From positions 1 to 33,189 of the IMG/VR virus record IMGVR_UViG_3300030451_004367: a stretch of DNA of 33,189 nucleotides. One strand, given 5' to 3'. This DNA comes from a virus. The notes under the pieces were generated by a model, which was not told where the DNA came from, did no database searches, and was given only the letters and a program-made list of their open reading frames with translations. The position numbers were made by a program, and so were the translations under genes. The number at the start of each line of letters is the position of its first letter. Positions within the stretch are counted from its first letter, which is position 1. Shown here in pieces: positions 1-33,189 of the stretch.

Positions 1-100
1 TATGAGTTATGGCTGGAGGCTAAAGATTATACAAAAGGTGATCGCCAAAAAACGCTTATAGCAGTTTTTGAGCAATTACCTTTTTTTTGTTACAATGGTA
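1..100 (+). repeat. Terminal direct repeat, left copy (contig closes to a circle)
   Basis: The first 100 bases recur at 33090-33189 in the same orientation. Bases 1-98 are identical, base 99 (T) differs from 33188 (C), and the last base matches. The difference changes GGT to GGC, both Gly. The reading frame continues across the junction, so this is probably assembly overlap of a circular or circularly permuted molecule rather than a biological repeat. Confidence 0.9.
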
Positions 101-297
101 ATTTATTAGATGAAGATTTACAGAAAGATATTGAAAAGTATATGTATTGCAAAGATACAAATACTCCAGCATATAATGGATGCTACGGAGAAACTCCAAA
201 GATCTGGATCCAGAAGCATTACGCTATTAAAAGCGCTTTATCTGCAAGAGATGCTATTTATAAAAACAAATTAATGGAATCAAATGGCAATAAGTAA
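1..297 (+). CDS. Tail assembly chaperone, frameshift extension (gpT-like), 3' part
   Basis: This reading frame is open from the first base to the TAA at 295-297 (98 codons) and has no start codon of its own here. It continues the frame that begins at the A-run near 32937 at the other end of the window, because bases 1-98 repeat 33090-33187 in the same frame. Joined across the circle junction, the extension is about 149 codons. It sits just upstream of and overlaps the tape-measure gene by 14 bp, which is the position of lambda gpT. I infer that it is translated only as a -1 frameshift fusion to the chaperone at 32635. The sequence is rich in Lys, Asp and aromatic residues, with no recognised domain. 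Confidence 0.75.
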   Translation, partial: YELWLEAKDYTKGDRQKTLIAVFEQLPFFCYNGNLLDEDLQKDIEKYMYCKDTNTPAYNGCYGETPKIWIQKHYAIKSALSARDAIYKNKLMESNGNK

Positions 298-2713
298 AGA
301 ACAATTAATAATACAGTTAAAAGCTGAAGGAATAACAGCTACAAAAGCTCAAATAAATAATTTACATAAAACTGTAAATAAAACAGAAAAAGGCTTTGGT
401 GGTATGGCTGCTACTATTGCTACAGCTACTGTAGCTATATTTGCGGCTCAAAGAGCAATAGGATCTATTATATCTACTGGTAAAGAGTTTGAGCAATCTA
501 TGGCTAATGTAAAAGCTATATCAGGCGCATCTGGTAGAGAGTTTGATATGCTGGCTAAATCTGCTAAAAATTTAGGAGCTACAACTGTATTTACAGCCTC
601 CCAGGTAGCAGAGCTACAAACTGAATTTGCTAAATTAGGTTTTACAGCTACAGAAATTACTGGAGTTACAGAAGGTACCCTGGCGCTATCATCTGCTGTA
701 GGATCAGATCTAGCTACATCTGCGGCTGTTGCTGGTAGTACGCTCCGAGGTTTTGGATTAGATGTATCTGAAACTACAAGAGTTACAGATGTTATGGCCC
801 TATCTTTTTCAAGCTCTGCTCTGGATATGGATAAATTTGCTAATTCTATGACCTATGTAGCTCCAATAGCAAAATCTGCTGGAGTGGATATAGAAGGAAC
901 TACTGCAATTCTGGGCCAGTTAGCAAATGCTGGTATTGCTGGATCTATGGCTGGTACATCATTACGGAGAATATTATTAGAGGCTGGAAATGCTAGCTCA
1001 AAGCTTGCTAAAAGAATGGGCGGACCTATAACATCATTTGAAGATTTCCAGAGGAAATTAAAGAAATTAAAAGATGATGGATTTGATCCTATTGTAGATG
1101 GTGCTGATTTAGTTGGTAAAAGATCTGTATCAGCTTTTGAGATTATGTTAAATGGTGTAGATGCAGTAGATGCTTTAGGAGAATCATTTAATAGCGCAGG
1201 TGGAGCAGCTCAAAAAATGGCAGAGGTCCAATTAGATACGCTAGAAGGTAAGCTAAAGCTAGCTACCTCTGCTATGGATGGATTAAAGATAGAAGTATTT
1301 GAGGCTAATGAAGGGGCTATAAAACAGGCTGTAGAAGGATTTACAGCATTTATAGAAAGCCTGGATGCAGAAACAGTAAACTCATACGCTGCTGGTATAG
1401 GTGTAGCGGCTACAGCACTAGGTATATATAGTGCGGCAACTCTATTAGCAGCTTTAAGATCAATGACTTTAGCGGCAGCTTTAGCTAAAACTCCATGGGG
1501 GGTAGCAGCTGTAGCTATAAGCCTTGTAGCTGGTAAGTTGATCCATATGAGCGGAGCTTTAGAGGTAGCGGAAACAGAGCAAGAAAAGCAAGCGGAAGCA
1601 GCTTTAAAGGCTGCAAAGGCAGCTGAAGCGCAGGCTAAAGCTGTAGCTGATCTTAATAAAGAATTAGATAAACAAACTTTAAGAGAAACAACTGATCAGC
1701 TAGATAATGTATTAGGAAATTTAGGATTTGTAACTGCTGGGTATGCAGCATTCAAACAAGAATTGATAGATTTAGAAACTGCTTATAATACAAATAAAGT
1801 ACCTGAAGAAGAAGCAATAACTACCAGGAATAGGATAGCATCTTTAAAAGAAATTTTACCAATGTATGAAGCAGAGATGGATCAGTTAGAGCAAAATGCT
1901 ACAGCTATGCAAAATTATATAAATAGCGCAAATGCAGCTAGTGCAGTAGATGGTGGTGAGCCAGGTACAGGTGGAGGTAGTACTGTAAAACCTCCTACAG
2001 ATGCAGAAATAGAAGCCGCACAAACAAAATTACAGGAGTTTCATTTATCAGAAATAGAAAGTATAGAAGAACAAAATAATATAAAATTATTTTTAGAAGA
2101 AACCAGATTATTAAATGCTGCTAAAATTACAGGCGCAGGAGAAGAAACGCTAACAAAAATAACAGATTCTTTTAAGAAAAAAAGGCAGGCCAATAGAGAT
2201 AAATTTGATAAAATGGAACAGATGGCCCAGCTAAAACATCATTCTATGTTATTAGGGGGTTTAAGCTCTTTTATTGGCCAATTTGCTGGAGGGGAAAAGA
2301 TAGCTGCTAGAATACAGCAAACAAAAGCTGTTATAGATACATATTCAGCAGCTAATAAAGCTTATACAAATGCTGGAGGATTCCCTACAGGTATTATACC
2401 AGCAGCCGCATCTATAGCTTATGGTATGGGTAATGTAATGAGAATAAGCAAGTCAATAGGAGATTTTAAAGCAGCTGCTACTGGTATGGATGATGTAGTT
2501 ACAAGGCCTACAATGATTTTAGCTGGTGAGGCTGGAGCCGAACAGGTATCTATAACACCTTTAGATGGTCCAAATATAGATGGACCGCAGGGATCACAGC
2601 CAGTAAATATTACTTTTACTGGTAATGTAATGAGCCAGGATTTTATAGAAAATGAGGCTATTCCAATGATAGCGGAAGCGGTTAGGCGTGGCGCAACGCT
2701 GGGAGATGCTTAA
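284..2713 (+). CDS. Tail tape measure protein
   Basis: This 809-residue protein should set tail length and help DNA ejection. Its N-terminal half looks like the TP901-family phage tail tape measure (PhageMin_Tail): an Ala/Gly-rich helix near residues 40-65, an AQVAELQTEFAKLGFTA-type segment near 105-125, and the TLEGKLKLATSAMDGLK motif near 318-334. Hydrophobic helices lie around 370-420, followed by an Ala/Lys/Glu-rich coiled coil (about 430-470) and a glycine-rich linker near 555. The C-terminus ends in a short beta-rich tail. At about 0.15 nm per residue the tail would be near 120 nm. The start ATG overlaps the chaperone extension, and the stop overlaps the next start (TAATG). Size, position and motifs make the call firm. 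Confidence 0.93.
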   Translation: MAISKEQLIIQLKAEGITATKAQINNLHKTVNKTEKGFGGMAATIATATVAIFAAQRAIGSIISTGKEFEQSMANVKAISGASGREFDMLAKSAKNLGATTVFTASQVAELQTEFAKLGFTATEITGVTEGTLALSSAVGSDLATSAAVAGSTLRGFGLDVSETTRVTDVMALSFSSSALDMDKFANSMTYVAPIAKSAGVDIEGTTAILGQLANAGIAGSMAGTSLRRILLEAGNASSKLAKRMGGPITSFEDFQRKLKKLKDDGFDPIVDGADLVGKRSVSAFEIMLNGVDAVDALGESFNSAGGAAQKMAEVQLDTLEGKLKLATSAMDGLKIEVFEANEGAIKQAVEGFTAFIESLDAETVNSYAAGIGVAATALGIYSAATLLAALRSMTLAAALAKTPWGVAAVAISLVAGKLIHMSGALEVAETEQEKQAEAALKAAKAAEAQAKAVADLNKELDKQTLRETTDQLDNVLGNLGFVTAGYAAFKQELIDLETAYNTNKVPEEEAITTRNRIASLKEILPMYEAEMDQLEQNATAMQNYINSANAASAVDGGEPGTGGGSTVKPPTDAEIEAAQTKLQEFHLSEIESIEEQNNIKLFLEETRLLNAAKITGAGEETLTKITDSFKKKRQANRDKFDKMEQMAQLKHHSMLLGGLSSFIGQFAGGEKIAARIQQTKAVIDTYSAANKAYTNAGGFPTGIIPAAASIAYGMGNVMRISKSIGDFKAAATGMDDVVTRPTMILAGEAGAEQVSITPLDGPNIDGPQGSQPVNITFTGNVMSQDFIENEAIPMIAEAVRRGATLGDA

Positions 2714-5700
2714 TGTCTTTTGAAAATGATACACAGGGCAAAAATACTCATTTATATCCAATAGTTACTATTGAGCCACCTAATACTCCAACAACATGGC
2801 CAAATCATTATCCTGATGTTATACACCTTTCAACAAATAGCGTATCTTTAGATCATATACATCTACCAAATACTGGTTTTCCTGATCTTATTAGGCAAGT
2901 GCATTTTAAGCCATTATTGTTAAATATTCCATCTATAAAAGAGTCAATAAATGTAGAATCAAGAAAGTTTAAAATTTCTAATGTAAGGCTAGATATATCA
3001 AATTACGAATATAATGGAGAAAGATTTTCTGATAAATTAGCTGATACTAGTCTATTAAACTGGAAGTGTAGCGTACAATTTGTTTCTCCAACAGCAAATA
3101 AATTTTCTACTATATTTAGTGTAGATGATTATGCAACTAAAGAATCTTTTTATGATCATTATATAGAAACTGGATTTGCTCCACAAATGACTAAAATGAT
3201 ATACCAGGGAGTAATCAGAAGAATATCGCATGATGATACAAAGGTATCTATACAGCTAGAAGATCTAACAGAGCAAAAAATTCACAAACTATTACCACAA
3301 CAATCTGTAGGATCAACAGAAGGAATACCAGATAAATATAAAAATAAACCTATTCCAATGGTATATGGGCGTGTTTCTAGGAGTCCAGTAGTTATGCCTA
3401 GCTTTGAAGATTTAACTATTGATTATAAAGATATTGAAGGATTAGTTGAAAGCTCAAACCATGATATTTTTACTGATCAAAATGTTGATTCTATGTATAT
3501 TGCAGTAGATAATGGCTATGTAAACTTACCTAAAACAATAGAGAAACAAATATTAGGATCTCCATTTAATATTAGTATAATTGATTCAGATCAAATAGAT
3601 GATTATAATTTAGAAGATCAATGGGAAGAAAATGTAGATGATAAAAAAGTTAAATTAAATCATACAAAATTATTTAGCAGAGGTGGATTACAGGTTAAAT
3701 CATTTTTAAAACCATCTACACCTAGTTTAATGAAATCAAGTTATGAAAGTGGATTTGATGATACTAATTTGTTAGAGTATGCTTCTAATCAGGACCTACA
3801 AACTCTAGTAGATGGTGATTTAAATACAGAAATCCCAATAGAGGTATCTAATTATATAGATAATTCTGATTTTGGTGAGTTTTTTGAGTATGTATCAGGC
3901 CAAAGAGATTCATTTTTTGTAATTTCAATAAATGCACCTCCAATTAATGATTTAGAAAAAGCTGATAATTTAATTGTTGCTTTAAATAATAAAGTTTTAC
4001 CAGAACCTTACGGATCATTACATAGAGATCCAGCGATAACAGGCTCTGATGGATCAGATACGACAGGTATTACATTTTTTGTTTTAAGTATTACAGCCTA
4101 TGGAGGTACTAATAGTGAACACGTTATTACAGAGGATATTAGTAATGATGGTACTGGAGATATAACAACATATGCGGATACGTCAATAACCTATAATGAT
4201 CTATTTATATTTAATTCAGGTGATATAAATAGTGTAGCAGATTTAAGTGATCCATCTAAAAATCCTAATGGTGCAACAATAGCATTTAAAACAGGATCAA
4301 CATTTATAGATAATGCGCAAATTATGTTTTGTAATAATGGATCTACTTTTGAAATAGTATTCTTTTCTCAACTAGGGCCTAATGTTACCAATGAAACAAT
4401 ACCAGGATTTCTTGATGCTAGATTCCAGGAATTAGATATGGTATTTTTAGCTGATATAAAAAATCCATTAGATAAAGATTTTTATGCAGATGTAAAAGGA
4501 AGGGTAAATACGTTTGATGATAATCCCTTTTATTATGCTGAATATTTAATACAAAATCCAGTAGAAATTATTTATGATATATTGAGGAGTGAACTTGGTT
4601 TAACTAATAAGCAAATAGATATTGATGATTTCACAAAAGCAAGGCTACAGCATCTTCATTACCAATTTTCTTTTACTATAAACAAAAAAACTGATTCTAA
4701 AAAATTAATAGAAGATATAGCTAAAAGCACAAAATGTTTTCCATATTTTGCTAATGATGGTAGGTTTAGATTTAATTCTATACAGGATAGTTATGGCGTT
4801 TCATCTACTTATGATAGCAATAAAACCAGGTTAATTAATGTTTCTGATGTTATAAAATATTCATTTAACAAAACAAAGCCAGAACAAATATATAAAAAAG
4901 TAACTGTAAATTATCATCATGATTATTCACAAGACTCTCTTTTAAGCTCTGTTTCTAATGATCTTGGTCCAGATGAGTTTTATAATATTACAGATTCAAA
5001 TGATGCTCATTTAGAATTTGATTGTAAGTATATTAGGAATGAAAATAATACTGATACAGAAAATAATCTTTTAAATTTTTTACTTAATCAATATAGAAAC
5101 GATCATTTATTGCTAAAGATCAAACTACCTTTAAAATATATGGATCTTGAGGTAGGTGGTATTATTAAGCTTCGTGAGCTATTGGGTGGAATTACTGCTT
5201 ATGGGATAGATTATAGATTAATACAGAATCCAACTGGAGAAATAGATCCAGATGGATCTACAGTTGGCGGCCAGTATTATTATCCATTATTTTTTATAAC
5301 ATCAATACAGAAAAAAATAGATTCTGTTGAAATTGAATGTATGCAGTTGCATCATTTAACAGAGAATAGTGATGTAGATCAAGCATGGTTTGATTTTGAG
5401 GATAAATTTAATTTTCCAGATTCTGTTGGTATAATTCCAGAACCTCCAGATGATTTTATACCAGTATATACTACTAATTTAAATGTAGATTTAACACCTA
5501 TAATGATCAATATATTAAATGATGACTATCCAGTAGAACAAGGACCTTTACAAGGTGCATCTTTTCAGCTTCCAGAAGCTACTGCTAGCATTACTTATGT
5601 AAATCCAGTAGGAGATACTGTAGAGGCAAATTTGCCAGATGGTGTTACTGTAAGTGTAGATCAAGTTGAGTGCATAAATCCTTCTTCTATTTTTCATCAA

Positions 5701-6438
5701 ACTACATACTCTGCTGGAACAAATGTAGATTTTATTGATGATAATGGAGTTGATTATATATTTAGATATAAAACTAAATTTAATAATTTAGTAGATTCAA
5801 GCTTTGATATTTATTATACAGAGCAAACAGCAGATGTTATTGTAACTTTTAATCATATAACAGACAATCCACCATCATTCTATATAGCGGCAGTTTGGGG
5901 TTCAGATGCAGATTTAGTTTTTGAAGGAAGCGATATAACACATACTATATTTATCCAAGATCAGCAAGAAAATTATTATGAAAAATATTTATATGAAGAT
6001 AGCCCTGATAGGCAAATTAGGATTGTACCAAATGATGATAATGATCCAAATCCTACAGTTTTTTATGGCGCTGATATATCTCAACAAAATGGAGGGTTTT
6101 TCAGTAATTCATTACCATTTTATGATTTACCAGATTTAACAACAGCAGGCGAATATGAGGTATGTTGTGCTGTACAGGATAATATCGGACAATGGTCTTT
6201 TTTAAGGCATTGGACGGTAGTAGTATTTGATCCAGATGCACCAGTTACTCAAGCTGGAGATGCAAATAGTGATGGAGTAGTTAATATTTTAGATGTTGTA
6301 ATAGCTGTAAATTATGTACTAGCTGAAAATCCATATGATCCAACTGGTGAGCTTTTCGATACTATAGATATGAATCAAGATGGCGCAGTAAATGTATTAG
6401 ATGTTGTGCAGATAGTTAATATAGTTTTATATGGATAA
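2713..6438 (+). CDS. Tail tip/baseplate hub protein with C-terminal dockerin-like domain
   Basis: At 1241 residues this is the largest protein in the window, and it directly follows the tape measure in the place of a distal tail or host-specificity protein (gpJ-like). A central region near 620-700 (FTINKKTDSKKLIEDIAKST, then CFPYFANDGRFRF) resembles the conserved fold of siphovirus tail-tip proteins. The C-terminal third is Asp/Pro-rich and beta-like, probably receptor-facing. The last 61 residues (about 1181-1241) contain two EF-like calcium loops, GDANSDGVVNILDVV and DMNQDGAVNVLDVV, the hallmark of a type I dockerin. Dockerins bind cohesins in cellulosomes and also occur widely as C-terminal modules of secreted proteins; I know of none that is standard in phage tails. 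The tail-tip role is probable; the dockerin match is strong by eye. Confidence 0.8.
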   Translation: MSFENDTQGKNTHLYPIVTIEPPNTPTTWPNHYPDVIHLSTNSVSLDHIHLPNTGFPDLIRQVHFKPLLLNIPSIKESINVESRKFKISNVRLDISNYEYNGERFSDKLADTSLLNWKCSVQFVSPTANKFSTIFSVDDYATKESFYDHYIETGFAPQMTKMIYQGVIRRISHDDTKVSIQLEDLTEQKIHKLLPQQSVGSTEGIPDKYKNKPIPMVYGRVSRSPVVMPSFEDLTIDYKDIEGLVESSNHDIFTDQNVDSMYIAVDNGYVNLPKTIEKQILGSPFNISIIDSDQIDDYNLEDQWEENVDDKKVKLNHTKLFSRGGLQVKSFLKPSTPSLMKSSYESGFDDTNLLEYASNQDLQTLVDGDLNTEIPIEVSNYIDNSDFGEFFEYVSGQRDSFFVISINAPPINDLEKADNLIVALNNKVLPEPYGSLHRDPAITGSDGSDTTGITFFVLSITAYGGTNSEHVITEDISNDGTGDITTYADTSITYNDLFIFNSGDINSVADLSDPSKNPNGATIAFKTGSTFIDNAQIMFCNNGSTFEIVFFSQLGPNVTNETIPGFLDARFQELDMVFLADIKNPLDKDFYADVKGRVNTFDDNPFYYAEYLIQNPVEIIYDILRSELGLTNKQIDIDDFTKARLQHLHYQFSFTINKKTDSKKLIEDIAKSTKCFPYFANDGRFRFNSIQDSYGVSSTYDSNKTRLINVSDVIKYSFNKTKPEQIYKKVTVNYHHDYSQDSLLSSVSNDLGPDEFYNITDSNDAHLEFDCKYIRNENNTDTENNLLNFLLNQYRNDHLLLKIKLPLKYMDLEVGGIIKLRELLGGITAYGIDYRLIQNPTGEIDPDGSTVGGQYYYPLFFITSIQKKIDSVEIECMQLHHLTENSDVDQAWFDFEDKFNFPDSVGIIPEPPDDFIPVYTTNLNVDLTPIMINILNDDYPVEQGPLQGASFQLPEATASITYVNPVGDTVEANLPDGVTVSVDQVECINPSSIFHQTTYSAGTNVDFIDDNGVDYIFRYKTKFNNLVDSSFDIYYTEQTADVIVTFNHITDNPPSFYIAAVWGSDADLVFEGSDITHTIFIQDQQENYYEKYLYEDSPDRQIRIVPNDDNDPNPTVFYGADISQQNGGFFSNSLPFYDLPDLTTAGEYEVCCAVQDNIGQWSFLRHWTVVVFDPDAPVTQAGDANSDGVVNILDVVIAVNYVLAENPYDPTGELFDTIDMNQDGAVNVLDVVQIVNIVLYG

Positions 6439-6450
6439 TAGGAGATATAA

Positions 6451-7110
6451 ATGTTAGTTTACGGAGATGGAAATGTTATATTTGAAGGATCTGCTAGAGG
6501 CTTTGAGATAGTTTACAAAGGTGCTATAAAGATTACAGAAAGCCCAGATAATTTATTTATCAGCGGCAATAAAAAGAAAATTGTTGGCGTTATGATGGCT
6601 GATGAAGATATACCAAATAAATTATTTAGCTATGAAGGAAACTTTAGGATATTACTTTGTAATATGATACAGAACAACGAAATGGTAAAAACTGAAGTAA
6701 AGCTACAGGGCGTAGATTTTTGGCAGCTAGATGGTCAAAAATGGGAAGATGATGGAACAAAATGGGGTACATCTAATAAAACTTTTTTAGTGGGTGCGGT
6801 CCAGAGATTTAATAAGCATGATATTGTTGTAAATAATAATATTAGAACCCAATATGATGGCCAGTATAATTATAGTAATGGCGATCCAGTTTTAGCAAAT
6901 ACTTTAATACATATACATAATGACGGTAAGGCCATGACAGGCGGAACTCATAATGAAGATTCTGTAGAAATATATGCTTCTAAAGTAGATCCTGCAAGGA
7001 TACAAAGAGTAATAAAAAGATCAAGACAAACTACTGCTAACTATACCACTCCAGCACCGACAAGTACATCTGGTGGATCTGGTGGATCTGGTGGCGGAGG
7101 AGGATATTAA
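6451..7110 (+). CDS. Putative distal tail protein with Gly/Ser-rich C-terminus
   Basis: A 219-residue protein preceded by a good ribosome site (AGGAG, 7 nt before ATG). It has no signal peptide or membrane segment and is beta-strand-like throughout, with a Trp-rich patch near 90-110 (FWQLDGQKWEDDGTKW). It ends in a low-complexity tail of Ser/Thr/Pro then GGSGGSGGGGGY, a flexible linker or presentation tail. It lies between the tail-tip protein and another beta-rich protein with 12 bp upstream and a TAATG overlap downstream, so I infer a tail-fibre or tail-tip accessory part. No family recognised. Confidence 0.6.
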   Translation: MLVYGDGNVIFEGSARGFEIVYKGAIKITESPDNLFISGNKKKIVGVMMADEDIPNKLFSYEGNFRILLCNMIQNNEMVKTEVKLQGVDFWQLDGQKWEDDGTKWGTSNKTFLVGAVQRFNKHDIVVNNNIRTQYDGQYNYSNGDPVLANTLIHIHNDGKAMTGGTHNEDSVEIYASKVDPARIQRVIKRSRQTTANYTTPAPTSTSGGSGGSGGGGGY

Positions 7111-8228
7111 TGGCTTATCAAAATGTTGGCAGCAGGCCTAGATTTTATGTGGATTGGAATACTTATTTTAATGCTTTAGGGTTATACACAGGAACTGCCC
7201 TACATAATTCTAACGGTGATGGAAAAGGATCTTATATGGGTATGGGTATGTTAAACCCAACAAATCAAAGATTTTTAGAACCAAATTCATCAGCTGTTTC
7301 TGGTGGCGCTAGCATCAGATATAATTCAGATAATTGGGTATTAGATCCTGAACAGGTAAACTGGGCAGGTGTACTTGGCCACAACCTAAAAACTGTAGAT
7401 TCTTCATATTATTTTTCTTTAGGTGTAGATGTAGGTACAACTGATTTACATTATCCAGCTTTTAATGCTATTAATGATATTGTAAATTCAAATTATGAAT
7501 CAGAAATTGTGAGAAAGCCACAATTTGATGGCTTTAGCCTTGTAGAGCTTAATGGCACAAATGCTACTTATACAATAGATCCATCAAAAATTAGAAAAAA
7601 TCATTTAGCTTTTTCTGGCATATCTTCAGCAAATGTAGGCGAACAGTTTAAGTTTGGATCATGGTGTATAGGTAATTATTATGATATATCTTCTCCAGAT
7701 TTAAATGTATCTTTAGAGTATCAATATGATGGCATCAAGACTAGCCAGAGCGCTGGAGGAGCCTCTTTAACTAATACTTTATATACAGGCCCTGCAAAAT
7801 GGGGAGATTATGGTCCATGGCAACTAGGTGGCGTAGATTCTTTTAGAACTGGCAGGAGAGTATGGACCTTAAATTGGTCCTTCCTGGCTGATACAGAGAT
7901 ATTTCCTATTAATGCTAATACATCTTATCAAGCTGAAACAACTGATGGATATGGTGATAATTTTACACAAACAGAAACTGCGGATGGTGTTTCTTTAGAC
8001 TTTACATCTAATATACTATCAGGAACAGATTTTTTTAGTAGTGTTTGGAACAGAACAGCAGGATCAGGAAATTTACCATTTATCTTTAATCCTGATGGTG
8101 GAGGTGATACGCCAAATAATAATCCAGATCAATTTGCGATCTGTAGGTTCGATATGAAAAGTTTAAAAATTACTCAAAAAATGCACAGAAAATATTCTGT
8201 AAGTTTAAAAATAAAAGAATGTTGGTAA
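7110..8228 (+). CDS. Putative tail/fibre structural protein
   Basis: A 372-residue protein starting in a TAATG overlap with the previous gene and preceded by GGAGGAGG. It is aromatic- and Asn-rich (many Tyr, Trp, Phe), with blocks such as DPEQVNWAGVLGHNLKT near 84-100 and a C-terminal RRVWTLNWSFLADTEIF segment near 248-264, and it looks all-beta. The final ~35 residues turn basic (KSLKITQKMHRKYSVSLKIK). It is the last large gene of the late operon, so I infer a virion protein at the tail tip or a fibre. No specific family recognised. Confidence 0.6.
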   Translation: MAYQNVGSRPRFYVDWNTYFNALGLYTGTALHNSNGDGKGSYMGMGMLNPTNQRFLEPNSSAVSGGASIRYNSDNWVLDPEQVNWAGVLGHNLKTVDSSYYFSLGVDVGTTDLHYPAFNAINDIVNSNYESEIVRKPQFDGFSLVELNGTNATYTIDPSKIRKNHLAFSGISSANVGEQFKFGSWCIGNYYDISSPDLNVSLEYQYDGIKTSQSAGGASLTNTLYTGPAKWGDYGPWQLGGVDSFRTGRRVWTLNWSFLADTEIFPINANTSYQAETTDGYGDNFTQTETADGVSLDFTSNILSGTDFFSSVWNRTAGSGNLPFIFNPDGGGDTPNNNPDQFAICRFDMKSLKITQKMHRKYSVSLKIKECW

Positions 8229-8229
8229 T

Positions 8230-8466
8230 ATGGATAGTAAAGATATAAGCTTATTATTAGCAGAGATCAGTACAGAAATAGCATCAATAAAAGCTGATGT
8301 TGGCTATATAAAAGAAAGAATAATCCGAAATGAGGATTATGTTCACCATGTAAATAAAAGACTCCAAAAAGCAGAAAATACGCTCTCATTTGTTAAAGGT
8401 GCCATGTGGATATTCCTAGCTGTATGGTCCGTTGTTTTAGCAATCTCTACGCTAACAGGGCAATAG
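8230..8466 (+). CDS. XhlA-like single-span membrane protein (possible holin)
   Basis: A 78-residue protein with an N-terminal helical, coiled-coil-like half (ISTEIASIKADVGYIKERI) and a C-terminal membrane helix (about 55-75, AMWIFLAVWSVVLAISTL). This order, an Ile/Lys heptad region followed by one membrane span, is typical of the hemolysin XhlA family and related phage holin accessory proteins. It is the last gene before a strong terminator, at the end of the late operon where lysis genes often sit. The endolysin, however, lies far away at 24931. It could instead be a membrane-anchored structural accessory. Confidence 0.55.
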   Translation: MDSKDISLLLAEISTEIASIKADVGYIKERIIRNEDYVHHVNKRLQKAENTLSFVKGAMWIFLAVWSVVLAISTLTGQ

Positions 8467-8486
8467 TCAAAGCCCTCTCCTGATAA

Positions 8487-8520
8487 AAAGCCCTGGCTTT
8501 ATAGCGGCCAGGGCTTTCTT
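8487..8520. terminator. Bidirectional intrinsic terminator between convergent genes
   Basis: A perfect 11-bp stem (AAAGCCCTGGC at 8487-8497 with GCCAGGGCTTT at 8507-8517) encloses a 9-nt loop and is followed on the plus strand by a T-rich tail. The minus-strand copy also has a T tail (complement of the A-run at 8485-8489). It lies between the stop of the late operon and the stop of the minus-strand gene ending at 8547, and should stop transcription from both sides. Confidence 0.9.
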
Positions 8521-8546
8521 CTTGTTACCTCCTCTAGTTTATAGAT

Positions 8547-8849
8547 TTATCTCCAATTTTTAGAGTTTGCAGATACAATTTTATAAGCATCTATTATTTC
8601 TTTAGCCCATATATCCAGCTTCTTTAATAAAGCTCCTTCATTTTCTTCCAATACATCCATTAAGAAATTTAACTCTGTGAAGCTATTAGAGCCTTTAACT
8701 CGTATTGGGGCAATACTGTTTACAGATACAGTATAATAATTTTTATCTTGGCCCCCTTGTATGATTACCTCGACATCCATCCAGCCACCATGATCTAAAT
8801 CTGGGGCGCTTATTGATTTGTAAACTACCTTATCGTATTCTATTTTCAC
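8547..8849 (-). CDS. Hypothetical protein under phage promoter P_L1
   Basis: A protein of about 100 residues of unknown function. I place the start at the GTG at 8849 because AAAGGAG lies 5 nt upstream. An upstream in-frame GTG at 8885 sits at the probable transcription start and would add 12 residues (see findings). The protein is soluble, predicted strands first (IEYDKVVYKSISAPDL, WMDVEVIIQGG) and helix later (NFLMDVLEENEGALLKKLDIWAKEIIDAYKI). It is the only gene of a leftward unit, expressed from its own early-type promoter and divergent from the replication operon. Its position suggests an early host-interaction or regulatory role, but nothing in the sequence proves it. Confidence 0.75.
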   Translation of the reverse strand: MKIEYDKVVYKSISAPDLDHGGWMDVEVIIQGGQDKNYYTVSVNSIAPIRVKGSNSFTELNFLMDVLEENEGALLKKLDIWAKEIIDAYKIVSANSKNWR

Positions 8850-8878
8850 TTTTACTCCTTTATTGTTTTTATTAATAC

Positions 8879-8921
8879 CAATCACGAAACAAATATACAG
8901 CTATTTTATAATACCAGCAAA
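8879..8921 (-). promoter_or_regulatory. Promoter P_L1 (leftward)
   Basis: On the minus strand: TTTG (8921-8918), a 20-nt spacer, TATATTTG (8897-8890), 4 nt, then GTGATTG (8885-8879). The two boxes match the Bacteroidota consensus TTTG / TAnnTTTG exactly. A long A/T tract upstream (8922-8966) may act as an UP-like element shared with the divergent P_R1. It drives the gene at 8547-8849. Confidence 0.75.
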
Positions 8922-8967
8922 TAAAAAAATAATAAAAATAAAAAATTTAAAAAAAATAAAAAAAGTC

Positions 8968-9010
8968 TTTGTTGGTATTTGCTAGACTCCCTATATTACC
9001 TATGTGATTG
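8968..9010 (+). promoter_or_regulatory. Promoter P_R1 (rightward, early/replication operon)
   Basis: TTTG (8968-8971), a 20-nt spacer, TATATTAC (8992-8999), 4 nt, then GTGATTG (9004-9010). Same architecture and spacing as P_L1, P_R2 and, nearly, P_L2. It is the only clear promoter ahead of the long operon from 9043 to 15727. About 46 bp of almost pure A/T separates its -33 box from that of P_L1. Confidence 0.75.
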
Positions 9011-9042
9011 AGAGAGTAACTAATAACAACAACGGAGAAAAA

Positions 9043-9180
9043 ATGGATCAAGAGATTTTAGATATATATTGTGAGCATTGTTTAGATGGTGCGGATGAAT
9101 TAGTTTTAGCAGTTGATCATCCTAGGTTTGTTGGCCTATGCCAAAGCTGCTGCGATTATTGTGAGAAGGAGGTAGAGTAA
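9043..9180 (+). CDS. Cys-rich zinc-finger-like microprotein
   Basis: A 45-residue ORF starting at ATG 9043 after ACGGAG. Six cysteines are arranged CEHC (10-13) and CQSCCDYC (33-40), consistent with a treble-clef or ribbon zinc site. It is the first gene of the P_R1 operon, with a TAATG overlap to the next gene. An in-frame GTG at 9004, at the promoter's probable transcription start, would give a 58-residue form. Acidic overall. Function unknown. Confidence 0.75.
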   Translation: MDQEILDIYCEHCLDGADELVLAVDHPRFVGLCQSCCDYCEKEVE

Positions 9181-9512
9181 TGAAAAAACAAAACTTTAAA
9201 AACTCAATAGGTGAGCAGTTAATTAAAAATGATGGTTTAAGATTTATGTATGGTGATACTATTACAACTGTAGGGCATCAAGGATGTATTTCTAATATGA
9301 TTGATATAGAATATAATCATGTATTTTATGGAGAAGGTGTTGAGAGAATCAGATTGAAAAATGTTCCTGAAACATGGAAACTCTTAAAATGGTTTGTAGA
9401 TAATAAAGAGTATGAAGCATATAGTAAAAGTATAGATTGGGATGGTAATGAGGAAATTTCAAAACTTGAAGATACAATTGCTTATAAACATAGATTTGAA
9501 GGGGTGGCATAA
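9180..9512 (+). CDS. Hypothetical early protein
   Basis: A 110-residue soluble protein whose start overlaps the upstream stop (TAATG) and is preceded by GAAGGAGG. Mixed alpha/beta composition, with an N-terminal basic segment, a central beta-like part (GDTITTVGHQGCISNMIDIEY) and a helical C-terminal half. No metal motif or membrane segment, and no family recognised. It sits in an operon of small early proteins, a usual place for host-takeover functions. Confidence 0.75.
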   Translation: MKKQNFKNSIGEQLIKNDGLRFMYGDTITTVGHQGCISNMIDIEYNHVFYGEGVERIRLKNVPETWKLLKWFVDNKEYEAYSKSIDWDGNEEISKLEDTIAYKHRFEGVA

Positions 9513-9520
9513 GCCACCTC
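9501..9520 (+). other. Intercistronic hairpin with stop codon in the loop
   Basis: GGGGTGGC (9501-9508) and GCCACCTC (9513-9520) form an 8-bp stem with one G-U pair around the 4-nt loop ATAA. The TAA stop of the upstream gene (9510-9512) lies in the loop. No T-run follows, so it is not an intrinsic terminator. It could stabilise or process the mRNA or tune expression of the next gene, whose AAGGAG follows closely. Confidence 0.6.
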
Positions 9521-9538
9521 AAGAAAGGAGTTAGTGTA

Positions 9539-9793
9539 ATGGTAACTTATATTGAAAAAAATAATGGTTCATTTATTACAGAGTTGCCTGCACATGAGTA
9601 TAATATTGATATTGATAAAGGATTAGCTTGGGAAGGAAATATTTTAGTAAGTACAAATCCTGATATAAAAATTATGTATAATGAAAGAAGAATTTGGAAA
9701 GAAAAAATCCAAGGTGTTGGCAGGAATGAAAAATGTGTTTGCGGTTCAGGTAAGAAATTTAAAAAATGCTGTATAAATAAGGAGGTCTTGTAA
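9539..9793 (+). CDS. Small SEC-C motif protein
   Basis: An 84-residue protein with a C-terminal SEC-C zinc motif, GRNEKCVCGSGKKFKKCC (61-78), using C66, C68, C77 and C78. SEC-C motifs occur at the C-terminus of SecA, where they bind SecB and ribosomes, and as add-ons in many small or nuclease-associated proteins. The N-terminal 60 residues are beta-like and not recognised. A good AAGGAG precedes the ATG, and the next gene starts in the TAATG overlap. The motif is certain by eye; the function in the phage is not. Confidence 0.85.
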   Translation: MVTYIEKNNGSFITELPAHEYNIDIDKGLAWEGNILVSTNPDIKIMYNERRIWKEKIQGVGRNEKCVCGSGKKFKKCCINKEVL

Positions 9794-10113
9794 TGGCCAT
9801 AAAATCAGTTTTCTATAATACTAATGGTGAGAAATATCCAGATCTCCATAGGTCCTGGAGCCAGGCTAAAACCCAGGATGAGTATATTTATTTGATCTTC
9901 CAGGATAATGATGATAGATCTCTATCTCGTGATGATGTTGAGAAGATCTGTAAGCAGGCTAATAAGAATTGGCCCATCTCTAGTATATGCAGAGCTATTA
10001 ATACCCTGGTAAATAATGATCTGCTGGTTAAATCTAATACCTCCAGGGTAGGGCAGTTTGGTAAGAAGCAAAACTGCTGGAGGCTTAAAACTAATGAAAT
10101 TAGCTTATTTTAG
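9793..10113 (+). CDS. Winged-helix DNA-binding protein (putative)
   Basis: A 106-residue protein with the look of a compact winged helix. Residues ~40-105 run SLSRDDVEKICKQ (helix), PISSICRAINTLVNNDLLV (turn plus recognition helix) and a basic wing VKSNTSRVGQFGKKQNCWRL. Such proteins usually act as small transcription regulators or strand-binding adaptors. It is in the early operon between the SEC-C protein and a membrane microprotein and could regulate the four shared-type promoters. The DNA-binding call rests on pattern only. Confidence 0.65.
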   Translation: MAIKSVFYNTNGEKYPDLHRSWSQAKTQDEYIYLIFQDNDDRSLSRDDVEKICKQANKNWPISSICRAINTLVNNDLLVKSNTSRVGQFGKKQNCWRLKTNEISLF

Positions 10114-10122
10114 GAGTATTTT

Positions 10123-10260
10123 ATGTTAGATCTATATATGTATTGGACTTCAGAATTAAGGTTGTTTATGGTCCAGGAAACGCTCATGTTTGCGCTTGTA
10201 TGTTTTGGCTTTGGTGTAATGTGCCAATGGTTATTGGAAAGATTAACAGATGGCGCATGA
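10123..10260 (+). CDS. Single-span membrane microprotein
   Basis: A 45-residue ORF with TAGGAG upstream of ATG 10123. An amphipathic N-terminus is followed by one membrane helix (about 20-38, ETLMFALVCFGFGVMCQWLL). It overlaps the next gene by 11 bp. Function unknown; early phage membrane microproteins often modulate host envelope processes, which I can only suggest here. Confidence 0.65.
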   Translation: MLDLYMYWTSELRLFMVQETLMFALVCFGFGVMCQWLLERLTDGA

Positions 10261-10444
10261 GAGGCCAAAATGTTTTTATTGTGGCCATGATGCTATATGG
10301 GGTGGTGATCATATGATGGATGAATGTGGAATAGAGGATGTAGAAGGTATGGTATGTAATTGGGGATGCGCTAATAATGATTGTGCTGTTTCTATTATAT
10401 ACTATCATTTAGTAGATGAGATAAAAGAGGATAAAAATGGCTAA
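10250..10444 (+). CDS. Zinc-finger microprotein
   Basis: A 64-residue acidic protein with Cys at 8, 11, 26, 36, 40 and 45 (KCFYCGHDAIWGGDH and CNWGCANNDC). The first CxxC with flanking His looks like one knuckle of a zinc ribbon. It overlaps both neighbours (11 bp upstream, 8 bp downstream), so it is probably translationally coupled. Similar small Cys-rich proteins are common and unnamed in phages. Confidence 0.7.
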   Translation: MAHERPKCFYCGHDAIWGGDHMMDECGIEDVEGMVCNWGCANNDCAVSIIYYHLVDEIKEDKNG

Positions 10445-10652
10445 ATTTGAAGATGTGCGGATAGTGATCCAGAAAAACAAAAAATGTTCTGTATGTAGAG
10501 GTATAGGTAGTATTGGATCTACAGAATACTTTGATGGATCATATGAATATGATTGTAGTAAATGTTCTGGATCAGGATCTGTAATAGTTAATAGAAGGAT
10601 TAGTATAGAGCAATTAGCTTTAATGATAAAAGAGGTAAACAATGAAAGTTAA
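10437..10652 (+). CDS. DnaJ-type zinc-finger microprotein
   Basis: A 71-residue protein containing two CxxCxGxG repeats, CSVCRGIG (17-24) and CSKCSGSG (40-47), about 23 residues apart. This is one zinc centre of the DnaJ cysteine-rich domain without the J domain. In phages and plants, J-less versions bind substrates or partners; here it may act as a small chaperone or an RNA/protein adaptor. AGAGG precedes the start. The C-terminal helix (RRISIEQLALMIKEV) could be a dimerisation or partner-binding segment. Confidence 0.75.
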   Translation: MAKFEDVRIVIQKNKKCSVCRGIGSIGSTEYFDGSYEYDCSKCSGSGSVIVNRRISIEQLALMIKEVNNES

Positions 10653-10839
10653 AAAGAAATTATTCCAGCAGCTTAATTTTAGGGTGCCGATAGGACTATG
10701 GCAAAGATTCGAGATGATCTGGTTAGAAGAAAAAAATAAAACTGAAGATAAAAAGGTTTTAAAAGCAGATCTTCAGGTAGAAATATTTAAAAAGGGGTTA
10801 GAGAATTGGAAAAAGAAAGCCAGATTCCTGGGAAGATAA
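10642..10839 (+). CDS. Small basic protein, possible ribbon-helix-helix
   Basis: A 65-residue Lys-rich protein. The segment QLNFRVPIGLWQRFEMIWLE (10-29) resembles the strand-helix start of ribbon-helix-helix DNA-binding proteins, and the second helix could be ADLQVEIFKKGLENWKK. AAGAGG precedes the ATG. It overlaps the upstream gene by 11 bp and the nuclease gene by 34 bp. A DNA-binding role is a weak inference. Confidence 0.6.
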   Translation: MKVKKKLFQQLNFRVPIGLWQRFEMIWLEEKNKTEDKKVLKADLQVEIFKKGLENWKKKARFLGR

Positions 10840-11708
10840 AAAGCTTGCTAGAGCCAGCTTGCCAGATAGCTAGATTGGATACTGGTAATGGTAGAGTATA
10901 TTATGATATAGCTGCTGCCAATGAGAGTTTAAGGCATTATTTTTATGGAGTTACTAGTGTATTAGATGGAGCTTTAGCTAAAGGTTATGGCTATAACAAA
11001 TGGCTAGGAGATTCTCTCTCATACTCTCATGCTTTAGATTATGCTATGGAAAAAGCAGATGCAGGCACTTTGGTCCATGCTATAATTGATGATCTAAATG
11101 CAGGGATTACAGTAGATACAGATGCTGGATGGTATAACGAAAGAAAAGATAAAACTGTACCAATTACAGATCTAAATAAAACTATGGTAGAAGCTTATAT
11201 AAAATTTTACCAGGAAAATAGCGTAGATATTGTAGCTAGTGAGATAACATTATATAATCCAAAAAGGTATAAAAATAGGCATCAGGAAGGATATAGATAC
11301 CCTTTTGCAGGTACAGCGGATATAGTTTGTAAAATACCAGATAAAAAGGGTAATTTACGATTAGCTATAGTAGATGTTAAAACTGGTAATGAGTACCCAA
11401 AAAGCCATGAACTACAGCTAACAGCATATAAAATACTATATGATAGTTTACATGGATCAGCATTTGGAGATATTGATGATCTATACTGTCTATATCTAAA
11501 AAAAACTGGTAATTATAAGTTAGTTAAATATAATTATCAGCCAGAGGTATGGTATATGGTATATGATCTATTTAATTATATGATTAGTAATAAACTTGGT
11601 AAAATGCCAGTAATAAAAGAGAAAAAACAAAAGCCCAGGTATTACAGCCTGGATCAATCAGGAGAAAAAACAGATGGATCAAACAACAGAAAAGAAACCG
11701 CTATTTAA
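10806..11708 (+). CDS. PD-(D/E)XK nuclease, RecB/Cas4-like exonuclease
   Basis: A 300-residue predicted nuclease for phage recombination or DNA end-processing. Visible motifs: H91 in GTLVHAIIDD, the GTAD segment (169-172), the catalytic VDVKTG (189-194, D190 and K192), and the QLTAY motif (Q204, Y208) that follows in the RecB family. The start is TTG at 10806, the first in-frame start after the upstream stop that has a ribosome site (AAAGGGG, 8 nt upstream). The start lies within the preceding gene, and its end overlaps the SSB gene by 35 bp. A nuclease paired with an SSB resembles phage recombination modules, although no annealase is recognised. Confidence 0.85.
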   Translation: MEKESQIPGKIKSLLEPACQIARLDTGNGRVYYDIAAANESLRHYFYGVTSVLDGALAKGYGYNKWLGDSLSYSHALDYAMEKADAGTLVHAIIDDLNAGITVDTDAGWYNERKDKTVPITDLNKTMVEAYIKFYQENSVDIVASEITLYNPKRYKNRHQEGYRYPFAGTADIVCKIPDKKGNLRLAIVDVKTGNEYPKSHELQLTAYKILYDSLHGSAFGDIDDLYCLYLKKTGNYKLVKYNYQPEVWYMVYDLFNYMISNKLGKMPVIKEKKQKPRYYSLDQSGEKTDGSNNRKETAI

Positions 11709-12207
11709 GCCACAGCAAACATTAAACACGCCTAGGCTTGTAACGCTTGAGGGAGCAGAGCCTTTTTATAGTAAAGAGGATCAATATGGTAAAATGAACT
11801 ATGGCTATAATGTAGTAGTAGATGGCCAGAGTATGACCTGGTTTTGTAGTGAGTCGGTTAATAAACTTATCAAAGCCGCATTTATAAAACAAGGTGAGGA
11901 GTTTAGTATAGAGTTTAAATCTGGAACAAATCAAAAAACAAATCAGCCATATAAGATCTGGTTATTAAATGGTAAAAATTTAAATGATCTGATGCAGGAA
12001 GCAAAGGTAACACAAAATCCTGCACCTGGACCAATGAAGGCAGCGGATCCAGTAGCTACACCTAGCTCTGATCAAATAGCGCCACAAAGCGCATCAGGTA
12101 TAAAGGATGCAGAAAAACTTGAGATCTTATGGAATGATTTCAAAGAAAGGAATCCAGATAAAGTACTACCTGAAGCTATTATTAATGATGAGGATATACC
12201 CTTCTAA
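11674..12207 (+). CDS. Single-stranded DNA-binding protein (putative)
   Basis: A 177-residue protein. Residues ~15-110 are beta-rich and look like an OB fold (PRLVTLEGAEPFYSKED, YGYNVVVDGQSMTWFCSES). Residues ~115-145 form a Pro/Ala/Ser-rich linker, and the protein ends in NDEDIPF. An acidic tip ending in DIPF or DDIPF is the hallmark of bacterial-type SSBs, where it recruits host replication and repair proteins. The gene directly follows and overlaps a RecB-like nuclease and has AGGAG before the ATG. The OB fold is only inferred, but the tail plus context makes SSB likely. Confidence 0.78.
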   Translation: MDQTTEKKPLFKPQQTLNTPRLVTLEGAEPFYSKEDQYGKMNYGYNVVVDGQSMTWFCSESVNKLIKAAFIKQGEEFSIEFKSGTNQKTNQPYKIWLLNGKNLNDLMQEAKVTQNPAPGPMKAADPVATPSSDQIAPQSASGIKDAEKLEILWNDFKERNPDKVLPEAIINDEDIPF

Positions 12208-12458
12208 TGTTAAGCCTAGCTAGTGATACCTACCAGGCCTCCTGGCCTAGACTCCGTAGTTGCTATCAATCACAACTAGCTAGGCTATTATTTTGCCTGG
12301 GCCTTCATAGATCTACAGAAAAAAGTGATGCTGTTGGATCTAGTGAGGATGGAGGTCCAGGACAAAAGCCTAGTGATAAAAAAATAGATTTTAAAAGATG
12401 CGATCATCCATATAGAGCATATGGATCTGTTTGTGTTATTTGCGGAGATGTAAGATGA
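12207..12458 (+). CDS. Zinc-finger microprotein with structured 5' coding region
   Basis: An 83-residue ORF in a TAATG overlap with the SSB gene. The C-terminal ~25 residues carry a C-x-H...CxxC site (C65, H67, C76, C79 in RCDHPYRAYGSVCVICGD). The N-terminal 40 residues (Trp/Arg/Leu-rich) are unlike the other proteins and are encoded by DNA that forms a long inverted repeat. No other in-frame start exists before the zinc finger. Either the hairpin controls translation of this gene or the 5' part serves as a DNA/RNA element that happens to be translated. Confidence 0.6.
   Translation: MLSLASDTYQASWPRLRSCYQSQLARLLFCLGLHRSTEKSDAVGSSEDGGPGQKPSDKKIDFKRCDHPYRAYGSVCVICGDVR
12213..12286. repeat. Long inverted repeat with nested hairpin
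   Basis: AGCCTAGCTAGT (12213-12224) is the exact reverse complement of ACTAGCTAGGCT (12275-12286). Inside lies a second hairpin, AGGCC-TCCT-GGCCT (12235-12248). The whole 74-bp block begins right after the SSB stop, is more GC-rich than its surroundings and has no T tail. Possible roles are an mRNA structural element, a protein-binding site or part of a replication origin. Confidence 0.65.
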
Positions 12459-12619
12459 GTATATTGTTTGATGGGCTATATAATATAGTTTCTATATTAT
12501 GTGCAATAATTTTTTTTGTAGGTATGTTTACTTGCGCTATTGCTGTATATGGAATAGTAAATGAAGCTACTAAATATTTAAAAAGAAATGCCTATAAAGA
12601 AGAAACCCTGGATAACTGA
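12455..12619 (+). CDS. Single-span membrane microprotein
   Basis: A 54-residue protein. I choose ATG 12455, which overlaps the upstream TGA (ATGA), over the ATG at 12431, which would lie inside the previous gene without a reason. One long membrane helix spans about residues 8-36 (NIVSILCAIIFFVGMFTCAI), followed by a charged C-terminal tail (KYLKRNAYKEETLDN). Unknown function. Confidence 0.6.
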   Translation: MSILFDGLYNIVSILCAIIFFVGMFTCAIAVYGIVNEATKYLKRNAYKEETLDN

Positions 12620-12791
12620 AAGGGAAATGGCAGCCTTTGAAAAACCACCATTTAAGCCTAGTGTTAAATGTAATGATTGTGATAACTGGGCTAATAGAAT
12701 AGTTGCATTTATAAAGTTTGATCCAGTTAAAGTTTGTGATGATTGTTATTTTAAGTATTACCAAAAATTTGTAAAGAGGACCTATAGATAA
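12588..12791 (+). CDS. Zinc-ribbon microprotein
   Basis: A 67-residue basic protein with CNDC (28-31) and CDDC (50-53), a classic two-knuckle zinc ribbon with a 19-residue spacer. It overlaps the upstream membrane gene by 32 bp and the downstream gene by 3 bp (TAATG). It may bind nucleic acid given its Lys/Arg-rich ends (PIKKKPW, KFVKRTYR), but no family was recognised. Confidence 0.7.
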   Translation: MPIKKKPWITEREMAAFEKPPFKPSVKCNDCDNWANRIVAFIKFDPVKVCDDCYFKYYQKFVKRTYR

Positions 12792-12919
12792 TGGAAATTT
12801 TATTTTATATGCTAGTATGGTTCTTTTTATCAATAATCCCATTTGTGATATGGGCGGCAGCTGTTGAGCTGTTTAGATATATAATGAATAAGTTAAGGAG
12901 TAAAGATGGCCAGGAATAG
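12791..12919 (+). CDS. Single-span membrane microprotein
   Basis: A 42-residue ORF starting in a TAATG overlap and ending 14 bp inside the replication gene. Nearly the whole N-terminal half is a membrane helix (residues 3-28, containing LVWFFLSIIPFVIWAAAV), followed by a basic tail (RYIMNKLRSKDGQE). Too short for homology by eye; supported by overlaps on both sides and composition. Confidence 0.5.
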   Translation: MEILFYMLVWFFLSIIPFVIWAAAVELFRYIMNKLRSKDGQE

Positions 12920-13883
12920 AATGATAAAAAAAGAATTTTGGACTAGTGAGCAGATCATGAATTTGCCAATAGGAGCTAGATTATTATTTATTGGTATGTG
13001 GAATCAGGCAGATGATGAAGGTATTTTAAAAAACTCTCCAATGCAGTTAAAAGCGCAGATATTTCCCTGCGATATGGAAATAGATCTAGCTAAAATAAAG
13101 TATTATATAGATCTAATTAAAGCTGAAAATCTTATTATTTATAATCAAAAAACTGAAGCAGAGGATCAAAACCTGATCAAAATTAAAAAATGGTGCGATC
13201 ATCAAAAGATCAGCAAGCCAACACCTAGTAAGTATAACTTTATAGAGGAGGATCAGGAACACTCCAGGAGGACTCCAGGAGTAGTTAAGGAGGACTCCTC
13301 CCCAAAGGAAAGTAAAGTAATAGAAAATAAAGTAAAAGAAAGTAAAGTAAAGAAAACTAAAACAAACAAAAGCGGTATGAGTGATATTTTTCTTAAATGG
13401 TGGAAAACATACAACAAAGATAGTTACAGAGAAAAAGCCTGGAACAAGTGGAAAGCATTAAAAGAATCTGATCATGAGATTGTATTGAACCATACAAAGA
13501 GGTTTGTATTAGTAACAGAAAAACAATTTAGACCAGATGGTTTTAGATACCTGGCTAATAAAACTTATTTAAATGAAATTATTGATACAGGACCTGATAA
13601 AACAACTGATTTAAAAGCAGAGGAAAAGCATAAGCGAATCCTGGAGCGCCAGCGAGAGGAGGAGCGGAAAGCTAGGGAAGCTTATGAAGCTGATCCAGTA
13701 GGTGAAGATGAATCTATAGCTGATCTTATAGGTCTACCAAAGAAATCTAATATAGCTGTAGCGCCAGAGGATAGCCCTAAAAGCTCGAAAAAGATAGCAA
13801 GCCTTACCAGCTTACATAAAGAAGATAAAAGTAGCAGTAAAGGATCATTTAAGAGCCTAGGGAGCATAATAGGAAATGAATAA
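12906..13883 (+). CDS. Replication initiator / replisome organiser (lambda O-like architecture)
   Basis: A 325-residue protein. The N-terminal ~100 residues (RMIKKEFWTSEQIMNLPIGA, RLLFIGMWNQADDEG, LKAQIFPCD) match the winged-helix N-domain of phage replisome organisers. A Lys/Ser/Glu-rich linker (~115-155) follows, then a helical domain with WWKTYNKDSYREKAWNKWK (~164-182) typical of the C-part of such proteins. The last ~100 residues are charged and disordered. AAGGAG precedes ATG 12906. The linker is encoded by tandem DNA repeats, so the origin may lie within the gene as in lambda O. No helicase or loader is present, so it probably recruits the host helicase. Confidence 0.75.
   Translation: MARNRMIKKEFWTSEQIMNLPIGARLLFIGMWNQADDEGILKNSPMQLKAQIFPCDMEIDLAKIKYYIDLIKAENLIIYNQKTEAEDQNLIKIKKWCDHQKISKPTPSKYNFIEEDQEHSRRTPGVVKEDSSPKESKVIENKVKESKVKKTKTNKSGMSDIFLKWWKTYNKDSYREKAWNKWKALKESDHEIVLNHTKRFVLVTEKQFRPDGFRYLANKTYLNEIIDTGPDKTTDLKAEEKHKRILERQREEERKAREAYEADPVGEDESIADLIGLPKKSNIAVAPEDSPKSSKKIASLTSLHKEDKSSSKGSFKSLGSIIGNE
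13261..13350. repeat. Candidate replication origin: repeats inside the initiator gene
   Basis: Left part: ACTCCAGGAG twice (13261-13270, 13272-13281) and GGAGGACTCC twice (13267-13276, 13289-13298), the second extending to the palindrome GGAGGACTCCTCC. Right part: three AT-rich copies of GAAAGTAAAGTAA at 13308, 13323 (one mismatch) and 13338, exactly 15 bp apart, encoding an E-S/N-K-V-x pentapeptide repeat. A GC-rich structured block beside AT-rich iterons within an initiator gene resembles lambda-type origins. Confidence 0.55.
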
Positions 13884-14331
13884 GCTATATATAGGTATAG
13901 ATCCAGGTAAATCAGGTGGCATAGCAATTATATATCATGATAACTTATATTGTATCAAATGCCCTGCTACAGTACATGATATGGTAGAGGAAATACAGAT
14001 ACCTTTAGATATGATGGATGTGCCTAGATCTAAAGCTGTTATAGAATTTGTACACAGTATGCCAGGGCAAGGTGTTAAGTCTATGTTTACATTTGGCCAA
14101 AACTATGGAACCTGGCTAGGCATCTTGGCGGCTCTAAAGATACCATATGATATAGTAGCTCCAGGCAAATGGATGAAACATTTTGGATCAATGCCTAAAG
14201 ATAAAAAAGATAGAAAGAATAAGCTAAAGCAGTTGGCCCAGCAAGCGTATCCAGATCAGCGTGTAACATTAGCTACAGCGGATGCTATATTGATGGCTAT
14301 ATATGCCAGGGATAAAGATAGTGAAGGCTAG
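13876..14331 (+). CDS. RuvC-like Holliday junction resolvase
   Basis: A 151-residue RNase H-fold nuclease that should cut branched DNA before packaging. The N-terminus carries the RuvC signature YIGIDPGKSGGIA (D9 catalytic), then the second acidic residue E57 in AVIEFVH, a conserved FGQNYGTWLGIL helix, and the C-terminal acidic site in TLATADAILMA (D136), preceded by a Lys-rich KDKKDRKNK stretch. Length and motif order fit phage RuvC-like resolvases. It overlaps the initiator gene by 8 bp and lies just upstream of the terminase small subunit. Confidence 0.88.
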   Translation: MNKLYIGIDPGKSGGIAIIYHDNLYCIKCPATVHDMVEEIQIPLDMMDVPRSKAVIEFVHSMPGQGVKSMFTFGQNYGTWLGILAALKIPYDIVAPGKWMKHFGSMPKDKKDRKNKLKQLAQQAYPDQRVTLATADAILMAIYARDKDSEG

Positions 14332-14574
14332 GTTAGATCTGGAAAAACAAACTCCCCAGCGGCTTACATTTAGGGGTGATCTATACACCACAATATGTAG
14401 TATATTAAAAGTTTACATAAAACCAATTATCAGAAAAAGGGGTAATGGCATACTATATATAGGGGTAATGAAAGGGGTAAAAGGTTTGCGATCCACCGAG
14501 GGGGAGGGGGGATCTGTATCTGCTGGTGCGGAGTTCACCTTACGAGAAAATTTAAAATATAAAGGGGTAATTTA
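14332..14574 (+). other. G-tract-rich region before terS: candidate packaging (cos/pac) site
   Basis: About 240 bp with little coding evidence. On the plus strand it holds seven G-tracts of four or more: 14373-14376, 14439-14442, 14462-14465, 14474-14477, 14500-14504, 14506-14511 and 14564-14567. Most sit in the repeat AGGGGT(A/G)AT. The block around 14485-14515 is strikingly GC-rich for this genome. Terminase recognition sites often lie at or before terS, so this is the best candidate for the packaging site. The GGGGTAAT form also serves as a ribosome site elsewhere in this phage. Confidence 0.45.
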
Positions 14575-14575
14575 A
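14468..14575 (+). CDS. Doubtful small ORF upstream of terS
   Basis: A 35-residue ORF starting at ATG 14468, preceded closely by AGGGGTA, with its TAA overlapping the terS ATG (TAATG), the coupling seen at many real junctions here. The frame is open further upstream to 14303, but that start lies inside the resolvase gene without a ribosome site. The peptide (VKGLRSTEGEGGSVSAGAEF) has no recognised motif, and its central part is dictated by the G-rich block. It may be a packaging site that happens to be open. Confidence 0.3.
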   Translation: MKGVKGLRSTEGEGGSVSAGAEFTLRENLKYKGVI

Positions 14576-15288
14576 TGAGCAGATTACCAGCTGAAAAATC
14601 AGCGCTGAAAAAAAGAATATTAATAGATATAGTTGCTATGGATCCAGGCGTAACTAATCAATTTTTAGCTAGGGAATTAAAAGTTAAAAATGAAACAATA
14701 GCTAGCTGGCGTAATGATCCAAAGATGATAGAGGCGGTATATGATAGATATATGGAGCTAGCTGGAAAAGAGTTACCTTTAGTAGTTGGCGCATTACTAG
14801 AAGAAGCAAAGCTTGGAAATGTTAGGGCCGCAGAATTAGTCCTAAAGCATTTTGGTAAATTACAAGATACGTTAGTAGTAAAAGTAGAAGCTCCATTTAT
14901 GCAGCATCTGAAAGCTGCGAAAATTGATCATATAGAAGATGCAGAGATTGTAGAAGATCTAGGACCTGAAGCGATCGGAGAGTCTATAAAATTATCCCAG
15001 GAAATTTTAGCAAAGCTACCGCCTAGAGATAAAACAAATGATCATCCTAGCATTAAAAATACTATAGATAATAAAAGAGTTAAAGCTATAGACTCTGAAA
15101 TCCTTAAAAGAAAAAAGAGCCAGGAAAAAGCCAAATATGAGCGCAAGAAATTAAATAAAAAAGCTAAAGCTTTAGGGCTTGAACCAATGCCTGGAGGCCG
15201 CCCATCAAAATCTGAAAGAGATGCCTGGCTTAAAAAACTAAAAAAGCTTGAGGCCGAGAAAATAGAAAAAAATAAAAACAAGGGGTAA
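14575..15288 (+). CDS. terS: Terminase small subunit
   Basis: A 237-residue DNA-recognition subunit of the packaging motor. An N-terminal helix-turn-helix is clear (residues ~20-50: VTNQFLARELKVKNETIASW, then RNDPKMIEAVYDRYM). It continues into the helical segment typical of small terminases (ELPLVVGALLEEAKLGNVRA, AELVLKHFGKL). The C-terminal 80 residues are Lys/Glu-rich and charged, probably contacting TerL or DNA. Ribosome site AAAGGGG. Unusually, the gene lies about 7 kb from terL (22843) and on the opposite strand. Confidence 0.8.
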   Translation: MSRLPAEKSALKKRILIDIVAMDPGVTNQFLARELKVKNETIASWRNDPKMIEAVYDRYMELAGKELPLVVGALLEEAKLGNVRAAELVLKHFGKLQDTLVVKVEAPFMQHLKAAKIDHIEDAEIVEDLGPEAIGESIKLSQEILAKLPPRDKTNDHPSIKNTIDNKRVKAIDSEILKRKKSQEKAKYERKKLNKKAKALGLEPMPGGRPSKSERDAWLKKLKKLEAEKIEKNKNKG

Positions 15289-15289
15289 T

Positions 15290-15727
15290 ATGAAAAATAT
15301 AACTGATAAAGAAATAGCAAAGCTTCAGAAGGATCGAAATGCTAAAACTAGAATTATGAGAGATAGAGCTGTTTATGTGATCAGCTTGCTGGCATTACCT
15401 AGCATATTATTAATGGTAGCTAGTTTAATATTTTCAGCTAAAACTCTGGGAGATAGTCAGCTGGCAGTAATATCTGGATTAGTATCATCTGTAACTGTTG
15501 GGCTAATTACATTATTACAAAGAGCTACAGGAGGCGCAGAAAAAGAAGATCCAATGGTAGTTATAGCTAAAGAGTTAGTAAGACATTTAACAGATAACCA
15601 GGGATCCAAAGAAATCATTATGGATAAAAATAGTATTCGTATAAATGGGAGTGATTCTAAAATAGTTACTAGTAGTGATAAAGATTTGATCTGGGGAGAT
15701 GATGATCCTAAAGATCTAAAAAAATAA
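15290..15727 (+). CDS. Two-span membrane protein, possible holin
   Basis: A 145-residue protein with a charged N-terminus, two hydrophobic helices (about 28-50, VYVISLLALPSILLMVASLI; about 57-76, LAVISGLVSSVTVGLITLL) and a ~65-residue soluble acidic tail. Class II holins have two spans, but their tails are usually shorter. It is the last gene of the replication/terS operon, just before a strong terminator, with AAGGGGTAAT before the ATG. It could also be a membrane protein of superinfection exclusion. Topology is clear; function is a guess. Confidence 0.6.
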   Translation: MKNITDKEIAKLQKDRNAKTRIMRDRAVYVISLLALPSILLMVASLIFSAKTLGDSQLAVISGLVSSVTVGLITLLQRATGGAEKEDPMVVIAKELVRHLTDNQGSKEIIMDKNSIRINGSDSKIVTSSDKDLIWGDDDPKDLKK

Positions 15728-15734
15728 ATTATAG

Positions 15735-15771
15735 AAAAGAGCTTTATTTATAGATTTTTTAAAGCTCTTTT
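15735..15771. terminator. Bidirectional intrinsic terminator
   Basis: A perfect 11-bp stem, AAAAGAGCTTT (15735-15745) with AAAGCTCTTTT (15761-15771), and a 15-nt loop. A T-rich tail follows on both strands. It ends the plus-strand replication operon and overlaps the last codons of the convergent minus-strand gene (stop at 15748). Confidence 0.88.
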
Positions 15772-15951
15772 TCTTTCTCTGTTTGCTAGTCTTATCATGG
15801 TTTTAGAATCTACCTGGAAGCCAGCAGTAAATTCTCCAGTTTTTTTATCTTTATACCAAATAGTTACAGGCTTGCCATATTCTATATGATTAGTAAGTTT
15901 TATGTTTGTAGAGTTTAGATCTAAATCTATATATATATTATTTTTTTTCAT
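15748..15951 (-). CDS. Small hypothetical protein
   Basis: A 67-residue protein. I use ATG 15951, with GAGGAA 5 nt upstream, rather than the in-frame GTG at 15963. Beta-like, with a strand pattern in NNIYIDLDLNSTNIKL and GKPVTIWYKDKKTGEFTAGF, then a basic C-terminal helix (MIRLANRERKRALKNL). It overlaps the zinc-ribbon gene upstream by 14 bp and is third in the P_L2 unit. No family recognised. Confidence 0.65.
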   Translation of the reverse strand: MKKNNIYIDLDLNSTNIKLTNHIEYGKPVTIWYKDKKTGEFTAGFQVDSKTMIRLANRERKRALKNL

Positions 15952-16099
15952 TACATTCCTCACAAATAGTTTTAAATTCTATATTAACATCCTGGCCACA
16001 TGATTTACATTTATTCCATCTGTAGCGAGGTTTACGAGCAGAGGAGCTAGTTAGGGCCAGCTCCTCTTTTTTTATTACGTTATTGTAATAATTGCTCAT
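15938..16099 (-). CDS. Zinc-ribbon microprotein
   Basis: A 53-residue ORF starting at ATG 16099 in a TAATG overlap with the upstream LPD29 gene. CKSCG (31-35) and CEEC (46-49) form a rubredoxin-like zinc ribbon. The N-terminal 25 residues are charged and probably disordered. Its early codons coincide with a plus-strand terminator hairpin at 16040-16073. Function unknown. Confidence 0.7.
   Translation of the reverse strand: MSNYYNNVIKKEELALTSSSARKPRYRWNKCKSCGQDVNIEFKTICEECNEKK
16040..16073 (+). terminator. Plus-strand intrinsic terminator inside a minus-strand gene
   Basis: AGAGGAGCT (16040-16048) pairs with AGCTCCTCT (16059-16067), a 9-bp stem with a 10-nt loop, followed by an unbroken T-run through 16073. 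No plus-strand gene ends nearby, so it would stop readthrough or antisense transcripts coming from the left before they reach the LPD29 gene. On the minus strand the A-run precedes the stem, so leftward transcription should pass with less effect. Confidence 0.7.
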
Positions 16100-16701
16100 T
16101 AGGCAGCCATATATTCAGCTACAGATAACTCTCTAGCAGTTTCATAGATTAAGTTGTTAATCCATTGGGCCTCATTCCAATCACGACCATTACAGGCGAA
16201 ATCGCTGTAGTTGATCCAGCCAGCTTTTGTACTTTCAGTAACTCTAACCGCATCAAGTGTAGTTAGATCATAGTGGCCAGTTTTTTCTGCGACTATTTCA
16301 ACAGCATCTATAAAATGACCAGCTGTTATATTTTGAGTTACGAAAATATAATCAGCTCCAAAGCTTACACATTCCCAGCCTTCTCCAGGGCAATCATTTT
16401 GCTCACCTTCATAACAACCGCCAGTAACTGCGCTGCCTTGGTTATTAGCTACACATACCTCACCAGTAGCCTCATTATACCAATGGCTGATATTATATTG
16501 GTAGTCAATCATGCCATCAAAACCAGCAGCCTCATATTTACGAGCTATAGCTTTTACATCAGCTTCAGCAGGTCCATTAGTATATTCTATATTAATAGCA
16601 GATCCGCTTCTAGATCTAACTGAAAATTTTACGCCAGGGAAATTAGCTTTTAAATCTTTTCTAATTAATGCAGCAGTTTGAGCAGTAGTTAAGTATTTCA
16701 T
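16099..16701 (-). CDS. LPD29-domain protein (polyvalent-protein-associated)
   Basis: A protein of 200 residues from ATG 16701, which has CGGAG 7 nt upstream. The in-frame GTG at 16740 would add 13 residues. The N-terminus matches LPD29, a domain described in large polyvalent proteins of phages and conjugative elements: YLTTAQTAALIRKDLKANFP, GVKFSVRSRSGSAINIEY, a DGP-like NGP, then FDGMID near 75-80. The second half contains several Cys and Trp (CYEGEQNDCPGEGWEC) and an acidic helical end. LPD29 proteins are thought to act early in the recipient or host cell, perhaps against defence; the exact role is unknown. First gene of the P_L2 unit. Confidence 0.75.
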   Translation of the reverse strand: MKYLTTAQTAALIRKDLKANFPGVKFSVRSRSGSAINIEYTNGPAEADVKAIARKYEAAGFDGMIDYQYNISHWYNEATGEVCVANNQGSAVTGGCYEGEQNDCPGEGWECVSFGADYIFVTQNITAGHFIDAVEIVAEKTGHYDLTTLDAVRVTESTKAGWINYSDFACNGRDWNEAQWINNLIYETARELSVAEYMAA

Positions 16702-16733
16702 TTTTTTCTCCGTATTTTGTTTTAAGTAAGTAT

Positions 16734-16777
16734 CAATCACATAATAAATATAGGTACCTTAATATATATGATCCTAA
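16734..16777 (-). promoter_or_regulatory. Promoter P_L2 (leftward)
   Basis: On the minus strand: a weaker TTAG (16777-16774), a 21-nt spacer, TATATTTA (16752-16745), 4 nt, then GTGATTG (16740-16734). The downstream leader to CGGAG and the ATG is closely similar to those of P_R1 and P_R2. It drives the three-gene minus cluster (16701 to 15748). Confidence 0.65.
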
Positions 16778-16822
16778 TGTTTTTTTATTTTTTTTATAAA
16801 TTTTATTTTTTTTAAAAAAGTG

Positions 16823-16865
16823 TTTGCAGGTATTATATAAAAGCTCTAAATTACTTATGTGATTG
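16823..16865 (+). promoter_or_regulatory. Promoter P_R2 (rightward)
   Basis: TTTG (16823-16826), a 20-nt spacer, TAAATTAC (16847-16854), 4 nt, then GTGATTG (16859-16865). The spacer (CAGGTATTATATAAAAGCTC) is almost the same as that of P_L1 on its own strand, so these sites look like copies. It drives the small genes from 16898 to 18013. A T-rich tract at 16780-16813 separates it from P_L2. Confidence 0.75.
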
Positions 16866-16897
16866 ATAGTTATTTAACAAAAACAAGGAGTAATAAA

Positions 16898-17212
16898 ATG
16901 ATAGTTTCTGGAGAATATAAGTTAGTTAAAGGTGAGGACTTAAAGAAGGTTCCAAGTTGTGATATATTTGGTTATCTCATAGCTTCTGCTGGTTATACTA
17001 GCATTAATACTGAAATGGAAGTAGTTGAAAAATTATTCCAAATGAAAAAAATAGTTAGCCCTTCTTTAGTACCATATATTATGACTATATTAGAAAATAT
17101 TATTAACTATGGAGATATAGATGACTATATGGGCCATCTTACTTTAAATGCTTTTGAGTTTATCACATCTGAAGGTGAAATCGTAAAAACTGCTGATTTA
17201 AGCTGGATATAG
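16898..17212 (+). CDS. Hypothetical early protein
   Basis: A 104-residue protein from ATG 16898, which has AAGGAG 7 nt upstream. An in-frame GTG at 16859, at the promoter's probable transcription start, would add 13 residues. Mostly helical, with hydrophobic and acidic helices (EMEVVEKLFQMKKIVSPSLV, YIMTILENIINYGDIDDYMG). No metal or membrane motif and no family recognised. First gene of the P_R2 unit, a likely early gene. Confidence 0.72.
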   Translation: MIVSGEYKLVKGEDLKKVPSCDIFGYLIASAGYTSINTEMEVVEKLFQMKKIVSPSLVPYIMTILENIINYGDIDDYMGHLTLNAFEFITSEGEIVKTADLSWI

Positions 17213-17224
17213 GGAGGTATTAAA

Positions 17225-17458
17225 ATGGCTACTGTAACTACTAATGAATTTGGCAATAGCTTGGCTTTAATAACTGAAATACATAATAAAGCCAGGGATC
17301 CAGAGTTTGTTAAGTTCTGCGCTGAATGTGCGCCTGATGCTGGAATTACTCCAGCTGAATGGGCTGACAGTAAGAAAAAAGTGGCTTTTATATTAATGAT
17401 GGCCAAGTTAGAAATCGAGGTTGATTCAAGCTATAAAAAAATATATGGAGGTGTATAA
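17225..17458 (+). CDS. Hypothetical early protein
   Basis: A 77-residue acidic, helical protein with GGGAGG upstream of the ATG. A CAEC pair (33-36) is present but no second pair, so a zinc site would need a partner. The segment GITPAEWADSKKKVAFILMM could be a helical hairpin. Its stop overlaps the next start (TAATG). Unknown function. Confidence 0.68.
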   Translation: MATVTTNEFGNSLALITEIHNKARDPEFVKFCAECAPDAGITPAEWADSKKKVAFILMMAKLEIEVDSSYKKIYGGV

Positions 17459-17649
17459 TGGATATAAATATAGATGTAAATAAAATAGTTCAAACAGGTA
17501 CATATGATGTGCCTGATGTGGGCCTAGTAGTTTGGTATAAGTTTAATAGCTTTGAAGCTACAGAGGAAGCATTTATAAACAACATGGCTTACTGGAAATC
17601 TATAGGTAAAAAAACTAAAGTAATAGGAACAAAGATTTTAATCTTTTAA
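17458..17649 (+). CDS. Small hypothetical protein
   Basis: A 63-residue protein with GGAGG upstream and a TAATG overlap. It seems to be a small alpha/beta fold: strands in IDVNKIVQTGTYDVPD and GLVVWYKF, a helix FEATEEAFINNMAYWKSI, then a final strand TKVIGTKILIF. No family recognised. Confidence 0.62.
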   Translation: MDINIDVNKIVQTGTYDVPDVGLVVWYKFNSFEATEEAFINNMAYWKSIGKKTKVIGTKILIF

Positions 17650-17657
17650 ATTATAGC

Positions 17658-17768
17658 ATGGCTGAAATTACTAATATTATATATAGAGCTAGATTTGGAT
17701 TTGGTCCTTCTAAAGCGCCTTTATCAATTATCAAACTTACATCAGGTCCAGAGGTTTTTGATGTATAG
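17658..17768 (+). CDS. Doubtful 36-residue ORF
   Basis: ATG 17658 to TAG 17768 encodes a short basic peptide (NIIYRARFGFGPSKAPLSII). It fills the gap between two small genes on the same strand but has no clear ribosome site. Listed because the operon is otherwise packed and the composition is protein-like. Confidence 0.3.
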   Translation: MAEITNIIYRARFGFGPSKAPLSIIKLTSGPEVFDV

Positions 17769-17797
17769 CTGGGTTTTAAAGTGGAGCAAGAATTGGG

Positions 17798-18013
17798 ATG
17801 AGTAAACAGATAGGTAGCTGTTTAACTTGTAAGCATATAAAATTTATAGATGGTCAGCCTTCAGCCTGTGCAGCTTTTCCTGGTGGAATACCATTGGATA
17901 TACAATTTGGTAAAGTAAACCATAATAAGCCATATAAAGGTGATAATGGTATAGTATATGAGGCCAGGGTATTTAAGCCTAAAAAATCATTTGATGATCC
18001 TTTATTGCCTTAA
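17798..18013 (+). CDS. Small Cys protein of the CxxCKH...AFPxGIP family
   Basis: A 71-residue protein with C8, C11, C24 and H42 as likely metal ligands. The pattern CLTCKHIKFIDGQPSACAAF followed by PGGIP, NHNKPYKGDNGI is one I recall from many short bacterial and phage hypothetical proteins. I cannot give a function. It is last in the P_R2 unit and its stop overlaps the stop of the minus-strand MuF-ART gene (18010), with no terminator between. Confidence 0.7.
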   Translation: MSKQIGSCLTCKHIKFIDGQPSACAAFPGGIPLDIQFGKVNHNKPYKGDNGIVYEARVFKPKKSFDDPLLP

Positions 18014-19404
18014 TTTTCTACTACTACTACAGATTCCTTACTGAAAGCTACAAAATAATCATCGAAATCCTTTTCTATATTCATAGTTCCAGGCAACCTA
18101 GCGTTTTTAACTACTAATCCATCATATCCCTGCTGCTCCAAAAATTCAGTTCTCAAATTCCCCCATTCAGGTTTAAAAAATAGATCTTCTACATCTCCTC
18201 CCATTTGTAGCTCTTTTATCATTTCAAGAAATTCAGGATCATTATTTAAATATTTTTGTTTTAAAAAATCATCAAACTTTTCACTTAAATCGTTAATCTG
18301 GTCAGATACGAAAGCTCTGCCAGTTTTTGGATCTATTCCGCCTGTATATCTATTCCCAAATCTTTTATAATAATCAGTACCTTTAACATAATCAACATAC
18401 TGCTCAACTGTTTCTATACCTTCTTTTATGTGAAAACTATTTGGAGTCCATTTTGCTAGCTGATCATCCATTATGCCAAATTTAGCTTTTCTAAATAAGT
18501 CCTGGGTAAAATTTAAATCATCTATATTTTTTGTTGCCAGGCCTCCCCAATCCCAAAACTCTTTAGCCTCTAAAGATAGTGGATTTTTTAAATTGTATTT
18601 TAGTATTAACAGATCTCCATCTAATCCGTATTGCAATCCAACATTTAGATCTCCAGTTCCATATACGCCATTTCCATACAGGCTACCAGTTCCTTGTATT
18701 GTAGTATCAAATCCCTCTTTAGCTATATTTTGACCTAATCCTTTTCTTGTTCCATGGAATATTTCTTGTGGAGTTTCACTATTAGCAGCCCAAATTTCCG
18801 CTTCTTTTCTTGACATACTCGGCTTCCATTGAGGTTGTGTAGGCGCTTTTTTTCTAATCCTTTTTTCTTTTAATGGTACTCCCTGAACCTTTGTAGGCAG
18901 TTTACCGCTAGGATCTAAAACACAATAACAATATGATCTACATACGGACCAACCAGATCCTGGCAAGCCTTTTTCTTCATGATAATTAAATGTACCTTTA
19001 TCACCTTCTCTTTCAACACAATCAGGGCAAATTTTATGGCCAGTTACAGTTATCCAGGTAAACTCACCTTTATCTAAATCATAATTATCATATTGGCCTA
19101 ATCTAGCTACCTCCTGCACTCCATCTACTATACCAGCTTTTACATCATTTTTAAGCTGGCCAAATATTCTGCCTCCAGTTTTCATATCATTATTTAATGA
19201 TTCTGCAATAGCTGATCTATTCATTCCGCTGCCACTTAAATTTGTTATTTGCTTTTGTATATTGTTTGAAAAGGTCCTGGCATCAAATACCATTTTATCT
19301 AAACTATTTAAAAGCACTCTTTCAGCTGTTGGAGTTAATCCATCTAAAGCCTTTAGCACAGTATCAAAATCATCACCAAATAATTTTACATAATCTATAG
19401 CCAT
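18010..19404 (-). CDS. MuF-like minor head protein fused to a putative ADP-ribosyltransferase
   Basis: A 464-residue protein. Residues ~1-190 resemble MuF-type minor head proteins: a helical start, FTWITVTGHKICPDCVEREG (C126, C129), and GSGWSVCRSYCYC (C155, C159, C161). A basic linker (~178-200) follows. Residues ~212-464 look like a PARP-type ADP-ribosyltransferase: IFHGTRKGLGQNIAKEGF (H217), LYGNGVYGT (Y243/Y248), GYDGLVV (426-432) and a final FVAFSKESVVVV with E457 as candidate catalytic acid. MuF-fused toxin domains are known in prophages and are thought to be carried in the head and injected. The gene lies downstream of terL, portal and a gpG-like gene, the usual MuF place. The ART assignment is by pattern. 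Confidence 0.75.
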   Translation of the reverse strand: MAIDYVKLFGDDFDTVLKALDGLTPTAERVLLNSLDKMVFDARTFSNNIQKQITNLSGSGMNRSAIAESLNNDMKTGGRIFGQLKNDVKAGIVDGVQEVARLGQYDNYDLDKGEFTWITVTGHKICPDCVEREGDKGTFNYHEEKGLPGSGWSVCRSYCYCVLDPSGKLPTKVQGVPLKEKRIRKKAPTQPQWKPSMSRKEAEIWAANSETPQEIFHGTRKGLGQNIAKEGFDTTIQGTGSLYGNGVYGTGDLNVGLQYGLDGDLLILKYNLKNPLSLEAKEFWDWGGLATKNIDDLNFTQDLFRKAKFGIMDDQLAKWTPNSFHIKEGIETVEQYVDYVKGTDYYKRFGNRYTGGIDPKTGRAFVSDQINDLSEKFDDFLKQKYLNNDPEFLEMIKELQMGGDVEDLFFKPEWGNLRTEFLEQQGYDGLVVKNARLPGTMNIEKDFDDYFVAFSKESVVVVEN

Positions 19405-19916
19405 TATCTACCCATTTTTTTAAAAGCTGATCTAATGCGCATAGATCTTTCTAACTCATATTTTTTATGGCCTTCTGATCCAGGCTCCATACGCTTCGAA
19501 ATACCGAACCATCTGCGCTGTGGTACCTTTGCATTAGGGAACCAGGATTTAGGGCTATTAGTATATCCAGTATTATGAAACGCTCCATATACTTTACCGC
19601 CTTCACTCCTGCCAGCTTTTTTAGATTTTCCCACCATTTCGATTTGATATATAGGATTTTCTCCAGATCTTGATGGTGTTAATTTTGTTTTACTCATATT
19701 GCCAGATCTAAATAGTGGTTTATTTCCGCCTAATTTCCTGGTATTATCGGATAGATCCTTAAATGGCTGATCATCCAGATCCTTACCAGATCTAATACCA
19801 TCTTGTATATCTTTATTTACCCTTCTGCCATGTACATTTAATGTATCGCTAATGACCTTATTTAAGGATGTAGCCATTTTGTGTAAATCAAATGTTCTTT
19901 TAGTTGTTAATCCCAT
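19404..19916 (-). CDS. Mu gpG / P2 gpS-like tail completion (virion morphogenesis) protein
   Basis: A 170-residue basic protein resembling the phage virion morphogenesis family. It has an N-terminal helix, then FKDLSDNTRKLGGNKPLFRSG (near 53-73), the loop YGAFHNTGYTNSPKSWF and the PQRRWFGIS motif (~133-141), equivalent to the PaRpFLGlS signature. These proteins help finish or join tails. The gene sits between the MuF-ART gene and a small gene, with single-base overlaps on both sides (TAATG). Confidence 0.75.
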   Translation of the reverse strand: MGLTTKRTFDLHKMATSLNKVISDTLNVHGRRVNKDIQDGIRSGKDLDDQPFKDLSDNTRKLGGNKPLFRSGNMSKTKLTPSRSGENPIYQIEMVGKSKKAGRSEGGKVYGAFHNTGYTNSPKSWFPNAKVPQRRWFGISKRMEPGSEGHKKYELERSMRIRSAFKKMGR

Positions 19917-20161
19917 TATAGATCTAATACCTTTTTAGATAGATCCTGGCCTAACTTATAAGCTTTTATATATTTAGGTAAAAACTTTGCAAATGTAGCT
20001 TCTATAAAATCTAGCGCATATTGCTCTGGATCATCCATAATTTCCTCTATATCATCTTCTGGTATTTCAGTATCTATAGAATCATTTAGATCACGAAGCT
20101 CCATTCCGTAATCTACTAAAAATTGACTGGCCTTCTCCTGGTCCTCTGTTAGCTGTGCCAT
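19916..20161 (-). CDS. Small acidic protein in the portal operon
   Basis: An 81-residue helical protein, acidic in the middle (IDTEIPEDDIEEIMDDPEQY), with a Lys-rich C-terminal helix. AGGAG 4 nt before ATG 20161 supports this start, although it makes a 71-bp overlap with the end of the portal gene in another frame. Small acidic genes between portal and morphogenesis genes often encode connector or chaperone-like parts; nothing specific was recognised. Confidence 0.72.
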   Translation of the reverse strand: MAQLTEDQEKASQFLVDYGMELRDLNDSIDTEIPEDDIEEIMDDPEQYALDFIEATFAKFLPKYIKAYKLGQDLSKKVLDL

Positions 20162-21422
20162 TTATCTCCTGGTTTTCTTTTATTTGCTCTTGAGCTTGTT
20201 CTAATGTTAGATCTTTATTTAACCTTTGCAATAATTTAGCCTTTGTAGTTAGATCATTTTGAAGCATAAAAGTATCCATAGCTATTTGATCTTGTACAGC
20301 CTGCGGATAGTCTGGCTCATTAAAATCTATGCCAATAGTATCTGGTAAATTTATGCCAGCAAATACAGCTATATTTTTTTCCATATTATAAAAATCCATT
20401 TCACATCTGCGCCAGATCTCCAGATCATCCTGGTAATCTTCATGGCGTTCAAGATCTTTTATTTTTAAAGCTATTCCACTACTAGGCCTATCTTTATTAG
20501 TATCTGCAAAAGAAATACTTAAATGATTGTTTTGAGCTACTAGCTCTAGCATATTCCTGGCAAGTTTCAGGGCCTGATCTACATTAACTTTAGGTGCCTC
20601 TATGCTTAAATTTGCGCCTTCTGGCAATACGATCATTTCATCAGATCCAACCCTTTTATATGTATCATCTGCATACAACCCAGTTACAACGTACTGGCCA
20701 AACATCTGGAAGCGCATACCTAGGCAGGCCTCTGTTAATAATATATTTACCTGCTCATTACAATTAACTATATCATAAGCAGGCGCACAATAAAAACCAT
20801 CTAAATAATGATCTCTATGGCTAAATACAAATGGTAAAAATCCATATGGATTTGGTTCCTCACTAATAATTACACCTTTTTCATTTCTAATCTGTTTTGT
20901 AAAAGCATCCATATAACAATATAGCATATCACTAGAATAAGATACATCATGAGTTTGTGATATTAATGGAAATATAATAGCATCAACTTTATTTGGATCA
21001 TCTGGATTCATTTCAACATCAAAAGCAAATACTGGATCATAATGAAACATTTCAGTTTCTGCATTATATGAAACTTGAGTAGCTACAGTACCTAGCAGCC
21101 TGGTTAATTTTTCGATATGCTTTAACTTGTAATCTTTATTTTGTGTTAATAAATCATATTTATCCTGCATAGATGGAAGTGTTCTGCTAGCGCCTAGAGT
21201 ATATACTCTACTCATCCTATCAATCATTCTTTTAGTAACATTAAAAGATGCTAGAGGTACCTCCTGGTAAGCTTTAGCGCTAAACCTATGCTCTATATAC
21301 TGATCCGTATTATCTCCACTATAATAATCTAAAAGTTTATATACAAGATCTTTTCTTTGAGCTTGTAATTCTGCTTTAGCTTGTTTTTGTGTATCCATCA
21401 AAATTTGATTAGCATTTATCAT
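20091..21422 (-). CDS. Portal protein
   Basis: A 443-residue portal that forms the dodecameric DNA channel at the capsid vertex. It has the usual order: an N-terminal helical start with YYSGDN near 33-38, NVTKRMIDRMSRVYTLGA (61-78), a wing region with FDVEMNPDDPNKVDAIIF, the long crown/stem helices LKLARNMLELVAQNNHLSIS (~285-304) and a helical C-terminus ending in a Gln/Asn/Gly-rich tail. Start and TerL stop overlap (ATGA). Somewhat short for a portal, but context right after terL makes it safe. Confidence 0.87.
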   Translation of the reverse strand: MINANQILMDTQKQAKAELQAQRKDLVYKLLDYYSGDNTDQYIEHRFSAKAYQEVPLASFNVTKRMIDRMSRVYTLGASRTLPSMQDKYDLLTQNKDYKLKHIEKLTRLLGTVATQVSYNAETEMFHYDPVFAFDVEMNPDDPNKVDAIIFPLISQTHDVSYSSDMLYCYMDAFTKQIRNEKGVIISEEPNPYGFLPFVFSHRDHYLDGFYCAPAYDIVNCNEQVNILLTEACLGMRFQMFGQYVVTGLYADDTYKRVGSDEMIVLPEGANLSIEAPKVNVDQALKLARNMLELVAQNNHLSISFADTNKDRPSSGIALKIKDLERHEDYQDDLEIWRRCEMDFYNMEKNIAVFAGINLPDTIGIDFNEPDYPQAVQDQIAMDTFMLQNDLTTKAKLLQRLNKDLTLEQAQEQIKENQEINGTANRGPGEGQSIFSRLRNGAS

Positions 21423-22843
21423 ACTGCATAAGTCCTTATTTTATTTTGCCTTATTGGAAATTTATTTATCATAGCATAACGTAGCGCATCTGCACCATGA
21501 TCTGAAAAGCCATCTTTTAATGGTAAATCTTTTAGGGCCAGACCTTCTTTGTTTTCTGGGTATCTGTAACTTTCAATATCCTCTATAATTCCATTACAGC
21601 TAGAATCAATATGTAGCCTTCTAGTACCATCTTCTGCACATATAAAATTTCTTACATGAGAAATGCCAGAATTAATGCTACGACTTGCTTTATCTCTCAA
21701 AGCAAATACTGGTTGGCCTAGCAGTTGATGGAATATATGAGCTTCTCCAATACCTACAGAGCTTTGTACCTGATAGCCAGCTGGATCACCAAATACCTGG
21801 GTAATCCTATATTTTTTATTTTCTATCATATTAACTAAATCAATAGTTTTTAAATTTGTTTTATGAATTATCTCATCTATTATATAAACATGATCTGCAC
21901 CATTTATATTTTCTGTTTGGAAAAATATACAGGCAGGCATACGATAACCAAAATCCACGCTTAAATATACTGGCTTATATGGATCATACTTATAACTACC
22001 TACATTATCTGATCTACTAAAATCAGCGTAAACTCTACCAGATAAAGCAGTAAACTCTGCACCATATTCCTGGTTAAATATTTCTTTGCTTAATGTAGAT
22101 TTAGCCTCAATTAAATCTGGATCATCTTTACCCTCTGGAAAAGCATGAAAATTTTCCCAGGATGGGCTATTAAAACTATACCAATTTTTTACACCAGATT
22201 GGCCCATTAAAAACAATTCATGAAAATAACTAAATCCATCTGGTGTACTGATAAATATACAACGACCTTTTTTATCAGATAGCGTAGGTCTAATATACAT
22301 TTCCCAGATCTTTTGAAAGTTAGGTATTTTTGAGCTTTCATCAAATATAACAAGATCACAACCTTCACCAATTAGAGAGCTAGGATGTTCAGCAGATTTA
22401 CCGCATATAATAGATTTTCCTCCATCCCAATCAAACTCTAGGACCTTATCTTTTTGCGAGTACCTGGATGGCTTATAGCCTTTTTTAATTACCAAATCTT
22501 CATATACTATTCTAAATATCTTATCAGCAGTTTCATATGTAGGAGCTACGATCCAGATTGTTTTGCCTGGCTGGACCAGCATCAATTCCGCCTCTCTAGC
22601 TGAAGCATAAGACTTTCCAAATCTACGACCACAGCAGGCAACTGTAAAGCGTACTCCATCTGGATTATCTTTAGGGTGAAATATGCCACCAGGAGGAGAG
22701 TGCAACTTATCCTGGCCTGGATGTGGTTTATATTCTATAAAGTTAAACCAAGATTTTTTAAATTGTTCAATATTATCTACATATTCCATAAAATATTTTT
22801 GTTTTATATCACAAAATTTAATAAATTCCATACGAATTTTCAT
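21419..22843 (-). CDS. terL: Terminase large subunit
   Basis: A packaging ATPase-nuclease of up to 474 residues. Walker A is CGRRFGKS (71-78), Walker B is DLVIFDES (163-170), the coupling motif region is FISTPDG (197-203), and the RNase H-like nuclease shows VDFGYR (296-301, D297), FGDPAGY (351-357) and DHGADALRYA near the C-terminus. Three in-frame ATGs (22843, 22831, 22789) lack good ribosome sites. The last would start just before the conserved fold, and the upstream part overlaps a candidate plus-strand promoter, so the true start may be 22789. The gene diverges from the scaffold gene with only 26 bp between start codons. Confidence 0.92.
   Translation of the reverse strand: MKIRMEFIKFCDIKQKYFMEYVDNIEQFKKSWFNFIEYKPHPGQDKLHSPPGGIFHPKDNPDGVRFTVACCGRRFGKSYASAREAELMLVQPGKTIWIVAPTYETADKIFRIVYEDLVIKKGYKPSRYSQKDKVLEFDWDGGKSIICGKSAEHPSSLIGEGCDLVIFDESSKIPNFQKIWEMYIRPTLSDKKGRCIFISTPDGFSYFHELFLMGQSGVKNWYSFNSPSWENFHAFPEGKDDPDLIEAKSTLSKEIFNQEYGAEFTALSGRVYADFSRSDNVGSYKYDPYKPVYLSVDFGYRMPACIFFQTENINGADHVYIIDEIIHKTNLKTIDLVNMIENKKYRITQVFGDPAGYQVQSSVGIGEAHIFHQLLGQPVFALRDKASRSINSGISHVRNFICAEDGTRRLHIDSSCNGIIEDIESYRYPENKEGLALKDLPLKDGFSDHGADALRYAMINKFPIRQNKIRTYAV
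22798..22829 (+). promoter_or_regulatory. Candidate promoter for the head/tail operon
   Basis: TTTG (22798-22801), a 20-nt spacer and TAAATTCC (22822-22829) match the box spacing of the four early promoters, but the GTGATTG element is absent. It would start transcription near 22836, about 35 nt before the scaffold gene, and lies within the N-terminal codons of the long form of terL. Lack of GTGATTG might mark a late promoter class. Confidence 0.4.
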
Positions 22844-22869
22844 ATAAAATAAAAAGGATTTAATTTAAA

Positions 22870-23433
22870 ATGGAAGATTTGAACAAGAGCCAGCAGGCTC
22901 AAGAACCTACAGAAGCAGCAGCTTCAACTGAACCAGCAGCAGCTAGTTTAGATCACGAGGCGCTATATCATCAAGAAGTAAAAAACTCAAAAAAACAAAG
23001 AGCTGCAAAGCAGGAATTAGCTGCTAGGGTGGAAAAATTGGAGGCTGAATTAACCTCCAAAAATGAAGCCGAGCTAATGCAACAAGGCAAGCATGAAGAA
23101 ATTATAGCAAAGCAAAAAGCGCAAATAGCGGAGCTTACTAAAATATCTGATGCTTACAATGCTTTAGAATCCAGTAGGAGGGAAGCTTTATTGTCTGAAT
23201 ATACTGATGAGGAGCGTGAAAAATTAAAGGATCTACCTAATGATGCTTTAGAGTTGTTAAATTCTAAAACCAAGGCCAAGCCTTTGGATATTGAGCATCC
23301 TAAAAGTGTAGCAGCAAATGCGGCTGGCAGGGTGCCAAGTCAAAAAATGACTCTTGAAGAATTAAATAAAATGGATCCAAAAGAAAGAGCGGCTAATTGG
23401 CCTGCTTATCAAAATCAATTTTTAAAAAAATGA
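22870..23433 (+). CDS. Capsid scaffolding protein
   Basis: A 187-residue Ala/Glu/Lys/Gln-rich protein directly before the major capsid gene. The N-terminus is disordered (Ala/Glu/Pro), residues ~35-125 form a coiled coil (KQELAARVEKLEAELTSK, EEIIAKQKAQIAEL), and a C-terminal basic helical tip (PKERAANWPAYQNQFLKK) is typical for capsid binding. No protease motif is visible, so a separate scaffold is the best reading. AAGGA lies about 13 nt upstream of the ATG. Confidence 0.82.
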   Translation: MEDLNKSQQAQEPTEAAASTEPAAASLDHEALYHQEVKNSKKQRAAKQELAARVEKLEAELTSKNEAELMQQGKHEEIIAKQKAQIAELTKISDAYNALESSRREALLSEYTDEEREKLKDLPNDALELLNSKTKAKPLDIEHPKSVAANAAGRVPSQKMTLEELNKMDPKERAANWPAYQNQFLKK

Positions 23434-23447
23434 AAGTGAGTTAAATA

Positions 23448-24374
23448 ATGGCTTATGATGCAGGTGCTAATACAGCAGTAAACGCTACATATGGGAATAC
23501 TACTGATGCTACAGTTTTTGTTCCAGAAATGTGGTCTGCTGGTGTAAAGGCTTATTTTGAAAAACCAACAACTTTTTTATCTTTAGCAGATACATCTTTA
23601 TCTGGTTTGGTAAAAGGGCAAGGGGATACTATACATATTCCAAAAATGACACAGAAAACAGCTACAGCAACAACACCGCAAGATGTTTCTGCTCTAACTG
23701 CGAATATTGCTTATCATTCACCAAATGATACAGAAACAAAGCTAGTTATTAATAAATTAGCTTATTCTGCTCAAATTATTTCTGATGTTGTTAAAATTCA
23801 AGCTACTCCAGAAATGTTTAATATGTACGTTGAAGGTATGGGCTATGCAATTCAGCAAGATGTAGAAAATTTTGTTGGTGATCTTTTTTCTGGTGGTACT
23901 ATTGGTAATATGGTAGAGGTTTCATTAGATACTGATAATGTTTTTGTATTAGCAGATCTAAAAGATCTTATCTCATCAATGTACACCCAGGGAGCTAATC
24001 CTAGAGATGGCTATGTAATGGTAGTTTCTCCAGAGCTAGCTGGTAGCATGATGACAATTACTGGATTCACATCAGCTGACTTTGCAAATTCTATTGGAAT
24101 TGCAACTCCTGGAGCTGGTGCCAATATTGCAGCATTTGGATCTTTAGCTGGAATGCCTTTGTATGTTTCAGATAGATTTACTGCAAGTGGTACTGCAGAT
24201 ACTATTGTAGGCGCTGTATTTAAACCTGATAATCTAAAATTAGCTTATCAAGTTGAGCCAACTGTAGTTAGTCAATACTCTGTAGATTTCCTAGGAACAA
24301 AGCTTGCTGCTTATGTTGCTTATGGTGCTACTATTGTTGATGAAGGCAAGGTATTTGGAATAACAAATCCATAA
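23448..24374 (+). CDS. Major capsid protein (HK97 fold)
   Basis: A 308-residue protein following the scaffold gene and followed by a terminator, as expected for the most expressed virion protein. Typical features of the HK97-type capsid subfamily without a delta-domain: an N-terminal VPEMWSAGVKAYFEKPTTFL arm, LVKGQGDTIHIPKM, a spine helix with QIISDVVKIQATPEMFNMYV near 110-130, and a C-terminal P-domain strand AAYVAYGATIVDEGKVFGI. GAAAGTGAG precedes the ATG. The identification is firm by position and pattern. Confidence 0.88.
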   Translation: MAYDAGANTAVNATYGNTTDATVFVPEMWSAGVKAYFEKPTTFLSLADTSLSGLVKGQGDTIHIPKMTQKTATATTPQDVSALTANIAYHSPNDTETKLVINKLAYSAQIISDVVKIQATPEMFNMYVEGMGYAIQQDVENFVGDLFSGGTIGNMVEVSLDTDNVFVLADLKDLISSMYTQGANPRDGYVMVVSPELAGSMMTITGFTSADFANSIGIATPGAGANIAAFGSLAGMPLYVSDRFTASGTADTIVGAVFKPDNLKLAYQVEPTVVSQYSVDFLGTKLAAYVAYGATIVDEGKVFGITNP

Positions 24375-24395
24375 TCTTGATTAGTTAGTTAAAAT

Positions 24396-24427
24396 AAAAA
24401 GGGGAGCCTAAAAACTCCCCTTTTTTT
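24396..24427 (+). terminator. Intrinsic terminator after the capsid gene
   Basis: AAAAAGGGGAG (24396-24406) and CTCCCCTTTTT (24415-24425) form an 11-bp stem with an 8-nt loop, and the T-run continues to 24427. It follows the major capsid gene by about 20 bp, inside an otherwise continuous plus-strand operon. It would enrich scaffold/capsid transcripts over downstream genes, provided readthrough is partial. Confidence 0.88.
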
Positions 24428-24439
24428 AAAGGGGTAATA

Positions 24440-24712
24440 ATGCCAAGTTATAAATTAAAAAAAGAATCACAGCCAGGAGCGCCTCATTGGGTTTCTGATC
24501 ATATAGGAACAGATGCCTTTGATACTATGAACGCTGGAGGCGTTGCATCTGTTGATAATATGCCAGATCAATGTAAGGAATTTTATGAAGAAGATAGCTC
24601 TCCAGATTCAAGCTGGACCGCTGTAGAATTAAAAGCTTATATGGATGATAATGGTATAGCATATTTAACATCTGATAATAAAGCTCAATTATTAGAAAAG
24701 GCTACTGCATAG
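24440..24712 (+). CDS. Small head-region protein with HeH/LEM-like C-terminus
   Basis: A 90-residue acidic protein with AAAGGGGTAATA before the ATG. Residues ~57-90 (SSWTAVELKAYMDDNGIAYL, then KAQLLEKA) look like the HeH/LEM-type helix-extended loop-helix motif, often seen in small phage head proteins next to the capsid gene. The N-terminal part is not recognised. Probable virion or head-assembly factor. Confidence 0.68.
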   Translation: MPSYKLKKESQPGAPHWVSDHIGTDAFDTMNAGGVASVDNMPDQCKEFYEEDSSPDSSWTAVELKAYMDDNGIAYLTSDNKAQLLEKATA

Positions 24713-24730
24713 TAGCGGAAAGGATTTAAA

Positions 24731-24931
24731 ATGGCAATAACTGTAGATACTATAGTGCATGATGCAACTGATTTATCAAAAATTCAAGGTTCAGAGGCAT
24801 CAAGTGCTGGCGTGCTTCCTAAAGATGTAAGCACCTTTTTAGCAGATGGTGATACTATAATTTCTATTAGCCATGTTTTTTTGCCAGCGTTAAATGTTGT
24901 AGCTACTACTGTAGTTAAAGATAGTGATTAA
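24731..24931 (+). CDS. Small protein, possible capsid accessory
   Basis: A 66-residue, low-charge protein preceded by GGAAAGGATT. Mostly small and hydrophobic residues with a strand-like C-terminal half (TIISISHVFLPALNVVATTV). It sits between the HeH-like protein and the lysozyme (TAATG overlap). A decoration or accessory head role is suggested only by position. Confidence 0.6.
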   Translation: MAITVDTIVHDATDLSKIQGSEASSAGVLPKDVSTFLADGDTIISISHVFLPALNVVATTVVKDSD

Positions 24932-25335
24932 TGCAGAAAATTATAGATAGTATTAAAAAGCATGAAGGCTATAGGGCCACAGTTTATAAGTGTACCCAGG
25001 ATTATGATACTATTGGTTATGGGTTTGCAATTAAGGATCTAAAACTATCTAAAAAAGTATGTGATCTTATTTTGCAGGAAAATTTAGATATTTTAATACC
25101 CAGAATAAAAGATAAGATTGCCTGGTATGATAATGCTCCAGAGGATCTACAGATGGTCCTAGTAAACATGGTTTATCAAATTGGGCTATCTGGGGTTCTT
25201 AAATTTCGTAAAACTTTAGCTGCTATGCAGGTCCAGGATTGGGATAAAGCTGCTGATGAGATGTTAGATAGCCTATGGGCCAGACAAACATCAACAAGAG
25301 CCAATGAATTAGCTGATATAGTTAGAAGCTTATAA
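24931..25335 (+). CDS. Endolysin, T4-type lysozyme (GH24)
   Basis: A 134-residue muramidase that should cut peptidoglycan. The active-site pattern is KKHEGYRATVYKCTQDYDTIGYG: catalytic E12 in HEG and T27 in DTIGYG. The position of T4 lysozyme D20 is held by C21, a Cys variant seen in many GH24 phage enzymes. The C-terminal helical lobe (LVNMVYQIGLSGVLKFRKTL) contains the usual N and Y of the substrate cleft. No signal peptide, so export needs a holin. The gene lies between head genes rather than in a separate lysis cassette. Confidence 0.88.
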   Translation: MQKIIDSIKKHEGYRATVYKCTQDYDTIGYGFAIKDLKLSKKVCDLILQENLDILIPRIKDKIAWYDNAPEDLQMVLVNMVYQIGLSGVLKFRKTLAAMQVQDWDKAADEMLDSLWARQTSTRANELADIVRSL

Positions 25336-25632
25336 ATGGAATCAATACTAGAGGTTGTAGAGAGGCTTGGAGTAAGCGTGGCTGTAGCTGGTGCCAGTAT
25401 GTGGTTCATATGGCGGCAAACACAATTCATGCAAAAATTTTTCATGGAAGATATACAGGAATCTCAAAATAGATTAGAACAAATTATAATAACGCTTATC
25501 AATAAGCAAAAAGAGTTAGAGCAAAAAACTTTAGTAGAATTAACAGATATGAGAAGCAGTTATGAGTCTTTAGTGGAGATCATGCACAGCCTCACATCTA
25601 ACGGGCATAAAGTAATAAAAAGGGATGATTAA
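25336..25632 (+). CDS. Membrane-anchored coiled-coil protein, holin candidate
   Basis: A 98-residue protein directly after the lysozyme. One membrane helix occupies about residues 11-28 (LGVSVAVAGASMWFIWRQ), followed by a long coiled coil (about 38-85). One N-terminal span plus a coiled coil recalls BhlA/UviB-like holins. Its immediate adjacency to the endolysin makes it the best holin candidate of the three membrane proteins in the late or terminal positions. Confidence 0.6.
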   Translation: MESILEVVERLGVSVAVAGASMWFIWRQTQFMQKFFMEDIQESQNRLEQIIITLINKQKELEQKTLVELTDMRSSYESLVEIMHSLTSNGHKVIKRDD

Positions 25633-25812
25633 ATGTTTAACGTAATGAAAAAAATTGTTTTAGGAGTTTTATTTAAAGATAAAGCTAAATTAGGAAAATT
25701 AATTGCATCTAAATTTGATATACCAGGAGTTTCAGAAAAGCATGAATCAGAGCTTGCTGAAAAAATGCTAGAGATTATGGAAGCTGCTTTTTTAGAGATA
25801 GGTAAAAAATAA
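25633..25812 (+). CDS. Small helical protein
   Basis: A 59-residue ORF starting at ATG 25633, one base after the previous stop, and ending in a TAATG overlap with the next gene. The N-terminus is hydrophobic and basic (MFNVMKKIVLGVLFKDKAKL), followed by an acidic amphipathic helix (EKHESELAEKMLEIMEAAFL). It could associate with the membrane in the lysis region. No family recognised. Confidence 0.6.
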   Translation: MFNVMKKIVLGVLFKDKAKLGKLIASKFDIPGVSEKHESELAEKMLEIMEAAFLEIGKK

Positions 25813-26039
25813 TGTTACCTCAAATACTTTTAGCTAAATGGTTTAAAAGTTATGTATTGCCAAAGGTTTTGGACCATATGCTTCAAGTATTTAAATTAGA
25901 TAAAGTTTTAAATTATGTTGAGAAAGAAAATGATGCTGATAGAAAAATAAAGGATCTTCAAAATGAGGTGGATAGTCTAAAAGTTTGGAAAATAAATTTA
26001 GAAGATAAGCTTGAAAAGCAAAAAAATGAAAAGTCTTAA
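25812..26039 (+). CDS. Small coiled-coil protein
   Basis: A 75-residue protein: an amphipathic, weakly hydrophobic N-terminal half (LPQILLAKWFKSYVLPKVLD) and a strongly charged coiled coil in the second half (DLQNEVDSLKVWKINLEDKL). It resembles the preceding small proteins in build, so a lysis-regulating or membrane-peripheral role is possible. Ends 14 bp inside the next gene. Confidence 0.6.
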   Translation: MLPQILLAKWFKSYVLPKVLDHMLQVFKLDKVLNYVEKENDADRKIKDLQNEVDSLKVWKINLEDKLEKQKNEKS

Positions 26040-26610
26040 TTTAGAAAAAAGTGTAGATAGTAATTTGAAGCCAGTTAAGGATTTAGATGGATCATTAACT
26101 GGTTTAGAATTATCTACTAATAAAACTAGGACAAAATCGTTAGATGTAATAGGTGATCTAAATGTTTTTGGATCAATAACTACATCAACTGAAAAACACA
26201 TCTCAATAATTAATACTGGCTTCTACCATTCAGCATCAACACAAGTATATATACCTCTAAATGGCTATGTATTTGAACAAACAACAACATCATCGAGAAA
26301 CGAATTTGTTGCCATGATAACTCCTTTTAGTGGTAGAGTTTTAAAAGTATTTGCAAGGAGTGAAGCAGCAACTGGTACTACGACAGTTAGATACCACAAA
26401 TCATCTGACGGAACTGAAGTACCTAATACAACACAAAGCGCAACAGTAGCAGTAGATATGCCAGCTGATGATACTACAGCTGAATTTGATTTTAGGGATA
26501 AAAATAATACATTTGATGCTGGTGATATAGTAGCTTTCTCTTTTGAGCCTACTAATCCATCATATGATACGAATGTTACAGTAGTTTTAGAATATGAGGT
26601 TACTAAATGA
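26026..26610 (+). CDS. Beta-rich virion surface protein (putative decoration or head fibre)
   Basis: A 194-residue protein from ATG 26026; an in-frame TTG at 26011 is possible but lacks support. The N-terminal ~60 residues (KTRTKSLDVIGDLNVFGSIT) look like a fibre-attachment or beta-prism segment. The rest is a jelly-roll-like domain (AMITPFSGRVLKVFARSEA, TTVRYHKSSDGTEVP, GDIVAFSFEP). Similar domains occur in marine phage structural proteins near the capsid. It overlaps the next gene by 4 bp (ATGA). Confidence 0.65.
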   Translation: MKSLNLEKSVDSNLKPVKDLDGSLTGLELSTNKTRTKSLDVIGDLNVFGSITTSTEKHISIINTGFYHSASTQVYIPLNGYVFEQTTTSSRNEFVAMITPFSGRVLKVFARSEAATGTTTVRYHKSSDGTEVPNTTQSATVAVDMPADDTTAEFDFRDKNNTFDAGDIVAFSFEPTNPSYDTNVTVVLEYEVTK

Positions 26611-27395
26611 GCTTTACAGGTAAAACAAAAGCAAGTACATATAAAGATATTTTGCAGATGGGTAATTCTAATAATGGTATAGGTACAGGCACTATAAAAG
26701 TTAAAGATGGAGAAGGAACTGAAAGCGCTATATCTTTAAGTGATGATAGCCTTCATGTACGCCCAGCAAATGATGATAATACCTCTGTTCTCCTTGTAAG
26801 GTCTAGTAATGGAACTGTATTATTTACAGTAGATTCTACTAATAGTTTAGTTAAGGCAGGATCAACACAAACTGTTGTTAATACTCAAATACATCATTTT
26901 GGCATAACCTCTATTATGGGAACGCCAACAGCAGCTGGTAGATTTTTTGCTCTAAATTCAGGTGGTCAAGGTAGAACAGCTGCTCCTCTAACTCTTGGTA
27001 CAGGCTCAACACCTGATACATCATATACTCTATCTACTGAAGCTGATGATCTTGTTTCTTCAATATTTTATGTGCCTGCTAATATTACTATACAATCAGC
27101 CTCTGTATGGGTAGCGGCAGATGCTGCAACAGGTGATACTGTAAATTTTAGCGTAATGAGTTATGATATTGATACATCTAATAGCGCAACAGGTGGAGAT
27201 CTATCTAATGGTGTAGAAAATTGTGTTTCTCCTTCTACTATAACAAATGCAGGGTACGAACAGGCTTATTATCAGGATTTAACAGTATCTACTGCTGATG
27301 TAGATGCAGGTAAAGTAATTATGGCATTCATAAAATCTGATGGTACTAATTCTGACTATTCCGTAAACATGAACCTAGTGTATAATATAAGATAG
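26607..27395 (+). CDS. Beta-rich virion surface protein, related in design to its upstream neighbour
   Basis: A 262-residue protein. The first ~80 residues carry short repeats such as GTIKVKDGEG and SLHVRPANDD, common in fibre shafts. Residues ~150-262 form a jelly-roll-like domain (VSSIFYVPANITIQSASVWV, AATGDTVNFSVMSYD, DAGKVIMAFIKSDG) whose order of motifs parallels that of the preceding protein (surface strand, AATG, then D-A-G-x-V/I). The two may be diverged paralogues that decorate the head. Inference from composition and position. Confidence 0.65.
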   Translation: MSFTGKTKASTYKDILQMGNSNNGIGTGTIKVKDGEGTESAISLSDDSLHVRPANDDNTSVLLVRSSNGTVLFTVDSTNSLVKAGSTQTVVNTQIHHFGITSIMGTPTAAGRFFALNSGGQGRTAAPLTLGTGSTPDTSYTLSTEADDLVSSIFYVPANITIQSASVWVAADAATGDTVNFSVMSYDIDTSNSATGGDLSNGVENCVSPSTITNAGYEQAYYQDLTVSTADVDAGKVIMAFIKSDGTNSDYSVNMNLVYNIR

Positions 27396-27404
27396 GATAA
27401 AAAA

Positions 27405-28937
27405 ATGGCAAGATTTACAACAACTTTAGGCATACAAACTCCAGATGAAAATTTACAAAAAATAAAAACTGGAGAGTATGTAGAAATGTTTAAAATTAAT
27501 CAAGAATTAAGCGCAGGCCTTTCGCATAATACTTTTATAGATCTTTTAAAACCAAGTACCACAGCGGTCCAAGGTGGTATAAAAGATGCTAAAACTTTAT
27601 TAATAAGAAATGCTGGCGTAGTTGGTGCTGAAGTGCAAATTCAAACAAATGAATGGAGTGATGGATCTTCTGCTCCTGATGCTGTTACTGGTGATTCCCA
27701 TCAAAATTATTTATTAGGTGCTGGTGATTTTATTCTGTTACCTAATTTAAGACAAATAAATTTTAGAACTGATGTAAATAGTGGGGGTGCTGGATATGTA
27801 TTAAATAATGTAGCTCCAAATGCTAATATGTATGTAGCGGTAGATAATCCAGCGGCTGGTGATGCGCAGTTACTAGATGGAGCTATAAATGATACTACTA
27901 AAACTATAACTGTAGATGATGGAAGCTTTTTTTACGTTGGTGATTTGATAAGAATTAATAATGAAATCATGGAGGTTACAGATGTTAGCGGTAATGATCT
28001 AAATGTTATAAGAGGTAGCCATGGATCTGCACCCGCATCACATTCAGATAATGCTGCATTAAGATTTCCATTTTTTAACGCTCATGCTGATTTTGATAAA
28101 TTTTCTGTATCTCAAACGGATGGATCTGGTAGGTTTTTAGCTCATAACTTTTTTGGATATGCGAGAACAGAAGGCGTAGCAGATGGATTGGTTCCTGGAT
28201 CATTCAGCGGAAAGTTTTATAACCAGGGCTATCAGGAAATAGGATTATCTGGAATAACACCAGCTACAGATTCAGGTTTAGATGCTTCAACTACCTATGC
28301 TTTTGATATAGCGGTAGATGGTAGCGCATCAGATCATACTCTATCTTTTACTACATCAACAAATACTCGTTTCGGATCAAATGATGGGGTTATCAGAAAA
28401 ATACAGGATGCGCTGAATGCCGCTTTTTATGTTCCAAATGCTTCAACTAATCAGCTATTTGAAAAACAAATTATTGTTTCTATAGTAAATGGAGATTTAA
28501 GATTTACATCTGGATCACATTTATCTACATCTGCTATATCTATATCTGCACCATCATCTGGAACAACTCCATTTGGTGTAGGTAGATTTCCAGCTGTAGG
28601 TGATATAGAAGATCCAGTAGCATCACGATTACCACAAGATACAATTATTGATAGATCTAGCGGAGTAACATCTGCAAATTTAGGTGAAATGTTTTATGAT
28701 GATGGCCATGGTAATATACATGGAGCTTGTAATGGTACCATAGACTATAGAACTGGAGCTATAGATCTATTTAATGCTCCAAAAAATGCACAGTTTACAG
28801 TAAGCGCTGCTTATGGATCAGCGCATAGCGGAGAAAATGCTTATGCTGATGCTTCTGCAAATTCAATAAAACAAATTTCAGCTAGAAGCGCTAATAGTAA
28901 AATTTATACAACTATAGAGGTTATAGGTTTAAGATAA
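27405..28937 (+). CDS. Large structural protein of the head operon
   Basis: A 510-residue beta-rich protein preceded by AGGAT. Residues ~170-220 contain the recurrent virion motif FYVGDLIRINNEIMEVTDV, then LNVIRGSHGSAPASHSDNA. It is known from many phage structural proteins, where an EiM-V element and an RG-GT-aaH segment recur. No membrane or catalytic motif. It lies between decoration-like proteins and the basic-protein cassette, so it may be a head fibre or a large decoration subunit. Its stop overlaps the next start (TAATG). Confidence 0.68.
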   Translation: MARFTTTLGIQTPDENLQKIKTGEYVEMFKINQELSAGLSHNTFIDLLKPSTTAVQGGIKDAKTLLIRNAGVVGAEVQIQTNEWSDGSSAPDAVTGDSHQNYLLGAGDFILLPNLRQINFRTDVNSGGAGYVLNNVAPNANMYVAVDNPAAGDAQLLDGAINDTTKTITVDDGSFFYVGDLIRINNEIMEVTDVSGNDLNVIRGSHGSAPASHSDNAALRFPFFNAHADFDKFSVSQTDGSGRFLAHNFFGYARTEGVADGLVPGSFSGKFYNQGYQEIGLSGITPATDSGLDASTTYAFDIAVDGSASDHTLSFTTSTNTRFGSNDGVIRKIQDALNAAFYVPNASTNQLFEKQIIVSIVNGDLRFTSGSHLSTSAISISAPSSGTTPFGVGRFPAVGDIEDPVASRLPQDTIIDRSSGVTSANLGEMFYDDGHGNIHGACNGTIDYRTGAIDLFNAPKNAQFTVSAAYGSAHSGENAYADASANSIKQISARSANSKIYTTIEVIGLR

Positions 28938-29125
28938 TGGCTAAAAGGACCAGAAGGAAAAGCACAGTAAACAAAGCAGGAAACTATACAAAGCCTGCTA
29001 TGAGAAAGCGCTTATTTTATAAGATTAAAGCAGGATCTAAAGGCGGTAGGCCTGGCCAATGGTCAGCTCGCAAGGCCCAAATGTTAGCCAGGCAATATAA
29101 GGCAAGGGGTGGAGGTTATAGGTAA
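28937..29125 (+). CDS. Small very basic protein 1
   Basis: A 62-residue Arg/Lys/Gly-rich protein (AKRTRRKSTVNKAGNYTKPA, ending ARQYKARGGGYR). It has almost no acidic residues, so it should bind nucleic acid. TAATG overlaps on both sides show tight coupling. First of five consecutive tiny basic genes in the head operon; possibly packaged with or condensing the DNA. No known family by eye. Confidence 0.7.
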   Translation: MAKRTRRKSTVNKAGNYTKPAMRKRLFYKIKAGSKGGRPGQWSARKAQMLARQYKARGGGYR

Positions 29126-29370
29126 TGGCTCTCAAAAAATCACAAAGATCATTAAAAAAATGGACCAAACAAGATTGGGGATATTTAACTAAAGGTGATG
29201 AAAAAAAGCCTAGATCTAAAAGAGGCAGGTATTTACCTAAATCTGTAAGGAAATCTATGACAAAGGGCCAGAAAGCTTACGAAAATAGAAGAAAAAGAGC
29301 TGCATCTGCTAAAGGTAAACAAAGAGCAAGCTATTCTAAAAAAACTAGATCAAGAGTTAGGAGAGCTTAA
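29125..29370 (+). CDS. Small very basic protein 2
   Basis: An 81-residue Lys/Arg/Ser-rich protein with an aromatic N-terminal part (KKWTKQDWGYLTKGDEKKPR), a helix-forming middle and a C-terminal KKTRSRVRRA tail, much like a histone or protamine tail. Coupled to the upstream gene through TAATG. Probable nucleic-acid-binding virion or assembly protein. Confidence 0.7.
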   Translation: MALKKSQRSLKKWTKQDWGYLTKGDEKKPRSKRGRYLPKSVRKSMTKGQKAYENRRKRAASAKGKQRASYSKKTRSRVRRA

Positions 29371-29373
29371 TAT

Positions 29374-29553
29374 ATGGCAAAAAATTTAAAAGGTATTAGC
29401 CTAAAAGGTTTAAGCGCAGCTCAAAAAAAGCTTATGTCAAAACATAAAACTCATCATACAAAAGCTCATTTAAGATCTATGGCTGTAGCTATGAGGAGAG
29501 GAAAAACATTTAAACAATCTCATAGTATTGCTATGAGAAAAGTAGGTAAATAA
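29374..29553 (+). CDS. Small very basic protein 3
   Basis: A 59-residue ORF, ATG 29374 to TAA 29553, rich in Lys, His and Met. It contains a probable helix-turn-helix-like pair (HLRSMAVAMRRGKTFKQSHS, then IAMRKVGK) that I recall in small proteins of marine phages. The start follows the previous stop by 3 bp. The short length alone would hide it from many gene callers. Confidence 0.65.
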   Translation: MAKNLKGISLKGLSAAQKKLMSKHKTHHTKAHLRSMAVAMRRGKTFKQSHSIAMRKVGK

Positions 29554-29563
29554 AGGAGATATT

Positions 29564-29641
29564 ATGCCTTATCATGGTGGCGGCAAAAAAATGGGTAAAT
29601 CCAAAAAAAAGAAAAAGATAATTAAAAAAAAGAAAAAATGA
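29564..29641 (+). CDS. Poly-lysine micropeptide
   Basis: A 25-residue ORF with a strong AAAGGAG ribosome site 6 nt before ATG 29564. After MPYHGGGKKMGKS it is almost only Lys with two Ile. Fourteen of 25 residues are Lys. The ribosome site, the packed position and the same character as its neighbours support translation. It may bind packaged DNA or RNA. Confidence 0.55.
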   Translation: MPYHGGGKKMGKSKKKKKIIKKKKK

Positions 29642-29642
29642 A

Positions 29643-29903
29643 ATGGCTAAATATAAAGGCAGATCAGTTAGATTAAATAAACCTTCCGCAATCAGGAAGG
29701 GCCAGCCTGGATATGGTCGTAAAAAATCACAAGTCTATGTAAGGACTCCAAGCGGATCAATTAAAAGAGTTATGTTTGGTGATCCTAATATGAGAATTAA
29801 AAAGAACAGCCCAGCTCGCAGAAAATCTTTTAGAGCAAGGCATAATTGCGCTAATCCAGGACCTAAAACTAAAGCTAGGTACTGGTCCTGCAAAGCATGG
29901 TAA
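29643..29903 (+). CDS. Small basic phage protein with conserved C-terminal RARHNC...YWSCKAW motif
   Basis: An 86-residue basic protein. The C-terminal half (FGDPNMRIKKNSPARRKSFR, ARHNCANPGPKTKARYWSCK) matches a motif I recall from many myo- and siphophage structural proteins, where it is unnamed or a domain of unknown function. Two cysteines (near 68 and 83) may pair or bind metal. Last of the basic cassette and just before the connector genes. Confidence 0.75.
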   Translation: MAKYKGRSVRLNKPSAIRKGQPGYGRKKSQVYVRTPSGSIKRVMFGDPNMRIKKNSPARRKSFRARHNCANPGPKTKARYWSCKAW

Positions 29904-29914
29904 AAGGGGTATAA

Positions 29915-30892
29915 ATGGCAGCAACGTCTAGTATAGAATATTGTACAGATAGAGATTTAATGGATGTATATCCAAGTATATCTGAATTTGATTTAAAGCG
30001 CAGGATATATAGCTTTGTTACAACAGATACATCTAATTTTTATAAATCATACAATACAGGTGAAATAACTACGTTATTTTTTGATGGTATAGAAGGTACA
30101 GCAGTAACAGATGATCCAAATTCTAATTATGAGTTTAGATACTCACCAGGAAATGATTCAGTAGAATTATTTATAAATACAGCTAATCCTAATGATATGA
30201 TAATAGAAGCTGGTGATGATTGGGAAAATATTAAAACCAGAATAAGAAGGCAGGCTTCAAGATTACTAGAAAGTAGAATAGATGCCAGATTAGCTAAAGA
30301 GGTTTCTAAAGATAGAGAGGGTAATTATCCAGAGATCATAAAAAGAGCTACAGCATTACAGGCTGTTATACTTTTACTTACTGCACATGATCCTAATAGT
30401 GAGGTTATTGATTCATTTAAAGCTGAATATAATGAAATATTAGATGGTTTAAACGCTGGTACTATTGTTTTACCTACAGATAGGACCGAGGACTCCAGAA
30501 ATGGTATTATAAGAGAGGTTTCTGTAAATGCTAACAGTACAGTAAGGCCAGTAGAATTAAAGGGCCAGTATATTGGATCTGGCTATGATTTATTTAAATT
30601 AAAAGTGTATGTAGATGGCGGAGGATCTGGATCTAGTGCCGCAATAGGTACTGCAAAATATTCAGTATGGAATAAAAACGATACTGGGCTAAAAAATAAT
30701 CAAGTTATAGAAAATCAAATTATTACTGGAGATTATGATGTTTTAAGTGGAGGCTTATATGTAAGATTTAGCGGAGTTGCGGATAACTCTGTAGCCTTTG
30801 AGGAGGATGAGTATGAGGTAGAGGTGTTTTCTGCAAATCTAGGATCATCTGCTCCATCTGGAATTGGAACTATTACAATGGTTAGAAGATAA
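29915..30892 (+). CDS. Head-tail connector (adaptor) protein with extra C-terminal domain
   Basis: A 325-residue protein with AAAGGGGTATAA before the ATG. The N-terminal ~170 residues resemble head-tail adaptors: SIEYCTDRDLMDVYPSISEF, a helical core IKTRIRRQASRLLESRIDAR and LQAVILLLT. The C-terminal ~130 residues form a separate beta domain (after a Gly/Ser-rich linker near 232-240) not expected in a minimal adaptor; it may be a surface or collar decoration. Stop and next start overlap (TAATG). Confidence 0.68.
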   Translation: MAATSSIEYCTDRDLMDVYPSISEFDLKRRIYSFVTTDTSNFYKSYNTGEITTLFFDGIEGTAVTDDPNSNYEFRYSPGNDSVELFINTANPNDMIIEAGDDWENIKTRIRRQASRLLESRIDARLAKEVSKDREGNYPEIIKRATALQAVILLLTAHDPNSEVIDSFKAEYNEILDGLNAGTIVLPTDRTEDSRNGIIREVSVNANSTVRPVELKGQYIGSGYDLFKLKVYVDGGGSGSSAAIGTAKYSVWNKNDTGLKNNQVIENQIITGDYDVLSGGLYVRFSGVADNSVAFEEDEYEVEVFSANLGSSAPSGIGTITMVRR

Positions 30893-31356
30893 TGGGATTA
30901 GTTTTAAATAGTACATATAAAAATGTAAGTTTTGATTTTGTTTTAGATGGGTTAAGAGATATTTTAATTAGTGAATTTGATTATGGTAAAATATATATCT
31001 CTCCAAAAATAAAACATAGTGATCCATTTCAGATCAAGATCTGGTTAAATGAATCAGAGTTATTAGATTATACTGCTCAAGATATGAACAGAGAATTTAC
31101 AGCCAGAATAGATCTATATATGATAGATAAAAATCACAATGAAAATACATATAAGCAATTATTCCAGGATACAGAGAGGTTGGTCCAGCTGCTTTTTAAT
31201 AATGCTCATAAAGAAATTACATCTGGCGGCAACACTTTAAACTGGATAAATGGAGTGGCCGAAGATTATATTATAGATGATTTTTTAGATGATGAAGAAG
31301 AAATAGACGGACTTACAAAATCTACTATTTCTTTTAAATGTATTATAAGACATTAA
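30892..31356 (+). CDS. Tail terminator / head-tail joining protein (putative)
   Basis: A 154-residue alpha/beta protein (LRDILISEFDYGKIYISPKI, FTARIDLYMIDKNHNENTYK, then LFQDTERLVQLLF). The order of a helix, an edge strand, RIDLYM and a second helix fits tail-terminator proteins (gpU-like), and the gene lies between the connector and the major tail protein, where they normally sit. Assignment by position plus pattern. Confidence 0.65.
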   Translation: MGLVLNSTYKNVSFDFVLDGLRDILISEFDYGKIYISPKIKHSDPFQIKIWLNESELLDYTAQDMNREFTARIDLYMIDKNHNENTYKQLFQDTERLVQLLFNNAHKEITSGGNTLNWINGVAEDYIIDDFLDDEEEIDGLTKSTISFKCIIRH

Positions 31357-31403
31357 ATTACTTTCATATTAAAATAGTTTTAAATTAAATTAGGAGCAAT
31401 AAA

Positions 31404-31604
31404 ATGGCCAATAAAAAGCAAAATTCAAAAGCAAAGTATAAAGCTATAGCAGATGTTAGCGTATATTTTAGCGATATTACTTTAACAGGTATATCAGAAG
31501 AAAATGCTAAAAAACTTATAGAGGGTGAGGCTTTAGAAGAAAAAGATTTAGGAAGCCAATTTAATTATATGTTAAAAAACAATATTATCTCCGAGGAGTC
31601 TTAA
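31404..31604 (+). CDS. Small protein before the major tail gene
   Basis: A 66-residue protein with TTAGGAG upstream of the ATG. Basic N-terminus, one strand (DVSVYFSDITLTGI), then a helical acidic end. No family recognised. Its place between the tail terminator and tail tube suggests a head-tail joining or tail accessory part. Confidence 0.62.
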   Translation: MANKKQNSKAKYKAIADVSVYFSDITLTGISEENAKKLIEGEALEEKDLGSQFNYMLKNNIISEES

Positions 31605-32633
31605 ATGAGTAAGAATTTTTCAGGTAAACAGTATCAATGCGTAGTAGCTAAACAAGATTTAAGCGCAGTAGCTTTAGGTTCTAATACAGCTACTAACTCA
31701 ATGGTATCAGGAACTAATTTATTTATGGAATTAGATACTGTAAATCCTATTAACTATGATGGAATGATTCAGCAAAATGCAACGCTGAAATCAGGGAAAA
31801 GAGCTATAACTGATGAGGATATGGTTCAAACTTATGGTTATGGTCAAGTTACTTGGGATTTTGATTATCTAGTTAAAAATGAAGTAGTAATGCAAACTTT
31901 ATTGAGTTTAGTAATAGGAAAAGGTATAGATGCTGCTGCTGATCCTATAAATATTACAGATGCTGCTACAAAAGATGAGGACTTATCTCATGGTTTAGCT
32001 ACAAGTGATAACGTAGCTAATATTTTACTTTTAGCACCTACATCTCCAAATACTATAGTCGCTACTGATCACAGGATGCACAGCGCAGTATTGCAAAATT
32101 TAACTATATCTATGGATATGGGTACTGATTCTGGGCGTATGCACATGAGCGGCCAGTTTATGAGTGGATATAAGCCAGTTATAGAAGATTCAGCGCTGAC
32201 AGGTTCAGCAGCTGCTTCAAACTTTGAAAAAGGTTTATTTGATTGTACCACTACCACAATGGGAGGCCATGCGGTAACTATGAAATCGTTTAGCTTGACA
32301 ATAAGTAATCCAGCTAATATAGTAGGATTCCAGGGATCAAGCGCAGAAACTGATGGTTATGTAAGAGGTACAGAATTTGAGATCACAGGATCAGCTAGTG
32401 TTAAATTAGATGTTTTAACTCATACTTTTTTAACTGATTGGAAAGGTGGAGCTGGAAGCTCGCAGGCTATAGTAGTAGGTGATGGTGCTGATTTTAGCAT
32501 AACAATACCAGCTGCTAGATATACTGGATTTACTCCTGATATGGCTGATGAAGGTGTTTTTATTGATGTGCCATTTAAAGCCACTTTAGGCGCTGATGCG
32601 GCTTCAAATTTAGCTACTATAGTAATGACTTAA
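31605..32633 (+). CDS. Major tail tube protein (putative)
   Basis: A 342-residue beta-rich protein directly upstream of the tail chaperone, the canonical site of the major tail protein. It includes QTYGYGQVTWDFDYLVKNEV, a long LTISMDMGTDSGRMHMSGQF strand pair near 165-185 and SLTISNPANIVGF with a following TEFEITGSASVKLDVLTH, consistent with the tube fold that ends in a long beta-hairpin. Larger than minimal tube proteins (about 150-200), so it may carry an extra surface domain. GAGGAG precedes the ATG. Confidence 0.75.
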   Translation: MSKNFSGKQYQCVVAKQDLSAVALGSNTATNSMVSGTNLFMELDTVNPINYDGMIQQNATLKSGKRAITDEDMVQTYGYGQVTWDFDYLVKNEVVMQTLLSLVIGKGIDAAADPINITDAATKDEDLSHGLATSDNVANILLLAPTSPNTIVATDHRMHSAVLQNLTISMDMGTDSGRMHMSGQFMSGYKPVIEDSALTGSAAASNFEKGLFDCTTTTMGGHAVTMKSFSLTISNPANIVGFQGSSAETDGYVRGTEFEITGSASVKLDVLTHTFLTDWKGGAGSSQAIVVGDGADFSITIPAARYTGFTPDMADEGVFIDVPFKATLGADAASNLATIVMT

Positions 32634-32634
32634 T

Positions 32635-32940
32635 ATGATAGATGTAGTCTTAAAAAGTAAGCGTAAAATAAAAGTAAGAGAATTAACTCTGGATCAGGTA
32701 GCTGATCTAAATGATATACCTGAAGTTACATTTAATAATGGTGTAGTATCTACTATTAAAAATCTTAATAAAGCTAAATTAGCCTGGTTAAGATGTGGTA
32801 TAGGTGGTGGAGATTTTGAAGGCTGGGAACCTAATGGAGCAGCGCCTCCAGATAACGTAATAAAACAGCTTTCTCCATTAGAGCAGGATGAGTTAGTGGA
32901 AAAGATCAAGCTAGCGCAGGATTTATCTAAAAAAAAATAA
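32635..32940 (+). CDS. Tail assembly chaperone (gpG-like)
   Basis: A 101-residue protein between major tail and tape-measure genes: the place and size range of lambda gpG. It has a beta start (DVVLKSKRKIKVRELTLDQV) and a helical end (SPLEQDELVEKIKLAQDLSK). It ends Lys-Lys-Lys-stop on a run of nine A residues (32929-32937), a -1 slippery site leading to the extension frame. It should coat the tape measure during tail assembly. Confidence 0.82.
   Translation: MIDVVLKSKRKIKVRELTLDQVADLNDIPEVTFNNGVVSTIKNLNKAKLAWLRCGIGGGDFEGWEPNGAAPPDNVIKQLSPLEQDELVEKIKLAQDLSKKK
32931..32937 (+). promoter_or_regulatory. Programmed -1 ribosomal frameshift site
   Basis: A nine-A run (32929-32937) ends the chaperone, giving the heptamer A-AAA-AAA in the zero frame (codons 32932-32934 and 32935-32937) right before the TAA stop at 32938. 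The -1 frame is closed just upstream by a TAA at 32928-32930 and is then open through the window end and on to 297. No start codon with a ribosome site opens that frame. Frameshifting at this spot between G- and T-like genes is conserved in long-tailed phages. Confidence 0.82.
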
Positions 32941-33189
32941 TTCAATTAGAGTTAAATGTATTAATAGATGAATTAGATCAAAATTCTCCATATGTGCAGA
33001 TTCCATATAGCTTTATAGATATAATGGCTAAAGATGGGAAGCGTGAAAAAATAAATGTAAAAACTAAAGAAGATATTTGGGATTATATTTATGAGTTATG
33101 GCTGGAGGCTAAAGATTATACAAAAGGTGATCGCCAAAAAACGCTTATAGCAGTTTTTGAGCAATTACCTTTTTTTTGTTACAATGGCA
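32937..33189 (+). CDS. Tail assembly chaperone, frameshift extension (gpT-like), 5' part
   Basis: The -1 reading frame continues open from the slippery site to the window end (84 codons), reading IIQLELNVLIDELDQNSPYV and onward. It then continues in the same frame in bases 1-297. With the 101-residue chaperone, the fusion would be about 250 residues. The first in-frame ATG (near 33022) has no ribosome site, so independent translation is unlikely. Confidence 0.75.
   Translation, partial: MIQLELNVLIDELDQNSPYVQIPYSFIDIMAKDGKREKINVKTKEDIWDYIYELWLEAKDYTKGDRQKTLIAVFEQLPFFCYNG
33090..33189 (+). repeat. Terminal direct repeat, right copy
   Basis: Second copy of the 100-base terminal overlap. Removing it gives a unique length of about 33,089 bp. 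It falls in the middle of the tail-chaperone extension, so it is not at a natural gene boundary and is unlikely to mark a cos end or a long terminal repeat. Confidence 0.9.

Follow-up and report, generated by a model that had tools for sequence, protein, structure and literature searches.

A type I dockerin module at the C terminus of a siphophage tail-tip protein and its candidate cohesin partners in Marinimicrobia

The tail-tip protein encoded in the window (the whole stretch of viral DNA analysed here, 33,189 nt) ends in a module that sequence profile, loop-helix repeats and predicted fold all confirm as a type I dockerin. Dockerins are best known for cohesin binding, and the reading we lean towards, with a slightly better than even chance, is that the tail tip would bind a cohesin on the surface of its host, probably a member of the Marinimicrobia, where gpJ binds its receptor. 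This reading draws on the predicted fold of the module, its position, its conservation in the phage lineage, and the partner modules present in candidate hosts.

The tail-tip protein and its C-terminal module

The window, an IMG/VR virus record that looks complete, has a G+C of 0.34. Its ends share a repeat of 100 bases with one mismatch (1-100 against 33090-33189), suggesting a complete genome assembled as a circle. The features of the tail region are collected in Table 1. Residues 42-1241 of the 2713-6438 product were modelled with AF2 from 20 sequences. The model is mixed, with a confident N-terminal domain and hub (about residues 580-900) and low confidence in the variable middle and in the linker preceding the dockerin (about 905-1179). 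Its best Foldseek matches are T5 pb3 (E 2.5e-11), lambda gpJ (about 1e-10) and the hubs of T1, JBD30 and Chi, and the product models as a siphophage central tail-tip hub of the gpJ/pb3 type. The description of the protein as a tail tip, made in an earlier note on this DNA, is thus upheld by the position of the gene after the tape-measure gene and by the match of the model to pb3 and gpJ. From the N terminus the protein is laid out as an N-domain, a variable middle, a conserved hub (about 580-882), a linker and the dockerin. Gene position and hub fold are shared with lambda gpJ and T5 pb3, whereas sequence identity to these proteins is only about 10% and the window protein ends in a dockerin in place of the gpJ fibre domains or T5 pb4/pb5. 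In lambda, the distal C terminus of gpJ, past the hub, makes the host contact by binding the receptor LamB, and it is this end that the dockerin occupies in the window protein.

Table 1. Coordinates of the tail-region features in the window
Feature	Position	Strand	Basis
Tape-measure protein	284..2713	+	PF10145 1.7e-35; PHROG TMP 5e-63; immediately upstream of tail-tip gene
Tail-tip (central hub) protein, gpJ/pb3-like, 1241 aa	2713..6438	+	follows TMP; homologues; AF2 model; Foldseek
Variable linker, hub to dockerin, residues 883-1180	5359..6252	+	alignment A1; missing in dockerin-less distant homologues
Type I dockerin module, residues 1181-1241, extreme C terminus of tail-tip protein	6253..6435	+	PF00404; AF2; fold matches
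First calcium loop, residues 1183-1194, D-x-N-x-D-G-x-x-N-x-x-D	6259..6294	+	near-invariant ligand positions in phage homologues
Second calcium loop, residues 1219-1230	6367..6402	+	near-invariant ligand positions in homologues
Conserved tail protein, 219 aa, Gly-rich C terminus	6451..7110	+	next after tail-tip gene in related phages too
Conserved tail protein, 372 aa	7110..8228	+	gene order same in related phages

The C-terminal end of the open reading frame reads GDANSDGVVNILDVV...DMNQDGAVNVLDVVQIVNIVLYG. The earlier note had described a dockerin-like module with two calcium loops of type I form at 6253-6435 and had proposed a profile search as a check; both the identification and the coordinates hold. 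The whole protein scores 35.3 bits (E=1.3e-8) against Pfam Dockerin_1 (PF00404, cut-off 22.9 bits), the match covering residues 1181-1237, and its last 74 aa alone score 40.8 bits (2.5e-10); the loops begin at residues 1183 and 1219. A chance EF-hand-like match, of which the note had warned, did not materialise: generic EF-hand models scored under their cut-offs on the tail-tip protein, and two such loops at dockerin spacing arose in 0 of 20,000 shuffles of it. The top PDB sequence matches of the module are cellulosomal dockerins. Modelled alone by AF2 with 21 phage sequences as input, the module reached a mean pLDDT of 90.7 and shows a helix after each calcium loop, and structure comparison places solved type I dockerins closest to it (Z up to 10.4, rmsd about 1.2-2.4 Å). 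Comparison of the dockerin end of the whole-protein model with dockerins from cohesin complexes gave a TM-score of about 0.8 by target length. The module resembles the type I dockerins (PF00404) of Clostridium thermocellum (1ohz/2ccl) and C. acetobutylicum (6kg9) in its two loop-F calcium repeats, fold, C-terminal position and profile. In contrast to these, which are carried by secreted enzymes, it is attached to a phage tail-tip protein with no scaffoldin in the phage, and it has Ile/Val-Leu where the recognition pair of C. thermocellum is Ser-Thr.

Positions 11, 12, 18 and 19 counted from the Gly, the cohesin contacts in solved complexes, carry the consensus (V/I)L...VN in both phage and Marinimicrobia dockerins, with positions 12 and 19 more variable in phages than in Marinimicrobia. 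Conservation among the phage dockerins is highest at the calcium ligands. Pooled pN/pS is 0.52 for the dockerin and 0.28 for the hub over 43 non-independent pairs, indicating that the dockerin is under purifying selection yet changing at roughly double the rate of the hub, as would be expected of a receptor-binding part following its receptor.

Distribution of the module in the phage lineage

In IMG/VR, 38 stretches matched a DNA pattern built on the dockerin loop; most are the module ending a tail-tip homologue, often beside a tape-measure homologue. A single query with the whole tail-tip protein returned no relative in IMG/VR, and an alignment was therefore needed. Alignment A1, comprising 11 homologues trimmed before the dockerin so that the module plays no part in the search, identified 80 IMG/VR loci. 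A dockerin ends 65 of the 67 distinct homologues with a complete C terminus, a proportion from a search biased towards the dockerin-bearing lineage because all rows of A1 come from dockerin-bearing phages. When the scans are combined, 77 distinct tail-tip proteins on many contigs have a dockerin end at the same place. Searches of INPHARED phages with the whole protein and the dockerin found nothing, and the tail-tip alignment found no relative on GTDB contigs. From these sequence comparisons, the dockerin is near-universal and old in the phage lineage and not a recent capture by the window phage. The suggestion that the module was taken from the host remains plausible as to origin, whereas its presence in 65 of 67 homologues speaks against recent capture in the window phage. 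A Mantel test of hub against dockerin (r 0.47, 0/999) reflects common descent among close relatives only and is saturated deeper.

The sole complete homologues retrieved from IMG/VR that lack a dockerin are at loci L050 and L061, and their C termini differ. In a sub-lineage (L009, L017, L032, L064-L066, L069 and L073-L075) two open reading frames take the place of the single tail-tip gene; the product of the first has a basic or Gly-rich terminus, and the dockerin closes that of the second. L014, L019 and L032 were considered as half dockerins and rejected, the other repeat being merely degenerate. L009 and L025 may have a single repeat.

Dockerin-less homologues were found in Marinimicrobia genomes. 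Across 245 genomes of the phylum of the Marinimicrobia MAG G001, A1 detected homologues in five (E to 1.9e-48), compared with two weak matches in 395 Bacteroidota genomes; the Gemmatimonadota control was one genome and is uninformative. One of the five homologues is situated on a 502-kb contig and is likely a provirus. No dockerin was seen on the homologue in the five Marinimicrobia regions read or matched, the fifth genome (G184) giving a partial match only. The homologues at L228, L229, L230 and L232 end at about window residue 882, straight after the hub. The five hosts contain 0, 0, 1, 1 and 2 dockerins, and the G+C of the loci is 0.45-0.64 where read, compared with 0.34 in the window. This pattern would fit acquisition of the module for dockerin-rich hosts, the comparison covering only five cases at loci that differ in G+C. 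L231 (G102:C64) and L232 (G192:C20) are phage regions within Marinimicrobia genomes that contain several window-like genes, a tape measure and tail tip in L231 and a capsid, portal, terminase and tail tip in L232.

Candidate hosts and their cohesins

Eight marine Marinimicrobia MAGs of 1.1-1.9 Mb (G001-G008; loci L120, L124, L133, L138, L143, L146, L165 and L172) were chosen for their dockerin matches. They contain 42-83 dockerins each. The Marinimicrobia dockerins are C-terminal in 53 of 66 sampled open reading frames, and 47 of 62 dockerin proteins have signal-peptide-like starts by a crude test. The earlier note had also advised looking for cohesins in the candidate host, and in these MAGs, selected by dockerin matches, PF00963 is found above its curated cut-off in 8 of 8, with 2-9 matches each when weaker ones are included. 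A profile built from eleven of the host cohesin modules matched cellulosomal cohesin chains in the PDB as well as NagJ, for which a cohesin-dockerin complex has been solved. In at least two proteins a cohesin is combined with a type IX sorting domain (Por_Secre_tail), all scores being above cut-off (46.6 and 35.0 bits, respectively, in L233; 27.4 and 40.3 bits in L241). Just under the cut-offs are a 253-aa cohesin protein whose end resembles a sorting domain and a lipoprotein-like cohesin of 278 aa. Many host cohesins lie within large proteins, 1000-3000 aa in length. SprA, part of the type IX system, was found in seven of the eight MAGs. Dockerin-poor Marinimicrobia genomes have 1-4 cohesins too, so that the presence of a cohesin alone proves little and does not predict the phage type. 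Dozens of dockerin proteins and a few cohesins per genome apparently constitute a little-described surface-attachment system in Marinimicrobia. A Gemmatimonadota MAG (bin29, G248; L169, L187 and L293-L298) yielded 148 matches to dockerin; their second repeat often reads ADCNGDG...LDALGIVNVILG, a form that differs from that of the phages and Marinimicrobia.

When GTDB was searched with the phage dockerin profile, the best 80 matches listed came mostly from Neomarinimicrobiota and Bacteroidales MAGs. In 20 balanced draws the phage dockerins were nearest Marinimicrobia in 73% of comparisons, and the wording of the module is indeed typical of Marinimicrobia dockerin proteins, as the earlier note had suggested. 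Its use as a host marker fared less well, since the nearest cellular dockerin to that of the window belonged in every draw to the Bacteroidales set, which was preselected by similarity to the window dockerin. A DNA comparison of a 20-kb part of the window gave mostly chance-level matches. The strong ones fall in two small basic late genes lacking a Pfam match (28937-29125 and 29643-29903), which have 69-78% nucleotide identity to Marinimicrobia contigs, one of them on a 335-kb contig (G110:C57); these two matches, from a comparison among Marinimicrobia only, are suggestive of that phylum. A relative of the terminase with 45% identity is encoded on an 8.5-kb contig of a Marinimicrobia MAG. Marinimicrobia are likely the host phylum of the phage lineage and may be that of the window phage. 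The lack of a spacer match, of a dockerin-bearing provirus and of a homologue in the scan of GTDB contigs weighs against this assignment.

Proposed role of the module and alternatives

The location of a module best known for cohesin binding at the end where lambda gpJ binds LamB makes receptor binding the simplest reading. The dockerin would then be the receptor-binding module of the central tail-tip hub, folding when loaded with calcium and docking onto a cohesin on the host surface. Either a type IX sorting domain or a lipid anchor would keep that cohesin in place, and it would presumably be exposed. The hosts, likely marine Marinimicrobia (SAR406) or close FCB relatives, appear to anchor dozens of secreted proteins of their own by cohesin-dockerin pairing, and the phage would take the same socket. 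Points against this reading are the greater variation of recognition positions 12 and 19 in phages, the cohesins of dockerin-poor Marinimicrobia, the scores of the small host cohesins just under the cut-off, and the window dockerin, which is not closest to Marinimicrobia. We regard it as an even chance that a broad marine siphophage lineage finds its hosts by such mimicry, having gained the module with dockerin-rich hosts and lacking it with dockerin-poor ones.

The earlier note had left open whether the partner is a host surface cohesin or another part of the virion. In the latter case the dockerin would act as an assembly clip, binding a cohesin-like domain of another tail protein such as a fibre or tip cap. 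Conservation across the lineage would suit a structural part, and two more tail genes follow downstream in conserved order. However, Pfam detected no cohesin in the window phage and 21 related records even at E<=0.5, although a very divergent cohesin is possible, and profile comparison of the 219-aa and 372-aa downstream tail proteins with the host cohesins gave nothing. The phage likewise encodes no cellulosome, there being no cohesin in it or its 21 relatives to make a scaffoldin. The faster change of the module relative to the hub would also be unusual for an internal joint. The presence of cohesins in candidate-host genomes, with none found in the virion, favors the host-surface option, and a clip is improbable.

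The dockerin could alternatively serve an accessory role in adsorption, letting the phage grip cohesin scaffolds, either shed or on the surface, in an initial reversible step while another protein commits the phage to infection. The many host cohesins in proteins of 1000-3000 aa would be compatible with such scaffolds, and the downstream tail genes could encode the main binder. The position at the end of the hub and the near-universality of the module favor a central role instead, and we consider an accessory one unlikely.

There is a slim chance that the module has no cohesin partner and serves as a calcium-stabilised cap for folding or trimerisation of the tail tip. The calcium ligands are conserved best while the cohesin-contact positions vary more than in host dockerins, and phage proteins with EF-hand-like calcium sites exist, for example LysGH15 (PMC4022735). 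The hydrophobic surface motif common to phage and host dockerins argues against a cap, as do the distant homologues in dockerin-poor hosts, which manage without the module and indicate that the hub needs no dockerin to fold. An accident, either an assembly error joining a host-like module or a chance EF-hand, has a negligible probability, as nothing more than the short length of the module speaks for it and its recurrence in the 77 distinct phage proteins, together with the shuffling result, refutes it.

Cohesin-dockerin pairing at the cell surface, as favored here for the receptor, has been proposed in Cloacimonadota. In the system reported for Ca. Stygibacter (PMC8542988), secreted proteins carry dockerins at their C terminus and the cohesin scaffold bears a C-terminal sorting domain. 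The Marinimicrobia dockerins and cohesins are similarly arranged; that work concerns bacterial enzymes, and no use by a phage was found described there. Viral proteins with dockerin-like folds are present in UniProt/BFVD, some labelled 'Dockerin type 1' (A0A8S5M688, A0A8S5UCJ3) and several unnamed (A0A516..., 830-1374 aa), the latter probably of the same family as the window tail tip. In the literature searched, which was mostly open-access with few preprints, no description was found of the function, position or host system of these viral proteins, no paper beyond loose remarks on phage tail tips with dockerins or on cohesins as phage receptors, and none on dockerins in Marinimicrobia. Dockerin-bearing viral proteins are thus already in databases, unexplained, and a gpJ/pb3-type tail tip ending in a dockerin is new as far as we found.

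For nearly all phages that infect uncultured ocean bacteria, no receptor is known. With a dockerin at the tail tip, a concrete class of receptor can be named, the surface cohesin, and tests of it need only purified proteins and no culture of the host. If true, this would be the first case, as far as we found, of a virus binding a cell by cohesin-dockerin pairing. The tail-tip dockerin also draws attention to a surface-attachment system of Marinimicrobia, a phylum widespread in the ocean, that comprises dozens of dockerin proteins in each genome.

Two further genes on the minus strand of the window have domain matches. A 464-aa protein encoded close to the portal and terminase genes (18010-19404) matches the PARP catalytic domain weakly, under the cut-off, which hints at an ADP-ribosyltransferase-like part, and the product of 16099-16740 contains an LPD29 domain (large polyvalent protein associated) with a score of 82 bits.

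Follow-up and report, generated by a model that had tools for sequence, protein, structure and literature searches.

What is a phage doing when it places the same seven bases, GTGATTG, at the predicted transcript start of four promoters? The window analysed here is the whole 33,189-base stretch of one virus record; it encodes a tape measure protein, a large terminase, a portal and a major capsid protein, so that a siphovirus fits, and its marine setting is our reading from where its relatives come from. Among the cultured phages of the searched collection, positions 8001-24000 had zero DNA matches, the promoter module DNA had a single weak, A/T-rich match, protein similarity was distant only, and the portal had no counterpart. 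A prophage search of genome contigs, made to find a host, gave no match, nor did Rfam and tRNA scans. Relatives were gathered through the terminase and all are virus contigs, with terminase identities to the window of 85-87% (G001 and G003), 69% (G015) and 57% (G008). G002 is almost the same sequence as G003, and G015, G026, G032 and G035 (32-38 kb) have much gene content in common.

Four cassettes carry one invariant heptamer

An earlier note on this DNA had described four promoter-leader cassettes, and all four are present where it placed them. P_L1 (8879-8920, minus strand) has a -35 box TTGCTG (8915-8920), a -10 box TATATT (8892-8897) and GTGATTG at 8879-8885, with a predicted +1 at 8885; P_R1 (8969-9010, plus strand) has TTGTTG (8969-8974), TATATT (8992-8997) and GTGATTG (9004-9010; predicted +1 9004). 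P_L2 (16734-16777, minus strand) combines a weak -35 in a TTAG region with TATATT (16747-16752) and GTGATTG (16734-16740; predicted +1 16740), and P_R2 (16824-16865, plus strand) has TTGCAG (16824-16829), TAAATT (16847-16852) and GTGATTG (16859-16865; predicted +1 16859).

Scanning the whole window recovered TANATT-N6-GTGATTG four times, compared with none in 100 dinucleotide shuffles. Bare GTGATTG is not enriched (six copies against 2.9 expected), its remaining copies (12267-12273 and 16178-16184, both minus strand) lie without promoter boxes, and the composite count drops to background once two mismatches are tolerated, so the signal is the exact composite. When the four cassettes were aligned without gaps from -45 to +30, 24 of 75 columns were invariant and the longest invariant run was exactly GTGATTG (P 0.009, column shuffling); outside it, pairs of cassettes agree at only 28-41 of 68 positions.

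The note had read the upstream part as TTTG, 20 nt and TAnATTnn. A sigma70-like pair, TTGnnn-N17-TAnATT, fits better: it describes P_L1, P_R1 and P_R2, with P_L2 weak at -35, and it puts the predicted +1 seven bases after the -10 box, at the G of GTGATTG. The spacing falls within the 16-18 nt of sigma70 promoters, and an A/T-rich UP region lies upstream of the -35. The 21 nt once assigned to P_L2 comes from its -35, which is weak and displaced; an indel is not the cause, since the modules align gap-free between their GTGs. Generic sigma70 scans of this A/T-rich window did not rise above background, so the case for promoters rests on repetition and conservation. Nothing supported a host consensus of a special kind; taken together with the strong Shine-Dalgarno sites downstream, the boxes look like ordinary sigma70-type promoters. 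Two other readings were tried and dropped: by inspection, a CRP-like site (TGTGA) was missing a suitably spaced partner half-site, and a promoter for a phage single-subunit RNA polymerase found no such polymerase among the family matches obtained.

Each cassette continues into a leader that ends in an AAGGAG or CGGAG-type Shine-Dalgarno site. The P_L1 leader (8849-8885, minus strand; AGGAG at 8855-8859) reaches the GTG start of a 100-aa gene (8547-8849), and that of P_L2 (16701-16740, minus strand; CGGAG at 16708-16712) the start of an LPD29 gene (16099-16701). On the plus strand, the P_R1 leader (9004-9043; CGGAG at 9033-9037) leads to an ATG at 9043 and the P_R2 leader (16859-16898; AAGGAG at 16885-16890) to an ATG at 16898.

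The divergent pairs are inverted duplicates

The region 8849-9043 matches 16702-16893 on the minus strand nearly end to end (BLAST, 72%, E 5e-22), so that P_R1 pairs with P_L2 and P_L1 with P_R2. The two divergent pairs are thus inverted duplicates, with zero indels across the 119 bp from GTG to GTG. The BLAST match and this gap-free alignment bear out the claim that a regulatory module had been duplicated. The module is not confined to this phage: cassettes also occur in relatives. From GTG to GTG, G003 again has 119, and G001, which lacks one base before the GTG, has 118.

Between the promoters of each pair lies an uninterrupted A/T block. That between P_L1 and P_R1 (8919-8964) is 46 nt, UP-element-like and the longest A/T-only run in the window, and that between P_L2 and P_R2 (16780-16819), at 40 nt, is the second longest; the third is 23 nt. 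The two longest A/T-only runs of G001 and of G003 likewise fall inside cassettes. Overall, we consider it highly likely that these are two divergent sigma70-type promoter modules related by inverted duplication.

By inspection, cassettes seem shuffled in position among relatives (G001 7350-8627 and G003 8539-8995, against window 16740-16859). The window's P_R2 promoter is closest to cassette G003a, which faces the opposite way relative to its neighbours, and their likeness despite orientation suggests that movement or recombination may involve the cassette as a whole.

The heptamer is kept in close relatives and replaced in others

We built a profile from the window cassettes only, with positions +1 to +7 masked, and its top ranks were taken up by exactly the three cassettes of G001 and the three of G003. 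All six, retrieved blind to those positions, carry GTGATTG; the base that cassette G001a lacks shifts its match by one position. In a leave-one-out version of the profile, three of the four window cassettes were the best non-training match, and P_L2 ranked low, in accord with its weak -35. Collection-wide pattern scans, after filtering, gave no cassettes beyond contigs already known.

These results bear on one alternative, that the cassettes are recent copies and that the motif is merely undiverged and functionless. The modules are plainly duplicates, but agreement outside the motif has fallen to the level given above while the motif is intact in all four cassettes, and in every G001 and G003 cassette that the masked profile returned; we regard this explanation as very unlikely.

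More distant relatives carry other sequences at this place. G008 has GTGATTATG at two promoters with the register unchanged; three G015 promoters of like layout, of which two lie close to where the second module sits, have TTATGAGAAA in place of the tag; and G026 has TGTCAATTAA at two promoters of like layout. The G015 and G026 tags were found by eye and pairwise comparison, so we regard an apparent tag swap as having good support in G015 and as suggestive in G026, and few genomes stand behind a family-wide swap. Conservation under the masked profile, together with the replacement in G015, indicates a motif that is lineage-specific and constrained at the nucleotide level.

G008 has two further peculiarities. 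At 11430-11700 and 16990-20110 it carries promoters whose -10 is overlapped by repeats of a TTGTTATnn block, together with a second +1 variant, TTATAGGTTATGATG; these differ from the window's spacers. Its contig ends (about 238-2933 and 36744-39442) hold diverged copies of one tail-side gene block, reflecting either a two-strain assembly or a real duplication.

The putative promoters open non-structural units

P_R1 opens an operon with exonuclease, replication initiation and resolvase genes and P_L2 the LPD29 gene, whereas P_L1 and P_R2 open the 100-aa gene and a 104-aa gene, both small and of unknown function. All four transcription units carry non-structural genes, a content that suggests early timing, whereas the late operons are without the motif and the late divergent region near 22790-22870 holds no GTGATTG copy; the composite motif is restricted to promoters of non-structural units.

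Could the A/T-rich divergent regions instead be replication origins, with GTGATTG as the initiator's binding site? The A/T-only runs of 40-46 nt and a replication initiation gene lying between the two modules speak for this. Each arm, however, has a single motif copy and no iterons, the motif follows promoter boxes and is attached to ribosome-binding leaders, and G001 and G003 each also have it at one non-divergent promoter, which together leave this idea barely credible.

Several features of the surrounding genes deserve mention in their own right. A terminator-like hairpin (8487-8517; 12-pair stem, seven G-C pairs) separates the tail operon from the convergent P_L1 gene, and a scan for terminator-type hairpins gave a total not above background. 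Tiny genes of the P_R1 operon (9043-9180, 10250-10444, 10437-10652 and 12588-12791) encode paired Cys motifs resembling zinc ribbons, a high number for one operon. In the tail region, a 1241-aa protein (2713-6438) ends in a C-terminal dockerin type I domain (Pfam E 1.3e-8), which is unusual in a phage tail protein. Near-perfect palindromes whose sequence depends on the lineage (AATATACTATnnATAGTATATT, TTACACAAnATnTTGTGTAA and others; G026 1736-1853, also in G024 and G031; G035 14755-14897; G006 7313-7402; G014 20468-20573) lie in the late divergent region, which separates the terminase from the capsid-side operon, and are possibly late-gene operators.

An operator, an RNA signal or a start codon

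The note had offered GTGATTG as an operator or an initial-transcript signal. What holds of this is that the predicted transcript start carries a signal at the nucleotide level, which fits both its conservation in close relatives and its replacement elsewhere; between functions, we rank an operator first, an initial-transcript or RNA signal second and a 5'-terminal start codon third. The tag surpasses the promoter boxes in conservation, sits at +1, recurs across the promoters of one genome and is different in a relative, and a recognition site for a phage factor is the best explanation of that combination.

Our tentative model, which we favour over each alternative while giving it slightly less than even odds, is an early module with a GTGATTG operator for a predicted phage regulator. 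Two strong host-type sigma70 promoters would stand back to back over a common A/T-only UP-element block, with RNA most likely starting at the G of GTGATTG; as the divergent pair is present twice, inverted, four putative early units would start from one type of cassette. GTGATTG, at +1 to +7, would be a recognition element that is asymmetric, specific to the lineage and most likely an operator; a predicted regulator encoded by the phage would use it to shut down or tune the four presumably active early promoters jointly. Against an operator, GTGATTG lacks dyad symmetry and each promoter has just one copy, an uncommon arrangement for the site of a dimeric repressor.

Rather than a DNA operator, GTGATTG might be a signal in the initially transcribed region or 5'-end RNA, acting in start-site choice or promoter escape or marking early mRNA for an RNA-binding or stability factor. 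It lies entirely within the predicted transcript, from +1 on, and in G015 the block common to the cassettes extends over a large part of the leader. If it served start-site choice or escape alone, however, there would be no need for it to differ between lineages of like layout, and leaders mostly lack a stable fold and had no Rfam match, so we think this possible but unlikely.

The position of the GTG raises a third idea, in which it is a 5'-terminal (leaderless) start codon and ribosomes translate the leader as far as the main start with its Shine-Dalgarno site, or on into it. Early mRNAs would then begin GTG-ATT-G (ATG-AGA-AA in another lineage), a leaderless entry built by the promoter that feeds a Shine-Dalgarno start. 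In 14 of 15 cassettes, drawn from three lineages, the RTG lies a multiple of three nucleotides from the main start (four in the window, two of three in G001, three in G003, two in G008 and, with ATG, three in G015), so that all four window leaders and both G008 cassettes are in register, and 12 of the 15 have an open frame, compared with about six expected from dinucleotide shuffles. Taking GTGATTG cassettes only, the GTG is in frame in nine of ten and the frame open in seven, and by inspection a start codon at a like position in G026 opens a short frame ending at the main start. Cassettes within a lineage are related, however, so these counts are not independent, and the hypothesis arose post hoc from the same data. 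An in-frame stop interrupts G001c and G003c, and G001a does not keep the register, which makes the leaderless frame not general and keeps it a rival only. The encoded peptide is not conserved, while codon 2 (ATT) is invariant down to its third base, pointing to constraint on nucleotides, and no start codon occupies that place in G032, G006 or G012. We therefore judge leaderless entry improbable; if true, it would tie transcription start to translation across all early units, which would be unusual.

Candidates for the regulator

Under the preferred operator reading a cognate reader should exist, and our search found no cognate phage repressor and, among the proteins scanned, no match to an integrase or repressor family; two small candidates gained no support. 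A 65-aa protein (10642-10839) was considered by eye as a ribbon-helix-helix reader, but its presumed contact residues do not change in step with the motif: G003 and G015 both have Q-x-N-x-S with different motifs, and the window and G003 have the same motif yet an R/S difference. Neither Pfam nor a low-confidence AlphaFold model supported the fold. The other, a winged-helix-like 106-aa protein (9793-10113), was set aside with a low-confidence model only (pLDDT 55).

Relation to known systems

Repeated early promoters are already known, and the +1 tag swap is the new part. Early promoters of T4 belong to a UP/-35/TGn/-10 class used by host sigma70 (PMC2988021), and the window resembles them in its repeated strong host-type promoters, A/T-rich UP elements, association with early genes and extra conserved positions beyond -35 and -10 (PMC2988021). 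Unlike T4, it has only four promoters, as two back-to-back pairs from one inverted duplication; these lack TGn and bear a 7-nt tag at +1 that is invariant among them and different in some relatives.

In cluster A mycobacteriophages (L5, TipsytheTRex) the repressor binds as a monomer, so an operator need not be palindromic (PMC9283540, PMC6550527). Their operators and stoperators are likewise asymmetric, oriented, repeated short elements whose consensus differs by subcluster, and a site of this kind with a lineage-specific consensus is what we find here. Cluster A sites, however, are 13 bp, number about 20-30 per genome, lie mostly away from promoters and have a known repressor, whereas the window's tag is 7 nt, marks only promoters and has no repressor found; stoperator-type sites outside promoters were not seen, the two extra GTGATTG copies being at about chance level. 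Start-associated sequences of cluster K are also phage-specific oriented repeats before non-structural genes, with function unproven (PMC3203893), but these 13-bp elements sit 3-7 bp ahead of start codons (PMC3203893), in contrast to a tag 36-39 nt upstream of the start codon, at the predicted transcript start. In a small literature search, we found no description of an inverted duplication of a divergent pair combined with a +1 tag that differs by lineage.

A cis-element marking every putative early promoter gives a handle on early-gene coordination in uncultured phages, and a tag that changes with lineage offers a route to the matching regulator. That related viruses keep the layout, some with another tag, hints at a virus-specific control switch.
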